Below are positions 1 to 64,000 of a stretch of DNA of 64,000 nucleotides, piece by piece; position 1 is the stretch's first letter, and every line of letters begins with the position of its first letter. A program made the position numbers and the translations under genes. Source of the DNA: Streptomyces mobaraensis NBRC 13819 = DSM 40847 (GTDB lineage Bacteria > Actinomycetota > Actinomycetes > Streptomycetales > Streptomycetaceae); contig NZ_CP072827.1 of assembly GCF_017916255.1 (NCBI RefSeq), positions 6,783,501 through 6,847,500 of the forward strand. The letters run 5' to 3'. Under the pieces are notes generated by a model. That model saw nothing but the letters and a program-made list of their open reading frames with translations. It searched no databases and was not told where the DNA came from.

Positions 1-1
1 C

Positions 2-358
2 TCGGGGCCGAGGGGCCGTGTGTGCCTCACATGTCAGAAGAAGGCTCGCTCCAGGGCATCGCACGAGTCACGCGTGCAAGCTACCTATGGGCTCGGGCCC
101 GGCGAGTACGAGAAGCTGCTCCAGGCGCAGGATGGCCGCTGCGCGATCTGCCGACAGACACGGTCCACACGCCTTGACGTAGACCACTGTCACAAGACCG
201 GAGTGGTCCGCGGACTGTGCTGCGCGAGGTGTAACAGGCAGCTGCTCGCAAGAGGGTTGAGGGACGACCCAGAGGTAGCAAGGAACGCAGCTGACTATCT
301 GGAGAACCCTCCTGCTGTCCGAGTGCTGGGGCAGCGTTTTTTTCGCAAGTCAACTTGA
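2..358 (+). CDS. Recombination endonuclease VII-like HNH nuclease, 5' end cut by window
   Basis: Phage Holliday-junction and branched-DNA resolvase of the endonuclease VII family. Core features are YGLGPGEYEKLL, a CAIC zinc half-site, the VDHCHKTG catalytic ββα motif and the RGLCCARCN second zinc half-site. The frame is open to the window edge. The first in-window start is GTG at 20, but the CLTC pair right after it looks like the second half of the usual N-terminal zinc region, so the true start probably lies upstream. The stop codon is inside the first stoperator-like element. L5-like phages carry an endonuclease VII at this position next to primase. Confidence 0.85.
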   Translation, partial: SGPRGRVCLTCQKKARSRASHESRVQATYGLGPGEYEKLLQAQDGRCAICRQTRSTRLDVDHCHKTGVVRGLCCARCNRQLLARGLRDDPEVARNAADYLENPPAVRVLGQRFFRKST

Positions 359-367
359 CATCCACAC
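354..367 (+). promoter_or_regulatory. Stoperator-like element 1
   Basis: CTTGACATCCACAC, the consensus form. It overlaps the endonuclease VII stop codon and precedes the GGAGG ribosome site of the next gene. The reverse complement contains GTGGATGTCAAG, which fits the cluster A repressor site GGTGGMTGTCAAG over 12 bases. It also contains TTGACA, so it could double as a -35 box. Confidence 0.8.
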
Positions 368-384
368 GCACTGGAGGCATAGTG

Positions 385-582
385 ATGATGAAGGCAACAC
401 CGCGAGCAAGCTTCGTAGTTGGCATCGAGAGCGGCCTGAGTGACGAGAAGGCCGACGAGATCGTGAAGATCGTGCAGGCCATCGTGAAGGGCATGGCCGA
501 CTCGCCGGTGAAGATCTCCTTCCAGCGTCACTTCACGTACCAGGATGAACGGCCGACGGGCCCGTTCTCTGTTTCGTACTGA
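385..582 (+). CDS. Hypothetical phage protein, 65 aa
   Basis: Starts MMKATPRASF and is charged and mostly helical in appearance (LSDEKADEIVKIVQAIVKGMAD), ending in an aromatic tail. No recognised domain. ATG at 385 was chosen because GGAGG at 373-377 lies seven bases upstream; GTG at 382 and ATG at 388 are alternatives, while the TTG at 355 lies inside the stoperator-like element. It is flanked on both sides by such elements, so it is probably an early gene under repressor control. Confidence 0.7.
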   Translation: MMKATPRASFVVGIESGLSDEKADEIVKIVQAIVKGMADSPVKISFQRHFTYQDERPTGPFSVSY

Positions 583-588
583 CCCAGA

Positions 589-602
589 CTTAACATCCAC
601 AC
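589..602 (+). promoter_or_regulatory. Stoperator-like element 2
   Basis: CTTAACATCCACAC; only base 4 differs from the consensus. It abuts the AGGAGGT ribosome binding site of the next small gene. Confidence 0.75.
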
Positions 603-612
603 AGGAGGTGTG

Positions 613-786
613 ATGCAGGATGAGGCCAACGGCCCCGCCCGGACCGGCAGTAGCCAGCGGTGCGACCGCGTGCCGGCCAGGTTCTTGGACCCGACATGGA
701 CCCTCATGAGCCAGGCTCACCGCAGGTTCCCGGTGATAGTTAGTTATCTGGATTCCTGGCATGGCCCGCTTCGCGAGCCGGAATGA
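613..786 (+). CDS. Hypothetical small phage protein, 57 aa
   Basis: A 57-codon frame starting MQDEANGPARTGSS and ending HGPLREPE. An unusually complete AGGAGGT ribosome site sits directly upstream, right after stoperator-like element 2. The spacing to ATG is short (about four bases). The 3' end overlaps the first primase frame by 26 bases. No recognised domain; called mainly from signal context and operon packing. Confidence 0.55.
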   Translation: MQDEANGPARTGSSQRCDRVPARFLDPTWTLMSQAHRRFPVIVSYLDSWHGPLREPE

Positions 787-1177
787 CGACATCGGACCTG
801 GCCCGATCCGACAGGTAGTCATCCACTACTTCCCGCACTGGGATGCGCCGAACTACCGCTCAGGCTGGGTGAAATGCCTGTGCCCCTCGCACGACGAGGG
901 TGACCCGTCGGCGAGCGTCAACTACGACCAGGGCTGTATCAAGTGCCAGGCGTGCGGCTTCAAGGGAAGCGCCTACTCGATCATCATGAAGGAAGAAAGT
1001 TGTACGTTCGGTGAGGCTCAGCGAAGAGCGGAAGAGCTTGCTGCTGGGAGCGGCCAAGACATTCCACGACCAGTTCGGGGGCAGTCCGGCCGAAGAGTAT
1101 TTGGTCAGTCACCGCTGCCTGGACACGGAGGCGATCGACAAGTTCAGGCTGGGGTACGTCGGCGATTCGGTTCCTAG
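761..1177 (+). CDS. DnaG-type primase, zinc-binding part (first frame)
   Basis: Encodes the CHC2-type zinc domain of a phage DnaG primase: LCPSHDEGDPS supplies the Cys/His half and CIKCQACGF the Cys/Cys half, followed by a helix FGEAQRRAEELAAG that normally ends this domain. After about residue 95 the frame turns into low-complexity Arg/Gly/Pro sequence, typical of reading past a frame change. The TOPRIM part lies in the frame starting at 1011. The two are either joined by a +1 (or -2) shift at about 1011-1060 or made separately. The useful part of this frame therefore ends near 1050, not at its stop codon. Confidence 0.75.
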   Translation: MARFASRNDDIGPGPIRQVVIHYFPHWDAPNYRSGWVKCLCPSHDEGDPSASVNYDQGCIKCQACGFKGSAYSIIMKEESCTFGEAQRRAEELAAGSGQDIPRPVRGQSGRRVFGQSPLPGHGGDRQVQAGVRRRFGS

Positions 1178-1703
1178 CGGCTTCGAGCAGTACAAGAACA
1201 CGATCGCCGTCCCCTACCTCCGCAGGAGCGCACTCGGCAACTGGTCGGTGATGTCCATCCGCTTCCGGTGCGTCCGGCCGGAGTGCGTGAAGAACGAGGA
1301 CGGCACCTTCCGTGATGACGAGGTGCACGTCGGCCACGGCAAGATGCAATCGATGGCGGGCGACACGCATCGCATCTACAACACGCTCGCCATCCAGGAG
1401 AACGCGGACGAGATAGCCGTCTGCGAGGGAGAACCGGACACCTGGACGACGGTTCAATGCGGACTCCCCGCGGTGGGCATCCAGGGCGTCAACGGTTGGA
1501 AGCCGCACTTCGACAAGCTCTTCGTCGGCTACAAGCGCGTGTGGGTCCTGGCGGACGGGGACGACGCCGGCCTGGAGTTCGCCGAGCACATCGCCAACAG
1601 GATGCCGACAGGGCTCGTCGTCCCCATGGGTGCCGGCCTGGATGTGAACAAGACGTACAAGACCCTCGGTCGCGAGGCCGTACTCAACAAGGTAGGTAAG
1701 TAA
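1011..1703 (+). CDS. DnaG-type primase, TOPRIM part (second frame)
   Basis: Catalytic part of the phage primase. Residues near 45 begin an RNA polymerase-like region (LGYVGDSVPSGFEQYKNTIA). The TOPRIM signature EGEPD lies near residue 143 and LADGDDAG near 180. The GTG at 1011 has only a weak, distant purine tract, so a frameshift product with the upstream zinc frame is plausible; a +1 slip connects them. Its stop TAA overlaps the ATG of the DUF3310 gene. Provides primers for the family A polymerase encoded at 7892. Confidence 0.85.
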   Translation: MRLSEERKSLLLGAAKTFHDQFGGSPAEEYLVSHRCLDTEAIDKFRLGYVGDSVPSGFEQYKNTIAVPYLRRSALGNWSVMSIRFRCVRPECVKNEDGTFRDDEVHVGHGKMQSMAGDTHRIYNTLAIQENADEIAVCEGEPDTWTTVQCGLPAVGIQGVNGWKPHFDKLFVGYKRVWVLADGDDAGLEFAEHIANRMPTGLVVPMGAGLDVNKTYKTLGREAVLNKVGK

Positions 1704-2098
1704 TGGCCTTGACCGACGACAACGGAAAGCCCCTGACCCGAGCGCAGGAAATCATGAAGCTCGCGTTCAAAGAGCAGGGTGACACCCTCGCCGGCAGAAT
1801 GCACGAGAAGCGCAAGGCGTGGGGCCCGGCCTGGGAGGCCGGTCTCGAAGCGGCACAGGACTTGACATCCATACGGAATGCAGGCGAAGACGTGGTGAAT
1901 CACCCCCGCCACTACACCAGCCACCCAAGCGGGATCGAGTGCATCCAGGTCACGGAGCACATGACCTTCAACCTCGGCAATGCGGTGAAGTACATCTGGC
2001 GCGCTGGGCTGAAGGACTCGGACAAGACCCTCCAGGATCTGAGCAAGGCCAAGTTCTACATCGAGCGAGAGGCCGCGAGGCTCGGGCGCCCCAAGTGA
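1703..2098 (+). CDS. DUF3310-domain protein with N-terminal extension
   Basis: The C-terminal part (from about residue 63) is a DUF3310 domain: VNHPRHYTSHPSGIECIQ, then TFNLGNAVKYIWRAGLK and a KAKFYIERE helix. This family is common in phage nucleotide or replication modules; its activity is unknown to me. About 60 residues precede the domain, and a stoperator-like element (1861-1874) lies inside this stretch, read as LTSIR. Either the gene begins at ATG 1703, making a fusion, or the domain starts at GTG 1892/1895 downstream of the element. ATG 1703 overlaps the primase stop, which favours the long form. Confidence 0.75.
   Translation: MALTDDNGKPLTRAQEIMKLAFKEQGDTLAGRMHEKRKAWGPAWEAGLEAAQDLTSIRNAGEDVVNHPRHYTSHPSGIECIQVTEHMTFNLGNAVKYIWRAGLKDSDKTLQDLSKAKFYIEREAARLGRPK
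1861..1874 (+). promoter_or_regulatory. Stoperator-like element 3, inside a coding frame
   Basis: CTTGACATCCATAC, one mismatch at base 12. It lies within the open frame of the DUF3310 gene, about 30 bases before an alternative GTG start for the domain. Confidence 0.65.
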
Positions 2099-2127
2099 GC
2101 CACCCGAGCCTGTTCTTAGCCACCACT

Positions 2128-2141
2128 CTTTACATCCACAC
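2128..2141 (+). promoter_or_regulatory. Stoperator-like element 4
   Basis: CTTTACATCCACAC, intergenic, immediately before the AGGAAG ribosome site of the sigma-like gene. Confidence 0.75.
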
Positions 2142-2154
2142 AGGAAGACAGTTT

Positions 2155-2841
2155 ATGACGCATGCCGAGATCACTGCCGACGAGTGGGACAAGCTGTACG
2201 CCGCAGCCATCAAGGCGGGTCTGATCGTCGCCAAGAAGTACCCCGGATCGATCGAGGCCGACGACATCACGCAGGGCATCATGGAGCGCTTCAGCGAGTG
2301 CGAAGGCGCCGCCCGCAAGCTGCTCGACTCCGGGGACGCGGCCGGGGACCGGACCATCTTCAAGGCCCTGCTCATCATGGCCAATCAGGTGGCATCCGCC
2401 GAGATCAACCGGCACCGCCAGTTCCACGGCAACTTCAGCTACACCACAGACCACGTACGCAAGCTGCTCGCCGCCGGCCTCCTCGTCGGGCAGGAGGAGG
2501 GCAACATGTTCGACGCCCAGCTCAACGCCCTCGCCACCGGCCGACGCTCGAAGAAGGACTTCACCACCCGCGTCAACGTGGACGACAAGATCGACCTGGA
2601 GCGCGGCTTCACGCAGCTCAACCCCGAGCAGCGGCGCATCCTCACCCACCGATACGTTCACGGCGAAACCCTCGCCGACGCGAAGGACCGGGTCTACCTC
2701 GGCCGAGCCATCGAGGCACTGACCATCCGCATGAACGGCAGCGCCGCCACCAGTCAGGCCGAACACGACGGCCCCGGTAGCCGACGGGCGGTTGCCAACG
2801 CCAGCGCGCGAGCCATCACCGGGAACAGCTATGACGGCTGA
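2155..2841 (+). CDS. Sigma-factor-like DNA-binding protein (putative)
   Basis: A 228-residue protein. AKKYPGSIEADDITQGIMER near residue 25 resembles sigma-70 region 2 (core-binding helix with the DDITQ signature). LNPEQRRILTHRYVHGETLADA near 160 resembles region 4, with a following helix that could be the recognition helix. Such proteins are known in actinophage early arms. ATG 2155 is placed by AGGAAG next to stoperator-like element 4; the frame is open further upstream but the intergenic element argues against that. Could be a sigma-like regulator or simply a helix-turn-helix protein. Confidence 0.55.
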   Translation: MTHAEITADEWDKLYAAAIKAGLIVAKKYPGSIEADDITQGIMERFSECEGAARKLLDSGDAAGDRTIFKALLIMANQVASAEINRHRQFHGNFSYTTDHVRKLLAAGLLVGQEEGNMFDAQLNALATGRRSKKDFTTRVNVDDKIDLERGFTQLNPEQRRILTHRYVHGETLADAKDRVYLGRAIEALTIRMNGSAATSQAEHDGPGSRRAVANASARAITGNSYDG

Positions 2842-2929
2842 CCTCTGGCTCACCCCCTGGGGGGACCTCAAGGACCCCGACGACTACGAATACCGGCAAG
2901 ACACCCAGCAGGAAGAGAACCCCGCATGA
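2831..2929 (+). CDS. Micro-protein, 32 aa, coupled to RNR
   Basis: Frame of 32 codons (MTADLWLTPWGDLKDPDD...), acidic with an aromatic start. It overlaps the end of the sigma-like gene by 11 bases and its TGA overlaps the RNR ATG (ATGA at 2926). Perfect nesting between two real genes is the main evidence; translation may serve to couple RNR to the upstream gene. Confidence 0.55.
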   Translation: MTADLWLTPWGDLKDPDDYEYRQDTQQEENPA

Positions 2930-4935
2930 AGTTCACCCAGACCGGCCGCGACGTGTTCAAGCGCACCTACGCCCGCCCCCTCCCGGACGGCTCCCTTGAG
3001 GACTGGAGCCAGACCGTCGAGCGCGTTGTGCGCGGCAACACCGAACTGGTGGCCGCCAAGCACATCGAGCCCGGCGAGGTCGAAGCCCTGACCGAGATGC
3101 TGACCAACCTGGAGATCGTCCCGGCAGGCCGGCACCTCTGGGCCTCCGGCGTCGCGGGCCGCCAGTTCCTCTACAACTGCCACGTCGCCCCCTGGTCCGG
3201 CGGCCTGGCCGATCACGTGGAATTCACCTTCATGCGACTCATGGAGGGCGGCGGAGTGGGCGCACGGTACGGCCGCGACGCTCAGCCCGAAGAGCCCGTC
3301 ATGAACGAGCTGGACGTACACATCGTCTGCGACGAGCAGCACCAGGACCACGCCGCCATGAAGGAGGCTGGCTACCTCTCCGCGGAGTACGGGCACGAGT
3401 GGCCCGGGGCGTACACCGTCGAGGACTCCCGGGAGGGCTGGGCACGAGCTCTGGTCGATCTCATCGAGACCTACCTCCGTACCGACGTGAAGAACCGCAG
3501 GCGCGTCTACAACGTCAGCCGGGTACGTCACGCCGGCGCTCCGCTGCGCACCTTCGGTGGGACTGCTTCCGGGCCCCTGCCCCTGGCGAAGCTCCTGATT
3601 GAGGTCGCCCGGGTCATGAACCAGGCCGGCGCCTTCAAGCGCCCCGTGTCCGGCCTCGAAGCCATGGAAATCGATCACCTTGTGGCGGAGTGCGTAGTGT
3701 CCGGCGGCAACCGCCGCAGCGCACGCATGAGCATGATGCACTGGACAGACCCGGAGATCATGCAGTTCATCAACGCCAAGAAGGACGGCGGGATGTGGAC
3801 GACGAACCTCTCGGTGATCACGGACAGCGACTTCATCAAGGACATCGACGGATCGACCGGAATCGAGCACGCCACCCAGGTCTTCGACGCGGTGGTGGAC
3901 GCGATGTACGTCAACGGGGAGCCGGGTTTCTGGAACGAGGAACTGTCCAACCGGGACGAGCCGAACCTGACCGTGGCCACCAACCCCTGCGGGGAGCAGC
4001 CCCTCCCCGAGATGGGCTCGTGCACCCTCGGGCACGTGAACCTCGGCGCCCTGTGGAAGCCCGACCAGGAAGACCGTCTCTTCGAGGCGCACCGGCTCAT
4101 GGTGCGGTACCTGATTCGTGCCACCTTTGGCGACATCACATACCCGAAGCAGCAGCGTGTGATGGAACGGGACCGTCGAATCGGGCTCGGCCATCTGGGA
4201 GTTCAGTGGTTCGCCAACCTCAACGGGCTCAAGTTCAGCGAGATGCCCGACAGCTGGATGGCGGGTCTCCTCACGGCCCTGTACGAGCACGTGGAGGAGA
4301 CGGCGCAGCAGTACGCCCGCGAGATGCGAATCCCGGTCCCGGTCAAGCTCACGACCATCGCCCCGACAGGCTCTGTGTCCAAGCTCAGTGGTGTCAGCGA
4401 GGGCCTGCACCCGATCTACGCGAAGTACTTCAACCGGCGAATCCGGTTCTCGTCCATCGACCCGAAGCAGATCGAACAACTTAAGAACTATGAGGAGCAG
4501 GGGTATCACGTCGAGGACTGCGTGTACGCGCCGTTCACGAAGGTGGTGACCATCCCGACCGAGGACACCCTGATCCAGGAGGTGAACAATGCGGGCATCA
4601 ACGCCGGAGGGGCTGACCGTGTGGTCGAGTGCGCCGACGACCTGTCCGTGGATGACATGTTGGCCGTCCAGGCGTTCTATCAGGAACACTTCGTGGACTC
4701 TGCGATCAGCTTCACGGTCAACTTCGACCCGAACAAGGTGAGTAAGCAGGCTCTTCGTTCAGCGCTGCTCAAGTACATGCCTGACATCAAGGGAACCACC
4801 GTGCTCCCCGAGGGCAGTTACGCCCAGGCGCCGTACGAGCGCATCACCAAGGAGGAGTTCGATGCCGCGTCCGCCAAGGAATCCGGTGACGCTGTGGATA
4901 TCGACTGCGCCAAGGGCGCATGCCCCATCAAGTGA
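2926..4935 (+). CDS. nrdJ: Adenosylcobalamin-dependent (class II) ribonucleotide reductase
   Basis: Reduces ribonucleotides to deoxyribonucleotides for phage DNA synthesis, using a B12-generated radical. 669 residues, the compact monomeric size seen in L5-like phages. Visible: FLYNCHV with the first active-site Cys (about residue 83), NPCGEQPLPEMGSC near 350 with the radical Cys and Glu loop, PTGSVSKLSG near 480, and a C-terminal redox pair CAKGAC that accepts electrons from a thioredoxin- or glutaredoxin-type partner. A candidate partner with a CAPC motif is encoded at 6572. Translation is coupled to the 32-aa frame upstream. Followed by two stoperator-like elements. Confidence 0.9.
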   Translation: MKFTQTGRDVFKRTYARPLPDGSLEDWSQTVERVVRGNTELVAAKHIEPGEVEALTEMLTNLEIVPAGRHLWASGVAGRQFLYNCHVAPWSGGLADHVEFTFMRLMEGGGVGARYGRDAQPEEPVMNELDVHIVCDEQHQDHAAMKEAGYLSAEYGHEWPGAYTVEDSREGWARALVDLIETYLRTDVKNRRRVYNVSRVRHAGAPLRTFGGTASGPLPLAKLLIEVARVMNQAGAFKRPVSGLEAMEIDHLVAECVVSGGNRRSARMSMMHWTDPEIMQFINAKKDGGMWTTNLSVITDSDFIKDIDGSTGIEHATQVFDAVVDAMYVNGEPGFWNEELSNRDEPNLTVATNPCGEQPLPEMGSCTLGHVNLGALWKPDQEDRLFEAHRLMVRYLIRATFGDITYPKQQRVMERDRRIGLGHLGVQWFANLNGLKFSEMPDSWMAGLLTALYEHVEETAQQYAREMRIPVPVKLTTIAPTGSVSKLSGVSEGLHPIYAKYFNRRIRFSSIDPKQIEQLKNYEEQGYHVEDCVYAPFTKVVTIPTEDTLIQEVNNAGINAGGADRVVECADDLSVDDMLAVQAFYQEHFVDSAISFTVNFDPNKVSKQALRSALLKYMPDIKGTTVLPEGSYAQAPYERITKEEFDAASAKESGDAVDIDCAKGACPIK

Positions 4936-4954
4936 CCTCTCACGAGATCTTCGA

Positions 4955-4968
4955 CTTGACATCCACAC
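4955..4968 (+). promoter_or_regulatory. Stoperator-like element 5
   Basis: CTTGACATCCACAC, consensus form, 20 bases after the RNR stop. The 117 bases to the next element hold no convincing gene. Confidence 0.8.
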
Positions 4969-5085
4969 GGCCGGCATGAGACCTTGAAGGTGAGGGGGAT
5001 GAGGCGTGTGCCGCTCGAATGTTTGGCGCCCCTGTGCGCGGGATGCGCATCAAGCCCCACCCCCTCCCTTTTCTTTGCCTGCCGA

Positions 5086-5099
5086 CTTTACATCCACAC
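5086..5099 (+). promoter_or_regulatory. Stoperator-like element 6
   Basis: CTTTACATCCACAC directly followed by GGAAG and the ATG at 5108. Confidence 0.75.
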
Positions 5100-5107
5100 G
5101 GAAGACG

Positions 5108-5230
5108 ATGAGCGCCGAACACACTCCGACCGTCATGGTCATGGTCAAGCGCGGCAATGGCGACTGGACGGAGATGTCCGGGGAGGAGTTCATCGCGCAG
5201 TTCACGCCCAACGAAACGGAGACCGCATGA
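5108..5230 (+). CDS. Small phage protein, 40 aa
   Basis: MSAEHTPTVMVMVKRGNGDW and an acidic amphipathic tail (EEFIAQF). GGAAG ribosome site right after stoperator-like element 6; TGA overlaps the ATG of the next gene (ATGA at 5227). No recognised domain. Context makes it a likely real, coupled early gene. Confidence 0.6.
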   Translation: MSAEHTPTVMVMVKRGNGDWTEMSGEEFIAQFTPNETETA

Positions 5231-5733
5231 CCTTCGACCCCTTCGCCAACCACCCTGCCTCCCAGGCCAAGACCCCGACCGAGGGCGGCCCGGTCAACTC
5301 GGCCCCGTCCACTGCGGCCTTCAGCCCCACCACTGACAACAAGGTGACGCTGACCTTCAAGGCCGGCACCGGCTACGAGGCTCCCTGGATCGTCGTCCAC
5401 GGCGCCAACATCGATGACGCCTACGAGCAGATCGAGGGCAGCGGCGAGAAGCTGGCGTCCCTCATGGACAAGGTCGCGCGAGCGGCCAACTACTTCCAGA
5501 CCAACTACCAGCCCCCGGCCAAGCCGCAGGGCAAGCCCAGCTTCCAGGGCGGCAAGGTGCAGCAGCAGGCCCAGCCCTCCGGAGACGGCTACACCTGCGA
5601 GCACGGCGCCCGGAACTACAAGAACGGCGGATCGTGGGAGGCCCAGTTCTGCGGCGCCCCACAGGGCGTTCCGAAGTCCGAGCAGTGCCCTCCGCTGTGG
5701 AAGCAGAAGGACGGCAGTTTCAAGGCCAAGTAG
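5227..5733 (+). CDS. Putative single-strand DNA-associated zinc-ribbon protein
   Basis: 168 residues. The N-terminal half (about 40-100) is a compact β/α region (KVTLTFKAGTGYEAPWIVVH). A Pro/Gln-rich linker follows, then a C-terminal Cys/His cluster: CEHGARNY, AQFCGAPQG, SEQCPPLW. The layout, an OB- or β-rich domain with linker and zinc tail, is common in phage replication accessory proteins, and position between RNR and ThyX fits. No family is certain, so the DNA-binding role is inference. ATG overlaps the preceding stop. A hairpin terminator follows. Confidence 0.55.
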   Translation: MTFDPFANHPASQAKTPTEGGPVNSAPSTAAFSPTTDNKVTLTFKAGTGYEAPWIVVHGANIDDAYEQIEGSGEKLASLMDKVARAANYFQTNYQPPAKPQGKPSFQGGKVQQQAQPSGDGYTCEHGARNYKNGGSWEAQFCGAPQGVPKSEQCPPLWKQKDGSFKAK

Positions 5734-5757
5734 CCCTCTCTCGCTGACTGTTCTCGT

Positions 5758-5778
5758 GGCCCGGCCCGACGCCGGGCC
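5758..5778 (+). terminator. Rho-independent-like hairpin
   Basis: Stem GGCCCGGC / GCCGGGCC with a five-base loop, followed by a pyrimidine run (CCTTCTC). Lies between the zinc-tail gene and thyX. Confidence 0.6.
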
Positions 5779-5799
5779 CCTTCTCACTGAAAGACATGC

Positions 5800-6498
5800 A
5801 TGACTGAGATCGAATTCCGTTCGGACATGGACGTCGAGCTGGTGGACTCCATGGGCGGAGACCACAGCATCGTCCGAGCGGCCCGGGTGTCCTCCGGCAC
5901 CGAGGCAGGAGACCCGGCCAAGGACAAGGGCCTGATCAATTTCCTGGCACGCGACCGACACGGGAGCCCCTTCGAGGCCACGGTGTTCCAGTTCAAGGTC
6001 ACCGTTCCGTTGTTCGTCGCGAGGGAATGGTTCCGCCACCGGATCGGCTCCTTCAACGAAGTCAGCGGCCGGTACAAGGAGATGGAGCCGGTCTTCTACG
6101 TCCCCGACGAAGGCCGCCCGCTCAAGCAGATCGGCACTCCCGGCAAGTACACCTTCGAGGCCGGGAGCATCACACAGGGCCGGCACACCCGGACAGCACA
6201 CCGGCAGGCCGCTCAGACTGCCTGGGACGCCTACCAAGAGCAGCTGGCACTCGGCGTCGCTCGGGAAGTCGCCCGCAACGTCCTGCCCCTGTCCCTGTAC
6301 ACGTCCTTCTACTGGACGGTGAACGGCCGCTCGCTGCTGAACTTCCTCAGCCTGCGGCGCGTCACCGCGGACACCACCGTCCCGACCTTCCCCCTGTGGG
6401 AGATCGACCGGGCAGCCGGCCAAGTCGAGGAGCTTGCCCAGCAGGTGACTCCCGAGGCGTTCGCCGCCTTCAACAAGCACGGGCGAGTGACCCCGTGA
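5800..6498 (+). CDS. thyX: Flavin-dependent thymidylate synthase
   Basis: Converts dUMP to dTMP with FAD and methylenetetrahydrofolate. 232 residues, normal size. The ThyX signature RHRxxSxNExSxRY is present as RHRIGSFNEVSGRY near residue 80. FEATVFQFKVTVPLFVAREW before it is the usual lead-in and the C-terminal helical region is complete. It works with dCMP deaminase (9835) and RNR (2926) to supply dTTP. A standard gene of L5-like early arms. Stop overlaps the GTG of the next micro-ORF. Confidence 0.96.
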   Translation: MTEIEFRSDMDVELVDSMGGDHSIVRAARVSSGTEAGDPAKDKGLINFLARDRHGSPFEATVFQFKVTVPLFVAREWFRHRIGSFNEVSGRYKEMEPVFYVPDEGRPLKQIGTPGKYTFEAGSITQGRHTRTAHRQAAQTAWDAYQEQLALGVAREVARNVLPLSLYTSFYWTVNGRSLLNFLSLRRVTADTTVPTFPLWEIDRAAGQVEELAQQVTPEAFAAFNKHGRVTP

Positions 6499-6575
6499 AC
6501 TGGTGGATCGAAGACGAAGATGACTGCCGCGACTGCGGCGGCACCCGATGCATAGACGACAAGGAGACCAAATGA
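6495..6575 (+). CDS. Micro-protein with CxxC-type pairs, 26 aa
   Basis: GTG-started frame NWWIEDEDDCRDCGGTRCID..., with Cys at CRDC and TRC, a possible single zinc knuckle. GTGA overlap with thyX before it and ATGA overlap with the glutaredoxin-like gene after it. The double overlap is the evidence; function unknown. Confidence 0.5.
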   Translation: MNWWIEDEDDCRDCGGTRCIDDKETK

Positions 6576-6811
6576 TCAAGTTCTACTACCTCCCCGACTG
6601 CGCCCCTTGCGAGGCGACCAAGCCGCGAGCCATCCAGGCCGCGCAGCAGGCCGGGAAGGACATCCTGTTCATCAACGCGCAGACCCGTGCCCCCGAAGAC
6701 CTGCACGCCGAGGGCGTCACGATCGCCCCCACCATCAGCAACGGCGTCCGGAGCATCAAGGGAGAGCAGACCTTCGAGCGCCTGGTCCGCTTCTTCGAGG
6801 AGGCCAACTGA
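6572..6811 (+). CDS. Glutaredoxin/NrdH-like redox protein
   Basis: 79 residues with a thioredoxin fold start (IKFYYLPDCAPCEATKP): active-site CAPC near residue 12, a cis-Pro segment VTIAPTIS near 52, and a G-turn before the last helix. The likely role is to re-reduce the C-terminal Cys pair of the phage RNR. The CAPC dipeptide differs from the usual NrdH CVQC, so partner specificity is inferred from context. Coupled by 4-base overlaps to both neighbours. Confidence 0.8.
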   Translation: MIKFYYLPDCAPCEATKPRAIQAAQQAGKDILFINAQTRAPEDLHAEGVTIAPTISNGVRSIKGEQTFERLVRFFEEAN

Positions 6812-6909
6812 TGGAGACCGCATCGGCCATCCTCATCGGCGCCAACGCTGCCTTCCTGTTCCTCTTCGTCACGGTCGCCGTCCTCGCGGCCCGTAAGGGG
6901 AAGGAATGA
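6811..6909 (+). CDS. Single-pass membrane micro-protein, 32 aa
   Basis: METASAILIGANAAFLFLFV... forms one hydrophobic helix of about 22 residues, then a basic tail AARKGKE. It shares single-base or 4-base overlaps with the genes on each side. Small membrane proteins are frequent in early phage operons; role unknown. Confidence 0.6.
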   Translation: METASAILIGANAAFLFLFVTVAVLAARKGKE

Positions 6910-7202
6910 GCTTCAACAACGTGATCCCCGGCTGGGTCGCCGCCCGCATGGCAGAGATCACAACCGAGCGGACCCTGCTCCACCAGGGCGCTGTGGCCGG
7001 CCCCCGGGAGGACCCGGACGGGAACCCGACCGTGTTGCTCACCGGCACCTACTACGAGGAGCGATGCGAGAGGACCGGCAAGGTCACCTCATCGCACTCC
7101 AACACCCTGCACCTGACGTTCGAGGCGGCCGTGCTCCTGCGCGCACACCTTGACGAGGCCATCAAGACCCACCGCATTTACAAGGAGTTCAAGCGTGCCT
7201 GA
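6906..7202 (+). CDS. Hypothetical phage protein, 98 aa
   Basis: MSFNNVIPGWVAARMAEIT..., soluble, mixed α/β, with a β-hairpin-like VLLTGTYYEERCERTGKVTS and a C-terminal helix. No recognised domain. ATG overlaps the preceding stop, and the 3' end overlaps the next GTG gene. Confidence 0.7.
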   Translation: MSFNNVIPGWVAARMAEITTERTLLHQGAVAGPREDPDGNPTVLLTGTYYEERCERTGKVTSSHSNTLHLTFEAAVLLRAHLDEAIKTHRIYKEFKRA

Positions 7203-7434
7203 CTACGGGGCCATGCCCGACCCGGATGAGTTCGCTCAGTACCTGAAGGACTCCGGATTCAACACCCTCGATGCCCAGATGAACGAGGCCACGGAGACGA
7301 TCGCCAAGGTCATCACGAAGGGGGCCGAGTTGAAGAAGCACGCCCAGGCCAACGGCTTCAGTGAGGCCGTGGCAGAGGAGATCGGATTCGTCTTCATCGA
7401 GCGGCTGATCTCGAACGAGGGCGGCTCGAAGTGA
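7195..7434 (+). CDS. Hypothetical phage protein, 79 aa
   Basis: GTG start chosen because AAGGAG lies seven bases upstream; an in-frame ATG lies six codons later. Acidic start (PDYGAMPDPDEFAQYL), then long helices. No recognised domain. Overlaps genes on both sides. Confidence 0.65.
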   Translation: MPDYGAMPDPDEFAQYLKDSGFNTLDAQMNEATETIAKVITKGAELKKHAQANGFSEAVAEEIGFVFIERLISNEGGSK

Positions 7435-7607
7435 CGGACGCTCTGATCTTCGTCGAGTACCCGGACAGCTCCGTTGACGAGTTCACCGGAGAGGTCGTCT
7501 ACGAACGGGACTGTGTCCTCATCTACGAAGAGGGCGGCACAAGTCACCGCATCAACCACCACCACACGCGCGCCGTGCACGTGCACCCGATATCTCAGGA
7601 GGTCTAA
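7431..7607 (+). CDS. Hypothetical phage protein, 58 aa
   Basis: GTG-started frame TDALIFVEYPDSSVDEFTGE..., β-rich, with a His cluster (RINHHHTRAVHVHP) near the end that could bind metal. GTGA overlap with the gene before. The AGGAGGT ribosome site of the next gene lies in its last codons. Confidence 0.6.
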   Translation: MTDALIFVEYPDSSVDEFTGEVVYERDCVLIYEEGGTSHRINHHHTRAVHVHPISQEV

Positions 7608-7609
7608 CC

Positions 7610-7819
7610 ATGTTCGTTCTCAAGTCCCGACTCGTCGCCGCAATGCGGCTCATGGTCGAGCAGGAAAAGGAGCTGGAGTTCCGCGCAGACGCGTACCTGA
7701 AGCTGCTCCAGAAGAATGCCGAGCTGGAGACTAACTACTCGAAGCTCGAAGGCGAGATCCGCGAGCTCAAGCTCTCGCTCCCCGCCCGTGACGCCCAGGG
7801 GCGCTTCTCTAAGCGCTGA
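7610..7819 (+). CDS. Coiled-coil phage protein, 69 aa
   Basis: Residues about 15-55 form one coiled coil (EQEKELEFRADAYLKLLQK..., heptad Leu). A basic C-terminus DAQGRFSKR could contact nucleic acid. Excellent AGGAGGT ribosome site. The last gene before a stoperator-like element and a terminator. Confidence 0.7.
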   Translation: MFVLKSRLVAAMRLMVEQEKELEFRADAYLKLLQKNAELETNYSKLEGEIRELKLSLPARDAQGRFSKR

Positions 7820-7821
7820 CA

Positions 7822-7835
7822 CTTGACATCCACAC
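7822..7835 (+). promoter_or_regulatory. Stoperator-like element 7, adjoining a terminator
   Basis: CTTGACATCCACAC three bases after the preceding gene, and five bases before a strong hairpin terminator. Confidence 0.8.
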
Positions 7836-7839
7836 GATA

Positions 7840-7861
7840 GGGGCCCGCTTCGGCGGGCCCC
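7840..7861 (+). terminator. Rho-independent terminator with TTCG loop
   Basis: Nine-bp stem GGGGCCCGC / GCGGGCCCC around a TTCG tetraloop, followed by TCGTTTGTTTT. The clearest intrinsic terminator in the phage arm; separates polymerase from the genes upstream. Confidence 0.85.
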
Positions 7862-7891
7862 TCGTTTGTTTTACTTGGAGGACTTCCCTAG

Positions 7892-9811
7892 ATGATCCGA
7901 ATGTGCGTAAAGATTGCTGGCGCACCAGTAGTGATCAACGTACTGGAGGACTCTGGGGACATCCCCGAGTTCGTTGAGTGGGTGAGGCGCAACAGGAGTG
8001 CGCTCGGCTGTGACACCGAGACCACCGGGCTTGACTGGTGGGCCGACGACTTCCGGCTCCGCCTCGTCCAGTTCGGGAACCATGACGAGAGCTACGTACT
8101 CCCCGTCGAGCTGAGTGACGAGCTGCTGGGCGCCGCCGTGGGCGCCATCAGGTTCGTGAACAAGTTGATCTTCCAGAACGGCAGCTACGACCTGTTGGTC
8201 CTCGACGCCACGACCGATCTCACGATGGAGGAGATCTGGCCGAAGGTACTCGATACGAAGATCCTCGCCCATCTCGTGGACAGCCGCGGCGAGGCGGATG
8301 CTGGAATCGGTCACAGCCTGGCCTCCCTGACTAAGCACTACATCGACGACGGTGTGGCCGCGAAGATCAAGGGCTCCATGGCGGAGATCGCCCGGAGCCT
8401 CAAGACCACCAAGGCCAGGGTGTGGAAGCTGGTCGCCTGGAATCACGGCGGCTATCTCACCTACAGCGGCCTCGATCCGATCCTCGCCTTCCGTCTCGGC
8501 CGCATCCTGATACCGAAGCTGCCCCGCACGGTCTACCGGAAGACGGACATCGGGCCCGGCATCCCGCCGATGAACCTCATCGAGTTCGAGCACAAGGTCG
8601 CGGAGATCTGCGCGCTCATGAGCCGTCCAGGCATCGCGCTGAACCGGGACTACGCCCTTCGCCTGGAAGCCCGCCTGGCGCTCGAAGAGCACCGCTGGAC
8701 CGCACGGGCCCAGGAACTCGGGTGCGAGAACCCGTGGTCGACTGAGCAGTGCGCCGACGCCTTCGAGGCGCGCGGTATCACCGTGTTCGACACGACACCG
8801 ACCGGCAACCGGAAGGTGGACAAGGTCTTCCTCGCCGATTGGAGGGCGAGGGGTGACGAGCTGGCCGAGGCGATCTATCAGGCCAAGGCCGCGCGCAAGA
8901 AACGCAACACCTGGCTGCGCAGCTTCCTGGAGTCCGTGGACTCCAACGGCCGCATCCACCCCAGCATCAACAGCATCCAGGCCCGCACAGCCCGCCAAAG
9001 CATCCAGGGGATTCCCGCTCAGACCCTGCCCTCCGGCGACTACGAGATCCGGGCGTGCTTCGAGGCCAACGAAGGCCACATCGTGCTCTCGACGGACTAC
9101 TCGAACATGGAGTTGAGGTTCTTGGCGGCCCACTCCGGTGACAAGCGGATGCTGCGCGCCTTCCGCAACGGCGAGGACTTGCACCAGGTCACCGCGACGG
9201 CCGCCGGCGTCTCCCGCAAGCTGGGCAAAATGACCAACTTCTTGATCGTCTTCGGAGGCGGTCCGGAGGCGCTTTCGTCGCAGGCCGGCATCCCGGTCCA
9301 CGAAGCGAAGCGGATCATGGACATCTTCATGGAGACCTATCCGGGTGTCGAAGCCTTCATGAAGCTCAAGACCCAGGAGGCCCGGCGTCAGGGGTACGTC
9401 ACCACGCCAAGCGGCCGGCGCCTCTACGTCGAGAAGAAGTTCGCCTTCCGCGGTACCAACTATTTCGTACAGAGCGGGAGTAGGGACATCACTTGCCGGG
9501 CCCTGGTCCGGCTGCACCACGCCCATCTCGCACAGTTCGCTCTCCTCCCGATCCACGACGAGATCCTGTTCTCGGTACCGATCGAGCACGCCGACACCGC
9601 CGCCAAGATGACCGACGAGCTGATGAAGGAAACCGTCCTGGGCCTGGAGATCCCGACCGATCCAGATCGCGGTGGAAAGTCGTGGGGCTCGCTCTACATG
9701 AAGGGTGTCGAGAACCTGACGAAGCTCGATGACTACTACCGGGACAACCCCGAACAGGCCCTTGCCGACGACAGGCGCCGGAACCCAGACGACCACGCAG
9801 CAGCCGCTTGA
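7892..9811 (+). CDS. Family A DNA polymerase with 3'-5' exonuclease domain
   Basis: Phage replicative polymerase, 639 residues, lacking the 5' nuclease domain of cellular Pol I. Exonuclease motifs: CDTETTGLDWW (Exo I, about 45), FQNGSYDLLVLD (Exo II), YSGLDPILAFRLG (Exo III). Polymerase motifs: LSTDYSNMELRFLA (motif A, about 400), KLGKMTNFLIVFGGG (motif B) and LPIHDEILFSV (motif C with HDE). ATG 7892 is preceded by GGAGG; ATG 7901 is an alternative. The stop overlaps a TTG frame continuous with the dCMP deaminase gene. Counterpart of the polymerase in L5-like phages. Confidence 0.95.
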   Translation: MIRMCVKIAGAPVVINVLEDSGDIPEFVEWVRRNRSALGCDTETTGLDWWADDFRLRLVQFGNHDESYVLPVELSDELLGAAVGAIRFVNKLIFQNGSYDLLVLDATTDLTMEEIWPKVLDTKILAHLVDSRGEADAGIGHSLASLTKHYIDDGVAAKIKGSMAEIARSLKTTKARVWKLVAWNHGGYLTYSGLDPILAFRLGRILIPKLPRTVYRKTDIGPGIPPMNLIEFEHKVAEICALMSRPGIALNRDYALRLEARLALEEHRWTARAQELGCENPWSTEQCADAFEARGITVFDTTPTGNRKVDKVFLADWRARGDELAEAIYQAKAARKKRNTWLRSFLESVDSNGRIHPSINSIQARTARQSIQGIPAQTLPSGDYEIRACFEANEGHIVLSTDYSNMELRFLAAHSGDKRMLRAFRNGEDLHQVTATAAGVSRKLGKMTNFLIVFGGGPEALSSQAGIPVHEAKRIMDIFMETYPGVEAFMKLKTQEARRQGYVTTPSGRRLYVEKKFAFRGTNYFVQSGSRDITCRALVRLHHAHLAQFALLPIHDEILFSVPIEHADTAAKMTDELMKETVLGLEIPTDPDRGGKSWGSLYMKGVENLTKLDDYYRDNPEQALADDRRRNPDDHAAAA

Positions 9812-9834
9812 GCGGCGCTGAACAGGAAGAAGAC

Positions 9835-10314
9835 ATGCCGCTCACCGAATACCACGTCACGCACGGCACCCGCTGGCCCGGCAGGAAGGCCCAGCCTGCT
9901 CGCCCCGACTGGGACACGTACTTCATCGAGGGCGCCAAGTGGGCTTCCACCCGCGCCGACTGCACCCGTTCACAGGTCGGTGCCCTCCTCGTGGACGGGA
10001 ACAACGAGCTAATCAAGTCCGGATATAACGGAGCACCCGCCGGGGTACCCGGCTGTGCTTCCGCCGGCGCCTGCCCGCGCGGGAAGCTGAGCGCCGAAGA
10101 GTGCGCCCCCGACAGCGACTACAGCAACTGCATCTCGGACCATGCGGAGCGCAATGCGATCCGCAGGTGTCCGCCGCATGAGCTTCCGAACGCGACCCTG
10201 TACTCGACAAGGCGGCCGTGCCCCGCTTGCTGGACGCTCATCGAAGCAGCCGGTATATGCCGTGTTGTCTGGATCGAAGAAGACGGTGAAGTAACTTCGA
10301 CATCGCTGATCTAG
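9835..10314 (+). CDS. dCMP deaminase (ComEB-like)
   Basis: Zinc enzyme converting dCMP to dUMP, the ThyX substrate. 159 residues from ATG 9835, preceded by AGGAAG; the frame is also open from TTG 9808, overlapping the polymerase stop. Motifs: SQVGALLVDGNNELIKSGYN near 45, HAERNAI (zinc His and catalytic Glu) and PCPACW (zinc Cys pair). An insert with several Cys (PGCASAGACPRG ... AEECA ... SNC) may bind a second zinc as in T4-type dCMP deaminase. Confidence 0.9.
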   Translation: MPLTEYHVTHGTRWPGRKAQPARPDWDTYFIEGAKWASTRADCTRSQVGALLVDGNNELIKSGYNGAPAGVPGCASAGACPRGKLSAEECAPDSDYSNCISDHAERNAIRRCPPHELPNATLYSTRRPCPACWTLIEAAGICRVVWIEEDGEVTSTSLI

Positions 10315-10328
10315 CTTTACATCCACAT
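10315..10328 (+). promoter_or_regulatory. Stoperator-like element 8
   Basis: CTTTACATCCACAT, last base off consensus, starting at the base after the deaminase stop codon. Last copy before the accessory region. Confidence 0.65.
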
Positions 10329-10396
10329 CACTTGCCGAGTGACCTTGGTTCTATGTAGAGTCTTCTTCGTAAGTTCACATAGGAGGGAGTTCGAGG

Positions 10397-10792
10397 ATGG
10401 CACTCAAGACATCTAAGGTCACGCTCGTAGAGGCAACCGTAGATGGGGTGAACTACTCGGGGAACGTCGAACTCACGCCCGCAAAGATGAAGGGCCTGGA
10501 GGCTGACGCCGAGGCGTACGAGGCGGCCGAAAAGGAGTACGAGGGCCAGGTCGAGAAGCTGAAGAAGGCTCGCGACACGGCTGCCGAGAAGTTCAAGAAG
10601 AGCCTGGAAGCCGCTGGTGTCCGTCCGATCGAGCCGAAGAAGCTCACCCCGGACGACTTGAAGAAGATCCGGCTGTGGGCGTCCCGAAACGGCCACACCA
10701 TCAACCCCAAGGCCCGCATCCCCGGCACGATCCGCGCGGGGTACGACAAGGCCGCGGCCGAGGGCAAGCTCCAGGACGACGAGAAGATCTAG
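10397..10792 (+). CDS. lsr2: Lsr2-like nucleoid-associated protein
   Basis: 131 residues. The N-terminal part has the Lsr2 dimerisation-like strand pattern, then a charged coiled stretch, then the C-terminal DNA-binding signature IRLWASRNGHTINPKARIPG with the RIPG variant of the Arg-Gly-Arg hook region. Cellular Lsr2 silences AT-rich foreign DNA. Phage-borne copies occur in actinophages and may protect or regulate the prophage. AGGAGG lies ten bases before ATG. An intrinsic hairpin follows. Confidence 0.88.
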   Translation: MALKTSKVTLVEATVDGVNYSGNVELTPAKMKGLEADAEAYEAAEKEYEGQVEKLKKARDTAAEKFKKSLEAAGVRPIEPKKLTPDDLKKIRLWASRNGHTINPKARIPGTIRAGYDKAAAEGKLQDDEKI

Positions 10793-10807
10793 ATCAATCA
10801 CATGGCG

Positions 10808-10828
10808 GGGGCCGCACTGGGCGGCCCC
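10808..10828 (+). terminator. Hairpin after lsr2
   Basis: Stem GGGGCCGC / GCGGCCCC with a five-base loop, followed by TTCC. Only a short T run, so moderate confidence. Confidence 0.6.
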
Positions 10829-10845
10829 TTCCAGGGAAGTAGTGC

Positions 10846-11211
10846 GTGAACAAAGTAGTAGTCATACCGGCCAACCTGGGTGCTCCGATCGAGGAGCTTG
10901 AGTGGCCGAAGGATCATGGCGAGCGCTTGGCGCTCGTACGCGAAAAGGTACAGCCAGCCGGTGACCTGATGCCCGTGTACGTCCCCGAGGCGTTCAACGG
11001 GTACCCGCTCGTGCTGTACGTCTGCGAGGAAACGCAGACCACCGGCCCGTGCGAGGGAAACCTCCGGGCCTCACTGATGATCACCCGTATCACGGACGAG
11101 CTGTTCCCGATCTACGGAAACACGCTGGGAGTACTGATCGGGCCTGGCGGCACGGAGCTGGGCTTCGCTGACGACGAGATTCAGCAGCTCAGGCGGCTCG
11201 CGGCGCCGTAA
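10846..11211 (+). CDS. Hypothetical phage protein, 121 aa
   Basis: GTG start with AGGGAAG upstream. Mixed α/β: MNKVVVIPANLGAPIEELEW at the N-terminus, FNGYPLVLYVCEETQTTGPC in the middle, ending in a helix DDEIQQLRRLAAP. I do not recognise the family. It is the last gene with phage-arm style before the hairpin at 11251 and has no stoperator-like element upstream. Confidence 0.65.
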   Translation: MNKVVVIPANLGAPIEELEWPKDHGERLALVREKVQPAGDLMPVYVPEAFNGYPLVLYVCEETQTTGPCEGNLRASLMITRITDELFPIYGNTLGVLIGPGGTELGFADDEIQQLRRLAAP

Positions 11212-11215
11212 CTAT

Positions 11216-11230
11216 CTGACGGATCGTCAG
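11216..11230. repeat. Short inverted repeat
   Basis: CTGACG / CGTCAG arms with a three-base centre, just after the 121-aa gene. Possible operator or weak hairpin. Confidence 0.4.
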
Positions 11231-11250
11231 CTTCTCTTGATCCAGCGACG

Positions 11251-11278
11251 GATGCCCCTGGAGCGCTACAGGGGCATC
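11251..11278 (+). terminator. Perfect 10-bp hairpin bounding the phage arm
   Basis: GATGCCCCTG / CAGGGGCATC with an eight-base loop, between the last phage-arm gene and the XRE regulator. No long T run. It may insulate the cargo from early transcription. Confidence 0.55.
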
Positions 11279-11317
11279 TGCTTGGGGTCAAGAGCGCCTG
11301 CGTCGTACGCTCGTGAT

Positions 11318-12511
11318 ATGACGAGCGCTGGTGAACGACTCAAGACGGTACGCAAGCGACGTGATTTGACCCAGCGGGAGCTGGCAGACGCTTCCGGGGT
11401 CTCAATCTCCACCCTCCGCCGCCTCGAACAAGGCGAACAGGAGACGGCCCGGATGGAGACCTGGCGGAAGTTCGCCGCGGCCCTCCGGGTGCCCACCATG
11501 ACCCTCGTCGGTGATCGGGAGCAGGGGCCGGACGAGGCGGGGGAGCCTTGGGAAGCGGTGAAGAAGGCACTCAATACGCCTGCGGCACTCCTGGAGAGCG
11601 ACGACGACGCCCCCACCGTGGAAGGGGTAACCGGAGCCCTCGACGACCTAGCGCGACTCGTCGCCCGCGACAAGTACCAAGACCTGGCCAACATCCTCCC
11701 AGCGCTACTTCGAGACGCTGACGCCCTCGGCACGGACGGCCGAGAGCTGCGCGTCCGTGCACTTCAGCGCGTCGGGTGGCTGCTCATCCACACCCGCCAG
11801 TTCACGGCGGCCGAAGACGCCCTGGCGCGCTCACTGGAAGAGGCCACCGACAGGGTTCAGGCCGCCGTGACGGTCGACTACATGTGCTGGTTGCTGCTCC
11901 GTCAAGGCAAGCTCACCGATGCCCGCGAGCTGGCCACCCAATGGGCCGACGACACTGAACCCGTCCGCCTGACCAGGGCCACCCCTGTGGAGCTGGCCTT
12001 GTGGGGCACGCTGCTGCTGCGGCTCTCCGGTACGGCGATCCGGGACAACCGGAGCGGAGAAGCCGAAGACGCCTTGAGGTACGCACGAGCTGCTGCTGAG
12101 GCGCTGGGCCGCGAGTGGCGATTCCCGCCGAACATCAGCAACTCCACGTTCGGACCGGTGACCGTTCTGCTCAAGACCGCCGAGAGCGCCGGCATCGTCG
12201 GGCAGCCGCAAGGAGTGCTGCGGATCGGCGACAAGGTGGAGAAGATCAGGAAGGCCAAGAGCCCGCGGTTCCGGGTGCAGATGACATCCAGCGACTGGAA
12301 CCGTCACCTTCTCGACGTGTCCGACGCCCATGCCCGGACCGGTAACTACGGCGTGTGCGTAGGGAAGTTGTCGGAGATCAACCGCAGTGCGCCCGAGTGG
12401 CTGCCCAATCAGCCTTTCGCCCGGGACATCCTCGGGCGAGTGATCGAAGAGCGCCGGAAGTTGACGCCAGAGATGCGCGACCTGGCAACTGCCGTACGTC
12501 TGCCGCTCTAA
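11318..12511 (+). CDS. XRE-family regulator with C-terminal helical (TPR-like) domain
   Basis: 397 residues from ATG 11318; an upstream extension of 27 codons lacks homology-like features. Residues about 5-60 form an XRE helix-turn-helix (ERLKTVRKRRDLTQRELAD, VSISTLRRLEQGE). The rest is a large α-helical region with TPR-like character (QFTAAEDALARSLEEATD). This architecture is widespread in Streptomyces as a regulator beside RiPP and other natural product genes. It is the first gene of the accessory block and likely controls the lanthipeptide genes; inverted repeats at 12524-12555 directly after it could be its operator. Confidence 0.8.
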   Translation: MTSAGERLKTVRKRRDLTQRELADASGVSISTLRRLEQGEQETARMETWRKFAAALRVPTMTLVGDREQGPDEAGEPWEAVKKALNTPAALLESDDDAPTVEGVTGALDDLARLVARDKYQDLANILPALLRDADALGTDGRELRVRALQRVGWLLIHTRQFTAAEDALARSLEEATDRVQAAVTVDYMCWLLLRQGKLTDARELATQWADDTEPVRLTRATPVELALWGTLLLRLSGTAIRDNRSGEAEDALRYARAAAEALGREWRFPPNISNSTFGPVTVLLKTAESAGIVGQPQGVLRIGDKVEKIRKAKSPRFRVQMTSSDWNRHLLDVSDAHARTGNYGVCVGKLSEINRSAPEWLPNQPFARDILGRVIEERRKLTPEMRDLATAVRLPL

Positions 12512-12523
12512 ACGATCACTCCG

Positions 12524-12555
12524 GGTACTTTCGTCGCGTGGGTATCGAAAGTACC
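12524..12555. promoter_or_regulatory. Inverted repeat, possible operator
   Basis: GGTACTTTCG / CGAAAGTACC with a 12-base centre, right after the regulator. A second symmetrical stretch (GTGTCTCGACAC) follows around 12585. Either a terminator or a regulator-binding site upstream of the small-gene operon. Confidence 0.45.
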
Positions 12556-12623
12556 AACGACAGGCGGCCTGGCCCCTCTTAGCGTGTCTCGACACACAGC
12601 ACACGAGGGGCAGGCGAAGTGTA

Positions 12624-12887
12624 GTGAGACAGAGGAGTGACACCCGCGCGGGCCTGGGTCGGATGATGGCCCAACGCGACATGAACGGGGCATTACCGGT
12701 TTCGACGACCACCCCCACCCCCTTGTCGGTCGGGTGCGCCGTTCGCGCCCCGGGCGAGTCGGCCGACGGGGCCGACCTTGCCCCGGGGACCATGCGCTAC
12801 CCCGACTGCACCTGCCGCCAGCACCGGGACGGCAGGGGAAAGCCGGACTCGTCGGTCCGGCTGCTGGCCAGTGGGGGTGCTCGATGA
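12624..12887 (+). CDS. Small hypothetical protein with CxC motif
   Basis: 87 codons from the first ATG; internal ATGs (for example codon 14) could be the true start. The middle is Pro/Thr-rich; a motif YPDCTCRQHRDGRGKPDSS lies near residue 60. Stop overlaps the ATG of the next gene (ATGA at 12884), which supports translation. Family not recognised; genes of this look accompany XRE regulators in Streptomyces. Confidence 0.5.
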   Translation: MRQRSDTRAGLGRMMAQRDMNGALPVSTTTPTPLSVGCAVRAPGESADGADLAPGTMRYPDCTCRQHRDGRGKPDSSVRLLASGGAR

Positions 12888-13453
12888 CCGCAAGCCGCCC
12901 CGACGCCCCGCCGCAGCACGAGAAGCCGATCGACCTGCTGGAGATCGCACGCACCGTGAGCCGGGCCCTCAGTCCAGTGGTGAGCGTCCCGCCCAACGTG
13001 GAGACCTTCACCGACCAGCTTCGCGGGCATGTGCACTCCTTGCTCGTGGCGATCGATGAAGACGGAACCAACCCCCAGCGGCTCCAGCTGTTCACCGACG
13101 CCTACCGGCTGATGGAACTCACCCGCACCCCGGCGGCGACGCCGTTCTACGCCTGGGAGCGGATGCGGGGACTGGCCGAAGTCGCGCAGAGGCTCGCGGG
13201 GCTGTACGAGCTCCGGAACCCGACCGCCCGCCCGGCCCCGACTTCAGAGCCGCTGCCGCCCCGGGAACCCGCGAGCCGGCGCCCGATGCGCAGACCTCCG
13301 CGCGGCAGGATGTTCGTTGCCCCGGCCTCGACCGGCGAGCGACCCACCCAGGTACTCCTGGAGCAGGCGGAGGCACCCGCGGAAAGCGGGCACCAGAAGT
13401 CCTCGCCCCGGCTGGCTGCCTGTGAGGGGCAGGGCGACCGTGAGCCGTCGTGA
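12884..13453 (+). CDS. Possible DUF6415-like protein
   Basis: 189 residues. The helical core LRGHVHSLLVAIDEDG ... RLMELTRTPAATPFYAWERMRGLAEVAQRLAGLYEL resembles the small DUF6415 proteins annotated beside natural product genes in Streptomyces. A disordered Pro/Arg-rich tail follows. Family assignment is from memory of the pattern and is tentative. Coupled by ATGA to the gene before; the next gene starts inside its last codons. Confidence 0.55.
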   Translation: MTASRPDAPPQHEKPIDLLEIARTVSRALSPVVSVPPNVETFTDQLRGHVHSLLVAIDEDGTNPQRLQLFTDAYRLMELTRTPAATPFYAWERMRGLAEVAQRLAGLYELRNPTARPAPTSEPLPPREPASRRPMRRPPRGRMFVAPASTGERPTQVLLEQAEAPAESGHQKSSPRLAACEGQGDREPS

Positions 13454-13700
13454 CCCCGAGTGGACTACGACGGAGGACCCGGGGATTTTGCAGGAGTTCT
13501 CCGTCGAGTGCACTGAGGAGGGCTGCGGGGCCGAGTTCGACATGAAGGGCGGGGAGGCCCTGGTCGAGCGCTGGAAGTGCCGCCACATGGACCGGACGGG
13601 TCACCGGCGGTTCTGGGAGACCTGGGGGCGCGCCACGATCCTCGCTCCGCCGCCCGGCGCGGTCGTCGCGAGCCAGATCGTAGGCCACCGGGCCCCCTAG
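13440..13700 (+). CDS. Possible DUF7848-like small protein
   Basis: GTG start at 13440 gives an 86-residue protein. Pattern EFSVECTEEGCGAEFDM ... VERWKCRHMDRTGHRRFWETWGR: two Cys pairs, then H..GH..F.E, as in DUF7848 proteins that often sit beside XRE regulators in Streptomyces. Likely zinc-binding. The start lies inside the preceding gene's last five codons; a terminator hairpin follows at 13708. Confidence 0.6.
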   Translation: MSRRDPEWTTTEDPGILQEFSVECTEEGCGAEFDMKGGEALVERWKCRHMDRTGHRRFWETWGRATILAPPPGAVVASQIVGHRAP

Positions 13701-13707
13701 AACTCCT

Positions 13708-13740
13708 GCCTCTCCCCTTGTGTCCCCCTCGGGGAGAGGC
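13708..13740 (+). terminator. Hairpin closing the regulator operon
   Basis: GCCTCTCCCC / GGGGAGAGGC with a 13-base loop, extended by AGAAC / GTTCT after mismatches. The 160 bases that follow hold the probable promoter of the lanthipeptide genes; TAGACT near 13837 is a candidate -10. Confidence 0.65.
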
Positions 13741-13900
13741 GGGTTCTCCAACTGGTCGCGCACGGCCCCATCTACCGTATTCAACAAGCCAGTTCGACTA
13801 CTCTTCGTGAAGCCTTGGTCCACGTTAGGTGTCCTAGACTCGGGGCTTCGATCACACCAGCACAGCTCTCTGAAGCAGCTCAGGGAAGGAAAACTGCTCC

Positions 13901-15121
13901 ATGACCGAAGCAACCGCCGAGTCCGAGCGCGCCGCAGAACTGCGAGGTGCCGTCGTGGATCGGCTCAAGGAGGACGGCACGATCGTGTCGCCCGGCGTCG
14001 AGGCCGCCATGCGCAAGGTCCCGCGTCACCTGTCCGTCCCGGAGGCGTCGCTCGAAGACGCCTACAACACCTACGACGCCGTGATCACTCAGAAGGACGA
14101 GCACGGCAATCACATCAGTTCGGTGTCCGCTCCGCAGATCCAGGCGATGCAGCTGGAGCAGGCCGGCATCCGCCCCGGCGACAACGTGCTGGAGATCGGC
14201 ACCAACGGGCCGAATGCTGCCTACATCGCGGAACTGGTCGGCCCCACGGGGCAGGTCACCACCGTCGACATCGACCCCGCGCCAGCAGCCCGCGCCGAGC
14301 AGTTCCTCAACCAGACCGGCTACACCAACGTCAACGTGGTCGTTGCCGACGGCGAGGACGGTTTCCCCAAGAACGCCCCCTTCGACGCGATCGTGGTGAC
14401 CGTCGGCGCCTGGGACATCCCGCCCGCCTGGGTTGACCAGCTCAAGGACGACGGCCGGCTCGTCGTGCCGCTGCGCATCAACGGCCTGACCCGCACCTAC
14501 GGGTTCCTCCGGCAGGGCGACCACCTGGTTGCCACGAGCGCCCACGTGTGCGGATTCGTCGCGGTACGGGGCGCGGGTACGCACCACCAGCAGTCGATGC
14601 AACTGCCCGGAGACGAGGGCGTCACCCTGCGCTTCGACGAGGGACCGCCCGCCGACCCTTCGCTACTGGCTGGCGTCCTGGACGGCGCCCGCGCCGAGAC
14701 GTGGACCGGGGTGACCGTCGCCAACCAGGAGCCCATCGGCACCCTCCAGATGTACCTGGCGACGCACGTGCCGACGTATTGCAGCATGTCCATCGACCCC
14801 GAACAGACCACCGGCAAGATCGGCCCCACCAACCTCGGCTTCTCGATGGTGGCGATCGACGGACCGAACTTCGGCTACATCGTGGTGCGCCGCAACACAG
14901 AGAAGAAGAACGCGGAGTTCGGGTTTCACGCTTTCGGCCCTGACGGGGCAGGATTCGTCGAGCGGCTGGCCGACATCGTCCGCGCCTGGAGCAAGCACCA
15001 CCGCAGCGGGGACCCGCACATCGCCGTCTACCCGGCGGGCACACCCGATGACCGGATCTCCGGCGACCGGATCATCAACAAGCAGCACAGCCGGATCTCG
15101 ATCTCCTGGCCGACCACGTAG
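13901..15121 (+). CDS. FxLD-system methyltransferase (PIMT-like)
   Basis: 406 residues. The first about 220 are a protein-L-isoaspartate O-methyltransferase-like fold: PRHLSVPEASLEDAYNTYDAV, VSAPQIQAMQLEQAGI, then the SAM loop VLEIGTNGPNAAYIAELVG (near 97) and VTTVDIDP. The C-terminal half is the extension found in lanthipeptide-associated members. Known: such enzymes (for example OlvSA) methylate an Asp in the modified peptide, leading through succinimide to isoAsp. Here the precursor offers Asp47-Gly48. First gene of the lanthipeptide operon, behind a terminator and a likely new promoter. Confidence 0.88.
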   Translation: MTEATAESERAAELRGAVVDRLKEDGTIVSPGVEAAMRKVPRHLSVPEASLEDAYNTYDAVITQKDEHGNHISSVSAPQIQAMQLEQAGIRPGDNVLEIGTNGPNAAYIAELVGPTGQVTTVDIDPAPAARAEQFLNQTGYTNVNVVVADGEDGFPKNAPFDAIVVTVGAWDIPPAWVDQLKDDGRLVVPLRINGLTRTYGFLRQGDHLVATSAHVCGFVAVRGAGTHHQQSMQLPGDEGVTLRFDEGPPADPSLLAGVLDGARAETWTGVTVANQEPIGTLQMYLATHVPTYCSMSIDPEQTTGKIGPTNLGFSMVAIDGPNFGYIVVRRNTEKKNAEFGFHAFGPDGAGFVERLADIVRAWSKHHRSGDPHIAVYPAGTPDDRISGDRIINKQHSRISISWPTT

Positions 15122-15178
15122 AACGTGGCGCCTGGCCAGGTCTCTCGCACCATCCCATCGGATAGAGAGAGTGATCAC

Positions 15179-15385
15179 ATGACCACTGCCGTACTCGACA
15201 GCGTCACCGCTCCGATCGGACTCCCGGCCGGGGATCTCACCGACGAGGAATTCCAGCTGGAGGTCCGCGTCGTCGTCGCCGAGAGCCCCGTCTACAACTT
15301 CGACTGCCCCACCAGCGACGGCTGCGGCAACACCTGCGCCAACGGGGCCAGCTCCTGCGTCTCCACCATCGAAGACGCTGCCTGA
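15179..15385 (+). CDS. lanA: FxLD-type lanthipeptide precursor
   Basis: 68 residues. The leader (about 1-38) contains FQLEVRVVV at 25-33, matching the FxLD box with Glu in place of Asp; this segment is expected to bind LanB. The core (about 39-68) has Cys at 43, 49, 53 and 60 and Ser/Thr at 45, 46, 52, 58, 59, 62 and 63, with the family-typical SDGCGNTC. Asp47-Gly48 is the likely target of the PIMT-like enzyme. ATG 15179 has an AGAGAGAG purine tract upstream. The final TIEDAA is short and acidic. A strong hairpin follows, separating it from lanB. Confidence 0.88.
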   Translation: MTTAVLDSVTAPIGLPAGDLTDEEFQLEVRVVVAESPVYNFDCPTSDGCGNTCANGASSCVSTIEDAA

Positions 15386-15396
15386 CGCATCCCTGT

Positions 15397-15434
15397 CGCC
15401 GGGGCGGTAGCCGATCGTGGCTGCCGCCCCGGCG
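15397..15434 (+). terminator. Strong intercistronic hairpin between precursor and lanB
   Basis: Eleven perfect pairs CGCCGGGGCGG / CCGCCCCGGCG, extended by GU, AU, GC, CG and CG pairs to about 16 bp around a six-base loop. No T run follows. It likely acts as a partial terminator or 3' mRNA stabiliser, so that precursor is made in excess over enzymes. Confidence 0.75.
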
Positions 15435-15474
15435 CCACCTATATGCACGCCCCCATACGAGAAGAGGGGTACCA

Positions 15475-18400
15475 GTGGCATACGGATCACCCATCACGTA
15501 CCGGTGGCAGCCAGGAACACTGCTACGCGCCTCCACCGCCTCTCGACAGATACCCGTGCCGGACCTCGACCTGTACGGCGACGACGTCACCGCTCAGGGC
15601 TGCCAGTGGCTCGCCGAGGTGTGGCGCGACCCGATACCCGACGCGCTGGCCGCCGCCAGCCCCGTCCTGTGTCAGCGCGTCGCCGAGATCCTGGACGGTG
15701 CCCCCAGCGATGCCCGCCGAATACGCCGGGTCGTCCGGTCCGTGGCGGCCTATCTCCTGCGCTGGAACCACCGGCCCACACCGTTCGGGGTGTTCGCCGG
15801 GGTGGCCCCCGCGGTGCCGGCTCACACAGCCCGGGTCCAGTGGGGAGACCGGTACCGGACGGTGCTCCGGCCCGATTCCGACTGGCTGACCGACGTCATC
15901 ACCCAGCTGGAGGCAGACCCTGCTGTCCTTGCCCGGCTGAGCGTCGTCGCCAACAACACGGGCCGCTCACGCGGTACCCGGCACGTGGTGGACGGAATGC
16001 CGACCGACGCACGCACTGCTGGCTATGCCCCGGTCGAGCTGTCAGTCCGCCGCACCCGGCCCGTGGCGGCCGTGCTCGCCGCCGCCCGCACCCCGATCCC
16101 GTACGACGTGCTCGTGCACTCCCTGACCGAGCAGTTCCCCAGCGCGCGCCCCGATCAGCTCACCGGCCTGATCGCCGACCTGGTGAGCAAGCACATCCTG
16201 ATCAGCTCTCTGTGGCCCCCGATGACATCGGTCGACACGCTTCACCACCTGTGCAACGAGCTGGAGAAGGCCGGCACCGCCAGCATCGCGGAACTGGCGT
16301 CCCAGCTCGCGTCGATCCGTGACGGCTTGAACCATCCCGATGCCGACGCCCCATGGACGCCCGGCGCCCGGCTGTCGCTCAGCATGCAGCGCGTGAGCGC
16401 TACCGGTCGCGTTCCGCTGCTGGTCGACGCCGCCCTGGACTGCGCCCTCCAGGTTCCCGAAGCCGTGCTGAACGAAGCCGCCGAAGCGGCTCAGGTCATG
16501 CACCAGCTGTCGCCCTACCCGTACGGGTATCCGCAGTGGCGCGACTACCACCAGCGGTTCCTTGACCGGTACGGCAACGATGCCGTCGTACCCGTGCTGG
16601 ATCTGGTCGCCGACAGCGGACTCGGGATGCCGGCGGGGTTCCTGGGCTCGGAGCGCACCCGGCCGCCGTATCAGGTGACCGACCGGGACGAGAAGGTCAT
16701 GCGTCTGCTCCAGGAGGTGATACTCGACGCCAGCGGTGAGCTTGTCCTGACCCGGGCGACGATCGCCGACCTGACCGCCGACCACACGGAACCGCTCCTG
16801 CCCGTGCCCCGGGCGGAGATAGCCGTGGAGATCCACGCCCCCACCGTGGAAGCCGTAGAGCGCGGCGACTACCGGCTACTGGTCACCGGAGCGCCCCGCC
16901 CCGGCAGCAGCATGTTCGGCCGGTTCGCGCACCTGCTCCCACCGCCCGCGCGGGCCGCGCTCACCGACTCGTACGCGACCGCGAGCCCCGGCGCGATCCC
17001 GGCACAGTTGTCGTTCGCCCCTCGGCGGCGCCGCAACGAGAATGTATCCCGCACCGCGCAGGTGCTGCCTCACATGATTTCCCTCGGCCAGTACCACGAG
17101 CCCGGCCCCGGCGTGATCCCGCTCGACGACCTGGCGGTAACCGCGGACGATCGCCGGTTCTACCTGGTCCGCATGTCGACCGGACAGCACGTCGAACCCC
17201 GCGTTGCCCACGCACTCGAAGCATCCGTCCACACGCCGCCGCTCGCACGGTTCCTGGCGGAGATCAACACCGCCCGCAGCCCTGCCTATAAGACGTTCAC
17301 CTTCGGCGTCGCCAACACGCTGCCCTACCTGCCACGCGTCCGGTATAAGCGGGCGATCCTCGCGCCGGCCCGATGGCTGCTGGAAGCCGAAAACCTACCC
17401 ACCCGCTCCGCGCCCATGGCCGACTGGAACAAGGCCCTGGACCGGTGGCGCGAACGGCTCCACGTCCCCGACCACATTGCCCTGGTCGAGAACGATCAGC
17501 AGCTCCCCATAGATCTTGATCAGCAGATTCACCGGGCCCTGCTCCGATCCTGTGTGGACCGGACGCGCCTTGTCGAGGTACGCGAAACCACGACCCCGCA
17601 GGACCGGGCTTGGATCGGCCGTCCTCACCAGATTCTGATCCCCCTGGCGAACTCAACCCTTCCCGATCTGACGCATCGTCAGATAGATGTCGCTGTCACC
17701 AGCCCCCTGATGCCCGGCCGGTCCCCCGTCCTGTACGCCCGCCTGTTCGCACACCCACAGCGGTACGACGAGATCCTGACCGGCCACCTGCCCAGCCTGC
17801 TCGACCAGTTCGCCACCGTGCCGCCTTGGTGGTTCCGGCGTCACCGCGATGCGGCCCACCCGGACTCCGACCAGCGCCTAGACCTTTACCTGCACCTCCC
17901 AGGTCCGGACACCTTTGGCCCGGCCGCTCAGCAGGTCCACGGCTGGGCCGACACCCTCCACCGCCAGCACCTGGCCTCACACCTAGAGCTGTCCACCTAC
18001 CTGCCACAGGCCGGCCGCTACGGACACGGCTCCGCCCTGGACGCCGTGCACCAGGTCTTCGCCGCGGACTCAGCCGCCAGCGTGACCCAGATCCGTGCCG
18101 TCGCGGATGATGTGGCTACGGGGCAAGCCCTCACCGCTGCAAGCATGGTGGACATCGTCATGCAGTTCACCGGCGGCCCGGAACGGGCAGCCGACTGGCT
18201 GACCCACGCCTTGCCCCGCGAACACGGTCCGCTCTCCCGAGACCGGACTGCGCTTGCCCAGGCCCTGGCCGACCCCGCCCGCACCGCCCTGCTGGCCTTA
18301 CCCGGAGGGCCGGACATCGCGGCCTCCTGGCAACACCGCGCCGCTGCCCTGCGCGCCTACCGCGACCAACTGGCCGCCGAGCGCGACCCCGACACCGTGT

Positions 18401-18519
18401 TGCGGTCGCTACTCGATCAACACTGCATCCGGGCTTTACCCGTCGACCCCGACCACGAACGCGCCGTCCGCCGACTCGCCCGAGCCTGCGCCCTGCGACA
18501 CCGGGAGCGGCAGCCGTGA
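15475..18519 (+). CDS. lanB: Class I lanthipeptide dehydratase LanB
   Basis: 1014 residues, full length. Uses glutamyl-tRNA to glutamylate Ser/Thr and eliminates to Dha/Dhb. N-terminal glutamylation domain: RWNHRPTPFGVFAGV near residue 100 (family RxTPFGxFAG box), HQLSPYPYGYPQWRDYHQRF near 340, and the Arg-rich LSFAPRRRRNENVSR near 520. C-terminal elimination (SpaB_C-type) domain from about 740: YARLFAHPQRYDEIL, PPWWFRRHRD, SDQRLDLYLHLPG. GTG start with GAGGGG upstream. The stop overlaps lanC (GTGA). Confidence 0.93.
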   Translation: MAYGSPITYRWQPGTLLRASTASRQIPVPDLDLYGDDVTAQGCQWLAEVWRDPIPDALAAASPVLCQRVAEILDGAPSDARRIRRVVRSVAAYLLRWNHRPTPFGVFAGVAPAVPAHTARVQWGDRYRTVLRPDSDWLTDVITQLEADPAVLARLSVVANNTGRSRGTRHVVDGMPTDARTAGYAPVELSVRRTRPVAAVLAAARTPIPYDVLVHSLTEQFPSARPDQLTGLIADLVSKHILISSLWPPMTSVDTLHHLCNELEKAGTASIAELASQLASIRDGLNHPDADAPWTPGARLSLSMQRVSATGRVPLLVDAALDCALQVPEAVLNEAAEAAQVMHQLSPYPYGYPQWRDYHQRFLDRYGNDAVVPVLDLVADSGLGMPAGFLGSERTRPPYQVTDRDEKVMRLLQEVILDASGELVLTRATIADLTADHTEPLLPVPRAEIAVEIHAPTVEAVERGDYRLLVTGAPRPGSSMFGRFAHLLPPPARAALTDSYATASPGAIPAQLSFAPRRRRNENVSRTAQVLPHMISLGQYHEPGPGVIPLDDLAVTADDRRFYLVRMSTGQHVEPRVAHALEASVHTPPLARFLAEINTARSPAYKTFTFGVANTLPYLPRVRYKRAILAPARWLLEAENLPTRSAPMADWNKALDRWRERLHVPDHIALVENDQQLPIDLDQQIHRALLRSCVDRTRLVEVRETTTPQDRAWIGRPHQILIPLANSTLPDLTHRQIDVAVTSPLMPGRSPVLYARLFAHPQRYDEILTGHLPSLLDQFATVPPWWFRRHRDAAHPDSDQRLDLYLHLPGPDTFGPAAQQVHGWADTLHRQHLASHLELSTYLPQAGRYGHGSALDAVHQVFAADSAASVTQIRAVADDVATGQALTAASMVDIVMQFTGGPERAADWLTHALPREHGPLSRDRTALAQALADPARTALLALPGGPDIAASWQHRAAALRAYRDQLAAERDPDTVLRSLLDQHCIRALPVDPDHERAVRRLARACALRHRERQP

Positions 18520-19739
18520 TCACCACGACCAGCCCGGCCTTACTGGCGGACGCCTTCGCCAGGCACCTGGCCGTCCCCGCTCCGCCGCCCGAAGACCGGC
18601 CCTGGGCAGCGCAAACCCTGGCTACCGGCGCCGCCGGGACCGCCCTTCTCCACATCGAGCGCGCCCGCACCGGGCACGGCACCTGGCACCAGGCCCACAC
18701 CTGGGTCAAGATCACCGTGGCCACCGACATCAGCGCCGCCGACACCAGCGGCCTGTACTTGGGAGCGCCCGCCGTCGCGTTCATGCTCGACTGCGCCGTC
18801 ACCGCCGACGCAACCCGCTACCAGGACGCCCTGGCTGTCATGGACCGACACGTCATCGACCTCGCCCACCGGCGAGCGGACGCGGCTGAGGCCCGCATGC
18901 ACGGCAGAGGCCCGGCCAGCTTCCACGAGTACGACATCTTCTACGGGCTGACCGGCGTCGGCGCCTACCTGCTCCGCCAGAACCCGTCCGGCCCTGCGAT
19001 GGAACGCGTCCTCAACTACCTCGTTCGGCTGACCCGACCCACCCGGGACCAGGACCACGGGGAACTGCCCGGTTGGTGGGTCGGCCACCGCCCCGACCTC
19101 ACCCCGGCCACGGTCCCCACCGGACACGCCAACCTCGGCACGGCACATGGCATCACCGGGCCGCTGCTGCTCCTTGCCCGCGCCCTGCGCCAGGGCGTCA
19201 CCGTCGACGGCCACGGAAACGCCATCGACACCATCCTCGACTGGCTCGATGCGTGGCGGCAGGACGGACCAGCAGGACCCTGGTGGCCTGAGCACCTTCA
19301 CCTCGGCGAACTCCGCGCCGGCCACCCCGCCCAACGGGGACCGGCCCGACCCAGCTGGTGCTACGGCACGCCCGGCATCGCCCGCGCCGGACAGCTCGCC
19401 GCCCTCGCTCGCCGCGACATCGCACGCCAGCGCCTGTTCGAGGACGCCATGGCCCGATGCCTGACCGACCCGGTGCAGCTATCCCGGCTTACAGACGCGG
19501 GCCTGTGCCACGGATGGGCAGGCGTTTACCAGACCGCATGGCGCGCGGCACACGACGCTGCCACCCCGGCCCTACGTGCCACCCTGCCCGGATTGGCCGC
19601 CGCCCTGACCCAACACGCTCGCCCCGGCCACGATCCGGGCCTCCTGCAAGGCGACGCCGGCACTGCCCTCGCTCTGACCACCGCAGCCCACGACACCGCG
19701 CCGACCTCGGGATGGGACGCATGTCTACTGATCGACTAA
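18516..19739 (+). CDS. lanC: Lanthipeptide cyclase LanC
   Basis: 407 residues. Zinc enzyme adding Cys thiols to Dha/Dhb to close (methyl)lanthionine rings. Motifs: YDIFYGLTGVGAYLL near 143, NLGTAHGITGPLLLLARAL near 205, RPSWCYGTPGIARAG near 285 (zinc Cys) and GLCHGWAGVYQTAW near 330 (zinc Cys-His). All zinc ligands are present. GTG start is coupled to lanB; the 3' end overlaps the next gene by 19 bases. Confidence 0.93.
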   Translation: MITTTSPALLADAFARHLAVPAPPPEDRPWAAQTLATGAAGTALLHIERARTGHGTWHQAHTWVKITVATDISAADTSGLYLGAPAVAFMLDCAVTADATRYQDALAVMDRHVIDLAHRRADAAEARMHGRGPASFHEYDIFYGLTGVGAYLLRQNPSGPAMERVLNYLVRLTRPTRDQDHGELPGWWVGHRPDLTPATVPTGHANLGTAHGITGPLLLLARALRQGVTVDGHGNAIDTILDWLDAWRQDGPAGPWWPEHLHLGELRAGHPAQRGPARPSWCYGTPGIARAGQLAALARRDIARQRLFEDAMARCLTDPVQLSRLTDAGLCHGWAGVYQTAWRAAHDAATPALRATLPGLAAALTQHARPGHDPGLLQGDAGTALALTTAAHDTAPTSGWDACLLID

Positions 19740-20722
19740 ACCGACCCGCCCATCTGGAAGCGACCCTGCACGCCGTGCTGGAGGTCCTGACCGGCGCCAG
19801 CACGGACACCGCCGCAGCCCACGCAGGACTCGAACCCGTCGACCTGGAGGCCGCAGTCGCCGTCTACCAGCAGGCCGGGCAGCAAGCACTCGCCCAGCAG
19901 ACGAGGCCCCCAGCGTGGCGTCAGCTGTACATCCAGTTCACCGACTGGGACAAGGCTGAGCAGACCGCCACCGACCATATCGCCCCCGTCCTGGAACTGG
20001 CTCAACAGGACAGGCTGATCACGGGCTGGTGGTTCATGCGCAAGCACCCATGCTGGCGAATGCGACTGCTGCCAGCCCCCAAGGCGCAGTTCCCGCCGGC
20101 ACTGGCCGACACGCTGGACGCACTCACCGCCGACGGGAGAGTCCACCGATGGTGGCCCGGCATCTACGAACCCGAAAGCGCGGCGTTCGGCGGTGACACC
20201 AGCATGACCATCGCCCACACCCTGTTCCACTCCGACAGCCGCGCCATCCTCACCACAGCACGGGGAGAACTGGGCCGCCGCGAGTTGTCACTGCTGCTGT
20301 GCGCCACCATGATGCGCGCCGCCGGACTGGAGTGGTACGAGCAGGGCGACGTCTGGCACCGCGTCTCCCAGGAACGGCCCCTGCCCCCAGACGTGCCGGT
20401 TGCCAAAGTCCAGGCCATGGCCGGGAGCCTGCGGCATCTACTCCTCGCCGACACCAGCCCCACCAGCACGATGCTCCAGTCGGACCGGACGCTCAAGCCT
20501 GCCATCGACTGGGTCCGCGCGTTCCGGGACGCGGGGAAAGACCTCGGCACAGCGGCCCGTGAGGGAACCCTCGACCGCGGCCTGCGCGAGGTCACGTCTT
20601 ACCACGTGATCTTCCACTGGAACCGGATCGGACTGCCGGCCCGCACTCAGAGCGTTCTCGCTCACGCGGCACGTACCGCGATCCTGCACACCGCTGACTC
20701 CTCGGAGAGGCTGATGCCGTGA
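19721..20722 (+). CDS. Stand-alone thiopeptide-type (SpaB_C) biosynthesis protein
   Basis: 333 residues. After a helical N-terminus (about 1-65), residues 66 onward match the lanthipeptide/thiopeptide SpaB_C elimination domain: WRQLYIQFTDWDKAEQTATD, ITGWWFMRKHPCWRMRLLP, WWPGIYEPESAAFGGDTSM, then YHVIFHWNRIGLPARTQSVL. Because LanB already has such a domain, this is a second copy, possibly acting in trans on particular residues or as a partner subunit. ATG 19721 lies in the last codons of lanC; the stop overlaps the next GTG. Confidence 0.85.
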   Translation: MSTDRLNRPAHLEATLHAVLEVLTGASTDTAAAHAGLEPVDLEAAVAVYQQAGQQALAQQTRPPAWRQLYIQFTDWDKAEQTATDHIAPVLELAQQDRLITGWWFMRKHPCWRMRLLPAPKAQFPPALADTLDALTADGRVHRWWPGIYEPESAAFGGDTSMTIAHTLFHSDSRAILTTARGELGRRELSLLLCATMMRAAGLEWYEQGDVWHRVSQERPLPPDVPVAKVQAMAGSLRHLLLADTSPTSTMLQSDRTLKPAIDWVRAFRDAGKDLGTAAREGTLDRGLREVTSYHVIFHWNRIGLPARTQSVLAHAARTAILHTADSSERLMP

Positions 20723-21900
20723 CCGCGCAACATCCGGAGGAGGGGCTCCACCGGCTCGCCAGGCGGTTTCCGCTGGTCAGCCGCTCCCACCTCGTCTATC
20801 CCAGCTTCACCGCCCGCATCGAAGAGGTACGCGCCTGCGCAGAGGAGTCGACTCAGGACAAGCCGCTTCTCGACCGGATCAACCTCGCGTGCGCCACCTG
20901 GAATCTGTCCGCACTGATCGCCTCCGACTGCGGCCTCACAGACTTGGCGACAGACCTGTGCCTGCGGCAGCTCCGCCTCTTCCAGGCAGCATGGCCCGTC
21001 ACCGGGGACACCGCCATCGCCTGTCTCCAGCCGATCATCAACCTCGTACGCCTGACCGCCCGAGCGGCAGACCCGCATGCCGCCTATCAGCAGCTGATGA
21101 GCGTGTACCGCGCCGTCCATGACGGCGGCACCGTGATCATTCACGGTCATCCCATCGACCTCACGGGCTTCACCACCGACGCGACCCGGGACCACATCGA
21201 GCCCTGGCTACGATCCGTCCTGCTCGAAGACGGCACACGCCTCCTGGTCGCCACCGATCAATGGCCCCAAGCAGCAGAGCACGCGACCGTTTACGACACG
21301 GCGCCCGAACGACTGCACGACGGTAGGCAGGTGCATGTCATGGCAAGCCTGCACGCCGCCGACCCGGACGTCGCCAATTCCCTGATCGAGAAGGCCACGA
21401 TCACCGAGCCATGGGAGAAGGCCGTCGCGAAGATCCTCCGTCATTACGCCGACCACCGTGCGGGCTGCGTCACGGCAGAGGGGTTCACGGCGGTGACGGG
21501 TGCTGTGTGGGATGCTCTGGAACCGACTCCACCGCACCTGCGTATGTTCCGGGTGAGGCTGGTCCTGGCGGCGGCCGAGCTGGCATCAGAAGGCTGCGAA
21601 GCCCAGGTGGCCCCCCTGCACAACGCGATCGTCATCGACACCACACAGTCGAACGACGCGTACGCTGCGCGCGAGATCCTGCGCCGCTCCGTCTTGCCGA
21701 TCAGCGAGCGGCCACGTCGTGAGCTGGAAGCGATCGTCTGTGACGGCGGACTCGGCCGGGGGGCCCTGCCGGAGACGTCGCTGTCCACGCTGATGCAGGC
21801 TGTCAGCATCGCCGAAGCGAGCCTCACTCATTGTCTTGCCGATGAAGAGGCGGTGAGGCCGCTGGAAGCTCCATCATGTCCAGCGTCCAGTGCACCGTAG
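20719..21900 (+). CDS. Unknown helical protein of the lanthipeptide operon
   Basis: 393 residues, GTG start coupled (GTGA) to the SpaB_C-type gene. Mostly α-helical without membrane segments or signal peptide. Segments such as INLACATWNLSALIASDCGL and TDLCLRQLRLFQAAW recall tandem helical repeats like the C-terminal domain of the regulator at 11318. I do not recognise a family. Cotranscription suggests a scaffold, regulatory or self-protection role; this is inference. Confidence 0.7.
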   Translation: MTAQHPEEGLHRLARRFPLVSRSHLVYPSFTARIEEVRACAEESTQDKPLLDRINLACATWNLSALIASDCGLTDLATDLCLRQLRLFQAAWPVTGDTAIACLQPIINLVRLTARAADPHAAYQQLMSVYRAVHDGGTVIIHGHPIDLTGFTTDATRDHIEPWLRSVLLEDGTRLLVATDQWPQAAEHATVYDTAPERLHDGRQVHVMASLHAADPDVANSLIEKATITEPWEKAVAKILRHYADHRAGCVTAEGFTAVTGAVWDALEPTPPHLRMFRVRLVLAAAELASEGCEAQVAPLHNAIVIDTTQSNDAYAAREILRRSVLPISERPRRELEAIVCDGGLGRGALPETSLSTLMQAVSIAEASLTHCLADEEAVRPLEAPSCPASSAP

Positions 21901-22069
21901 TGATCGGCTCTGCATCGTCGAGCTCCTAGCCGTGATGGACGACCTCACCCTGCTGCATGACGCCTACCTCTCCACCCTCGATTTGCCGGAAGCATGATCA
22001 GGTCTTGGCAACCGCCGTCGAGCGGGGTGAGATGGCCCTACGGGGCCGATCACTGGGGCAGGGGACGCA

Positions 22070-22969
22070 ATGGCGCTGGCAGACTGGGGTCACATTCAGT
22101 TCTCGGGCGAAATCACGATCACCAGGTACGTGGGAGAGATCGGGGACGACCTGCGCGAGCCCCTGCACTGCCCAGAGTGCGGAACGGCAGAACGGCTCAC
22201 CCTCGGCACACAAGGGGATGAGGGCCTGGTCGTGTGCCCCATCTGCGGCCACGAGTGGACAGATAGCCGGGTCACTGCACGTGACGTGAGGCAGATGCTC
22301 CACCTCGCCGCCATGGGACAGCCGTCGGCCTTCCCGAATGGTCAGATGCAGACCGTCGTCTTTCCCCCGCTGGACGAAGATCGGACCCTCGCTCCGCAAC
22401 CGGAGTGGGTCGATGACGACCCGCGGGTCCGGTGGGAACTCGGCTGCTTGATCTCCACAGGGACGATGTTCACCCACTGCCTCCGCGCCGCCCGGCATCT
22501 GTCTTCCTTCGCCATCGCCTCGGACACAGGTGTCTACACCCGTCTCTATCCCCAAGCCGGCGGCAGCGCTGTCGACGCCCACATGGCAACGGTGCTCGTA
22601 GCCCTGTCTCTGTACGAGATCGCGTTCCAGGCGCGAGCCACGAAGATGTTCGAGATCCGGCTGGCGCAAGCAGTCAGCGCACTCGGCCCTGAGCGCGCTC
22701 GCAGAGTGAAGGACCTGCGGCCGATCTTCGACTTCGACCCCGACGCACCGTGCCATCTGCGCGTGACCGACGCGAACCGCATGGACACGGCCGAAGCGCA
22801 CGATTGGGAGCGATGGCGCAGGACCGCCGTGGAGATCCTGGAGTTCAGCATCCAGGACATCGTCAACCACTCACACCTGTCGAAGTCGGCCGACGAGGTA
22901 CGTGCTAGCGATCGGGAACGCCAGTGGTACCCGGATGATCTGACCTGGTACACGGGGAACCGGGTTTAA
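22070..22969 (+). CDS. Unknown zinc-ribbon protein at the end of the cargo
   Basis: 299 residues. Residues about 33-62 form a zinc ribbon: CPECGTAERLTLG ... VVCPICGHEW. The remainder is helical and acidic/aromatic, including a non-membrane helix MATVLVALSLYEIAFQARA, and ends DDLTWYTGNRV. GGGGAC lies upstream of ATG. It is separated by 169 bases from the lanthipeptide operon (only a 20-codon frame at 21935 is seen there) and followed by a strong terminator, so it may be its own unit. Function unknown. Confidence 0.7.
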   Translation: MALADWGHIQFSGEITITRYVGEIGDDLREPLHCPECGTAERLTLGTQGDEGLVVCPICGHEWTDSRVTARDVRQMLHLAAMGQPSAFPNGQMQTVVFPPLDEDRTLAPQPEWVDDDPRVRWELGCLISTGTMFTHCLRAARHLSSFAIASDTGVYTRLYPQAGGSAVDAHMATVLVALSLYEIAFQARATKMFEIRLAQAVSALGPERARRVKDLRPIFDFDPDAPCHLRVTDANRMDTAEAHDWERWRRTAVEILEFSIQDIVNHSHLSKSADEVRASDRERQWYPDDLTWYTGNRV

Positions 22970-22978
22970 GTAAGGAAA

Positions 22979-23013
22979 AGCCCCCTGTTCCTATCGCGTG
23001 GGAACAGGGGGCT
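22979..23013 (+). terminator. Terminator bounding the cargo
   Basis: Thirteen-bp perfect stem AGCCCCCTGTTCC / GGAACAGGGGGCT around a nine-base loop. Closes the accessory block before the dodecin-integrase module. Confidence 0.8.
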
Positions 23014-23089
23014 CAAGCTGCCCGCCTCGACTCGCGCCGCCCCCCGGTTCCGTGCACTGTGGATGCATCGGAACGAAGGAGCGGCCGAC

Positions 23090-23308
23090 ATGGGAGACCA
23101 CGTCTACCGAGTCACCGAGATCGTTGGATCATCCACCGAAGGAATCGACCCAGCTATCCGGAACGGCATCAACCGTGCCTGCCAAAGTCTCCGCGAGGTC
23201 GATTGGTTCGAAGTCACCGAGATCCGCGGCCACGTCGAGAACGGACAGCTAGCCCACTTCCAGGTCGGCCTGAAGGTCGGCTTCCGTCTGGAGGACTCCA
23301 GCGGCTAG
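23090..23308 (+). CDS. Phage-borne intact dodecin
   Basis: 72 residues, the full dodecin length. Dodecins are dodecameric flavin-binding/storage proteins. Visible: VYRVTEIVGSSTEG, AIRNGINRACQSL, DWFEVTEIRGHVENGQLAHF (the Trp of the flavin stack) and QVGLKVGFRLED. ATG 23090 is preceded by GAAGGAG. It matches the truncated host copy at 25182 at 27 of the first 39 residues but continues to a normal end. Its TAG overlaps the integrase stop codon on the other strand. A likely functional replacement for the host gene broken by integration. Confidence 0.92.
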   Translation: MGDHVYRVTEIVGSSTEGIDPAIRNGINRACQSLREVDWFEVTEIRGHVENGQLAHFQVGLKVGFRLEDSSG

Positions 23309-24969
23309 GCAGTGAGCTGCATCGCAGCCACGATCTTCTGGAACTCCTCGACCTTCTTGAGCCAGACCTCCTGGTTCAGGGCATCCACGATGCCGCCGGC
23401 CGCGTGGTGGGCCTTCTCGACCACGTCGTCGGGGTGCACGAGGAAATACAGGGGCTTCTTCGTCGTGCCAGCCGAGATGAAGCGGACCCCCAGGCCCTTC
23501 AGCAGCCAACCTCGCTGTTCCCAGTCCATCTCGCCCCAGCGCTTCCCGAAGGTCACGCCGGTCCCTTCTTCGACCCATCGAGACGGAACCACGGGGTTCT
23601 TCTCCAGTTCCTTGAGCGTTGCTGTGTGCTCTTCGAGAAGCTTCTCAGCCGCAATGTACCGAGGGTCGTCCTCATCGAACTTCAGGAGGCGACTGGTCAG
23701 CCGGTCCACGCCCTTCTTGACCTCCTCAATCTGCGGACGGTTGTCCACGCCGGGCTTGAAGGACTTGTGCTTGATCTCGATGCTCCCGAGGCGGTGCAGG
23801 AACGCAGACTCCAGCTCGGCCTTCACCTGCTCCTGGGGCCAGCAGAGTCCGAAGCGGCAGGCATCCATGTTGGTTGCAGGCTTCGTGGCGCACCAGAAGT
23901 AGGCGTAGTAGTTCTTGATCGCAGGTTGTGTCTTTGTAGCCTTCTTCTGGCTGTACAGCTCGTGCTGCTTGCGACCGCACAGGCAGTAGAGAACCCCGGT
24001 CAGATCACCGGACCCCACCTTCTCCTTCCCGCGGTACCTGTCGCCCCGCGCCTTGAGGATTGCCTGGAGAGCGTCAAACTCCGCCTGCGTAAGGATCGGG
24101 TCGCAGAACTTCTGCGGAAGACCATCGGGGCCCATGATGACCTCGCCCTTGTGGACCCGTTGCCCGATGAGCTGCTTCTTCGAGAGCATCTTCGTCATGG
24201 ATCCGTGGCTCCAGAAGGTCCCCTTGACCTCCACATCCACGTTCTCGCGACCTTCAAGCGCGTTGACGTGGCGCTGGTAGTCGCGGGCGCTGAGGATCTT
24301 CCGCTTGTTCCAGTCCGAGACCAGACGGCCAGTTGTCCAGCCCTGCTCAACGATCCTGGAGTACGCCTCACGAACCAGCTTGCTGGTCACGGGGTCAATG
24401 ACAAGCTTCCACCGGAACTTCCCAGAAGGCTCATGGAAGAACTTCTCGGTCCGGTATCCGAAGGGCCAGTTCCCACCAGGCCAGAGCCCGTTTTCGCGGA
24501 AGTCTTGAACCTGGTCGCGCTTCTTCTTCTTGATCGAGTCCAGGTACTCCGAGTCCTTGTACGACCGGAAGTGGGACATCATCCGGGAGCTGCGATCGTA
24601 GAGGTCGAAGCTCGGCTCTTCGAGGATGATCACGTGCTTGCCGTGCTCGCGGCACAGCAGCAGGAAGGCCATCCACTCCCAGTCGTCACGGGTGATTCGA
24701 TCTTGAGCCGTGACCATGAGCGCTTCCCACTCATGGATCTTGGGAGAGACCATCCACTTCCCGAGCGAGGGGCGGTCTGCCAGGTTCACTGAACCGGAGA
24801 CTGTGGCGTCTTCAACGTCGCCGACCATGTGGAAGCCGAAGCGCTTCTCAGCTGCGTCGTGCTCCTTCTTCTGCCGAACGAGGGCGGAGCTCGCCTCGGT
24901 GTCGTGGCTGATGCGTCGAACGCCAAGGACCCGGGTGCCGGCGCCGGGCTTGGGTGGTGCTATCTGCAT
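23305..24969 (-). CDS. Large serine integrase
   Basis: 554 residues. The catalytic domain begins GVRRISHDTEASSALVRQ, with the nucleophile Ser in RIS (about residue 21), followed by an ATVSGSVNLADRP-type loop and DRITRDDWEWM. A recombinase domain follows (FGYRTEKFFHEPSGK ...), then a zinc ribbon with CLCGRK, FWCATK and CRFGLC, and a long coiled coil near 440-480 (KLLEEHTATLKELEKN). This is the phiC31/Bxb1 class, which inserts by attP x attB without host factors. Lies 60-100 bases from the att junction, pointing away from it, with its 3' end touching phage dodecin. Confidence 0.96.
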   Translation of the reverse strand: MQIAPPKPGAGTRVLGVRRISHDTEASSALVRQKKEHDAAEKRFGFHMVGDVEDATVSGSVNLADRPSLGKWMVSPKIHEWEALMVTAQDRITRDDWEWMAFLLLCREHGKHVIILEEPSFDLYDRSSRMMSHFRSYKDSEYLDSIKKKKRDQVQDFRENGLWPGGNWPFGYRTEKFFHEPSGKFRWKLVIDPVTSKLVREAYSRIVEQGWTTGRLVSDWNKRKILSARDYQRHVNALEGRENVDVEVKGTFWSHGSMTKMLSKKQLIGQRVHKGEVIMGPDGLPQKFCDPILTQAEFDALQAILKARGDRYRGKEKVGSGDLTGVLYCLCGRKQHELYSQKKATKTQPAIKNYYAYFWCATKPATNMDACRFGLCWPQEQVKAELESAFLHRLGSIEIKHKSFKPGVDNRPQIEEVKKGVDRLTSRLLKFDEDDPRYIAAEKLLEEHTATLKELEKNPVVPSRWVEEGTGVTFGKRWGEMDWEQRGWLLKGLGVRFISAGTTKKPLYFLVHPDDVVEKAHHAAGGIVDALNQEVWLKKVEEFQKIVAAMQLTA

Positions 24970-25029
24970 GAGAGGGTGCTTGCCTTACGTCTCTGATCAC
25001 ACCCCCCGCCCGCAATGGTAAAGGACCGG

Positions 25030-25182
25030 TCAAGCGGGGAGGGGTTTTGTGATCTGTTCCTCCGACCAGTCGAGGTTGCGCAGCGTCTGCGACGCGCGGG
25101 ACAGGCCGTTGCGGATGGCCTGGTCGACGCCCTCGGGGGACGAGCCGACGATCTCGGTCACGCGGTACGTGTGGTTCGTCAT
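25030..25182 (-). pseudogene. Host dodecin interrupted by prophage insertion
   Basis: ATG at 25182 has a GGAGG site upstream. Residues 1-39 are clean dodecin (YRVTEIVGSSPEGVDQAIRN ... SQTLRNLDW). From residue 40 the normal FEVTE continuation is replaced by SEEQITKPLPA and a stop, read from phage DNA. Half of the fold, including part of the flavin site, is lost, so the product is probably inactive. The missing 3' half should lie at the other prophage end, outside the window. Confidence 0.9.
25055..25080. other. Prophage attachment junction (attL or attR)
   Basis: Dodecin homology stops within the codons for LDW, about 25063-25070 (minus strand reads CTCGACTGGT then diverges). This is the point where host sequence meets phage sequence, 60-100 bases from the integrase start. 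The exact crossover dinucleotide cannot be fixed without the other junction. Confidence 0.8.
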
Positions 25183-25366
25183 GGGTGGGGGTCCTCCCGG
25201 CGGCGCGCGTGCTGCTGACCCCACCACCGTCCGGCACACCGCGTGTCCGCGCGAGGCGGGCGCCGCCGTTGGCGTGGTCGCGAGTCCGGGGGGTGCGGCG
25301 GCGCCGGGTGGGGCATGGCGGGGGCAGCGGCCCCCGGGGCGCGTCCGGTCCGTCACCCCCGCTCGG

Positions 25367-27058
25367 TCACGTCCGGTGGAGGCGGCGGGCCGTGTGGTGG
25401 GCCCACCAGAGGTGTGCGGCGCCCGCCGCCGCGAGCCAGCCGGCCACGGCCGCCGGGGCGGGGCCGCGGTGGAGGAGGACGAGGGCGAGCGCCGGTCCGG
25501 TGGTGACCAGGGCGCCGAGGGGGCCGCGCAGATACCAGCCGGCCAGCTGGAACATGGCCGTGTTCCCGAACGGAGTGTCCGTCCCCACCACCGCCTGCGG
25601 CGGCAGTGCTCCCCGGTACGCGCTGACCAGGGCCGCGCCGACCAGGGCGGGGACACAGCCGACGAGCACCGCGAGACCGGCGCAGCCCCGGCCGGCCGCC
25701 ACCGCCACCGCCGCGCCCGCCGCCAGCCCGGGGACCAGCAGGGCGGCCGGGACGACGGCGTGCCACAGGGCCAGGGCGCCGGAGGAGTACGGGAGCTGGA
25801 CGCGGCGGCGGAGGTCGTCGCTGTCCAGGCGGGCGGGCTCGACGAGGTGGGCGGCCGACAGGTACGCGGCGGTCAGCGCGAGGACGGCCAGGACGACCCG
25901 CGGGGTCGTCCGCGCCGCCGGGGCGAGGGCGGTGAGGGCCACCGCCGCCGCGAGCCGGACCAGCGCCCGTACCGGCCGGGCCGGCGCCCGGAGCAGCCCC
26001 GTCGCGTCCCGCCACGGTACGAGCAGCCACCGCCGGCGCGGCACCGGCAGCCGCAGGACGGGGCGGGAACGGGTCGCCGAGCGCCCGCCGCGCGTCGCCA
26101 GCCGTGCCTGGCGCAGCTCCAGGGAGAACACGGACGCCGTCATCCGCTCGGCCACCGTGGCCCGGGCGCGCAGGGCCGACGCCGGTATCGCCGGCACCGC
26201 CCGCGCGCCCGCCACCAGCACCACCGCCGTCGAGACCACCGACAGCGCGAGGGCTGCCGGCCACCCCGGGGCCGGGCCGCCCACGGCCGCCACCAGCGGC
26301 TGCGCCGGCCAGCCCCACGGACCCGACCACAGGAGTACCCGCCCGGTCCAGGGGCTCGCGTCCCTGTCCACCGCCGTCACGACGGCCAAGGCCAGTCCCG
26401 CGAGGACCGCCGCCGAGGCGACCGCTCCGACGACGCGGGAACGGCGGCTCTCCGACCGGCCCTGCCCCCGGCCGTCGTACCGTTCGACGAGCGCGCCGCA
26501 GCCCGCCGCGGTGAGCGCGACGGCCGCGCCGCTCCAGGCCCCCGCCGCCGCGGCCCACGCCCGGCCGGCGGTACCGGATCCCGGCGAGAGCGTCCCGGCC
26601 GGCAGCCCCAACACCGCGCCCGCCGCCGCGCCGACGGCCGCGGCGAGACCGGCGGCCCTCGCGAACCGGGGGAGCAGCAGCCGGCCGCGGTCCACGGGCA
26701 GCGGCAGAGCCCACCGGACGGTGGGCAGGTCCACCAGGACCGGTCCCCGCCAGGCCGCGCTGCGGACCAGCGCGTGGAAGGCGGCGGCGCCGAGGGCCGG
26801 GACGGTCACCGGCAGGGCGGCCAGGACCCGTTCCGCGGGCGCGCCCTGCGGGGACGCGGCGTTCACGGCCCGGGCGACGGCGATCAGCGCGGGCACCCAC
26901 ACGACGGCCGTCAGCGCGACGCCGTACAGCGTCACGACGCCGTCGCGCCGCCGTCGGCGGCTCTCCTCGCGGCGGGCGCGGCGCAGGAACTCCAGCGCGG
27001 CGCGGGAGGCGGAGGGACCGGCCTCCGCGGCCGGTTCCCCGACGAGCGCGTCAGCCAC
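25367..27058 (-). CDS. Multi-pass membrane protein, probable ABC exporter permease (DUF6297-like)
   Basis: 563 residues with about ten or more hydrophobic Ala/Val/Leu-rich segments, for example VVTLYGVALTAVVWVPALIA and AAVGAAAGAVLGLPAG. The Arg-rich cytosolic start is RRARREESRRRRR. GTG start overlaps the ATPase gene stop by eight bases, so the two form one transporter. The family resembles Streptomyces membrane proteins annotated DUF6297 next to an ATPase; substrate unknown. First intact chromosomal gene beyond the prophage. Confidence 0.75.
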   Translation of the reverse strand: MADALVGEPAAEAGPSASRAALEFLRRARREESRRRRRDGVVTLYGVALTAVVWVPALIAVARAVNAASPQGAPAERVLAALPVTVPALGAAAFHALVRSAAWRGPVLVDLPTVRWALPLPVDRGRLLLPRFARAAGLAAAVGAAAGAVLGLPAGTLSPGSGTAGRAWAAAAGAWSGAAVALTAAGCGALVERYDGRGQGRSESRRSRVVGAVASAAVLAGLALAVVTAVDRDASPWTGRVLLWSGPWGWPAQPLVAAVGGPAPGWPAALALSVVSTAVVLVAGARAVPAIPASALRARATVAERMTASVFSLELRQARLATRGGRSATRSRPVLRLPVPRRRWLLVPWRDATGLLRAPARPVRALVRLAAAVALTALAPAARTTPRVVLAVLALTAAYLSAAHLVEPARLDSDDLRRRVQLPYSSGALALWHAVVPAALLVPGLAAGAAVAVAAGRGCAGLAVLVGCVPALVGAALVSAYRGALPPQAVVGTDTPFGNTAMFQLAGWYLRGPLGALVTTGPALALVLLHRGPAPAAVAGWLAAAGAAHLWWAHHTARRLHRT

Positions 27059-27737
27059 CGGTCACCGCCTCCGCGGCGGCGCGGACCCTGCCGGAGGCCA
27101 GGTCCAGGACGTGGTCGGCCACCGCCGCCGCCAGCTCGTCGTCATGCGTGACCAGCAGGATCGCGGCGCCCGCCGCCTTGTGGGCGCGCAGTCGCCGGGC
27201 CAGTCCGGCGCGGGCCGCGGTGTCCAGCCGCTGCTCGGGCTCGTCGAGCACCAGCAGGTCGTGCGGGCGTACGAAGGCCGAGGCCAGCAGCGCCTGCTGG
27301 ACCTGTCCCGACGACAGCGCGTCCGGCAGCGCGTCCGCACGCTCCGCCAGCCGGTGGTCGGCGAGGACCCGCGCCACCGCGTCCTCCGCCGCCCGGCCCA
27401 GGCCGTGCGCCAGCGCGACGAACATCAGGTGCTCACGGACGGTCAGGTCCGGGTAGAAGGACGCGGCGTCCATGACGGCGGCGAGCCGGCGCCGCACGCC
27501 GGGGTCGTCCTCGCGCACGGGCACGCCGTCGAACAGGACCTCGCCCGACGTGGGCCGTTCCCGGCCGGTCGCCAGGCGCAGCAGCGTCGACTTGCCCGAG
27601 CCGTTGGGGCCGGTGACGGCGAGGCACTCGGCGCGCGCCAGGGTCAGGGTGACGGAGCGGAGTACGGCGCGGTCGCCGTAGTCGCGGCCGACGTCCGTCA
27701 TCCGGAGGAGCGGTGTCCCGGACGGGGACTCGGGCAT
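27051..27737 (-). CDS. ABC transporter ATP-binding protein
   Basis: 228 residues. Walker A GPNGSGKSTLLRL near 43, Q-loop region, signature LSSGQVQQALLASAF near 138, Walker B LLVLDEPEQRLD, and H-loop LLVTHDDE. Single-domain ATPase that pairs with the membrane protein encoded immediately downstream (overlap of eight bases). ATG 27737. Confidence 0.92.
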   Translation of the reverse strand: MPESPSGTPLLRMTDVGRDYGDRAVLRSVTLTLARAECLAVTGPNGSGKSTLLRLATGRERPTSGEVLFDGVPVREDDPGVRRRLAAVMDAASFYPDLTVREHLMFVALAHGLGRAAEDAVARVLADHRLAERADALPDALSSGQVQQALLASAFVRPHDLLVLDEPEQRLDTAARAGLARRLRAHKAAGAAILLVTHDDELAAAVADHVLDLASGRVRAAAEAVTGG

Positions 27738-27798
27738 GGCGGGGTTCCTCCCCTGGGTGGTGCTGGTGGTGCTGAACGTCCGTGGGGGACGGGGGTGC

Positions 27799-28290
27799 CT
27801 ACGGGACCACCGTCACCGGCCACCGGCCCGCCTTCACCAGGCGGACCGCGACCGAGCCGACGATGCGGTGGCCCGCCTGTTCCGACGCGCCGACGACGAC
27901 CGCGTCGGCCTTGAGGTCGTCGGCCGCCTGCACCAGGCCCGAGTACGGGTCGCCGCGGAAGGTGTGGAACTCCCAGCGCATGGCGTGCGGGTAGAGGCCG
28001 CGCAGCCGCTCGGTGGTGGCGCGGATCTCCGCGAGCAGTTCCTCGGCGACCTCCTCGGTCACCTCGGCCACCGGAGCCCCGAACGCCGCGCCGCCCACCA
28101 GGACGGGCTGTACGTAGACGATGGCGAGCATCGCGTTCTGCCGGCGGGCCAGCCCGGCGGCGTAGGCGGCGGCACGCCAGGAGGACTCGGAGCCGTCCAC
28201 CCCGACGACGATCACCTTGGGGCCGTCGGTGCCGCGTTCGAAGCCGGTCGGCAGGCTGCCGTGTTCGGGGGTGGGCTGCTCTTGGTTCAC
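27799..28290 (-). CDS. Universal stress protein (UspA family)
   Basis: 163 residues, one Usp domain. IVVGVDGSESSWRAAAYAA opens the fold; the ATP-binding signature VVGASEQAGHRIVGSVA near 140 has the G-x2-G-x9-G(S/T)-like spacing. Binds ATP in the cytosol under stress or dormancy. GTG start; the 29 bases before it contain a dispersed repeat copy. Confidence 0.9.
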   Translation of the reverse strand: MNQEQPTPEHGSLPTGFERGTDGPKVIVVGVDGSESSWRAAAYAAGLARRQNAMLAIVYVQPVLVGGAAFGAPVAEVTEEVAEELLAEIRATTERLRGLYPHAMRWEFHTFRGDPYSGLVQAADDLKADAVVVGASEQAGHRIVGSVAVRLVKAGRWPVTVVP

Positions 28291-28318
28291 GGGGTCAGGT
28301 TACCCGGGGGTTGGTTTC

Positions 28319-28354
28319 GCCCCGGTCCCTCCCCCAGAGGGGCACCCCCAACGG
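28319..28354 (+). repeat. Dispersed repeat, copy 1
   Basis: 36-bp unit beginning GCCCCGGTCCCTCC and ending CCAACGG, with a CCCTC/GAGGG mini-hairpin. Matches 54323-54358 at 31 of 36 bases. Both copies lie just upstream of a minus-strand gene start. Confidence 0.75.
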
Positions 28355-28428
28355 GCTGATTCCAGCCCGTCCGGCGTTTGAGGACGAGCGGCGGAGCCGC
28401 GAAAAGGGGCCTGGGGCGCAGCCCCAGG
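28355..28428. repeat. Streptomyces intergenic palindromic sequence
   Basis: Contains CCAGCCCGTCCGGCGTTTGA, a stretch I know from many Streptomyces intergenic regions, and a hairpin CCTGGGGC / GCCCCAGG at 28410-28428. Probably acts as terminator between the stress gene and egtD, which converge on neither side. Confidence 0.6.
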
Positions 28429-28474
28429 AAGCGGCGAAGGGGCGGGACCGGGGCACCAGCCCGCCGCAGGCGCC

Positions 28475-29434
28475 CTACGGCACCGACAGCGACAGCGCGA
28501 AGCGCCCCGCGTCGTCCGTCCACCACCGTCGCAACTCCAATCCCGCGGCGGCGAGTTCCGACCGTACGCCCTCCCGTCGGAACTTCGCGGACACCTCCGT
28601 CCGCACCTCCTCGCCGGCGGCGAAGTGCACCGCCAGGTCCAGCGCCGGGATCTTCGCCAGCACGGCCCGCCGGGCCCGCAGCCGCATCTCGATCCACTCG
28701 TGGTGGGCGTCCCACAGGGCCACGTGCGCGAAGTCGGCGGGATCGAAGTCGGCGCCCAGCTCCCGGTTGACGACCGCGAGGACGTTCTTGTTGAAGGCCG
28801 CCGTCACGCCCCGCGCGTCGTCGTACGCCGCGACCAGCACCCGCTCGTCCTTGACCAGGTCCGTGCCGAGCAGCAGGGCGTCGCCGGGGGCCATGCCGGC
28901 CCGCAGGCCGGCCAGGAATTCGGCGCGTTCCGCGGGCAGCAGGTTGCCGATGGTGCCGCCGAGGAACGCGAGCAGCCGCGGCCCGGGGGTGTCCGGCAGG
29001 GCAAGGCCGTACTGGAAGTCGGCGACGAGGGCGTGCACCCGCAGCCCGGGATATTCGCCGAGCAGCGTCGCGGCGGCCCCGGACAGGGCGCTCTCGCTGA
29101 CGTCCACCGGCACGTAGTGGTCCAGCAGGGGCAGCGCCCGGATGAGGTGGCGGGTCTTCTCCGAGGAGCCGGAGCCGAGTTCGACGAGCGTGCGGGCGCC
29201 GGTGGCGGCGGCGATGGCGGCCGCACGGGCGCTCAGGATCTCGCGTTCGGCGCGCGTCGGGTAGTACTCGGGCAGCAGCGTGATCTCGTCGAAGAGGGCG
29301 CTGCCCCGCGCGTCGTAGAACCACTTCGGCGGGAGCTCCTTGGGCGACCGGGTCAGCCCCTCGGCGACGTCGGCGCGCAGGGCGGCGGCGGTCGCGTCGG
29401 ACGGGAGGGTGCGGGAGAGGACGAACTGGCTCAC
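28475..29434 (-). CDS. egtD: L-histidine N-alpha-methyltransferase EgtD
   Basis: Makes hercynine (trimethyl-histidine), the ergothioneine backbone. 319 residues from GTG 29434. Motifs: PPKWFYDARGSALFDEIT near 40, LVELGSGSSEKTR (SAM loop) near 80, LLAFLGGTIGNLLP near 155, FNKNVLAVVNRELGADFD, and EVRTEVSAKFRREGV at the C-terminus. Last gene of egtABCD; upstream in-frame codons lack homology. A complete, ordinary member. Confidence 0.95.
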   Translation of the reverse strand: MSQFVLSRTLPSDATAAALRADVAEGLTRSPKELPPKWFYDARGSALFDEITLLPEYYPTRAEREILSARAAAIAAATGARTLVELGSGSSEKTRHLIRALPLLDHYVPVDVSESALSGAAATLLGEYPGLRVHALVADFQYGLALPDTPGPRLLAFLGGTIGNLLPAERAEFLAGLRAGMAPGDALLLGTDLVKDERVLVAAYDDARGVTAAFNKNVLAVVNRELGADFDPADFAHVALWDAHHEWIEMRLRARRAVLAKIPALDLAVHFAAGEEVRTEVSAKFRREGVRSELAAAGLELRRWWTDDAGRFALSLSVP

Positions 29435-29523
29435 GGGCAGGGCTCCTTGCGCGTGCGGCGGGGCAGGGGAAAGGAAGGCGGAGCTCGACAGGGGACTCGA
29501 AAGGGGACTCGAAAAGGGAGGGG

Positions 29524-30267
29524 CTACAGGGACGTGAGGGCGACCCGCGCGCGGTCCGCCGACAGCAGCGTGCCGTCGGGCACCTCGGTCCAGCGCGGAT
29601 CGTCGTCGTACGGCTCCGACGCCACCGCGATCCGCTCGCCGGGCCCCGCCAGGTACCACAGGGTGTCCCCGTGCGCGGTGGCCGTGACCGAGGCGCCGTC
29701 GGTGAGCAACAGGTTCAGCCGGGAGCCGGGCGCGGCCTCCGCGAGGGTGGTGACGGCGCCCGCGAGCGCCCGCCCGGGCGGATCGCCCTCGTCCAGCAGC
29801 CGGTGCGCCACCAGCGCCCAGACGAACGCCGCGTCACAGCGGGCCTCCAGCCGCAGCAGGGCGGCGGCGGGCAGCAGCGGGACGAGGGGCGCGGCCGAGC
29901 CGGGCCAGCCGGTGAGCGCGCCGTTGTGGCTGAACAGCCACGGGCCCGCGGCGAAGGGGGCCGCGGCGGCCTCGCCGTCGGCGCCCGGCCCGGTCGCGTC
30001 CCGCACCGCCGCCAGCAGCGCCCGGCTCCGGACCACCCGGACCAGGTCGGCGAAGGACGGGTCCGCCCACACCGGCCCGGCCCGGCGGTACCGGGCGGGC
30101 CGCGGGTCGCCGTCCGCGTACCAGCCGATGCCGAACCCGTCCGCGTTCACCGTCCCGTACCGCTGCCGGCGCGGCGCCCACGACTGCCGGACGAGGGAGT
30201 GCGGCGGGTCGGCGACGGACGCGCCGAGCGGGGCCTCGGGACCCAGCACGGCCAGGTGCCGGCACAT
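29524..30267 (-). CDS. egtC: Gamma-glutamyl-hercynylcysteine sulfoxide hydrolase EgtC
   Basis: 247 residues, class II glutamine amidotransferase fold. Begins MCRHLA, so Cys2 becomes the N-terminal nucleophile; GTVNADGFGIGWY and LFSHNGALTG are the fold's usual motifs. Removes the glutamyl group from the EgtB product. ATG overlaps the egtB stop (TGATG). Confidence 0.93.
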   Translation of the reverse strand: MCRHLAVLGPEAPLGASVADPPHSLVRQSWAPRRQRYGTVNADGFGIGWYADGDPRPARYRRAGPVWADPSFADLVRVVRSRALLAAVRDATGPGADGEAAAAPFAAGPWLFSHNGALTGWPGSAAPLVPLLPAAALLRLEARCDAAFVWALVAHRLLDEGDPPGRALAGAVTTLAEAAPGSRLNLLLTDGASVTATAHGDTLWYLAGPGERIAVASEPYDDDPRWTEVPDGTLLSADRARVALTSL

Positions 30268-31814
30268 CAGCACGGCTCCGGGTCGCGGGCCGTGCGGAAA
30301 CCGGCGAAGATCTGCCGGCGCACCGGCAGGTCCCAGTTGCGGAACGTGCCCCGGCAGGCGACCGGGTCCACCCCGAACGACCCGCCGCGCAGCACCTTGT
30401 ACGCGCTGCCGAAGAAGACCTCCGAGTACTCGCGGTAGGGGAACGCCCGGAAGCCCGGGTACGGCAGGAAGTCGCTCGCCGTCCACTCCCACACGTCGCC
30501 GATCAGCTGCCGGACGCCCAGCGGGGACGCGCCGCGCGGATAGGCGCCGACGGGGGCCGGGCGCAGGTGGCGCTGGCCGAGGTTGGCGTGCTCGGGGGTG
30601 GGGTCGGCGTCGCCCCACGGGTAGCGGCGGGAGCGGCCGGACGCCGGGTCGTACCGGGCGGCCTTCTCCCACTCCGCCTCCGTGGGCAGCCGCCGCCCGG
30701 CCCAGGCGGCGTACGCGGCGGCCTCGTACCAGCCGACGTGCAGCACCGGCTCGTCCGGCGGCACCGGCTCCACCACGCCGAAGCGGCGCCGCAGCCAGCC
30801 GCCCGGCGACCCGCCGTCGCGCCGCCAGAACAGCGGCGCCGTCAGCCGGTGCCGGCGCACCTGCGCCCAGCCCTCGGGGTGCCACCAGCGGGGGTCGCGG
30901 TAGCCGCCGTCCTCGACGAAGTGCAGGTAGGCCCGGTTGCTCACCGGCAGCGTGTCGATGAAGAACGGGGCCACGACGCGTTCGTGCGCGGGCCGCTCGT
31001 TGTCCAGCGCCCACGGCTCGGTCGAGGTGCCCATGGTGAACGGGCCGCCCTCGACGAGGACTTCGACGGGCAGCCCGGCCGTGTCCGGGGCGGCGGGCGG
31101 CGGCTCCGGAGCGGTGAGCGCGGCCGGGCCGGCCCGCAGCTGGTGGGTGATCAGCATGGTCTCGTCGTGCTGCTGCTCGTGCTGGGCGATCATCCCGAAG
31201 GCGAACGCCGCCCGGACCAGCGGGCCGCCGCCGTCTTCTCCGACCGGCGCGCGGTCGAGGACGTCCAGCGCCCGGCCGCGGACGTCCGCCACATAGCGGC
31301 GGGCCTCGTCGGGGGGCAGCAGCGGGAGCGAGGGGCGTTCGGCGCGCGGGTGCTCGAACGCGTCGTAGACGGAGTCCAGTTCCGGCCGCAGCGCCGCGTG
31401 CCCGCCCACGGCGCGCAGCAGCCACAGCTCCTCCTGGTTGCCGATGTGCGCCAGGTCCCACACCAGCGGGGACATCAACGGCGAGTGCTGGGCGAGGAGT
31501 TCGGGGTCCGGTACGCAGCCCGTGAGCGCGGCGGTGCGCTCACGGGCCGCCAGCAGGGCCTCCCCGGCGCGCCGCCGGAGCGCGCCGGGGTCCGTGCCGT
31601 CGTACTCCGGTCGGGGCTCCGGCCGGGTCTCCCGTCCGGTCCCTGGTCCGGTCTCCCGGCCGGTCTCCGGGCCGGTCTTCCGGCCGGTCTCCGGGCCGGT
31701 CTTCCGGCCGGTCTCCGGGCCGGTCTTCCGGCCGGTCTCCGGGCCGGTCTCCCGGCCGGGGGCCCCGCGTCCCGTGGCCCCGCGTCCCGTGGCCCCGCGT
31801 CCCGTGGCGGTCAC
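30267..31814 (-). CDS. egtB: Hercynine oxygenase EgtB with repeat-rich N-terminal extension
   Basis: Non-heme iron enzyme joining γ-Glu-Cys (or Cys) to hercynine. 515 residues. The DinB-like domain has the iron motif QHEQQHDET (HxxxHxE) and an upstream His in LAHIGNQEELW. The C-terminal sulfatase-modifying-factor fold starts VLVEGGPFTMGTSTEPW and ends GSAYKVLRGGSFG ... NWDLPVRRQIFAGFR. GTG 31814 overlaps the egtA stop (GTGA). Odd: about 75 extra N-terminal residues made of short Thr-Gly repeats, likely disordered; common EgtB proteins start near the AGEALLAARERT helix. Confidence 0.92.
   Translation of the reverse strand: MTATGRGATGRGATGRGAPGRETGPETGRKTGPETGRKTGPETGRKTGPETGRETGPGTGRETRPEPRPEYDGTDPGALRRRAGEALLAARERTAALTGCVPDPELLAQHSPLMSPLVWDLAHIGNQEELWLLRAVGGHAALRPELDSVYDAFEHPRAERPSLPLLPPDEARRYVADVRGRALDVLDRAPVGEDGGGPLVRAAFAFGMIAQHEQQHDETMLITHQLRAGPAALTAPEPPPAAPDTAGLPVEVLVEGGPFTMGTSTEPWALDNERPAHERVVAPFFIDTLPVSNRAYLHFVEDGGYRDPRWWHPEGWAQVRRHRLTAPLFWRRDGGSPGGWLRRRFGVVEPVPPDEPVLHVGWYEAAAYAAWAGRRLPTEAEWEKAARYDPASGRSRRYPWGDADPTPEHANLGQRHLRPAPVGAYPRGASPLGVRQLIGDVWEWTASDFLPYPGFRAFPYREYSEVFFGSAYKVLRGGSFGVDPVACRGTFRNWDLPVRRQIFAGFRTARDPEPC
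31650..31806. repeat. Tandem repeats encoding the EgtB N-terminal extension
   Basis: Two arrays. About three and a half copies of a 24-bp unit alternating CCGGTCTCCGGG and CCGGTCTTCCGG (protein TGPETGRK) lie at about 31650-31760. Then three copies of a 15-bp unit GGCCCCGCGTCCCGT (protein ATGRG) run to 31806. Near-perfect copies imply recent expansion by slippage. Confidence 0.9.
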
Positions 31815-33106
31815 GGCCCGCACTCCGTGCCCTCGGGCCGGTCCGCGACCAGGTCCAGCAGGTCGTCGGCGGGGCAGCGGCCCCGGTCCACGTACCGGGC
31901 GGTGAACGCGTCCACCGCCTCCAGGACCCGGGGCGAGGCCCCGAGCCGGGGGAGCGCCTCGCGCGCCGCCGCGAAGCAGCCCACCGCCGCGGCGTGCAGC
32001 TCCGGATCGGACAGGCCGTGCCGGGCGGCCCGGCGCCACAGCGGGTTGCGCGGGGTGGGCTCCCCGCCCGCCGCGTCGGCCAGCGGCTTCACCGCGCGGT
32101 ACGCGGTCTCGGCGGCCGTCGGGTCGTCGAACAGCGCCGCCGTCACGGCGAGCGGCACCAGCCAGCCGTCCTCGCCCGGCTGCGCGTCGATCATGCGCAT
32201 CTCCAGGTGGCCGCGCGGCCGGATGGGCGGGAACAACGTGGTCAGGTGGTAGATCACATCGCCCGCGGTGACCGGCCGCGGCTCGCCCGTGCGCAGCCAC
32301 TCGCGCAGCGGCAGGCCCTGTACGGGCTGCCACGGTCCTTCCTCGCGCCGGATGAACATCACCTCCGCGTCCAGCGCGTACTCGGCCCAGGCCGCCCTCG
32401 GCTCCAGGTGCTCGGCCGGGGCGAGGGTGCGGCCCGGGTCCATCCGGGCGTAGGTCGCCTGGCGGGTGGAGCGCCAGCCGGTGGGCCGCCCCAGGTGCAG
32501 CGGCGAGTTGGCGAACGCGGCGGCCAGCACCGCGCCCAGCAGGTGCGCGTACCGCCAGCGGCGGTCGAACCCGAGCGGACCCGGGCCCTCGCTGCCGGCG
32601 TCGACGCAGACCTGGACGGACGCCGTCCGGCACATCACCGTGCGGCCGGCCCCGTTCCAGCGGTCGTAGTAGACCTCCATCGCGCTGTAGCGCCGGGTCT
32701 CCACCACCCGGTCGGGATGGGTCCAGGGCTCCTTGCCGTAGCCGGCGAGGAAGAGCCCGATGTCCTTCAGCTCGGCCCTGGCCAGGTCGAGATCGGCGGC
32801 CACCTCGTCCACGCAGGCGGTGAGGGAGGTGGCGGGCTGCGAGCTGAACTCGATCTGGCCGCCGGGCTCGATGGTGAGCAGCGAGCGCAGTGGAAGCTTG
32901 CGGAGCCGGTCGGCGGCGGCGTTGAGCCGGGCCGCTTCCACCGGGCGGGTCGGTTCGCGCAGGTCGTGGACGAGCCATTCCAGCTCGACGCCGAGGAGGC
33001 GGGGCGGGCCGGTCTTGAAGCAGATGCCGCGGACCAGTGCCGCCGCCTCGTCCATATCGACCGTCCGGGTCGCGCCTTCGCCATAGGCGATGCTCTCGTC
33101 GGTCAC
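31811..33106 (-). CDS. egtA: Glutamate-cysteine ligase EgtA
   Basis: 431 residues, GTG start. Makes γ-glutamylcysteine for EgtB. Motifs: LLGVELEWLVHDL near 38 (substrate/Mg Glu), IEPGGQIEFSSQPA near 80, ASVQVCVDAG near 165, FANSPLHLGRPTGWRSTRQ near 200 and RGHLEMRMIDAQPG near 295. First gene of egtABCD, so the operon has a complete core; EgtE, the lyase, is not nearby. Confidence 0.93.
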   Translation of the reverse strand: MTDESIAYGEGATRTVDMDEAAALVRGICFKTGPPRLLGVELEWLVHDLREPTRPVEAARLNAAADRLRKLPLRSLLTIEPGGQIEFSSQPATSLTACVDEVAADLDLARAELKDIGLFLAGYGKEPWTHPDRVVETRRYSAMEVYYDRWNGAGRTVMCRTASVQVCVDAGSEGPGPLGFDRRWRYAHLLGAVLAAAFANSPLHLGRPTGWRSTRQATYARMDPGRTLAPAEHLEPRAAWAEYALDAEVMFIRREEGPWQPVQGLPLREWLRTGEPRPVTAGDVIYHLTTLFPPIRPRGHLEMRMIDAQPGEDGWLVPLAVTAALFDDPTAAETAYRAVKPLADAAGGEPTPRNPLWRRAARHGLSDPELHAAAVGCFAAAREALPRLGASPRVLEAVDAFTARYVDRGRCPADDLLDLVADRPEGTECGP

Positions 33107-33474
33107 TCCGGGTGCCCTCCTGTCGGTCAGCCCCCTTGCCCTGTACCCCCAAACGGAGGGCCGAACGCGTGTCCCTGCGCTGGGAACCGGTCATGCCTGG
33201 AGGGCGCGCGGGGAGCCGCCCGGGAAAGGCGTAGACCATTGGGGCGGAGGCGACGGGCCCGTCCGGACCGGTCACCGCGGGGGAGGCGTACGGGCCCGGG
33301 GCGGCGGTCGCCCGGGCCCGGAACGGTGGGCACGCGGCCGGGCGCTGGGACGTCGCGGGCGCGGACGCCGTGCCGCCCCCGGCCGGCGCCGTCACGGATG
33401 GAGGGGGCGGAGGGGGCGACGCGGCGTACGAGGGACGGCCGGCGGAGTCTGGCCGGAACCGAGCGGCGTGCCCG
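33107..33474. other. Intergenic region, 368 bases
   Basis: Between egtA and the DUF4239 gene. It presumably holds the egtABCD promoter on the minus strand. Very GC-rich; I see no convincing gene, RNA or regulator site. Confidence 0.6.
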
Positions 33475-34230
33475 TCAGACGGCGAACAGATCGGTGAACG
33501 CGTCGGTGGTGTCACCGACGTAGTGCCCGAAGGGGGCGTCGAAGTCCCAGATGAGGAAGAGGAGGAAGGCGATCAGCGCGCTGTAGAGCCCGGCGAGGAG
33601 CAGTTCGCGCGGCGACCGCCGGATCTGCAGGGTGTAGATCAGGCCCACGGCCACCAGCGCCCCGCCGATCAGGCCGAACCACACCACCCCCGGCATGGTG
33701 TCCCCGGCGCTCTGCGCACGGGCGTTGCGCGCCGCGTCCGCCGCCCCGGCCTGGTCCAGCAGCGGCTGGTACGACTGGCTCTCGCGGTCGTTCCTCGGCT
33801 CGTAGGCGGTGATGTCCGCCCGCACCTTGTCGAGCAGTTCCTTCCCCTTGTCGGTGAGCTGCCCGTCGTCCAGCATGCCCGGCCATTCCTTGTGCACGAC
33901 GTACTGCACGTAGGTGTCGACGTCCGCCCGCACCTGTTCCCGGGCGGCCGGCGCGAACGCCTGTACGCGCTCCTGGATCTCGTGCAGCGCCTGCGCCTCG
34001 GCCTGCACGGTCGCCTGTGCGGAGTTCCTTGCCTCCCAGACACCGGCGATGGCCAGCCCGAGGACGATGGCGTAGACCACGCCGATCATCATCGTCATGT
34101 ACTCGATCACGTCGGGCGTCTCGGAGGGATCCTCGCCGGCCCCCACCCGCCGCCCGCGCAGCAGGATCACGGACACGACGACCACGATCACCGCGACCAT
34201 CGCGAGGACCAGCACCACCCACTCGTCCAC
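33475..34230 (-). CDS. DUF4239 (bestrophin-like) membrane protein
   Basis: 251 residues. TM1 at the N-terminus (WVVLVLAMVAVIVVVVSVIL), TM2 near 45 (MMIGVVYAIVLGLAIAGVW), a long extracytoplasmic or cytosolic helical region, then TM3 and TM4 near 185-230 (GVVWFGLIGGALVAVGLIY, LLLAGLYSALIAFLLFLIW). This layout matches Streptomyces DUF4239 proteins, related by fold to bestrophin-like channels. Stands alone. Confidence 0.82.
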   Translation of the reverse strand: MDEWVVLVLAMVAVIVVVVSVILLRGRRVGAGEDPSETPDVIEYMTMMIGVVYAIVLGLAIAGVWEARNSAQATVQAEAQALHEIQERVQAFAPAAREQVRADVDTYVQYVVHKEWPGMLDDGQLTDKGKELLDKVRADITAYEPRNDRESQSYQPLLDQAGAADAARNARAQSAGDTMPGVVWFGLIGGALVAVGLIYTLQIRRSPRELLLAGLYSALIAFLLFLIWDFDAPFGHYVGDTTDAFTDLFAV

Positions 34231-34628
34231 GGCATCCTCCGGATTCGCCCCAACGGCGCGAGGGCGCGCGCCACCGAGATACTGCGGTGTGTGTCACCCG
34301 TTCAGCCGAGATGCGGGGTGGTTTCCTCCGATGGGATGAGGGCGTTCGAGGGGGCGGAGCGGATGTTCGGACGCACCGGTCCGGGCCGGTCGGCGTCGGT
34401 CGCGAAGGCGGACGCCAGAGCGGCGGCGCTCGCTCCCGGAACTCCCCCGACCCCACCGTGACAGCCGAGCCGCGACCCCGAGGAGGGGGCCGCGGCTCGC
34501 GCGTGCGCGAACATGCTGAACGCTGAGTCTGGCCACGCACGTCTGCAAGACGGTTAGGGACGACGAGGGCCGGGCCGTACGCGGCTGTGGGACCGCGCTC
34601 CGCGAGTTCCAGCGCCGGCTCCCGGCGT
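34231..34628. other. Intergenic region, 398 bases
   Basis: Contains a hairpin near 34466-34498 (AGCCGCG..CCCC / GGGG..CGCGGCT), a probable terminator for the minus-strand gntR gene or a boundary element. No gene with credible codon use seen on either strand. Confidence 0.55.
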
Positions 34629-35396
34629 CTAAGTGCCCTCCGGCGCGGCGTCGAACCGGTATTCGTAGCCGATCACGTGCCGGTAGGGCAGGCACCACTC
34701 CCCGTACTCGATGATCCCCTCCCTGTCCCAGAGCCGGTGGGCGCCGGCGAGAATCGGGGTGCCGGTCTTGAGGCCGAGGAAGTCGGCTTCACGTGCGTCG
34801 GCGTCCCGGGCGTGCATGTCGTCCCGTCCTTCGACGGGGCGGCGGCCGGTGGTTTCCATGATGCGAGGGAGTAGCCCGGGGGCCTTGCCGGGGGCGGTGG
34901 ACAGCAAATCCGGGACGGCCGCGGCGAACTCGGCCGGGTACCAGGTCACCGCGAGCATGAGCCGCTGGTGGCCGCGGCCGGTGTGCCACTGGCGGCGTAC
35001 GACTTGGTCGCCTTCGTCGAGGTCGAAGAGGTCGGCGACGTACAGGGGCGGGACGGTGAGGGTGGCGTCGGTGACGATGACGCTCTCGCCCTCGCCGAGG
35101 ACGCTCCCGGTGCGCAAGACTCGGGTGATGCGGTCGTACCCAGAGGACCCGGCCCGGGGCGCGTTGGCGATGAAGGTGCCTCGCTGGCTGGTGCGGATGT
35201 AGCCCTCGACTTGGAGTTGCCCGAGGGCCTTTTGCAGGGTGGCGACGGCGACACCATGCTCGGCGGCGAGGGCGCGGTGATTGGGGAGCTTGCCGCCTTC
35301 GGGCAGGTCACCGTCGAGGATGCGGCGGCGAAGGTCGGCCGCGAGGCGCATGTAGGGGTGGCGGGGCTCGGCTGGTTCGTGCGAGGTGGCTGTCAT
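34629..35396 (-). CDS. GntR/HutC-family regulator
   Basis: 255 residues from ATG 35396; the open frame upstream runs through its operator and is not coding. The winged helix is at about 15-80: YMRLAADLRRRILDGDLPEG, LPNHRALAAEHGVAVATLQKAL, YIRTSQRGTFIA. The C-terminal UTRA ligand domain is about 95-250 (VADLFDLDEGDQVVRRQ, LPRIMETTGRRP). Divergent from the radical SAM gene, with two inverted repeats between them; one lies 20-50 bases from its own start and so suggests autoregulation. Confidence 0.9.
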   Translation of the reverse strand: MTATSHEPAEPRHPYMRLAADLRRRILDGDLPEGGKLPNHRALAAEHGVAVATLQKALGQLQVEGYIRTSQRGTFIANAPRAGSSGYDRITRVLRTGSVLGEGESVIVTDATLTVPPLYVADLFDLDEGDQVVRRQWHTGRGHQRLMLAVTWYPAEFAAAVPDLLSTAPGKAPGLLPRIMETTGRRPVEGRDDMHARDADAREADFLGLKTGTPILAGAHRLWDREGIIEYGEWCLPYRHVIGYEYRFDAAPEGT

Positions 35397-35417
35397 GGCG
35401 TGCCTCCGAACAGAGGT

Positions 35418-35449
35418 GTGACCTAGGCCAGTTGAGCGTACTAGGTCAC
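35418..35449. promoter_or_regulatory. Inverted-repeat operator 1 (gntR side)
   Basis: GTGACCTAG / CTAGGTCAC with a 14-base centre. Shares the ACCTA half-site core with operator 2, as expected for one GntR dimer protein. Confidence 0.65.
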
Positions 35450-35471
35450 TCTGCACTCTTGCTTGAGTCGA

Positions 35472-35499
35472 CCTATGCCACGCTATGATGTGGCATAGG
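35472..35499 (+). promoter_or_regulatory. Inverted-repeat operator 2 enclosing a -10 box
   Basis: CCTATGCCAC / GTGGCATAGG with an eight-base centre GCTATGAT. TATGAT (35484-35489) is a good -10 hexamer; CTTGAG at 35462 would be the -35. A bound regulator would cover the radical SAM promoter completely. Confidence 0.75.
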
Positions 35500-35628
35500 C
35501 CACCCAGATGTCTGTGTGGCTTACCTGCCTTGCTCCCCACATGAGCAGGTCGGCCGGACCGTCAGGCGCCACGCGTCTCCCGTGTCATCCCACACAGGTG
35601 GCTGCACGTCACCGTTCCGGAGGTTGCC

Positions 35629-36663
35629 ATGGAAGTGCCGCTCACCCTCGGCTCACCGGCCCCTTCTCCGACCACCGACTGGACCGCCTTGCGCAGCTTC
35701 GCCGCCCTGCGTGGCCAACTGCGTGTGTCCTTCGGCCCCGCCTGCAACATCGCTTGCTGGTTCTGCCACGACGAAGGCGACATCCCGCCGGGACTGGCCC
35801 GGCGCGACCCGACGAAGAAGCAGCGCCCCCGCTCTCTGTGCGCGGGCCACTACCTCACAACCATCACCGCGTTGATGGAAGCGGGCCTGAAGCGGGTGTA
35901 CTTCACGGGCGGTGAACCGCTTGCCTCGCCCCTGGCGCGGCCCGTGCTCCAGCGGCTCCCCGCCCCGGGTCCGGACGCCTCCTACACACTGATCACCAAC
36001 GGCACCCGTGTCCGCGCCAGCCAGACGTGGCTTGCGGATACGCCCCTGAACAGGGTGAAGGTCTCCCTGCACTACTTCTCCGACGACACGTTCCGGGCCA
36101 TCGCCGCGACCCGCCTCGGCATCGTCGCCGTCCTCGACGGTATCGAGGCGGCGCGCGAAGTGTTCGACCGTGTCGAGTTGAACTGCCTGTTGCTCAACGA
36201 CAACGCCCACGAGATCCGGCCGATCCTCGACTTCGCTCTCGCCCGTCGCCTGCCGGTGCAGTTCATCGAGCTGGTCGGCACCGACTTCAATGCCGATCGC
36301 GCCGAGTCGGCCGCGCCGGCCGATGACGTCGTCGCCTATCTGCGGACCCTGACCGTCGAGGAACGCACCGAGATCGCCGGTGTCGGCCAGGGGCGGCGCG
36401 TCTTTCGCGTCGACGGCGTCGAGGTCGAGGTCATCCACCGCGGCCTCGGTCGCTACCATGTCGGCCAATGCGGCACCTGCGCGCTGCGCTCGCGTTGCGT
36501 CGAGGGATTCTGGGCCTTGCGCCTGGACCACGACGGCGGGCTGCAACCCTGCCTCCTGCGCGGCGATCTCCGCGCGGACGTCAAGGACCTGCTGCACGAC
36601 CCCGTCCGCCTCGCCGAAGCGGTCGCCCGCCACGTCGCCGCCTTCACCGAGGGGACGCTGTGA
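35629..36663 (+). CDS. Radical SAM protein, MoaA-like
   Basis: 344 residues. CNIACWFC near 41 is the radical SAM CxxxCxxC cluster site. FTGGEPLASP near 98 is the SAM-binding GGE motif. CGTCALRSRC with a distal GLQPCLL near 290-310 resembles the second 4Fe-4S site of MoaA. The MoaA C-terminal GG tail is absent (ends EGTL), so it is unlikely to be the molybdopterin enzyme. GGAGG lies just before ATG. Controlled by the divergent GntR protein, with a NUDIX gene next to it; substrate unknown. Confidence 0.85.
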   Translation: MEVPLTLGSPAPSPTTDWTALRSFAALRGQLRVSFGPACNIACWFCHDEGDIPPGLARRDPTKKQRPRSLCAGHYLTTITALMEAGLKRVYFTGGEPLASPLARPVLQRLPAPGPDASYTLITNGTRVRASQTWLADTPLNRVKVSLHYFSDDTFRAIAATRLGIVAVLDGIEAAREVFDRVELNCLLLNDNAHEIRPILDFALARRLPVQFIELVGTDFNADRAESAAPADDVVAYLRTLTVEERTEIAGVGQGRRVFRVDGVEVEVIHRGLGRYHVGQCGTCALRSRCVEGFWALRLDHDGGLQPCLLRGDLRADVKDLLHDPVRLAEAVARHVAAFTEGTL

Positions 36664-36676
36664 CGTTGCAACCCGC

Positions 36677-36695
36677 ATACGAAGCGGATTCGTAT
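36677..36695. repeat. Short inverted repeat before the NUDIX gene
   Basis: ATACGAA / TTCGTAT with a five-base centre, between the radical SAM and NUDIX genes. Could be an operator or weak hairpin. Confidence 0.4.
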
Positions 36696-36767
36696 CGGAC
36701 GCCTCGAACCTCCAGTCGCTCATCGAAGTCCTGGTGAGGCGGACGCCCTCCACTAAGCTCACGCGCC

Positions 36768-37217
36768 ATGAGCGACGACGAGCACCGACGAGGCCCGGCC
36801 CGCGACGCCGCCGTAGTGGTGGCCCGAGACGGCCAGGGCCTCGCCGCCGTTCTCAGCGCCCGCTTTCCCCGGCACGGTGGCGAGTATCTGTTCCTGCCCG
36901 GCGGCCGGCGCGAAGACGGTGAAAGCCCCGAAGAGTGCGCACGGCGTGAGCTTCGGGAGGAGGCTGGTGTCACCGCCCGGCGGTGGCGCGCCCTCGGCGC
37001 GTACGCCATCAGCCTGGAGTCCACCGCCCGCGTCTTCCTTTTCGAAGCCCGCGACCTGTCCCTCGGGCAGCAGCAACTCACCCCGGCCGAGCAGGACTTC
37101 AAACTCTCCTGGTGGCCCATGAGTGACGCCATCGCCGCCGCACGGGAAGGCAGGTTCCTGCTCCCGGCCGGGCCGCTCGCCCTGTTCCTGTCCGATCGGC
37201 TCGGCTTCGGAACCTGA
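36768..37217 (+). CDS. NUDIX hydrolase
   Basis: 149 residues. The NUDIX box is complete: GGRREDGESPEECARRELREEAG (about 45-67), with the REL..EE.G metal ligands. Cleaves a nucleoside diphosphate linked to another group; substrate not predictable. Lies 104 bases after the radical SAM gene on the same strand and may belong to its unit. Confidence 0.9.
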   Translation: MSDDEHRRGPARDAAVVVARDGQGLAAVLSARFPRHGGEYLFLPGGRREDGESPEECARRELREEAGVTARRWRALGAYAISLESTARVFLFEARDLSLGQQQLTPAEQDFKLSWWPMSDAIAAAREGRFLLPAGPLALFLSDRLGFGT

Positions 37218-37242
37218 CAGGCGCGCCCGGCGGACCGGGGTC

Positions 37243-38889
37243 CTACCCCGCGTCCTTCACCACCGCCCGTTCCAGTACCCCGCCCAGGTCCGCGCCCGGG
37301 GGGAGGGTGCCGAAGGCGCCGCCCCAGTCGCCGGCCAGGCGGGAGGCGCAGAAGGCGTCGGCCATGGCGGGGGTGGAGTGGCGGACGAGGAGGCTGCCCT
37401 GGAGGACGAGGGTGAGGTGTTCCGCGAGGCGGCGGGCGGTGAGTTGGGCGCGGTGGGGGTCGTCGAGGGTGGTGAGCAGGGTGCGCAGGCGGGCGGTGGC
37501 GGCGTCGAGGCGGGAGTCCGCGCCGGCGGCGGCGTCGATTTCGGCGAAGTAGGCGTCCAGCGCCTGGGGTTCGCGGGTGAGCGCGCGCAGGACGTCCAGG
37601 GCGGCGACGTTGCCGGAGCCCTCCCAGATGGAGAGCAGCGGCGCCTCGCGGTAGAGGCGGGGCATGCCCGACTCCTCGACGTAGCCGTTGCCGCCGAGGC
37701 ACTCCAGTGCCTCCGCCGCGTGTGCGCTGCCGCGTTTGCACACCCAGTACTTGCCGGCCGCCAGCGCGAGCCGGCGCAGGGCGCGTTCCGCCTCGTCCCC
37801 GGCCTCCGACCGGTCCAGGGCCGTCGCCAGGCGCATCGCCAGGGCCGTGGCCGCCTCCGACTCGACGGCGAGGTCCGCCAGGACGTTGCGCATCAGCGGC
37901 TGGCCGATCAGCTCGGCGCCGAAGGCCCGGCGGTACGTGGTGTGGTGCAGGGCCTGCCGCAGCCCGGCGCGCATGCCGGCGGCCGAGCCGATGACGCAGT
38001 CGAGCCGGGTCATGTTGACCATCTCGACGATCGTGCGGACGCCGCGCCCCGGCTCGCCCACGGGCCAGGCGACGGCCTGCTCGTACTCGATCTCGGAGGA
38101 GGCGTTGGAGCGGTTGCCGAGCTTGTCCTTCAGCCGTTGCAGACGCATCGCGTTGCGGGTGCCGTCGGGCAGGACGCGCGGCATGAGGAAGCAGGTCAGG
38201 CCCTGCTCGGCCTGGGCCAGGACCAGGAAGACGTCGCTCATCGGGGCGGAGGTGAACCACTTGTGCCCGGTGATCACGTACGTGCCGTCGCCCGCCGGGA
38301 CGGCCGTGGTGGTGTTGGCCCGGACGTCCGAGCCGCCCTGCTTCTCGGTCATCGACATGCCGGCGATCAGGCCGCGCTTGCCCAGCGGCGGCCGCAGCCC
38401 GTAGTCGTACACCGGCGACGCCAGCAGCGGCTCGTACACGGCGGCCAGGTCGGGCTGGGCGCGCAGGGCGGGGACGGCGGCGTTGGTCATGGAGATCGGA
38501 CAGCCGTGGCCGGGCTCGGCCTGCGCCCAGACGTAGAACTTGGCGGCGCGGATCAGGTGCGCCCCCGGGCGGCCGTCCGCCCAGGGCGCCGCGTGCTGGC
38601 CGCTCTCCACGGCCGCCGCCATCAGGTGGTGCCACGCCGGGTGGAACTCCACCTCGTCCACCCGGTGGCCGTACCGGTCGTGGGTGCGCAGCACCGGCGG
38701 GTACGCCTCGGCCTGCCGCGCCCACTCCTGCACCTCCTCCGAACCGGCCCGCACCCCCAGAGCGCGGACCTCCTCCTCGCCCCGGCCGCCGCCGTCCCGG
38801 CGGAGGGCCTCCAGCAGCGCGGGGTCGTCGGCGGTGGTGAAGCCGGTCAGGGGCGGGGCCTGGTTGAGAACCTCGTGCGTGCTGCTCAT
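37243..38889 (-). CDS. aidB: AidB-like acyl-CoA dehydrogenase family protein
   Basis: 548 residues, FAD-binding. Matches the alkylation-response AidB branch: long N-terminal helical part with HPAWHHLMAAAVESGQ, then GMSMTEKQGGSDVRANTT near 180, the FAD-site GHKWFTSAPMSD, RSNASSEIEYE, and the ECLGGNGYVEESGMPRLYREAPLLSIWEGSGN motif region near 405. The AidB family protects DNA or detoxifies alkylating agents; direct activity is uncertain. ATG 38889. Confidence 0.88.
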   Translation of the reverse strand: MSSTHEVLNQAPPLTGFTTADDPALLEALRRDGGGRGEEEVRALGVRAGSEEVQEWARQAEAYPPVLRTHDRYGHRVDEVEFHPAWHHLMAAAVESGQHAAPWADGRPGAHLIRAAKFYVWAQAEPGHGCPISMTNAAVPALRAQPDLAAVYEPLLASPVYDYGLRPPLGKRGLIAGMSMTEKQGGSDVRANTTTAVPAGDGTYVITGHKWFTSAPMSDVFLVLAQAEQGLTCFLMPRVLPDGTRNAMRLQRLKDKLGNRSNASSEIEYEQAVAWPVGEPGRGVRTIVEMVNMTRLDCVIGSAAGMRAGLRQALHHTTYRRAFGAELIGQPLMRNVLADLAVESEAATALAMRLATALDRSEAGDEAERALRRLALAAGKYWVCKRGSAHAAEALECLGGNGYVEESGMPRLYREAPLLSIWEGSGNVAALDVLRALTREPQALDAYFAEIDAAAGADSRLDAATARLRTLLTTLDDPHRAQLTARRLAEHLTLVLQGSLLVRHSTPAMADAFCASRLAGDWGGAFGTLPPGADLGGVLERAVVKDAG

Positions 38890-39150
38890 GGCGACCTCCG
38901 GATCGCTGGTGATCGTGCAGTCGAGGGCTGGAGGGGGCTCGGGTCGCGGGCTTGATCATGGGCTTGATGGCGTACGGACAATCGGCTGGTCATTATCCCG
39001 CCCAGGCCCGCACGGCGGGGCTTCTCCGGTGAAAAAGTCGAGGCAGGAGAGGCCACAGGGGCCTCAGGTGAATATGAGCAATCGGTGACAGTTCCCCGGA
39101 CGGGGTCCCATCCGGCGCGTCGGTGTGATGATCGGATCGATACTGTCCCT

Positions 39151-39846
39151 ATGTCACGCGTGCTTCTGATCGAGGACGACCGAGCGGTACGGGAAGGGGT
39201 CACCCTCACCCTGCGCCGTCGCGGCCACGAGGTCGAGGCCGCGGCGACCGGTGAGGCCGGGCTCGCCGCGCTCGGCGCCTTCCGGCCCGACCTGATCCTG
39301 CTCGACCTGATGCTCCCCGACGTCAGCGGCTTCGAGGTCTGCCGCCGGATACGCGCCACCCAGCAGCTCCCGATCATCATGCTCACCGCCCGCGGCGACG
39401 ACATCGACGTCGTCCTCGGCCTGGAGGCGGGCGCCGACGACTACATCGTCAAGCCCGCCCGCGGCGAGGTCCTGGAGGCCCGCATCCGCGCGGTCCTCCG
39501 CCGCGCCGCTCCCGCCGACGGCGGTCCCGAGGCCGCCGCCCGGCCCGCCGAGGTCCACGGCGACCTGGTCGTCGACCGCGCCGGCCTGGTCGTCACCAAG
39601 CACGGCAAGGACCTCGCGCTCGCCCCCTCCGAGATGAAGCTGCTGCTCCACCTCTCCGCCACCCCCGGCCGCGTCCACAGCCGCCAGCAGCTCCTGGAGC
39701 ACGTCTGGGAGCACAGCTACCACGGCGACGCCCGGCTGGTGGACGCCTGTGTGATGCGGCTGCGCACCAAGGTCGAGGACTCCACGCGCTCGCCCCGCTA
39801 CATCCAGACCGTGCGCGGCTTCGGCTACCGGTTCGGCCCGTTGTGA
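39151..39846 (+). CDS. OmpR-type response regulator
   Basis: 231 residues. Receiver: IEDDRAVREG (acidic pocket), LILLDLMLPDVSG (phospho-Asp near 52), MLTARGDD, and IVKPAR (Lys). Winged-helix output from about 135: LALAPSEMKLLLHLS, DACVMRLRTKVED, RYIQTVRGFGYRFG. ATG 39151 was chosen over upstream codons because the receiver starts there. Its stop overlaps the kinase GTG. Confidence 0.94.
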   Translation: MSRVLLIEDDRAVREGVTLTLRRRGHEVEAAATGEAGLAALGAFRPDLILLDLMLPDVSGFEVCRRIRATQQLPIIMLTARGDDIDVVLGLEAGADDYIVKPARGEVLEARIRAVLRRAAPADGGPEAAARPAEVHGDLVVDRAGLVVTKHGKDLALAPSEMKLLLHLSATPGRVHSRQQLLEHVWEHSYHGDARLVDACVMRLRTKVEDSTRSPRYIQTVRGFGYRFGPL

Positions 39847-41348
39847 GACGTTTCGGCGCGCGCCGGCCGGACGATCGGCGGCGCCCCGCCGGGGCGCGCA
39901 AGCCCGCCCTGCGCACCCTCGCCCGCGGCCTGCGCGCCCGGCTCGTGGTCGCGTTCCTGCTCGTCGCCGCGTTGAGCGCGCTGGCCACCGCGGCGCTCAC
40001 CTTCCGCGAGGCGCGCACCGCGATCCTCCAGCGCACCCAGGACACCGCCGTCAACGCCCTGCGCGGCCAGGTCAACTCCCAGGCCCCCGACCTGTCGTAC
40101 CCGCCCGGTACGGCGGGTCTCGCCAAGTTCGCGGCGAACCTCAACCGGGCCGGCGAGGCCGCCCAGCACTGGGTCGTGCACGTCCGCTACGGCGACGGGC
40201 CCATGGTCCCGTCCCTCCGCCCCGGCGAGGACGCCGCCATCGGCACCGGCGTGCGCAAGAAGGTCCAGGCCGGGATCGCCGCCGTGCAGCGCGTCGAGAC
40301 CGAGGGACGCCCCTGGCTCGTCATCGGCCTCCCCGTCACCTTCAGCAACAACACGAAACCGTCCGGCGTGGAGGTCTTCGCCCGGGTTCCGCTGCGGGAG
40401 GACGAGGCCAACGTCCAGGCCCTCGTCGACGCCGCCCAGAGCGGCGCGCTGCCCGCCGTCGCCCTCGCCGTGGTGCCCGCGCTCATCGCCGCCGGCGGCG
40501 TCCTCCGGCCCGTACGCGAACTGCGCCGCGGCGCCCAGCGGATCACCGAGGGCGCGCTCGACACCCGTCTCAAGGTCACCGGCCGCGACGAACTCGCCGA
40601 ACTCTCCCGGACGTTCAACGGCATGGCCGCCGCCCTGGAGGAGAACGTCGCCGAACTCCGCCGCATGGAGGCCAACGCGCGCCGCTTCGCCGCCGACGTC
40701 TCGCACGAGCTGCGCACGCCGCTGGCCGCCATGACGGCCGTCGTCGACGTGCTCGACGAGGACGCCGCCACCCTCGACCCGGACACCGCCCACGCCGTCC
40801 GGCTGATCAGCGAGGAGACCGGCAAGCTCGCCCGCATGGTCGAGGACCTGATGGAGATCTCCCGCTTCGACGCGGGCGCCGCCGCGCTCCACCTCGACGA
40901 GGTCGACGTCGCCGAGACCGTCCGCAAGACCCTCCAGGCCCGCAACTGGCAGGACGAGGTCGAGGCCGACCTGCCGGACGGCGTCCGCGCCCGGCTCGAC
41001 ACCCGGCGCATCGACGTCGTGGTGGCCAACCTCGTCGGCAACGCCCTGCGGCACGGCGGCGCCCCCGTCCACGTGGCGGTCCGTGCGGACCGTACGGCGG
41101 AACGGCTGCTCATCGAGGTCGCCGACCAGGGCCCGGGCATCGACCCCGAGGTGCTGCCGCACGTCTTCGACCGCTTCTACAAGGCCGACGCCGCCCGGGT
41201 CCGCTCCGAGGGCAGCGGCCTCGGCCTCGCCATCACGCTGGAGAACGTCCGGCTGCACCACGGAACCATCCGGGCCGCCAACCGGCCCGGCGGAGGCGCG
41301 GTGTTCACCGTCGACCTCCCCCTGCGCACAGGAGGTGACGAGGAGTGA
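39843..41348 (+). CDS. Sensor histidine kinase
   Basis: 501 residues. Arg-rich N-terminus, TM1 near 35-60 (ARLVVAFLLVAALSALATAAL), an extracytoplasmic sensor domain to about 200, TM2 near 205 (LPAVALAVVPALIAAGGVL), HAMP, then the H-box FAADVSHELRTPLAAM with His near 285, N-box ANLVGNALRH, and G boxes DQGPGIDPEVLPHVFDRFY and GSGLGLAI. Partner of the regulator before it. GTGA overlap with the lipoprotein gene after it. Confidence 0.94.
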   Translation: MRRFGARRPDDRRRPAGARKPALRTLARGLRARLVVAFLLVAALSALATAALTFREARTAILQRTQDTAVNALRGQVNSQAPDLSYPPGTAGLAKFAANLNRAGEAAQHWVVHVRYGDGPMVPSLRPGEDAAIGTGVRKKVQAGIAAVQRVETEGRPWLVIGLPVTFSNNTKPSGVEVFARVPLREDEANVQALVDAAQSGALPAVALAVVPALIAAGGVLRPVRELRRGAQRITEGALDTRLKVTGRDELAELSRTFNGMAAALEENVAELRRMEANARRFAADVSHELRTPLAAMTAVVDVLDEDAATLDPDTAHAVRLISEETGKLARMVEDLMEISRFDAGAAALHLDEVDVAETVRKTLQARNWQDEVEADLPDGVRARLDTRRIDVVVANLVGNALRHGGAPVHVAVRADRTAERLLIEVADQGPGIDPEVLPHVFDRFYKADAARVRSEGSGLGLAITLENVRLHHGTIRAANRPGGGAVFTVDLPLRTGGDEE

Positions 41349-41845
41349 GGGCACGACGCGTGTCGGCCGCGGTGCTCCTGCTGGGCACGCTCGCCGGCTG
41401 CGGCATCGAGCCGACGGAGGTCATCGAGTTCGGCCAGCCGGCCACCGGCGTCCGCCAGCCGGGCGCGCCCGGCTGGGAGGCGCGGCTGTACTTCGCCGTG
41501 GTGACCGGTGTCATCGGGACCTCGCGCCCGGCGGACGGTCCGGTGACCGCGGAGGACGCGGTACGGCTGATGCTGAAGGGGCCCAACGAGGCGGAGCGCA
41601 CGCGCGGTCTCTACAGCGACATCGGCATCCGGCCCGAGGCGGGCGTGCGCGTCACGACGGAGTCCGGGCGCGTCGAGATCGTCCTGCCGCTCGACGTCAG
41701 CCGCCTCACGCGGACCGCCCGCACCCAGCTGGTGTGCACCGCGGCCCACAACCAGGTGCCCGGCGGGCTGCCGTGGAACCGGGTGCGGGTGGAGCTGTCC
41801 GGCGGCGGGAAGCGGCTGGGCCCGCTGGAGTGCGATCGCGCGTAG
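41345..41845 (+). CDS. Lipoprotein coupled to two-component system
   Basis: 166 residues, GTG start. Signal peptide with lipobox LAGC (Cys near residue 19), then a β-rich region (GWEARLYFAVVTGVIG, TTESGRVEIVLPLDVSRL). It overlaps the kinase stop, so it is probably a signalling accessory on the outer face of the membrane, comparable in arrangement to CseA with CseBC. Ligand unknown. Confidence 0.85.
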   Translation: MRARRVSAAVLLLGTLAGCGIEPTEVIEFGQPATGVRQPGAPGWEARLYFAVVTGVIGTSRPADGPVTAEDAVRLMLKGPNEAERTRGLYSDIGIRPEAGVRVTTESGRVEIVLPLDVSRLTRTARTQLVCTAAHNQVPGGLPWNRVRVELSGGGKRLGPLECDRA

Positions 41846-41871
41846 GACGCGGGACCGGGCTCGGGGCGCGC

Positions 41872-42129
41872 TCAGGGGTGGGGACGGGCCTGGGACGTCC
41901 CGCCGTGGACGACGACGACGGTCCGCGCGGCGTCGCCGTCCGCCGGGCGGTCGCCCTGGGCCCGGCCGGCCGGGCCGGTGCCCGCGCCGGTCTCCGCCGG
42001 CAGGCCCGCCGCGGCACTGCGGCCGACCGCCTCGGCGGTGACCGCCGCGGTCAGGGTGCCCGCGAAGCCGAAGACCGTGACGGCGACCAGCGCCGTGATC
42101 CTGTTCCTGTACAGCTGGGGCAGCGCCAT
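41872..42129 (-). CDS. Small membrane or secreted protein, 85 aa
   Basis: MALPQLYRNRITALVAVTVFGFAGTLTAAV... shows one N-terminal hydrophobic segment then a Gly/Ala/Thr-rich disordered tail. ATG 42129 was chosen; the longer open frame upstream has no ribosome site. No recognised family. Confidence 0.55.
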   Translation of the reverse strand: MALPQLYRNRITALVAVTVFGFAGTLTAAVTAEAVGRSAAAGLPAETGAGTGPAGRAQGDRPADGDAARTVVVVHGGTSQARPHP

Positions 42130-42238
42130 GGCGTCGCACCCTCCCTGTGCTCGTGCGTGTCCGTACTCGTCCGTTCTCACCAGGGGAGACGCGCCGGGCG
42201 GTGCGGGGGATCCCGTTGTTACGGATTCATCACGAGGA

Positions 42239-42297
42239 CGACACCGAGCGGTCGCCGAACGGACGGTGATCGTCCGCCCGGCGACCGCTCGGTGTCG
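42239..42297 (-). terminator. Long double hairpin downstream of copA
   Basis: Outer stem of 18 bp beginning CGACACCGAGCGGTCGCC and its complement, enclosing an inner GGACG / CGTCC hairpin. It sits 15 bases past the copA stop, on the expected side for a copA terminator. Confidence 0.75.
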
Positions 42298-42311
42298 CGC
42301 GGGGCGCGGCC

Positions 42312-44579
42312 TCACTCGGCGGCGCGGAAGGTCCGGAGCCGCAGGCTGTTGCCGACGACGAAGACCGAGGAGAAGGCCATCGCCGCGCCGGCGATCATCG
42401 GGTTGAGGAGGCCGGCCGCGGCCAGCGGAAGGGCGGCCACGTTGTAGGCGAAGGCCCAGAACAGGTTGGTCTTGATGGTGCCCAGCGTCTTCCGCGAGAG
42501 CCGGATCGCGTCCGCCGCCGCCCGCAGGTCGCCCCGGACGAGGGTGAGGTCGCCGGCCTCGATGGCCGCGTCGGTGCCCGTGCCCATCGCCAGCCCGAGG
42601 TCCGCCTGGGCCAGCGCCGCCGCGTCGTTGACGCCGTCGCCGACCATGGCCACCGACCGGCCCTCGGCCTGCAGCCGCTTGACGACGGCCACCTTGTCCT
42701 CGGGCAGCACCTCGGCGATCACCTCGTCGATGCCCACCTCGGCGGCCACGGCCTCGGCCACCGCCCGGTTGTCACCGGTCAGCAGGATCGGGGTCAGGCC
42801 CAGCTCGCGCAGCCGGCGCACGGCCTCCGGGCTGGTCTCCTTCACCGCGTCGGCGACCTCCAGCACCGCGCGCGGCGCGCCGTCCCAGGCCACCAGGACC
42901 GCCGTCCGGCCGGCCGCCTCGGCGGCGTCCCGCGCCGCCGCCAGCTCCTGCGGCAGCGACATGGCCCACTCGGCGAGCAACTTCTCCCGGCCCACGAGCA
43001 CCGCGTGCCCGTCCACCACGCCCTGCACCCCGAGCCCGGGGACGTTGGCGAAGTCCTCCGGCACCGGCAGCGTGCCGACCCGCTCGGTCGCGCCCGCCGC
43101 CACGGCCCGGGCGATCGGGTGCTCGGAGGCGTGCTCCAGCGCCCCGGCCAGCCGCAGCGCCTCGTCCTCCGCCGTGCCCGCCGCCGCGGTGACGGCCAGC
43201 AGGGTCATCCGGCCGGTGGTGACGGTGCCCGTCTTGTCCAGCACGATCGTGTCCACGCCACGGGTGGTCTCCAGCACCTCCGGGCCCTTGATCAGGATGC
43301 CGAGCTGGGCGCCGCGCCCGGTGCCGACCATCAGCGCGGTCGGGGTCGCGAGCCCGAGGGCGCACGGGCAGGCGATGATCAGGACGGCCACGGCGGCGGT
43401 GAACGCGGCGGTCAGCCCGGCGCCGCTCAGCAGCCAGAAGGCCAGCGTGCCCAGGGCGAGCGCGATGACGACGGGGACGAAGACGGCGGAGATCCGGTCG
43501 GCGAGCCGCTGCGCCGCGGCCTTGCCGTTCTGGGCGTCCTCCACCAGCCGGGCCATCCGCGCCAGTTGGGTGTCGGCGCCGACCCGGGTGGCCTCGACCA
43601 CCAGTCGGCCGCCCGCGTTGATCGTGGCGCCGGTGACCGCGTCGCCCACGCCCACCTCGACCGGCACCGACTCACCGGTGAGCATCGAGGCGTCCACGGC
43701 CGAACCGCCCTCGACCACCGTGCCGTCCGTCGCGATCTTCTCGCCGGGCCGGACGACGAAGCGGTCGCCCACGGCCAGCTCCTCGGTGCGGATCAGCACC
43801 TCCCGGCCGTTCCGGAGGACGGTGACCTCCTTGGCGCCCAGCTCCAGCAGCGCCCGGAGCGCCGCGCCCGCCCGGCGCTTGGACCGGGCCTCGAAGTAGC
43901 GGCCGGCCAGGATGAAGGCGGTCACGCCCGCCGCCGCCTCCAGGTAGATGTTCTCGGCGCCGTCGCCCCGCGCGATCGTCAGCTCGAAGGAGTGCGTCAT
44001 GCCGGGCATGCCCGCGTGCCCGAGGAACAGCGCCCACAGCGACCACAGGAACGCCGCCGACGTGCCGAGCGAGATCAGCGTGTCCATGGTGGCCGCGCCG
44101 TGCCGGGCGTTGGTGAACGCGGCCCGGTGGAACGGCCAGGCCGCGTAGGTGACGACCGGCGCGGTCAGGGTGAGGCACAGCCACTGCCAGTACTCGAACT
44201 GCAGCGCCGGGACCATCGACAGCACCACCACCGGCACCGCCAGCACCACGGCGGTGATCAGCCGCTCGCGGAGCGGGCGCAACTCGCCGTCGGCCGCCCG
44301 GCCGGCCGTGTCCTCGTCGCCCCCGTCGGCGGGGCGGGCCGGCGCGGGCGGCGCCGCCGTGTACCCCGTCGCCTCGACCGTGGCGACCAGGTCGGCCACC
44401 GTGACGCCGGCGTCATAGGTGACCTGCGCCTTCTCGGTGGCGTAGTTGACGGTGGCCACCACCCCGTCCATGCGGTTGAGCTTCTTCTCGACGCGGGCCG
44501 CGCACGACGCGCACGTCATGCCGCCGATGGCGAGTTCGACGCGGTCCGTACCGGATGTCCCGGTGGTGGTGCTGGGCAT
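42312..44579 (-). CDS. copA: Copper-exporting P1B-type ATPase
   Basis: 755 residues. N-terminal heavy-metal domain with GMTCASC (about 19). Eight TM segments, with the ion motif CPCALG in TM6 (about 395), TGES actuator loop near 290, DKTGT phosphorylation site near 440, HP motif [10 protein letters not shown], and [10 protein letters not shown] near 635. Pumps Cu(I) out of the cytosol. Downstream of copZ in a CsoR-boxed unit. Confidence 0.95.
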
Positions 44580-44645
44580 CGCTGCTCCTGTGACTGGAGG
44601 TGTGGCCGGGGCGGGCCCCGGCGAGGCTGGGGACTCGGGGGACGG

Positions 44646-44885
44646 TCAGACGCGGCCGGCGAGCTCGTACCCGGCGTCGTCCACGGCCTCGGCCACCGCC
44701 GCGTCGTCCGGCTCACCGGCCGTGGTGACGGTGACCCGCCCGGCGGCCACGTCGACCTTCACGGCCCGCACGGCGCCGAGCGCTCCGACCGCCTCGGTGA
44801 CGGCGGACTCGCAGTGGCCGCAGCTCATGCCCGTGACCGCGTAGGTGGTGGTGACGGTGGGGGCGGTGGCGTTCGGCGTCGACAT
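44646..44885 (-). CDS. copZ: Copper chaperone CopZ
   Basis: 79 residues, single heavy-metal-associated domain with VTGMSCGHCESAV near 18-30 (MxCxxC). Carries Cu(I) to CopA, whose gene starts 66 bases downstream. ATG 44885; CsoR-type boxes lie 40-140 bases upstream. Confidence 0.94.
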   Translation of the reverse strand: MSTPNATAPTVTTTYAVTGMSCGHCESAVTEAVGALGAVRAVKVDVAAGRVTVTTAGEPDDAAVAEAVDDAGYELAGRV

Positions 44886-44927
44886 GGGGTGCCTCCTGGT
44901 GCGCGGCTTGGACTCTGTGGGGATCTT

Positions 44928-44944
44928 ATACCCCTGGGGGGTAT
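44928..44944. promoter_or_regulatory. CsoR-type box 1
   Basis: ATACCCCTGGGGGGTAT, near-palindrome of the copper-sensing repressor type (TACCC...GGGTA), closest to copZ. Confidence 0.8.
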
Positions 44945-44963
44945 CCCTCGAACGTCTCTATGT

Positions 44964-44980
44964 ATACCCCCAGGGTGTAT
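44964..44980. promoter_or_regulatory. CsoR-type box 2
   Basis: ATACCCCCAGGGTGTAT, 36 bases from box 1 start to start. Confidence 0.75.
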
Positions 44981-45010
44981 GACGGGCAAGGGTTCGGGAG
45001 CGCTTTCGTG

Positions 45011-45027
45011 CTACCCCCGGGGGGTAT
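45011..45027. promoter_or_regulatory. CsoR-type box 3
   Basis: CTACCCCCGGGGGGTAT. Farther from copZ than a normal operator; no plus-strand gene follows, so it may aid cooperative binding or mark a lost gene. Confidence 0.65.
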
Positions 45028-45120
45028 GTCGGACAAATCCGTGAACGGATCCGTGAAAGACCCCCATCGGTGGCCGCCCAAGGCACGCGTCGCTTCGCCC
45101 GCGGCCCGGAAGACGGCGAA

Positions 45121-45161
45121 GGCTCCGGTGCCGCCCCATGAGCGGGGGCGGCACCGGAGCC
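45121..45161 (-). terminator. Perfect 17-bp hairpin
   Basis: GGCTCCGGTGCCGCCCC and its exact complement around a seven-base loop, 20 bases past the stop of the minus-strand ABC ATPase gene. Confidence 0.8.
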
Positions 45162-45181
45162 GGAACCCGGGCCTCGGGCCC

Positions 45182-45862
45182 TCAGGGCGCGCCGGGGAAG
45201 CGCAGCCGTCCGTCGCGCACCTCCGCGACCCGGTCGGCCGCGGCGAGGTGGGTGCGGTCGTGGGTCACCAGGACGGTGGCGGTCGCGCGCCGACGGGTGA
45301 GGGCGGCGAGCAGGTCGATGACGGCGGCGCCGCGCTCGTGGTCGAGGGCGCTGGTGGGCTCGTCGACCAGGAGGACGGTGGGGTCGTTCATCAGGGCGCG
45401 GGCGATGTTGACGCGCTGGCGCTGCCCGCCGGAGAGCCGGTTCGGACGGCGGTGCGCGACGTCGGCGAGGCCGACGGCGTCGAGCAGCTCCATGGCCCGG
45501 CCGCGCGCCTTGGCGGGGGAGCGGCCGTCGAGATGGGCCATGACCTGGAGCTGTTCGACGGCGGTCAGGGAGGGCAGCAGGTTGGGCTGCTGGAAGGCGA
45601 TGCCGATCCCGCGGCGGCGCAGCGCGCCGAGCTCGCCGCGGCTCAGGCCGGCGGTGACGGTGCCGTCGACGGTGACGGTGCCCGCGTCGGGGGTGACGAG
45701 GGTGGCGGCGACGGCCAGCAGGCTGGACTTCCCGGAGCCCGAGGGGCCCACCACGGCGGTCAGGCTGCCCCGGGGCACGTCGAGCGTCACCGCGTCCAGG
45801 GCGGTCAGCCGGCCCTGGCCGTCGGGGTAGGTGAGGGTGACATCGGTCAGCGTGAGGCTCAT
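45182..45862 (-). CDS. ABC transporter ATP-binding protein (MacB/LolD type)
   Basis: 226 residues. Walker A GPSGSGKSSLLAVAATL near 40, Q-loop FQQPNLLPSLTAVEQLQ, signature LSGGQRQRVNIARAL near 140, Walker B VLLVDEPTSALD. ATG 45862 overlaps the permease stop. With the FtsX-type permease it forms a mechanotransmission-type exporter; placed beside a two-component system that may sense its substrate. Confidence 0.93.
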   Translation of the reverse strand: MSLTLTDVTLTYPDGQGRLTALDAVTLDVPRGSLTAVVGPSGSGKSSLLAVAATLVTPDAGTVTVDGTVTAGLSRGELGALRRRGIGIAFQQPNLLPSLTAVEQLQVMAHLDGRSPAKARGRAMELLDAVGLADVAHRRPNRLSGGQRQRVNIARALMNDPTVLLVDEPTSALDHERGAAVIDLLAALTRRRATATVLVTHDRTHLAAADRVAEVRDGRLRFPGAP

Positions 45863-46947
45863 CGGGCGCTCCCCAGGGCGATCAGCGGGTCGACGGAGGT
45901 GAGACGGCGGACGGACAGGGCGGCCCCCAGCGCGCCGAGCGCGACCAGCACCCCGGCCGGCGGCAGCAGCGTGGACGGCGTGAGGACGAACGGCACGTCC
46001 GAGCCCGCGACGACGGCGCCGACCGCAGCCGCGATCCCGGTGCCGATCAGGGTGCCGACGGTCAGCAGGGCGAGCGCCTGCCCCAGCGCGTCCCGGAGCA
46101 GACCGGCGGTGGAGGCGCCCAGCGCCTTCAGGACGGCGACGTCGCCGCCGCGCTGGATGGTCCACACCGTGAAGAAGGCCCCGACGACCAGGGCGGAGAT
46201 CGCGAAGAGGAAGCCGCGCATCAGTTGCAGCGAGCCGTTCTCGGAGGTGTACGAGCCGATCGCGGACAGCGAGTCGTCCTTGGAGACCGTCCTGGTGCCC
46301 GCGGCCTCGTCGGCGGCGGCGAGGCGGGCGCCGGGGGCGGTGCGCAGGGCGACGACGGTGGCGGTCGCCCCGTCGGCGGTCCCCGAGGGAGGCGCGGCCT
46401 TCCGCCAGACGTCGAGGGAGGCCCAGACGACCGGCGTGTGACTGAAGGAGGCGTCACCGCTGACGGCGGCGACCGTGACCGCCTGCCCCGCCAGGCTGAC
46501 CGTGCCGCCCGCGGCGACGCCCAGGTCGTGCGCGGCGGAAGCGGACAGGACCACGGCGCGCCCGTCGATCCTGCGGCCCTCCGGGGCCAGCGCGGAACCG
46601 GGCCGGACGCCGAACACGGACACCGCGGCGCTCCGCTTCCCGGCCCGCGCCTTGGTGGTGGCGATGCCCAGGGGCTCGGCGCTGCGCACCCCCGGCGCCC
46701 CGGCCAGCGTCCGCCACTGCCGGGCCGTGACGGTGGAGTCGGAGTACGACGGGCCCGACCCGTCGCCGGGCGCGCCGAAGGCGATCCGGTCGGCGGGCAG
46801 CGAGGTGATCGCGGAGGTGTTCTCCCGGCCCAGACCGGCGGTCAGCCCCGACAGCAGCCCGATCAGCAGGGTGATCAGCACGATGACGGTGCCCATCAGG
46901 GCGAAGCGCCCTTTGGCGTACTTGAGATCTCTCCACGCGACGAACAC
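45859..46947 (-). CDS. FtsX/MacB-type ABC permease
   Basis: 362 residues, GTG start. TM1 near 20-40 (FALMGTVIVLITLLIGLLSG), a large periplasmic-type domain to about 235, then three TM segments: FLFAISALVVGAFFTVWTI, ALALLTVGTLIGTGIAAAVGAVVA, LLPPAGVLVALGALGAALSV. VAVLKALGAST is the typical coupling segment. Divergent from the kinase gene at 47130 across 182 bases. Confidence 0.9.
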   Translation of the reverse strand: MFVAWRDLKYAKGRFALMGTVIVLITLLIGLLSGLTAGLGRENTSAITSLPADRIAFGAPGDGSGPSYSDSTVTARQWRTLAGAPGVRSAEPLGIATTKARAGKRSAAVSVFGVRPGSALAPEGRRIDGRAVVLSASAAHDLGVAAGGTVSLAGQAVTVAAVSGDASFSHTPVVWASLDVWRKAAPPSGTADGATATVVALRTAPGARLAAADEAAGTRTVSKDDSLSAIGSYTSENGSLQLMRGFLFAISALVVGAFFTVWTIQRGGDVAVLKALGASTAGLLRDALGQALALLTVGTLIGTGIAAAVGAVVAGSDVPFVLTPSTLLPPAGVLVALGALGAALSVRRLTSVDPLIALGSAR

Positions 46948-47129
46948 GGCTGCGGCCTGCCTTCAGGGGGTACGGAGGGGCTGGGGACGGGGTACGCACC
47001 ACTGTCGCCGCCGGTCCCGTGCGCGGACATCCGGCGGGGGAACACACTCCGCGGGCCGAAAGACGGCCCCCGTCTTGCACCTTTCGACAGAGGCGGGCCG
47101 GGGGCGGGGTTCCTTAGGCTGGGAGGACT

Positions 47130-48437
47130 GTGAACACCGTCGCCCCCGCTCCCACCCCCGTCACCCGGACCCTGACCTGGTGCCTGCACCTGCTGGTCGT
47201 CGGCCTGCTCCTGCTGGCCGGCGGCCGGGCCGTGGCCGACGGCGGGCCGCACGCCGGATGGACCGTCGCCGTCGCGGCGGCCTGCGCCCTCGTGTACGCG
47301 GCCGGTCCGGTGCTGTGGGGGACGGCGCTGCGGGGGAACCGCCCCTCGCGACGGGCCGCCGCACTGTGGCCGGCCGCCCTGGGCGCCGTCTGGCTGGTGC
47401 TGCTGGCGCTGTCCGCCGACGCGGTGTGGGTGGCGTTCCCGCTCTACTTCCTCCAGCTCCACCTGCTGCCCCGCCGCGCCGCCCTGGCGGCCGTGGCGGC
47501 CACCGCGGCGGCGGCCGCCGCCGGTTTCGCGGCGCACCGGGGCTCGTTCGGCGCGGCGATGGCCATCGGGCCCGCCCTCGGCGCCGCGGTGGCCGTGGCG
47601 GTGGTGTGGGGCTACCAGGCCCTCTACCGGGAGAGCGAACAGCGCAGGCGCCTGATCGAGGAACTCACCGCCACCCGCGCCGACCTGGACCGGGCCCAGC
47701 ACACCGCCGGCGTCCTGGCCGAGCGGGAACGCCTGGCCCGCGAGATCCACGACACCCTCGCCCAGGGCTTCTCCAGCATCCAACTGCTGCTGCGCGCCGC
47801 CGAACGCGCCCTGCCCGACGCGCCGGAGACCGCCGCCCGCCACGTCGACCAGGCGCGCCAGGCCGCCGTCGACAACCTCGCCGAGGCCCGCCGCCTCGTC
47901 GCCGCCCTCGCCCCGCCCGCCCTGGAGGGCACGACGCTGGCCGACGCCCTGGACCGCCTGTGCGCCGCCACCGGCGCCCGGCACCGGCTCGCCGTGCGCT
48001 TCCGGCGCACCGGCGGACCCGCCCCGCTGCCCACCGCGTACGAGGTGGCCCTGCTGCGCGTCGCCCAGTCCGCCCTCGCCAACACCGTCCGCCACGCGGG
48101 GGCCACGACCGCCGAGGTCACCCTCGACCGCCCGCGCGACCACGTCGTCCTCCGCGTCGCCGACGACGGGCGGGGGTTCGACCCCGGGCTGCTGCCCGCC
48201 CCCGATCCGGAGAACGGCGGGTTCGGCCTCGCGGCCATGCGCGCCCGCATCGACGAGCTCGGTGGTGACCTGACCGTCGCGTCCACGCCCGGTCAGGGCA
48301 CCGTGCTGACCGCCAGGCTCCCCCTCACCCCGCCCACCGGGCACGGAACCGAGCCCGTGGCCGCGGCACGGACCGAACCCGAGACCGAGTACAAGCCCGA
48401 ACCCGAGACCGTGACCGACCCCGAGGCCCGTCCATGA
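47130..48437 (+). CDS. NarL-type sensor histidine kinase
   Basis: 435 residues, GTG start. Five or so N-terminal TM segments (LHLLVVGLLLLAGGRAVAD, VAVAAACALVYAAGPVL and others), then HisKA_3 with LAREIHDTLAQGFSSIQLLL (phospho-His near 205) and HATPase with NTVRHAG, VADDGRGFDPG and GFGLAAMRARIDELGG. A charged tail of alternating Glu/Pro/Thr (TEPETEYKPEPETV) follows, unusual and probably disordered. ATGA overlap with the regulator. Confidence 0.93.
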   Translation: MNTVAPAPTPVTRTLTWCLHLLVVGLLLLAGGRAVADGGPHAGWTVAVAAACALVYAAGPVLWGTALRGNRPSRRAAALWPAALGAVWLVLLALSADAVWVAFPLYFLQLHLLPRRAALAAVAATAAAAAAGFAAHRGSFGAAMAIGPALGAAVAVAVVWGYQALYRESEQRRRLIEELTATRADLDRAQHTAGVLAERERLAREIHDTLAQGFSSIQLLLRAAERALPDAPETAARHVDQARQAAVDNLAEARRLVAALAPPALEGTTLADALDRLCAATGARHRLAVRFRRTGGPAPLPTAYEVALLRVAQSALANTVRHAGATTAEVTLDRPRDHVVLRVADDGRGFDPGLLPAPDPENGGFGLAAMRARIDELGGDLTVASTPGQGTVLTARLPLTPPTGHGTEPVAAARTEPETEYKPEPETVTDPEARP

Positions 48438-49090
48438 CCGACACCCCCATCCGCCTGCTGCTGGCCGACGACCACCCGGTGGTACGGGCCGGGCTGCGCG
48501 CCGTGCTGGAGACCGAGCCCGGCCTCGTCGTCGCGGCCGAGGCGGCCACCGCCGAGGAGGCCGTCGCCCGCGCCGCCCTGGGCGGCATCGACGTCGTCCT
48601 GATGGACCTCCGGTTCGGCAAGGGCATGAACGGTGCCGAGGCCACCGCCCGGATCACCGCCCGTCCCGACGCCCCCCGCGTACTGCCCGACGCCCCCCGC
48701 GTACTGATCGTCACCACGTACGACTCCGACGCCGACACCCTCCCGGCCATCGAGGCCGGCGCCACCGGCTACCTCCTCAAGGACGCACCGCCGGAGGACC
48801 TGGCCGCCGCCGTACGCACCGCCGCCACCGGCCGCGGCACCCTGGCCCCCGCGGTCGCCGACCGCCTGATGAACCGGTTGCGAGCCCCCGGCACGGCCCT
48901 GACCCGCCGCGAGACCGAGGTCCTGGCACTGGTCGCGGAGGGCTTCTCCAACCAGGCCGTCGGCGCCCGGCTGCACCTCACCGAAGGGACGGTGAAGTCC
49001 CACCTGGCCCGCGTCTACACCAAGCTGGGCGTGGACTCGCGCACGGCGGCGGTCGCGGCGGCGACCGACCTCGGCCTGATCCGCCGCTAG
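48434..49090 (+). CDS. NarL/LuxR-type response regulator with internal duplication
   Basis: 218 residues. Receiver with LADDHPVVRAG, VVLMDLRFG (phospho-Asp near 56) and a C-terminal LuxR helix-turn-helix LTRRETEVLALVAEGFSNQAV ... TVKSHLARVYTKLGV. Odd: a 21-bp direct duplication (48665-48685 and 48686-48706) adds a second PDAPRVL just before strand β4 (IVTTYD). Confidence 0.93.
   Translation: MTDTPIRLLLADDHPVVRAGLRAVLETEPGLVVAAEAATAEEAVARAALGGIDVVLMDLRFGKGMNGAEATARITARPDAPRVLPDAPRVLIVTTYDSDADTLPAIEAGATGYLLKDAPPEDLAAAVRTAATGRGTLAPAVADRLMNRLRAPGTALTRRETEVLALVAEGFSNQAVGARLHLTEGTVKSHLARVYTKLGVDSRTAAVAAATDLGLIRR
48665..48706 (+). repeat. 21-bp tandem duplication in response regulator
   Basis: CCCGACGCCCCCCGCG plus TACTG occurs twice with no mismatch, inserting seven residues in frame. 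Confidence 0.95.
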
Positions 49091-49145
49091 GCGGCGGGCG
49101 CCACCGGGCAATTCGGTAGGCACCACCAGAGCACCCCCCGACCCC

Positions 49146-49670
49146 TCACCACCCCACGACCTTCACCACCTCCCGGGCGATCTCCCGCACCCGCCGCCCG
49201 TCCGTGGCCACCCGGACCGTGTCGGCCGGGGCCTCGGCGTCCAAGCGCCGGGCGGCGGCGTGGCCGCGGCGGATGTGGGCGGTGAGCCCGCCGCCGGATT
49301 CGCGGCGGGCCAGGCGGGCGGCGGCGGTCTCGTCCGAGGCGGTGAGGAGCACGCGGACGAGGCGGAGCGAACCGCCGCCCAGGGCGCGGCGGAACAGGCC
49401 GTCCTCCAGCACGCTCGCCGTGTTGGTGTAGATCAGCCGGCGGTGGCCCAGCGCCGCGAAGTTCGCCCACACCGCCGCCAGGTTGCGCTCGGTGAGGGCC
49501 GCGCGGTGCGGGTCGTCCGGCGGGGCCGGGCTCACATGGCCCAGGTAGTCGCCGTCCACGACGCAGTGCGGAACGCCCGCCTCCTCCAGCAGCCCCGAAA
49601 CCTCCCACCCCACCGTCGACTTGCCGACGCCGGAGCGCCCTCCGATCAGCAGTGCCTCGTAGTCCGTCAT
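49146..49670 (-). CDS. P-loop kinase-like protein
   Basis: 174 residues from ATG 49670. LLIGGRSGVGKSTVGWEVS at the N-terminus is a Walker A; CVVDGDYLGH follows as in small-molecule kinases; RLIYTNTASVL and an Arg-rich lid (AARLARRESGGG) come later. Resembles AAA/zeta-toxin or chloramphenicol-phosphotransferase-like kinases; substrate unknown. Confidence 0.8.
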   Translation of the reverse strand: MTDYEALLIGGRSGVGKSTVGWEVSGLLEEAGVPHCVVDGDYLGHVSPAPPDDPHRAALTERNLAAVWANFAALGHRRLIYTNTASVLEDGLFRRALGGGSLRLVRVLLTASDETAAARLARRESGGGLTAHIRRGHAAARRLDAEAPADTVRVATDGRRVREIAREVVKVVGW

Positions 49671-49731
49671 GGCGTGATCGTGACGTCGCCGGCCGGCCCG
49701 GCGCACATAAATTCTCCGTCGGCGCGCTCGC

Positions 49732-50610
49732 TCAGCGCGCCGCGGCTTCCGGCACCGGCAGGCCGATCGGGTTCGGGTAGCGCAGCACCTCCGCGCAGGC
49801 GCGGGACAGCGGGGTGAGGGCGTCCGTCAACTCCCGGAGTTCCCCGGGGTCCACGGCCTGCCACGGGCGGGCCGCCGCCCGGTCCGTCGCCGCCTCGACG
49901 GACGCGTACAGCAGGCGGCCCTCGTCCGTGGCGGTGCCGTCCGGGGCGAGGAGACCGCGGGCGGCCAGGCGGCGGGCGGCGGCGTCCCACTCCTCGTCCG
50001 TCCAGCCGCGGTACGGCTGGAGTTCGGAGCGCGGGGTGTCGAGGCCGGCCCGCAGGACCAGGGACTCGCAGCCGTCCAGGCCCGCCGCGACCAGCGCCGC
50101 CACATGGCCGTCGCCGCGGTGCTCGCGCAGCAGGGTCGCCGCGTGCCACAACCGGTCGAGGGGATCCACCGGGAAGCCCAGCGCCATGTTGGCGGCGCTG
50201 AGCACCCGCCCGCCGCAGTCGAGCGCGCGGACGCGCTCTGCGAGCAGGCCGGCGGCTCTGCCCACCTCCTCGTCCCGGCCGGCGAGCAGCCGGCGCAGCG
50301 CGTTCCGGGCGCCCGCGCGCCGCAGTTCGAGGGCGCGGCCGGGGGAGACGATCTCCCAGACGGACGGCAGCGCGCCGGCGACCGTCGCCGGGGCGAAGCC
50401 GAAGAAGGAGGCCGCCACCGGCTCGGGGCCCACCGGGCCGAACGGGGCGGCGCGGCCCGCGAAGTAGCCGCGCCGCCAGCCCCGCAGCCCCGCGTCCTCG
50501 TAGGCCGCCCGCGCCTCGGGCGTGAAGTAGGTGACGGCGTGCACCGGTTCGGCCAGCCGCCACAGGGCGCGGGCCGTGCTCTCCGGCGCAGTGGCCGCTG
50601 CGTCGTTCAT
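49732..50610 (-). CDS. SCO6745-family protein
   Basis: 292 residues. ALWRLAEPVHAVTYFTPEARAAYEDAGLRGWRRGYFAGRAAP is the family's N-terminal pattern, and a winged-helix-like segment lies near 215-260 (WTDEEWDAAARRLAARGLLA). Common in Streptomyces; function unknown. ATG 50610. Confidence 0.8.
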   Translation of the reverse strand: MNDAAATAPESTARALWRLAEPVHAVTYFTPEARAAYEDAGLRGWRRGYFAGRAAPFGPVGPEPVAASFFGFAPATVAGALPSVWEIVSPGRALELRRAGARNALRRLLAGRDEEVGRAAGLLAERVRALDCGGRVLSAANMALGFPVDPLDRLWHAATLLREHRGDGHVAALVAAGLDGCESLVLRAGLDTPRSELQPYRGWTDEEWDAAARRLAARGLLAPDGTATDEGRLLYASVEAATDRAAARPWQAVDPGELRELTDALTPLSRACAEVLRYPNPIGLPVPEAAAR

Positions 50611-50710
50611 GGAAAACCTCCGTACAAGGGGGAGATGTCACGCGGGGCGGGCCGGCCTGGCGGAACGCCCGGCCGGCCCGCCGCCAGGGCCCCCTACCCC
50701 GATCGGTCCG

Positions 50711-51574
50711 TCAGGAGACCACGTCCTTCGCCCGGAAGTGCCGGAACGCCAGCGCGAACAGGACCAGCGCGTACGCCACCGACACCGCCGTCCCCTTGAT
50801 CATGCCGCCCCACTCGGCGTGCGGCTGGAGGACGTCCGCCCAGGCGTACTGCCAGTGCGCGGGCAGCAGGTCGCGCCAGTGGCCGAGCGCGGTCACCGCG
50901 TCCAGGACGTTGCCGAGCACGGTCAGGCCCATCGCCCCGCCGACCGCGCCCAGCGGCGCGTCCGTCACCGTCGACAGCCAGAACGCCAGGGCCGCCGTGA
51001 CCAGTTGACTGACGAAGACGTACAGGACGACGGCCGCCAGCCGGGCCACGGCCGTGTCCGCCGGGAGCGTCCCGCCGGTGGGGAGCCGCAGCGGCCCCCA
51101 GCCGTACGCGGCCGAGCCCGCCGCCAGCGCCACCAGCGGCAGCAGCAGGATCGCCGCCGCGCTGAACCCCAGCGCCACCGCCAGCTTGCTCGCCAGCAGC
51201 CGCGTCCGGGGCACGGGCGCCGCCAGCAGATAGCGCAGCGACGACCAGCCCGCCTCCGACGCCACCGTGTCGCCGCAGAACAGCGCCACCGGCACCACCA
51301 GCAGGAACCCGGCCGAGACGAACAGCGCCGTGGCCGCGAAGTTCACCCCCGAGGCGGTGGCGGTGTCCATCAGCGTCACCCGCCCGTCCCGGCCGCCCGG
51401 CCGTCCGCCGATCGCGAACGCCGCGATCAGGACGAACGGCAGGACCGCCAGCACACCCCCGACCACCAGCGTGCGCCGCCGCCGCGCCTGCCGCGCCGCC
51501 TCGACCCGCAGCGGCAGGGTGCGCCCTGCGCGGTACCCGGGCGCGGCCGGGGACGTCCTCGTGCCCGCACTCAT
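50711..51574 (-). CDS. ABC-2 type permease
   Basis: 287 residues with six hydrophobic segments, for example TLVVGGVLAVLPFVLIAAFAI near 35 and LAVALGFSAAAILLLPLVALA near 135. VASEAGWSSLRYLLAAPVPR precedes TM3 as in ABC-2 permeases. ATG overlaps the stop of the large fusion gene (ATGA), so it is the membrane partner of that ATPase. Confidence 0.9.
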   Translation of the reverse strand: MSAGTRTSPAAPGYRAGRTLPLRVEAARQARRRRTLVVGGVLAVLPFVLIAAFAIGGRPGGRDGRVTLMDTATASGVNFAATALFVSAGFLLVVPVALFCGDTVASEAGWSSLRYLLAAPVPRTRLLASKLAVALGFSAAAILLLPLVALAAGSAAYGWGPLRLPTGGTLPADTAVARLAAVVLYVFVSQLVTAALAFWLSTVTDAPLGAVGGAMGLTVLGNVLDAVTALGHWRDLLPAHWQYAWADVLQPHAEWGGMIKGTAVSVAYALVLFALAFRHFRAKDVVS

Positions 51575-54273
51575 GCCTGGCCTCCGATCAGGGTCAGGAA
51601 CGCGTCCTCCAGCCGCCGGTGCGGGCCCACACCCGTCACCGGAATCTCCAGCCGGACCAGTTCCACCAGCAGTTCAGGGGTGCTCGCGCCGTCGAGCCGG
51701 ACCAGCAGCCCGCTCTCCGCGCGGACGGCCGACGCCACGCCGGGCAGCGCGCCGACCTTCTCGGTGACGGCCTCGGACACCTCGCCCGCCACCCCGACCA
51801 GCAGCGTCTCGCCCGAGCCGGTGATCTCCGCGACCGGGCCCGCCGTCACCAGCCGCCCCCGGTCCATCACCACGAGGTGGGTGCAGCTCTGCTCGACCTC
51901 GGCCAGCAGATGGCTGGACACGATCACCGTGCGCCCGGCCGCCGCGTAACGGATCATCACCTCGCGCATCTCGCGGATCTGCGGCGGGTCGAGCCCGTTC
52001 GTCGGCTCGTCCAGGATCAGCAGGTCCGGCAGGCCCAGCATGGCCTGGGCGATGGCCAGCCGCTGCCGCATGCCCTGCGAGTACGTGCGGACGGCCCGGT
52101 CCAGCGCCGAACCCAGCCCGGCGATCTCCAGGGCCTCGTCGACGTGCGCGTCCTCCGCCGGGCGGCCGGTGGCCCGCCAGTACAGGTCCAGGTTGGCCCG
52201 GCCCGACAGGTGCGGCAGGAAGCCCGCGCCCTCCACGAACGCCCCGACCCGCGACAGCACGGGCGCGCCGGGCCGGATCGCGTGCCCGAAGACGCGCACC
52301 TCGCCGCCGTCCGGCCGGATCAGGCCCATCAGCATCCGCAGCGTCGTCGTCTTGCCCGCGCCGTTCGGCCCGAGCAGGCCGAGCACCTGGCCGCGTTCCA
52401 CCCGGAACGACAGGTCGCGGACGGCGTACCGGTCCGCCGACTTGGCGTACCGCTTGCTCAGCCCGTCGATGACCAGCGGGACGTCCGCGAGCGCGGGATC
52501 CGGCGCGGGGACGGGACCGCGTCGGCGGCCGGTGAGCAGCAGCGCGAACGCGATGACCAGCCCGCCGGCCGGCAAACCCCACGTCCACCAGGGCAGCGCG
52601 GACGAACCGGTGCGCACGCCGGGCGCGGTGGGCACGCTCAGCTCGCGGTCCGCGAGGGAGACGGTGTACGCGGCCGGGGCCGCCGGCGAGGCGTAGCCGA
52701 GGTCGGTCGAGGAGAGGACCAGCCGCATCCGGTGGCCGGCCTCGAAGACGTGGTCGACCGCGGGCAGCCGCACCTCCACCGTCCGGCCGCCCTTGGCGTC
52801 CGTCACCCGCAGCGGGGTGACCAGCTGGCCGGGCAGTTGCCGCCGCCCGTCCGGGCCCACGTCGTACACCTTCGCGAACAGCACGGCCTCGCCGCTGTCC
52901 GAGGCCACCCGCACCCGCGCGGTCGGCGTGCCGGTGACGCGGACGCTCTCGGTGAGCTTCGGGGAGTCGAAACGGGCGTACTGGCCCGGGAAGTCGAGCG
53001 ACACCCCGACACCCAGGCCGGAGAGGCGGGAGAGGCCCCCGAGCCCCGGCACGGCGGACACCGCGGGCGGCGAACCGCCCGCCGGGTTGCCGAAGCGCTG
53101 CTCGCGGCCGGTCAGCGGCACCGGCCGGGTGTCGCCGCGCAGGCCGGGGTAGCGGTCGGCGGTCGCGCCGCGCAGCCGGGCGCTGCCGTCGGTGGTGTCC
53201 AGGCCGCCGGTCCTGCTGATCCGGAACGCCGGTCCGGTGCCGGCGCCCTCGTCCTCCTTGAGGTACCGGTCGAACCAGGCGCGGGTACGGTCGGCGACGC
53301 GGCCCTCCTCGTCGGAGCCACCGGTGTCGTGGCCGCCCGCGATCCAGTCGACGGCCACGGGCGCGCCGTTGCGGGCCAGCGCCTCGGCGGCCCGGTCCGA
53401 CTCCGTGAGCGGGAAGAGCGAGTCGCTCTGGCCCTGGATCAGCAGGGCCGGCGTTCTGATCCGCCCGGCCACGGCCGCCGGGCTGCGGCGCTCCAGCAGC
53501 GCGCGGGCGCTCGCGTCCGGCCGCCCGGCGACGGCGACCCGCTCGTACATCGCGCACAGCTCCGGCTCGAACCGGCCGCAGCCGCCGCCGGAGCCCTTCG
53601 CTCCGGAGGTGGTGGAGGTCGAGCCGGTGGTGAAGAAGACGCCCGTCCACAGCTTCTTGAACACGTCGTTCGGGAAGAGGGCGCTGTTCAGGTCCCAGTA
53701 CGTGATCTGCGGGGCGATGGCGTCGACGCGCTTGTCGTACCCGGCCGCGAGCAGGGCGACGGCGCCGCCGTACGAGGCGCCCGCGATGCCGACCCTGGGA
53801 TCGCCCTCGCGGTCGAGCCGCACCTCCGGGCGCTTGGCCAGCCAGTCGATCAGGCGGCTGACGTCGGCGACCTCGCGGTCGGGGTCGTTGAGGCCGATGC
53901 GGCCGGTGGAGTCGCCGAAGCCGCGGGCGGACCAGGTGAGGACGGCGTAGCCCCGGCGGGCCAGCTCCTCGGCCTGGCCGCGCACGTCGTCCTTGTCGCC
54001 GCCGAAGCCGTGGGCCAGGAGGACGGCGGGTCTGCGGGCGTCGCCGCCCGCGGTGAAGAACGACGTGTCGATGCGGACGGCGGCCTCGGCGCCGCCCGTT
54101 GACTCCGGCATCGTCAGGAACCGGTCCTCGCGGTGCACCGGGGAGTCGCCGCCGGTGGCCTCCGCCGCTGTCCAGGTGCCGGCGCCGGCGAGGACGGCCA
54201 GCGCGGCCAGGGCGGCGGTCAGACGGCCGCGGCCGCGGCTGGGGAGCCGGGGGCGGGGCAAACGCAGCTTCAT
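51571..54273 (-). CDS. Fusion: secreted-type S15/CocE hydrolase - TM - ABC ATPase
   Basis: 900 residues. Signal-anchor at 17-40, then an α/β hydrolase of X-Pro dipeptidyl peptidase/CocE type: LLAHGFGGDKDD, VGIAGASYGGAVALLAAGY (nucleophile Ser), QGQSDSLFPL (Asp), AGGHDTGG (His). A β-sandwich domain follows to about 555 (VRVASDSGEAVLFAKVYD). TM near 565-585 (WWTWGLPAGGLVIAFALLL) leads to an ABC ATPase: GPNGAGKTTTLRML, YSQGMRQRLAIAQAM, LLILDEPTNGLD. Topology would place the hydrolase outside and the ATPase inside. Pairs with the permease gene downstream. Confidence 0.92.
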   Translation of the reverse strand: MKLRLPRPRLPSRGRGRLTAALAALAVLAGAGTWTAAEATGGDSPVHREDRFLTMPESTGGAEAAVRIDTSFFTAGGDARRPAVLLAHGFGGDKDDVRGQAEELARRGYAVLTWSARGFGDSTGRIGLNDPDREVADVSRLIDWLAKRPEVRLDREGDPRVGIAGASYGGAVALLAAGYDKRVDAIAPQITYWDLNSALFPNDVFKKLWTGVFFTTGSTSTTSGAKGSGGGCGRFEPELCAMYERVAVAGRPDASARALLERRSPAAVAGRIRTPALLIQGQSDSLFPLTESDRAAEALARNGAPVAVDWIAGGHDTGGSDEEGRVADRTRAWFDRYLKEDEGAGTGPAFRISRTGGLDTTDGSARLRGATADRYPGLRGDTRPVPLTGREQRFGNPAGGSPPAVSAVPGLGGLSRLSGLGVGVSLDFPGQYARFDSPKLTESVRVTGTPTARVRVASDSGEAVLFAKVYDVGPDGRRQLPGQLVTPLRVTDAKGGRTVEVRLPAVDHVFEAGHRMRLVLSSTDLGYASPAAPAAYTVSLADRELSVPTAPGVRTGSSALPWWTWGLPAGGLVIAFALLLTGRRRGPVPAPDPALADVPLVIDGLSKRYAKSADRYAVRDLSFRVERGQVLGLLGPNGAGKTTTLRMLMGLIRPDGGEVRVFGHAIRPGAPVLSRVGAFVEGAGFLPHLSGRANLDLYWRATGRPAEDAHVDEALEIAGLGSALDRAVRTYSQGMRQRLAIAQAMLGLPDLLILDEPTNGLDPPQIREMREVMIRYAAAGRTVIVSSHLLAEVEQSCTHLVVMDRGRLVTAGPVAEITGSGETLLVGVAGEVSEAVTEKVGALPGVASAVRAESGLLVRLDGASTPELLVELVRLEIPVTGVGPHRRLEDAFLTLIGGQA

Positions 54274-54322
54274 GTCGCGAATGGTATGCGGGGCGCTGCG
54301 CCTGCCGGGCGGATGGGGGTTT

Positions 54323-54358
54323 GCCCCGGTCCCTCCTCCAGAGGGACATCCTTAACGG
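54323..54358 (+). repeat. Dispersed repeat, copy 2
   Basis: 31 of 36 bases identical to 28319-28354. CCCTC/GAGGG stem retained while the tail varies. Ends two bases before the -35 box of the thrS-like leader. Confidence 0.75.
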
Positions 54359-54359
54359 A

Positions 54360-54388
54360 CTGACACACGGCTCGCCCCTCTGTTAGCT
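54360..54388 (+). promoter_or_regulatory. Probable promoter of thrS-like unit
   Basis: CTGACA (54360-54365), 17-base spacer, TTAGCT (54383-54388). Transcription would start close to the leader ATG at 54397, giving a nearly leaderless upstream frame. Confidence 0.65.
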
Positions 54389-54396
54389 TGATCCGC

Positions 54397-54459
54397 ATGC
54401 AGCGCGCCCATCACCACCTGACGACGACGCCGGATCCGTCCCGGCGCGCTGACAGCTGA
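54397..54459 (+). CDS. Leader peptide with His and Thr codon runs, 20 aa
   Basis: Twenty-codon frame containing HHHLTTT: codons CAT CAC CAC CTG ACG ACG ACG. It lies between the promoter and a strong hairpin ahead of a threonyl-tRNA synthetase homolog. The arrangement is that of ribosome-mediated attenuation: stalling at uncharged Thr (or His) codons would favour readthrough. A leaderless start is likely. Inference from layout. Confidence 0.6.
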   Translation: MQRAHHHLTTTPDPSRRADS

Positions 54460-54466
54460 CATTGTC

Positions 54467-54498
54467 CGAAGCCCCGGGGCGAGTGCCCCGGGGCTTCG
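54467..54498 (+). terminator. Attenuator hairpin
   Basis: 14-bp perfect stem CGAAGCCCCGGGGC and its complement with a GAGT loop, eight bases after the leader stop. The stem halves are themselves partly self-complementary (GCCCCGGGGC), so alternative pairings are possible. Confidence 0.75.
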
Positions 54499-54540
54499 CA
54501 CTGCCGCGGTCACTCGCCTCACCACCCCGAGGAGACCGCC

Positions 54541-55770
54541 GTGCACGACCACCGCCGACTCGGCCGTGAGCTCGACCTGTTCGACACCGATCCGCTGATG
54601 GGCGCGGGCCTCCCGTACTGGCTGCCCGACGGGGCCGCCGTGCGGCACGCGCTGGAGGAGTACATCCGGGAGGTCGAACGCCGGGCGGGGTACCGGCACG
54701 TGTACTCCCCGGTGCTGGGCAAACGCGAACTCTACGAGATCTCCGGCCACTGGGCGCACTACGACGACGACATGTTCCCCCCGATGGACCTCGGCGGCGA
54801 ACAGGTCGTGCTGCGGCCCAGCATGTGCCCGCACCACGCGCTCATCTACCGCTCCCGCTCGCACAGTTACCGCGAACTGCCGCTGCGCGTCGCCGAGCTG
54901 GGCGGCATGTACCGGTCCGAACTCTCAGGCGTCCTCGGCGGACTCACCCGGGTCCGGGCGATCCAGCTCAACGACGGGCACATCTTCTGCACCCTCGACC
55001 AGGTCGCCGACGAGGCCGCCGGAGCCCTGGAACTGATCCGCCGGGCGTACGAGGCGATGGGCGTCGTCCCCGTCCGCTACCGGCTGTCCCTGCCCGGGCC
55101 GGGCGGCAAGTACGTGGCCGCGCCCGAGCTGTGGGAGCGGTCCGTCGCCCTGCTCACCGACGTCCTGGACCGGTCCGGGCTGCCGTACGAGGCGGCCGAG
55201 GGGGAGGCCGCGTTCTACGGGCCGAAGATCGATGTGCAGATCGCCGACGCGGCGGGCCGGGAGTCGACCCTGTCCACCGTCCAGATCGACTTCCACCAGC
55301 CGGAGCGGTTCGACCTGCACTACATCGGCGCGGACGGCGCCCGGCACCGCCCGGTGATGGTCCACCGCGCGGTCATCGGCAGCGTCGAACGGGCGGTGGC
55401 CCACCTCATCGAGGCGCACGGCGGCGCCTTCCCCGCCTGGCTCGCCCCCGTGCAGCTGGTCCTCCTCCCCGTCTCCGAGGCGGAGCTGCCCGCCGCCGAG
55501 GCGATCGTCCGGCGCTGTCCGGAACTCGGCCTCCGCGCCGAGGCCGTCGCACCCGACCGCGGCACCCTCGGGGCACGTATCCGAGAGGCCCGGCTCGTCC
55601 CGTACCAGGCCGTCCTCGGCCCCCGGGAGGCCGCCGCCGGGCAGCTCGCCGTCCGGCTGCGCGACGGCCGCAGGCTCGCGCCGCTGCCCGCCGACGCGTT
55701 CCTGTCCCGGGTCCGGGACCTGGTCCGGGCACACCGCACCGACCTGTGGGACGAGCCGGCGGCCGGGTGA
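54541..55770 (+). CDS. Threonyl-tRNA synthetase paralog without TGS and editing domains
   Basis: 409 residues against about 640-680 for bacterial ThrRS; begins directly at the catalytic domain. Zinc/Thr ligands all present: MCPHH (Cys), NDGHIFC (His), VMVHRAVIGSVER (His). Motif 2-like region is MYRSELSGVLGGLTRVRAIQ; the anticodon-binding domain starts near 305 (WLAPVQLVLLPVSEAE). GTG start with GAGGAG. Could be a resistance or specialised synthetase for the neighbouring biosynthetic genes. Lacks proofreading of seryl-tRNA(Thr) in cis. Confidence 0.9.
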   Translation: MHDHRRLGRELDLFDTDPLMGAGLPYWLPDGAAVRHALEEYIREVERRAGYRHVYSPVLGKRELYEISGHWAHYDDDMFPPMDLGGEQVVLRPSMCPHHALIYRSRSHSYRELPLRVAELGGMYRSELSGVLGGLTRVRAIQLNDGHIFCTLDQVADEAAGALELIRRAYEAMGVVPVRYRLSLPGPGGKYVAAPELWERSVALLTDVLDRSGLPYEAAEGEAAFYGPKIDVQIADAAGRESTLSTVQIDFHQPERFDLHYIGADGARHRPVMVHRAVIGSVERAVAHLIEAHGGAFPAWLAPVQLVLLPVSEAELPAAEAIVRRCPELGLRAEAVAPDRGTLGARIREARLVPYQAVLGPREAAAGQLAVRLRDGRRLAPLPADAFLSRVRDLVRAHRTDLWDEPAAG

Positions 55771-55773
55771 CGG

Positions 55774-56160
55774 TCAGAGGGCGTACGGGTACAGGGCCAC
55801 CCGCGCGGCCGGGCACCGCAGTTCCACCCACTGCCCGTCGGCGCCGTCCGGCAGCGGCCCGGTGACGTCGAGGAGGACGGTCGCCGGGCCCCAGGCGAGC
55901 CACGCCGTGCCGTCCCCGTCGGCGTGGAGGCGTCCGCGCAGCACCACCCGGTCGCCCTCCGGCCACAGGCCCGGCGCGGACACGGCGGCCGGGCGGGCGT
56001 TCCGGCCCCAGACGACGTCCTCGTCGACCGTCCACTCCACGGTGTGGACGCCGTCGGCCGCGCCGGGCGGGCCGCACCAGCGCACGACGGCCCGCCCCCA
56101 GGCCGTGCGGACGCGCGCCCGGGGAGGGCCGTCGCGGAGGAGTCGGACGGCGGCGCGCAC
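55774..56160 (-). CDS. Hypothetical protein, 128 aa
   Basis: MRAAVRLLRDGPPRARVR..., then β-rich segments (DGVHTVEWTVDEDVVWG, GDRVVLRGRLHADGDGTAWLAWGPATVLLDV). No signal peptide or recognised family. Ends four bases past the thrS-like stop on the opposite strand. Confidence 0.6.
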   Translation of the reverse strand: MRAAVRLLRDGPPRARVRTAWGRAVVRWCGPPGAADGVHTVEWTVDEDVVWGRNARPAAVSAPGLWPEGDRVVLRGRLHADGDGTAWLAWGPATVLLDVTGPLPDGADGQWVELRCPAARVALYPYAL

Positions 56161-56337
56161 GCCCCGATCATGCCGGACGCCGCCGGCACCCGCCGCGCGG
56201 GGGAGCCGCGTTCCGCCGCGCGGCGGAGGAGCATCGGCTCCGGGGACGAGGTGCCGCCCGGGCGGGCGGCGGCAGAGTGGTGTCCGGCCGGGGTAGCCCC
56301 CCGGCGGACCGCCTCACCACCCGTCAGGAGAACCGAC

Positions 56338-56910
56338 ATGCCCCGCGCCCGCCGCCCCTTCACCGCCGTCGCCACCGCCCTCGCGGGCGTCGCTGCGGTG
56401 GCCCTCACCACCGGCGCCGCGAGCCCGGCCGCGGCCGACGGCTCCGGGCGGCCCGCCGCCGCCCGGACCGCCGACGAGCCGTCGCTCACCGGCACCGGCA
56501 AGCTCGCGCGGAAGCCCGGCGACGACGTCCACTTCACCTTCGACGCGCACGGCTTCCTCGACAAGGCGCACGGCACCTTCCGGGTGAGCCACCGCTACGG
56601 CCCGAAGTGGAGCGTCTCCTTCAACGGCCGTATCGACTGCCTGATCACCGGCGGCAAGGCCGCCGTCGCCACGGGCGTCGTCACCGACTCGCACGTCGTC
56701 GACGCGCCGGGAATGCCGAAGGTCCGGAACCTCAAGGGCAAGCGGTTCGGCTTCACCGTCCTCGACGAGGGCCGCGAGGACCGGCTCGGCTACAGCTGGG
56801 CCCTGGACGGCCTGCCCACCAAGAGCGTGCCCAAGTGCCTGGGCAGCGCGCCCTTCGAGACCGTGGAGAAGGGGGACTACAAGGTCCACCACTGGCTCCC
56901 CCGGCGCTGA
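56338..56910 (+). CDS. Secreted protein of unknown function
   Basis: 190 residues. Signal peptide RRPFTAVATALAGVAAVALT ... ASPAAA (cleavage near 34). The mature part is β-rich: LTGTGKLARKPGDDVHFTFD, TFRVSHRYGPKWSVSFNGRI, GFTVLDEGREDRLGYSWAL, with two Cys (IDCLI, PKCLG) that could form a disulfide. ATG 56338 with AGGAG upstream. Small secreted β-proteins of this look are common in Streptomyces. Confidence 0.8.
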   Translation: MPRARRPFTAVATALAGVAAVALTTGAASPAAADGSGRPAAARTADEPSLTGTGKLARKPGDDVHFTFDAHGFLDKAHGTFRVSHRYGPKWSVSFNGRIDCLITGGKAAVATGVVTDSHVVDAPGMPKVRNLKGKRFGFTVLDEGREDRLGYSWALDGLPTKSVPKCLGSAPFETVEKGDYKVHHWLPRR

Positions 56911-57074
56911 CCCCGGACCGGCGTCCGGGCGCGGTCCCCACCGCGGGGGAGCGGGGACCGCACCCGGGCGCCCCACGCCCTTGTCACCCCGGCACCGAAG
57001 TGCTGGCATGGAAGCCGGCCGCGCGCCTCCGCGGCAACCTGCGGGTACCCCCTCACGGACCACGGCGAGGTTCC

Positions 57075-58505
57075 ATGGACACTCCGTCAGCCCCGCCCGC
57101 GGCGGCGCACTGCGCCCACGACCGCGGACACGTCGTCGACTCCCTGTTCCACGGCAACGCGTACGGCACCCCGGCCAGCCGCCGGATCTTCTGCGACCGC
57201 TGCCGGCTGCAGCGGTGGCTGTACGTGGAGGCGGTGCTGGCCGCCAGTCAGGCCGAGGTGGGGATGCTGCCCGCCGCGACGGCCGAGGAGATCGTCCGGG
57301 CCTGCGCGCCGGGCCGGGTCGACCTCGACGCGCTCGCGCCCGAGTTCCGGCGCACCGGGCACTCGCTGGTACCGCTGCTGCGCGGTGTGGAGGCCGTCTG
57401 TACCGGGGGCCGGGGCGAGATGGTGCACCTGGGGGCCACCACCCAGGACATCCAGGACACCGCCCAGGCCCTGGAGATGCGCGACGTCCTGGACGAGGCC
57501 GACCGTGAACTGGCCGCCATGGTGGCACGGCTCGCCGACCTCGCGGAGGAGCACCGCGACAGCCTGATGACCGGGCGCAGCTACGGGCAGCCCGCCGTCC
57601 CCATCACGTTCGGGCTGAAGGCGGCGGGCTGGCTCGACGAACTGCTGCGGCACGCCGGGCGGCTGGCGCGGCTGCGCGAGGAGGCGCTGGTGGCGCAGCT
57701 GTTCGGCGGGGCCGGCACCATGGCGGGGTTCGGTCCGTACGGCGGGGCGCTCCTCGGCGTGTTCGCGCGGCGGCTCGGTCTCGGCGTGCCCGCCGTCAGC
57801 TGGCACACCGCGCGCGACCGGCCGGCCGAGTTCGGCACCGTCCTGGCCCTGCTCGCGGCCGGTCTGGCCCGGGTCGCCAACGAGGTGCACGAGCTGTCCC
57901 GGCCGGAGATCGGGGAGCTCGCCGAGGGCTGGGAGCACGGGCGGGTCGGCAGCAGCACGATGCCGCACAAGCGGAACCCGGAGCGCTCCGCGCAGGTCGT
58001 CGTCCTCGCCCGGCTGGCCCGGGCCAACGCGGCGCTCGGCATCGAGGGCATGCTCCAGGAGCACGAGCGCGACGCCCGGGGCCTGCGCGTGGAGTGGGCC
58101 GCCCTCGCCGACGTCTCCCACCACACCCTCGCCGCCCTCGCCGCGCTCAACGCCGTCCTCGCCGGCCTGCGGGTGGACCGCGAGCGGATGGCCGGGAACG
58201 CCCGGCGGACGGGCGAGCAGCTCTGCAGCGAGACCCTGATGCTCGCCCTCGGCCGCGCGATCGGCAAACAGAGCGCCCACGCCCTCGTCTACGAGGCGAG
58301 CCAGCACGCCCAGGACGACGGCGGTTCCCTGCGGGCCGCCCTCGCGAAGCACGACGTCGTCGGCCGGTACGTCGACGCCGCCGCCCTGGAGGAGTACCTC
58401 GACCCCGCCCGCTACCTGGGCGCCTCCGGTGAACTCACCGACCGGACCGTCGAACGGGCGCGGCGCTGGCTGACCGCCGCCGCCCCGGCCCCCGCCCACC
58501 GCTGA
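57075..58505 (+). CDS. Fumarase/aspartase-superfamily lyase (PurB/PcaB/CreD-like)
   Basis: 476 residues. The superfamily signature GSSTMPHKRNPERSAQ near 293 is intact, with MVHLGATTQDIQDTAQALEM near 115 and TGRSYGQPAVPITFGLKAAGW near 165 supplying the other active-site regions; HERDARGLRVEW near 335 is PurB/PcaB-like. Members eliminate fumarate from succinylated substrates (PurB, nitrosuccinate lyase) or cycloisomerise (PcaB). Housekeeping identity is unlikely given the context. Followed 16 bases later by a methyltransferase. Confidence 0.85.
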   Translation: MDTPSAPPAAAHCAHDRGHVVDSLFHGNAYGTPASRRIFCDRCRLQRWLYVEAVLAASQAEVGMLPAATAEEIVRACAPGRVDLDALAPEFRRTGHSLVPLLRGVEAVCTGGRGEMVHLGATTQDIQDTAQALEMRDVLDEADRELAAMVARLADLAEEHRDSLMTGRSYGQPAVPITFGLKAAGWLDELLRHAGRLARLREEALVAQLFGGAGTMAGFGPYGGALLGVFARRLGLGVPAVSWHTARDRPAEFGTVLALLAAGLARVANEVHELSRPEIGELAEGWEHGRVGSSTMPHKRNPERSAQVVVLARLARANAALGIEGMLQEHERDARGLRVEWAALADVSHHTLAALAALNAVLAGLRVDRERMAGNARRTGEQLCSETLMLALGRAIGKQSAHALVYEASQHAQDDGGSLRAALAKHDVVGRYVDAAALEEYLDPARYLGASGELTDRTVERARRWLTAAAPAPAHR

Positions 58506-58521
58506 CGACCCGGAGGCCCGT

Positions 58522-59313
58522 ATGACCGGCTACCTGCGCTTCGACGGCGAACGCGCCACCGAGGCCGACGCCGAGGCCCACACCCCCGAACTCACCGGCC
58601 AGCGCGCCCACCTGCGCTCGCTGCTCGCCCTCCGTCCCGGGGAACGCGTCCTCGACGCCGGCTGCGGGCCCGGCTACCTGCTGGAGGAGATGGCCCGCGA
58701 GATCGGCCCGGACGGCGTCCTCCGGGGCGTCGACGTCAGCCCGTCGATGCTGGACCTGGCCCGGCGGCGGTGCGGCGGCGACGGCCGCGTCGGCCTGGAG
58801 GAAGGGCGGTGCGAGGAACTGCCGTTCCCGGACGGCTCGTTCGACGCGGTCGTCTCGTCGCAGGTGCTGGAGTACGTGGAGGACGTCGAGGGCGCCCTCG
58901 CCGAGTTCGCGCGCGTGCTGCGGCCCGGCGGCCGGGCGGTGGTCCTCGACACCGACTGGGACTCGCTGGTGTGGCACTCCCGCGACCGCGCGCGGATGCG
59001 GCACGTGCTGCGGCTGTGGGACGACCACGTGGCCGACCCCCGGCTCCCCGAGCGGCTGGGCCCGCTGCTGGCGGGGGCGGGGCTGCGGGAGGAGCGGCTG
59101 ACCACCCTGACGTTCGTCAACCGCGACTGCCACCCCGGCGTCTACAGCCACTGGCAGCTGGGCTTCGTCGAGGCGTTCCTCGCCGGGCACCCCGAGGCCG
59201 ACCCGGGGACCACCCGCGCCTGGGGCGACGAACAGCGCGAACTGGCGCGCACCGGACGGTTCTTCTACAGCCTCGGCCGCTACGCCTTCACCGCCGTCCG
59301 GCCCGCCGGCTGA
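58522..59313 (+). CDS. Class I SAM-dependent methyltransferase
   Basis: 263 residues. SAM loop VLDAGCGPGYLLEEMA near 43, RGVDVSPSMLDLARRR, then LPFPDGSFDAVVSSQVLEYV near 108 (post-I and motif II of the UbiE/Methyltransf_11 type). Sixteen bases after the lyase stop with a GGAGG ribosome site, so cotranscribed. Converges on serC-like gene (stop to stop within three bases). Substrate unknown. Confidence 0.9.
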   Translation: MTGYLRFDGERATEADAEAHTPELTGQRAHLRSLLALRPGERVLDAGCGPGYLLEEMAREIGPDGVLRGVDVSPSMLDLARRRCGGDGRVGLEEGRCEELPFPDGSFDAVVSSQVLEYVEDVEGALAEFARVLRPGGRAVVLDTDWDSLVWHSRDRARMRHVLRLWDDHVADPRLPERLGPLLAGAGLREERLTTLTFVNRDCHPGVYSHWQLGFVEAFLAGHPEADPGTTRAWGDEQRELARTGRFFYSLGRYAFTAVRPAG

Positions 59314-59316
59314 CCC

Positions 59317-60429
59317 TCATCCGCGGGTGCGCTCGTACTCGCGGAGGAAGCCGGCCAGGGCCCGGACGCCGGCCGGGGGCATCCCGTTGTAGACCGAGGC
59401 GCGGACGCCGCCGACGCTGCGGTGGCCGGCGAGCCCCCGCAGCCCCTCCGCGTCCGCCCGGCGCAGGAAGTCGGCCGTCGCCCGGGCGTCCGGCAGCCGG
59501 AAGGTGATGTTGGTGACGGACCGGTGGGCGGGGTGCGCGGTCGGGCGGTAGAACGCCGACCGGTCCAGCTCCCGGTAGAGCACGTCCGCCTTGTCCCGGT
59601 CGGCGCGCTCGACGGCGTCCAGGCCGCCCTGCTCCCCGACCCAGTCCAGGACGAGGGAGAGGACGAACAGGGCGAAGGTGTTGGGTGTGTTGTGCAGCGA
59701 CCGGCTCTCGGCGTACACCGCGTAGTCCAGCAGGAGCGGCGTCCCGGGCAGGGCGTGGCCGAGCAGGTCGTCGCGGACGACGACCAGGGCCAGGCTCGAC
59801 GGCCCGAGGTTCTTCTGGAAGCCCGCGTAGACGACGCCGAAGCGGGAGAAGTCCAGCCGCCGGGAGAGGACGTCGGACGTGGCGTCGGCCACCAGCGGGG
59901 CCGGGAGGCCGTGCGGGAAGGAGTGCCAGCGCGTCCCGTACACCGTGTTGTTGCTCGTCAGGTGGACGTACGCGGCGTCCGGCGGGCAGTCGTCCGGGTG
60001 CACGGCCGGTATCCGGTCGAAGCCGGTGTCCGCGCTGCTCGCGACCACGGCGGCCGTGCCGTAGCGGGCTCCCTCCGCCCGGGCCTGCCGGGCGAAGAAG
60101 CCGGTCTCCACGTAGCCGGACGTACGGCTCGGCGAGCGGGAGACGAGGTTGAGGGGCACGGCGGAGCACTGCATGCGCGCCCCGCCGTGCACGAACAGCA
60201 CGTGGTGGCCGTCGGGCACCCCGCACAGCTCCCGGAACCGGGTGACGGCCGACTCCAGCAGCGCGGTGAACCGGGGGCTCTTGTGGCTGATCTCGACGAT
60301 CGAGGCGCCGTCGTCCGCGTGCGCCGCGAATTCCTCGCGGACCCGGCGCATCACGGACCGGGGCAGCGTCGCCGGCCCCGCGCAGAAGTTGTACGCGTAC
60401 CCGCCACCGGTGTCCCCGCCCCCGGCCAT
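59317..60429 (-). CDS. Phosphoserine aminotransferase-like enzyme (SerC family)
   Basis: 370 residues, PLP enzyme. NFCAGPATLPRSVM near 14, VEISHKSPRF near 45 (SerC has S-H-R/K-S), FVHGGARMQCSAVPLNLV near 80, ADATSDVLSRRLDFSRFGVVYAGFQKNLGP with the PLP Lys near 205, and GLAGHRSVGGVRASVYN at the end. Length and motifs match SerC, so it may be a paralog serving the local pathway. Last of a four-gene minus-strand operon. Confidence 0.87.
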   Translation of the reverse strand: MAGGGDTGGGYAYNFCAGPATLPRSVMRRVREEFAAHADDGASIVEISHKSPRFTALLESAVTRFRELCGVPDGHHVLFVHGGARMQCSAVPLNLVSRSPSRTSGYVETGFFARQARAEGARYGTAAVVASSADTGFDRIPAVHPDDCPPDAAYVHLTSNNTVYGTRWHSFPHGLPAPLVADATSDVLSRRLDFSRFGVVYAGFQKNLGPSSLALVVVRDDLLGHALPGTPLLLDYAVYAESRSLHNTPNTFALFVLSLVLDWVGEQGGLDAVERADRDKADVLYRELDRSAFYRPTAHPAHRSVTNITFRLPDARATADFLRRADAEGLRGLAGHRSVGGVRASVYNGMPPAGVRALAGFLREYERTRG

Positions 60430-60433
60430 CGCG

Positions 60434-61816
60434 TCACAACCGCAGCCGGTCGACGAGCGCCTCGACGCCGTGCCGCTCCAGGCAGGTGACGGTGTCGGCC
60501 GACGGGCTGGTGCGCTCCGCCAACCGGCGTGCCAGCGGCGCCAGTTCGACCGACGGCGCCACCGGGTCGCGCCGCAGCGAGCGCTCCGCCAGGTCGAACG
60601 CCGCCGCCCCCCACTCGGGGAGCGGCCGACCGCGCAGCCGGGCCGACCAGCCGTGCGCCAGGACGTCCTCCGTCGCCGACCGGACGTCGTCCAGCGTCCA
60701 CTCCGCGGTCAGGTCGCGGCAGCCGTCCGGGTCGCCCAGCCAGCCCAGGAACATCGCCAGCCAGGCGAACGTCTCGGCGCGGCCCATCGTCGGCAGGTGC
60801 CGGATCTCGACGAAGCAGCCGCGCCCGCCGTCCGCCAGCACCTCCTCGGCCCGCCCGGCCGCCACCGCCGCGACGATGTCCGGCACGTCGAGCGACTCGT
60901 CCAGGCGCACCCGGATCCGGACGGCCGGCCAGTAGTGGACCAGTCCGGTGGCGAGGTCCGCGGACGTGCAGCGCAGCGTCCGCTTCACGCCCCGCTGGTC
61001 CACGAAGTCCGCCCGGCCCGCCGTGGCGAACTCCGCCGTGGTCAGCCCGGGATCGACCGGGGCGTGGACCGCGCCCTCCCGCTCGACCTGGAAGACCGGC
61101 CGCGCCCACGCCTCCCGCACGTAGTCGGACAGGTCGCGGTAGAGGTGGTGGGGGAGGAGCAGGCGGTGGGCGAAGAACGGGTTCGACGCGGCGAGTTCGG
61201 TGTAGCCGCGCAGCCGGAGGGAGTGCCACGGCCGGACGGACCCGCCGAAGACCGCGTCGTTGGAGCCCCAGGCGAAGACCAGCGGGGTGAGCTTGATCAG
61301 GGTGTCGCAGGCGGTGACGGCCGCGTCGAGAGGGACGTCGACGTTGAACTGGACGGCCGCGAAGCCGGGCCACGCGTCGGCCGCGTAGTGGCCCGGGTAC
61401 CGCTCGGCCCGCTCCAGCCAGAGCCGGTAGTGGGCCTTGTCGGCGAGCCAGGGGGCGCCCAGGGTCTCCGTCCGCGGCTGGCAGCCGTGGCCCAGCGCCG
61501 ACAGCCCCTCCGCGGCGAGCGCCGGCAGCAGCACGTCGTCCAGGCAGGCGTGCCACGCCGCCTTGGCCCGGGCGAAGTCCTCCTCCGGCGGCAGGGCCGC
61601 CTCGACGGTGCAGAACCCGTAGTCGGTGCCGATGTCGAGCGTCCCGCCGGGGAGCGCCGCCCGGACGCCCAGGGTCTCCCCGCCCGGCCGGTCGGCATAC
61701 GAGCGGAAGCCGTCCTGCCCGGCGAGGCGGCGGAACACGGCCCGTACCGCCTCCCGCCCGGCCGCGAAGCCGTGCCGGTCGACCACGGGCAGTTCCGACT
61801 CGATACCGATCTTCAT
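60434..61816 (-). CDS. GCS2-family glutamate-cysteine ligase-like enzyme
   Basis: 460 residues. MKIGIESELPVVDRHG (Mg/substrate Glu), LDIGTDYGFCTVEAALPP, FAAVQFNVDVPLDAAVTA, WGSNDAVFGGSVRPWHS and GCFVEIRHLPTMGRAETFAW follow the carboxylate-amine ligase fold. It is clearly different from EgtA at 31811. It likely forms an amide between an amino acid carboxylate and an amine in a local pathway. ATGA overlap with the O-methyltransferase gene; four bases before serC-like. Confidence 0.85.
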   Translation of the reverse strand: MKIGIESELPVVDRHGFAAGREAVRAVFRRLAGQDGFRSYADRPGGETLGVRAALPGGTLDIGTDYGFCTVEAALPPEEDFARAKAAWHACLDDVLLPALAAEGLSALGHGCQPRTETLGAPWLADKAHYRLWLERAERYPGHYAADAWPGFAAVQFNVDVPLDAAVTACDTLIKLTPLVFAWGSNDAVFGGSVRPWHSLRLRGYTELAASNPFFAHRLLLPHHLYRDLSDYVREAWARPVFQVEREGAVHAPVDPGLTTAEFATAGRADFVDQRGVKRTLRCTSADLATGLVHYWPAVRIRVRLDESLDVPDIVAAVAAGRAEEVLADGGRGCFVEIRHLPTMGRAETFAWLAMFLGWLGDPDGCRDLTAEWTLDDVRSATEDVLAHGWSARLRGRPLPEWGAAAFDLAERSLRRDPVAPSVELAPLARRLAERTSPSADTVTCLERHGVEALVDRLRL

Positions 61817-62568
61817 CTGGGCGGGCCTCCGTCGCGAGGAGTGGCGGGGGTGACGGGGGACACGCTAGGTGCGGCGGGAGTGGAGCGCTCGTCGATGAGC
61901 CGGTCTTCACACTTGACGGTGACCTCCAGGCCGGCGCCGACGGACACCACTTGACTCCGGGCGTCGGACAGCCCGGCGAGGTGCCGCCGGTACCCGGCGA
62001 TCACCGCCGCGTTCTTCTTCGGGGTCAGGATGTTGTCGGCCACGACCAGCCCGCCCGGCGCCACGGCCGGCCAGCACGCCTCGAAGTCGCGCACGTACAG
62101 CTCCTTCCAGTGGTCCAGCAGCACCAGATCGAGCGGTGCGGGCAGGGCGGGGACCAGCTCGGGCGCCTCGCACGCCGTCAGCTCGACGACGTCCTCCAGC
62201 CCGGCCGCCCGCAGGTTCGCCCGCTGCTCGGCCCGCTTCCCGTCGACCGGCTCGATGGAGTACACCCGGCCGCCGGTCGCCCGGACCGCCTCGGCCAGCC
62301 ACAGCGTCGAGTAGCCCACCGATCCGCCGACCTCCAGCACGGTCCGCGCCCGGGCGGACCGCACCAGGGTGTTCAGGAACAGGCCCGACTCGGGGCCGAC
62401 GTCCAGCATGAACTCCGCCGCCCGCCCGCGCAGCGCGCCGACCGCCCGCAGCGCCTCCATCTCCGCCCGCTCCTTGTCCGACCGCTCCTCCAGGGCGCGG
62501 AGCACCGAGGCGACGCGCGGGTCGAGGCCGGACGTGACGGCGGCCGTCTCCGCCGGATCGCCGGTCAC
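61813..62568 (-). CDS. CCoAOMT-type O-methyltransferase
   Basis: 251 residues, GTG start overlapping the amidohydrolase stop (GTGA). TVLEVGGSVGYSTLWLAEAV near 85 (SAM loop), YSIEPVDGKRAEQRANL, LDLVLLDHWKELYV (metal Asp) near 158, VVADNILTPKKN. Family 3 enzymes methylate catechol-type or carboxylate groups with Mg. A Pro/Ser/Thr-rich tail follows. Confidence 0.9.
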   Translation of the reverse strand: MTGDPAETAAVTSGLDPRVASVLRALEERSDKERAEMEALRAVGALRGRAAEFMLDVGPESGLFLNTLVRSARARTVLEVGGSVGYSTLWLAEAVRATGGRVYSIEPVDGKRAEQRANLRAAGLEDVVELTACEAPELVPALPAPLDLVLLDHWKELYVRDFEACWPAVAPGGLVVADNILTPKKNAAVIAGYRRHLAGLSDARSQVVSVGAGLEVTVKCEDRLIDERSTPAAPSVSPVTPATPRDGGPPR

Positions 62569-63749
62569 GGGACGGCCGGGTCTTCGGCGGCGGCACCGTA
62601 GAAGCGGCGGGCGTTCTCGTACAGGATCTTGCGCTTCTGCTCCTCGCCGACGTCCTTGCGGTCCGTCAGCCCGGTGACCGCACCCGGGAACGTGGCGTCG
62701 AAGTGCGGGAAGTCGCTGGCGAACAGCAGGTTGTCCTCCAGCCCCTGGTCGATCAGCATCGGCAGCAGCGGGTCCTCCGGCTCGATGCCGAGGTAGCACT
62801 GGCGCTTGAAGTACGCGCTCGGCGGCTCCGGCAGCGGCGGCCGGTCCTTGGCGAACTGCAGTACGTGGTCGTCCATCCGGTGCAGCCAGAACGGCGCCCA
62901 GCCGGCACCGCTCTCCATGAAGGCGAGCCGCAGCCCCGGGAAGCGCTCCAGCACCCCGCCGGTGATCAGCAGCATCACGGCCGTCATGTGCTCGAAGGTG
63001 TGGCTGACCAGATGGCCTTGCATCGTGTCATGCGTGCGCTCCGTCCCGATCCGCGGGATCTTCGCGACCCCGAACCCCTCGTGGAACGCCACCGCCGTGC
63101 CGTGCCGCTCGCACTCCTCCCACAGCAGGTCGTAGACCTCGTCGTCGACGTTCGTGCCCGCGACCGTGTTGGGGCGCAGGATGACGGCCCGTACGCCCTT
63201 GGCGCGCACCCGCCGCAACTCCTCGACGGCGAGCACCACGTCGTGCTGCGGCAGCACGGCCACCGGGACCAGCCGCTCGGGAGCGGCGGCGCAGTAGGAG
63301 ACCGCGTAGTCGTTGTACGCCGCGGCGAGCGCGGCGGCGAAGGCCGCGCTGCGCAGCGCGGGCAGCAGGCCGAGGACCTTGGACGGGAAGACGAACGCCT
63401 TGTCGATGCCCTCGTGGTCCATCGCGGCGATCCGGTCGCGCGGATCGAGCCCCCCGCGTTTGAGCGCGCTCAGCACCTCCACCACGGCCGGCTCCTCCAG
63501 CGCCCAGCTGCCCGGCGTGTAGGTGGCCCCCTGGGTGGTGCCGAACCAGGCCGCCTGGGTGGGACGGCCGTGGAAGGTGGGCGACGGTGTCTCGATGATC
63601 CGGCCCTCGGCGACGAGCACGTCGTCCTCGTAGCGGGGCATCCACGGCGCGTACTTCTCCGGAAGGCTGTCCCGCCACCAGGCGTCGGAGTCGGGGAGCA
63701 CGATGTGGCAGTCGGCGTCGAGCACAGGATGATCAGGGCGTGCGGTCAT
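62565..63749 (-). CDS. Amidohydrolase-2 family metal hydrolase/decarboxylase
   Basis: 394 residues. LDADCHIVLPDSDAWW near 10 (metal motif DxDxH), FHEGFGVAKIPRIG near 220, SHTFEHMTAVMLLITGG and LLFASDFPHFDATFPGA near 340 (metal Asp). Resembles the ACMSD / γ-resorcylate decarboxylase group, so it could decarboxylate an aromatic acid or hydrolyse an amide. First gene of the operon amidohydrolase-OMT-GCS2-SerC. Confidence 0.9.
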   Translation of the reverse strand: MTARPDHPVLDADCHIVLPDSDAWWRDSLPEKYAPWMPRYEDDVLVAEGRIIETPSPTFHGRPTQAAWFGTTQGATYTPGSWALEEPAVVEVLSALKRGGLDPRDRIAAMDHEGIDKAFVFPSKVLGLLPALRSAAFAAALAAAYNDYAVSYCAAAPERLVPVAVLPQHDVVLAVEELRRVRAKGVRAVILRPNTVAGTNVDDEVYDLLWEECERHGTAVAFHEGFGVAKIPRIGTERTHDTMQGHLVSHTFEHMTAVMLLITGGVLERFPGLRLAFMESGAGWAPFWLHRMDDHVLQFAKDRPPLPEPPSAYFKRQCYLGIEPEDPLLPMLIDQGLEDNLLFASDFPHFDATFPGAVTGLTDRKDVGEEQKRKILYENARRFYGAAAEDPAVP

Positions 63750-63796
63750 GGCACCACTCCAGGAGGTCTCTGCGCTGATCCCGGGACTCTCTACCC

Positions 63797-63814
63797 GGTC
63801 TACCCGGGTAGACC
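63797..63814. promoter_or_regulatory. Perfect 18-bp palindrome in divergent promoter region
   Basis: GGTCTACCCGGGTAGACC, preceded by another CTACCCGG half-site at 63791. Lies between the amidohydrolase operon and the rightward gene at 63959; probable operator for a dimeric regulator not seen in the window. Confidence 0.75.
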
Positions 63815-63958
63815 ACCCGGAACGCGGGGATCCGTCCGGGGTTCCGCGACGTTGGCGCGAACACGTGGGGCGGCGGCCACCGCCCCTTCTCCAGCGGAGT
63901 CCATCGCCCTACCTTCTCGGTGACACGACTGTGCGAGCCCCCGTCAGGCGGACGCCTC

Positions 63959-64000
63959 ATGACCGTCACCCCGCACGGCAGCAGCCCTTCCCCGTGGTCC
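63959..64000 (+). CDS. Gene start cut by window edge
   Basis: ATG followed by TVTPHGSSPSPWS, open to the last base. Divergent from the amidohydrolase operon. Too short to identify. Confidence 0.5.
   Translation, partial: MTVTPHGSSPSPWS

What the first reader, a model, noticed from the sequence alone, without database searches (positions are those of the whole stretch)
11318..22969. A complete FxLD lanthipeptide locus carried as cargo inside a temperate phage
Seen: XRE regulator, three small coupled genes, PIMT-like methyltransferase, FxLD-type precursor, full LanB, LanC and a separate SpaB_C protein lie between a phage replication arm and the phage integrase, bounded by hairpins at 11251 and 22979. 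Known: FxLD systems are usually regarded as chromosomal. Inference: in cluster A-like phages this interval is small and non-essential, so the phage may give lysogens a modified peptide that acts as antibiotic, signal or superinfection factor. I know of no described phage-encoded lanthipeptide of this class.
Basis: partly seen in the sequence, partly recalled or inferred. Interest (0 to 1): 0.93.

Follow-up and report, generated by a model that had tools for sequence, protein, structure and literature searches.

The report
Prophage carrying a captured lanthipeptide gene cassette
A seemingly complete 64 kb virus integrated in a Streptomyces chromosome carries an intact six-gene cassette for making a modified ring-containing peptide, related to cassettes in bacterial chromosomes, and the best guess is that the peptide helps the infected cell resist other viruses.

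Summary
One host dodecin gene is cut in two, 64,089 bp apart, at an 8-bp att core. The structural arm (left of the window), replication arm, lanthipeptide genes and serine integrase all lie between the halves: one prophage. The captured unit is sharply delimited, window ~13.9-21.9 kb: PIMT methyltransferase, FxLD precursor, LanB, LanC, SpaB_C, TPR-like protein. It is collinear at ~78-82% DNA identity with 8 of 8 chromosomal loci compared, with nothing shared outside. In four phages with the same regulator family the regulator-integrase interval is 52 bp to 4.5 kb; here 10.8 kb. The core has the TxDGC motif of aspartimide-forming lanthipeptides. Four of the eight loci adjoin a GAF-containing conservon, as does the cluster of the reported anti-phage lanthiphage_Sco. 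Five viral contigs carry related clusters elsewhere in the tree. A 2023 survey already reports class I lanthipeptide clusters in Streptomyces prophages, so 'none described' is wrong. Best mechanism: intracellular anti-phage peptide giving superinfection exclusion (inferred, about 45%). The prophage also carries a complete dodecin gene.

The parts
1..25072 (.). right 25 kb of the 64,089-bp prophage (left part lies before the window, to window position -39024)
   Evidence: att cores and split dodecin; phage genes
2926..4935 (+). B12-dependent ribonucleotide reductase (phage)
   Evidence: phrog_367 768.8 bits; 49% to R4
5800..6498 (+). ThyX-type thymidylate synthase (phage)
   Evidence: phrog_85 219 bits; 50% to R4
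7931..9811 (+). family A DNA polymerase (phage)
   Evidence: PF00476; phrog_17
10397..10792 (+). Lsr2-like protein
   Evidence: PF23359; phrog_1223
11251..11278 (.). strong hairpin at the XRE gene's 5' end
   Evidence: fold, ends; not a T-tailed terminator
11237..12511 (+). XRE regulator; ORF from 11237, start uncertain; phage-type family but not exclusive to phages
   Evidence: phrog_5823 369.5 bits; 54 of 55 phage records with a match are Streptomyces phages; 32 of 246 genus genomes (G000 included) have a match at E 1e-80 or less
12884..13453 (+). DUF6415 protein (outside the captured unit)
   Evidence: PF19979 29.7 bits (cut-off 27.5) on the longer ORF 12734-13453
13488..13700 (+). DUF7848-like protein (below cut-off)
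   Evidence: PF25232 23.5 bits, cut-off 24.5; homologue beside XRE in G059
13901..15121 (+). cassette gene 1: PIMT-type methyltransferase (LanSA), FxLD system
   Evidence: TIGR04364 495.9 bits
15179..15385 (+). cassette gene 2: FxLD precursor peptide, 68 aa, core with TSDGC
   Evidence: TIGR04363 49.8 bits; alignment A3
15475..18519 (+). cassette gene 3: LanB dehydratase (start between 15475 and 15556 uncertain)
   Evidence: PF04738 746.9 bits, PF14028 108.8 bits
18516..19739 (+). cassette gene 4: LanC cyclase
   Evidence: PF05147 125.2 bits
19775..20722 (+). cassette gene 5: stand-alone SpaB_C elimination-domain protein
   Evidence: TIGR03891 206 bits; PF14028
20719..21900 (+). cassette gene 6: all-alpha, TPR-like protein of unknown role
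   Evidence: present in 8 of 8 chromosomal loci; model pLDDT 86.5
13952..21853 (.). extent of DNA homology to chromosomal cassettes = captured unit
   Evidence: blastn, 8 of 8 loci
22070..22969 (+). 299-aa protein with a sub-threshold zinc-ribbon match; accessory, unknown
   Evidence: PF08274 23 bits, cut-off 30.8; three homologues besides itself in the protein search, all three named Streptomyces
22979..23013 (.). hairpin after the cargo
   Evidence: fold, ends
23090..23308 (+). complete dodecin gene inside the prophage
   Evidence: PF07311 99.4 bits; one of three dodecin matches in G000
23305..24969 (-). serine integrase
   Evidence: PF00239, PF07508; phrog_95
25030..25182 (-). ORF holding the 5' part of the interrupted host dodecin gene
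25065..25072 (.). att core on the right (8 bp)
   Evidence: second copy at window -39024

Best explanation
Shown: a temperate prophage with all hallmark genes (64,089 bp, integrase plus att sites in the host dodecin gene) carries, between a phage-type XRE regulator and its serine integrase, an intact six-gene class I (FxLD/TxDGC, 'lanthimiditide') lanthipeptide cassette whose relatives lie in Streptomyces chromosomes. Inferred: LanB and SpaB_C dehydrate Ser/Thr of the precursor core, LanC closes thioether rings with the four Cys, and the PIMT enzyme methylates Asp47 of TSDGC, giving an aspartimide/isoaspartate. No exporter, dedicated leader peptidase or immunity gene was recognised, so the product probably acts inside the lysogen. 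Most likely role (about 45%): an anti-phage peptide of the published lanthiphage type that blocks development of other phages (superinfection exclusion), expressed in the lysogen under phage/XRE control instead of the conservon that accompanies several chromosomal copies.
For: Prophage limits: split dodecin, 8-bp core, rejoined full gene; 57 of 61 genomes searched (G000 among them) have a dodecin match and G000 is the only one showing the gene in two pieces. Gene identities. Cassette borders near 13952 and 21853 in 8 of 8 loci. LanB nests in a chromosomal clade, support 97/94. All six genes open; dN/dS 0.25-0.40 for the five longer genes, each against four chromosomal copies. XRE-integrase interval 52 bp to 4.5 kb in 4 of 4 phages examined that have the XRE homologue. 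Conservon with a GAF protein beside 4 of 8 cassette loci (Pfam in L101, homologues in L097, L098 and G109), the same neighbour set as cvn8/CvnF8 beside the S. coelicolor cluster whose theoretical product is called lanthiphage_Sco (PMC13343842 and PMC8510531, passages). Reported lanthiphages: class I LanBC, Actinomycetota, active inside the cell, block late phage transcription (PMC12360287 section 14; PMC12715929 passages). Recurrent phage carriage: 5 IMG/VR contigs, capsid and major tail genes on either side in L134, portal beside L135 and L137. No transporter among 19 Pfam families found in 36 further prophage proteins.
Against: No activity was tested. The prophage itself has no conservon match; adjacency in the 4 loci may be one ancestral event, and only 7 of 24 chromosomal loci checked have three or more conservon hits. 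The 2023 prophage survey states that it found no clusters for known anti-phage molecules in prophages (PMC10023795; lanthiphages were not yet described). Missing exporter is weak evidence: 2 of 8 loci have an ABC gene nearby, the endolysin has peptidase domains and one 189-aa prophage protein has an HEAAH zinc-peptidase-like motif. At 64 kb the prophage is larger than R4 (51.1 kb), Hank144 (50.5 kb) and Attoomi (41.9 kb), so packaging of the cargo is unproven. The XRE may be a host-type regulator: its best homologue (67%) is in a contig without other phage matches, beside a DUF7848 homologue and a PIMT-like stretch, and the XRE-DUF stretch has cassette-like G+C (0.683). dN/dS sums over both lineages and does not prove selection inside the phage.
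Confidence: 0.5

Rival explanations
1. The peptide is a secreted bacteriocin or signal that benefits the lysogen against competing bacteria or alters host development; the phage gains because its host does.
For: Lanthipeptides are classically antibacterial; phage-borne biosynthetic clusters as interbacterial weapons have been proposed (Dragos 2021, seen only as a citation). Four of 8 chromosomal relatives sit beside a signalling conservon, and the cvn8 system beside the S. coelicolor lan cluster is a regulator in interspecies interactions (PMC8510531 passages).
Against: No exporter, dedicated leader peptidase or immunity gene recognised in the cassette or among the prophage proteins scanned, though small proteins were mostly not scanned; reported lanthiphages show no obvious antibiotic activity (PMC12360287 section 14).
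Confidence: 0.27
2. Passenger cargo: a chance capture without a role for the phage, possibly added after integration to a prophage now too large to package.
For: Prophage is 13-22 kb larger than R4, Hank144 and Attoomi.
Against: All six genes open, core motif intact, low dN/dS in the enzymes; related clusters in other viral contigs on separate branches suggest selection for carriage.
Confidence: 0.18
3. The integrase and cargo belong to a different element inserted beside a prophage that ends before 11.2 kb.
For: Sharp borders of the cassette and higher G+C (0.690 against 0.631 for the prophage left of it).
Against: The two halves of one host gene flank the complete structural arm, replication arm, cargo and integrase; the integrase start is 96 bp from the right core.
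Confidence: 0.03

Closest known systems
FxLD / LanSA (PIMT) class I lanthipeptides, 'lanthimiditides' such as OlvA
   Same: LanB, LanC, PIMT methyltransferase, FxLD-type leader, TxDGC core (PMC13001092 and PMC10787088 passages)
   Different: Carried by a prophage; leader reads FQLE instead of FxLD; separate SpaB_C protein; direct sequence comparison with OlvA not made
Lanthiphages (Shomar et al. 2024, seen only through citing papers), e.g. lanthiphage_Sco of S. coelicolor
   Same: Class I LanBC clusters of Actinomycetota; 4 of 8 chromosomal relatives of our cassette adjoin a conservon with a GAF protein, as the S. coelicolor cluster adjoins cvn8
   Different: In the prophage the conservon is absent and an XRE gene is upstream; anti-phage activity untested; sequence kinship not tested
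Class I lanthipeptide clusters in Streptomyces prophages (PMC10023795, antiSMASH, clusters of any kind in 13 of 2112)
   Same: Same class, same genus, prophage location (passages)
   Different: The passages read give no borders, donor, att sites or mechanism; whether this locus is among them could not be checked (supplements not open to me)
Clusters in IMG/VR contigs L134-L138
   Same: LanB, LanC, SpaB_C, PIMT and TPR-like protein with FxLD-type precursors; L134, L135 and L137 beside phage structural genes
   Different: SpaB_C is fused to PIMT; LanB only 33-39% identical, and matched over about 70% of its length in L137 and L138; other branches of the tree
Temperate Streptomyces phages R4, Hank144, phiELB20 and Attoomi
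   Same: XRE family beside or near the integrase; RNR and ThyX (R4, Hank144, phiELB20) or PolA (Attoomi) replication genes
   Different: No lanthipeptide genes annotated in the stretches opened; smaller genomes; Attoomi integrase only 22% identical

Membership tests
FxLD class I lanthipeptide system | LanB with both domains and LanC | tested here: met
FxLD class I lanthipeptide system | FxLD methyltransferase above curated cut-off | tested here: met
   TIGR04364 495.9 bits against 320
FxLD class I lanthipeptide system | FxLD-family precursor above cut-off with TxDGC core | tested here: met
   TIGR04363 49.8 against 30; T45, D47, G48, C49 invariant in 14 of 14 rows
FxLD class I lanthipeptide system | lanthionine rings and aspartimide actually formed | not testable with these tools
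   needs mass spectrometry
Lanthiphage (anti-phage lanthipeptide) | class I LanBC cluster in Actinomycetota | tested here: met
Lanthiphage (anti-phage lanthipeptide) | sequence kinship to published lanthiphages | not tested
   preprint and its sequences not held
Lanthiphage (anti-phage lanthipeptide) | conservon neighbour as in lanthiphage_Sco (feature of that example, not known to define the family) | tested here: inconclusive
   absent in the prophage; present beside 4 of 8 nearest chromosomal cassettes and 7 of 24 loci in all
Lanthiphage (anti-phage lanthipeptide) | location in a defence island | tested here: inconclusive
   PADLOC on 10 proteins of the cargo region gave only matches to generic HTH domains and one of the methyltransferase domain to mad2 (63 bits); flanks of chromosomal loci not scanned with PADLOC
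Lanthiphage (anti-phage lanthipeptide) | protects cells against phage | not testable with these tools
   bench assay
Temperate dsDNA tailed phage (prophage) | att sites flanking the element and an integrase | tested here: met
Temperate dsDNA tailed phage (prophage) | terminase, portal, capsid, tail and replication genes | tested here: met
Temperate dsDNA tailed phage (prophage) | inducible and packages its DNA | not testable with these tools
   bench assay

The most novel reading that the evidence does not exclude
Actinophages repeatedly capture anti-phage lanthipeptide cassettes from Streptomyces chromosomes, disconnect them from their conservon switch, and use the intracellular, aspartimide-bearing peptide as a chemical superinfection-exclusion weapon against rival phages while being immune themselves; this prophage additionally restores the host dodecin gene that its integration breaks.
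Probability: 0.33. Interest if true: 0.86.

Novelty: new variant of a known kind. Interest (0 to 1): 0.63.

Why it matters
Class I precursors with a conserved Asp beside a PIMT gene are the most abundant class I precursors in Actinobacteria (PMC7268733 passages), and a 2026 review calls connecting aspartimide RiPPs to biological function the bigger challenge (PMC13001092 passages). A prophage that carries one complete, with a delimited cassette and known att sites, gives a clean system: delete the cassette from the lysogen and ask which phages plate again. If confirmed it would show phages using a peptide natural product as immunity against other phages. No paper making that link appeared in the listings of my searches (the library holds no preprints).

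Tried and rejected
Rejected: separate insertion of integrase and cargo (split dodecin encloses everything). Rejected: that the complete dodecin at 23090 is the host's own copy - it lies inside the att sites and is 69% identical in protein to the rejoined host gene, so I read it as phage-borne. Led nowhere: DNA-level search of known phages (15 records, each a 64-bp RNR match); LanB in 50,697 phage records (1 match, a 152.8-kb Staphylococcus record at 21%); single-sequence LanB scan of IMG/VR (none; the alignment scans 73 and 74 then found relatives); integrase scan of IMG/VR (none); PADLOC (matches to generic HTH domains, and of the methyltransferase domain to mad2); PDB fold search of gene 6 (one match with E below 0.001, at TM-score 0.11; TPR-like matches were weaker); LanB in plasmids (65 of 72,556 records, all under 60% identity, not followed). 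Idea tested without result: that the prophage lacks the GNAT gene named as lanthiphage escape locus; R4 gp79 has no homologue in the prophage (best E 1.0), but Pfam did not recognise R4 gp79 either, so absence is not established. Twelve further LanB loci of the 38-41% type were checked for structural-gene matches with the called proteins of L134-L138 and of this prophage: no capsid, portal or major tail match in 12 of 12.

XRE gene: I first took it as phage backbone. One search found matches in 32 of 246 genus genomes, the best foreign one (67%) in a contig with a DUF7848 homologue and a PIMT-like stretch and no other prophage match, so its origin stays open. Of the 31 foreign genomes, 7 neighbourhoods were opened; one (G089) has an integrase match 4 kb away.

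Related prophages: three genomes with terminase hits were opened (G257, G169, G156); they share head, tail and some replication genes but no cassette match; only the stretches fetched were seen.
Full report
WHERE IT IS. The window is bases 6,783,501-6,847,500 of a single-contig 7,574,085-base genome. A genome of the same genus (G078) has a contig of the same length, 8,306,813, as NZ_CP089312.1, Streptomyces sp. GQFP, so the host is a Streptomyces; its species is not known. I fetched the 40 kb to the left and use negative window coordinates for them.

THE PROPHAGE. My gene call gave 79 genes between the ends. The left arm, mostly on the minus strand, holds terminase, portal, major capsid, major tail, tape measure, collagen-like fibre and endolysin genes; the right arm, mostly on the plus strand, holds primase, sigma factor, B12-dependent RNR, ThyX, family A polymerase and an Lsr2-like protein. 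The serine integrase is at 23305-24969 minus. The ends are given by the host dodecin gene: residues 1-42 match at window 25057-25182 and residues 36-72 at -39122..-39012, both minus strand, with an 8-bp identical core at -39024 and 25065. Rejoined, the halves encode an uninterrupted 72-aa dodecin. Of 61 genomes searched, G000 included, 57 have a dodecin match; only G000 shows it in two pieces. In 6 of 20 intact loci examined, EgtD, which lies to the right of the prophage here, is next to dodecin; synteny of the left flank was not seen in those 20. The element is 64,089 bp.

A DODECIN GENE INSIDE. A third, complete dodecin gene (23090-23308) lies between cargo and integrase, convergent with it. 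It is 69% identical in protein to the rejoined host gene. I read it as a replacement copy carried by the phage for the gene its integration breaks; that is inference. One dodecin was found among 50,697 phage records and one in a single-sequence scan of IMG/VR (no convincing integrase match in the 10 kb fetched). A paper search for dodecin with attB or integrase listed 15 of 1,897 papers; the one holding all three words has dodecin only in its reference list.

THE CASSETTE. Six genes: FxLD PIMT methyltransferase, 68-aa precursor, LanB, LanC, stand-alone SpaB_C protein and a 393-aa protein. The last is all-alpha and TPR-like in an AlphaFold2 model (pLDDT 86.5, 8 sequences); the PDB search gave no informative match. 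DNA comparison with eight chromosomal loci (six named; G068 and G109) gives one collinear block from 13952-13954 to 21836-21862 (21443 for L096, where it is in two pieces), 78-82% identical apart from one 86% piece, and no similar DNA outside it in window 10500-23500. So XRE, DUF6415, DUF7848 and the 299-aa gene show no DNA homology to these loci, although a DUF6415 gene also stands upstream in four of them. All six genes were found in all eight loci, the precursor only over 53 of 68 residues in L096. Beyond G078, G109 and G068 (77, 76, 66%) LanB in the 246 genus genomes falls to 50%. In a LanB tree of 30 chosen rows the prophage copy is inside a chromosomal clade (97/94, midpoint root). Nei-Gojobori counts give dN/dS 0.25-0.40 for the five longer genes against four chromosomal copies each; the precursor is too short for a useful value (0.55-1.35).

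THE PEPTIDE. In 14 of 14 aligned precursors F25, L27, C43, T45, D47, G48, C49, T52, C53, S58 and C60 are invariant. The motif TSDGC fits the TxDGC motif reported for lanthipeptides modified by PIMT homologues, which methylate that Asp and form an aspartimide that hydrolyses to isoaspartate and Asp (PMC13001092 and PMC10787088, passages). The leader reads FQLE; 12 of the 13 other rows have FxLD or FAPLD. Ring topology and cleavage site are unknown.

THE INTERVAL WITHOUT CARGO. The XRE protein matches 55 phage records, 54 of them Streptomyces phages. In the four of these that I opened, XRE lies close to the integrase: Hank144 52 bp, R4 136 bp, phiELB20 349 bp, Attoomi 4.5 kb. Here the distance is 10.8 kb. 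Sycamore, opened because its terminase is near, has no XRE match in the 20.7 kb fetched. Against a purely phage origin of XRE: 32 of 246 genus genomes, G000 included, match at E 1e-80 or less, and the best foreign one (67%) stands beside a DUF7848 homologue and a PIMT-like stretch in a contig with no other match to the prophage; the XRE-DUF stretch has G+C 0.683, like the cassette (0.690) and unlike the rest (0.63).

OTHER PHAGE-BORNE CLUSTERS. Alignment scans of IMG/VR gave three contigs with LanB and seven with the methyltransferase. Five in all (L134-L138) match LanB, LanC, SpaB_C, PIMT and the TPR-like protein and have FxLD-type precursors upstream; in L137 and L138 LanB is matched only over about 70% of its length. 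The other five hold only the methyltransferase match among cassette genes. L134 has capsid and decoration genes on one side and a major tail gene on the other; L135 and L137 have a portal gene downstream. L136 has nearly the gene layout of L134 but its flanks were not scanned; two flanking proteins of L138 gave no match; none of the five records matched the phrog_9 terminase. In the tree these fall on three other branches (L134/L136, L135, L137/L138) among chromosomal rows, so phages probably acquired such clusters more than once. A survey of 2106 predicted actinobacterial prophages reports several class I lanthipeptide clusters in Streptomyces prophages, and says that no clusters for known anti-phage molecules were identified (PMC10023795, passages).

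CHROMOSOMAL CONTEXT AND THE FUNCTION ARGUMENT. In 4 of 8 loci (L097, L098, L101, G109) the cassette is followed by kinase, Roadblock, DUF742, GTPase and GAF genes, a conservon, and preceded by DUF6415, a LuxR-type regulator and SAM methyltransferases (Pfam for L101; homologues in the others). In G013 the same frame (conservon proteins 76-89%, SAM methyltransferase 94%) holds a different lan cluster between two methyltransferases, one of them 76% identical to ours: the cassette behaves as an exchangeable unit in that slot. In S. coelicolor the lan cluster SCO6927-SCO6938 lies beside cvn8, whose accessory protein CvnF8 has a GAF domain and which represses it; the theoretical product is named lanthiphage_Sco (PMC8510531, PMC13343842, passages). 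Lanthiphages are described in citing papers as class I LanBC lanthipeptides of Actinomycetota, in defence islands, active inside the cell, blocking late phage transcription, without obvious antibiotic activity (PMC12360287 section 14; PMC12715929 passages). The original work is not held. From class, neighbours and lack of a recognised exporter I infer that the prophage cassette most likely gives superinfection exclusion. I give that about 45%.

WHAT SPEAKS AGAINST. No sequence comparison with a published lanthiphage was possible. Across 24 chromosomal loci checked, with flanks of unequal length, 7 have three or more conservon matches, so adjacency is not general. ABC genes lie near the cassette in L100 and G068. 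The prophage is 13 kb or more larger than R4, Hank144 and Attoomi, so packaging is unproven. Of 63 called prophage proteins of 80 aa or more, 51 were scanned with Pfam and 11 with PHROGs only, one at the join of L002 and L003 not at all, and of the shorter ones only a few, so a small immunity protein could have been missed. One 189-aa protein (L002 3594-4163) has an HEAAH motif and might be a peptidase.

VERDICT. A real prophage with an intact, captured lanthipeptide cassette; a new variant of a known kind, since prophage-located class I lanthipeptide clusters and anti-phage lanthipeptides are both already reported, separately. What is new here, in the material I could search, is the delimited capture, the att sites, the link of related chromosomal loci to a conservon slot like that of lanthiphage_Sco, the recurrence in viral contigs, and the dodecin copy.

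Noticed in passing
window 23090-23308 and 25030-25182: The phage integrates inside the host dodecin gene and carries a complete dodecin gene of its own, apparently replacing the broken host gene.
   Followed up: partly
L151/L152 (G013) against L101: The same conservon-linked chromosomal slot holds either our cassette type or a strongly diverged lan cluster between two PIMT genes, as if the cassette were exchanged as a unit.
   Followed up: partly
L134, L135, L136, L137 and L138 (IMG/VR): Five viral contigs carry class I lanthipeptide clusters with a SpaB_C-PIMT fusion; in L134 it sits between capsid and major tail genes.
   Followed up: partly
G000 4839721-4842603: The host chromosome has a second, distant LanB (33% identity) outside the prophage.
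   Followed up: no
window 24995-25054: Hairpin between the integrase start and the att core; the 5' part of the host dodecin gene reads towards int, so the host promoter might drive int.
   Followed up: no
L099 8350-9570: The cassette methyltransferase gene of S. sparsogenes has an in-frame stop at codon 204 of 407, a broken gene or a sequencing error.
   Followed up: no
L182 (G059) 1000-5200: XRE regulator 67% identical to the prophage's, beside a DUF7848 homologue and a PIMT-like stretch: perhaps a recurring regulator-methyltransferase module.
   Followed up: partly
L002 3594-4163 (window -36406..-35837): 189-aa prophage protein with an HEAAH zinc-peptidase-like motif, family phrog_6361 of unknown function.
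   Followed up: no
MG543995.1 8176-9879: A 152.8-kb record named Staphylococcus phage UPMK_1 holds a LanB-like gene (21%); the size suggests bacterial DNA in the record.
   Followed up: no
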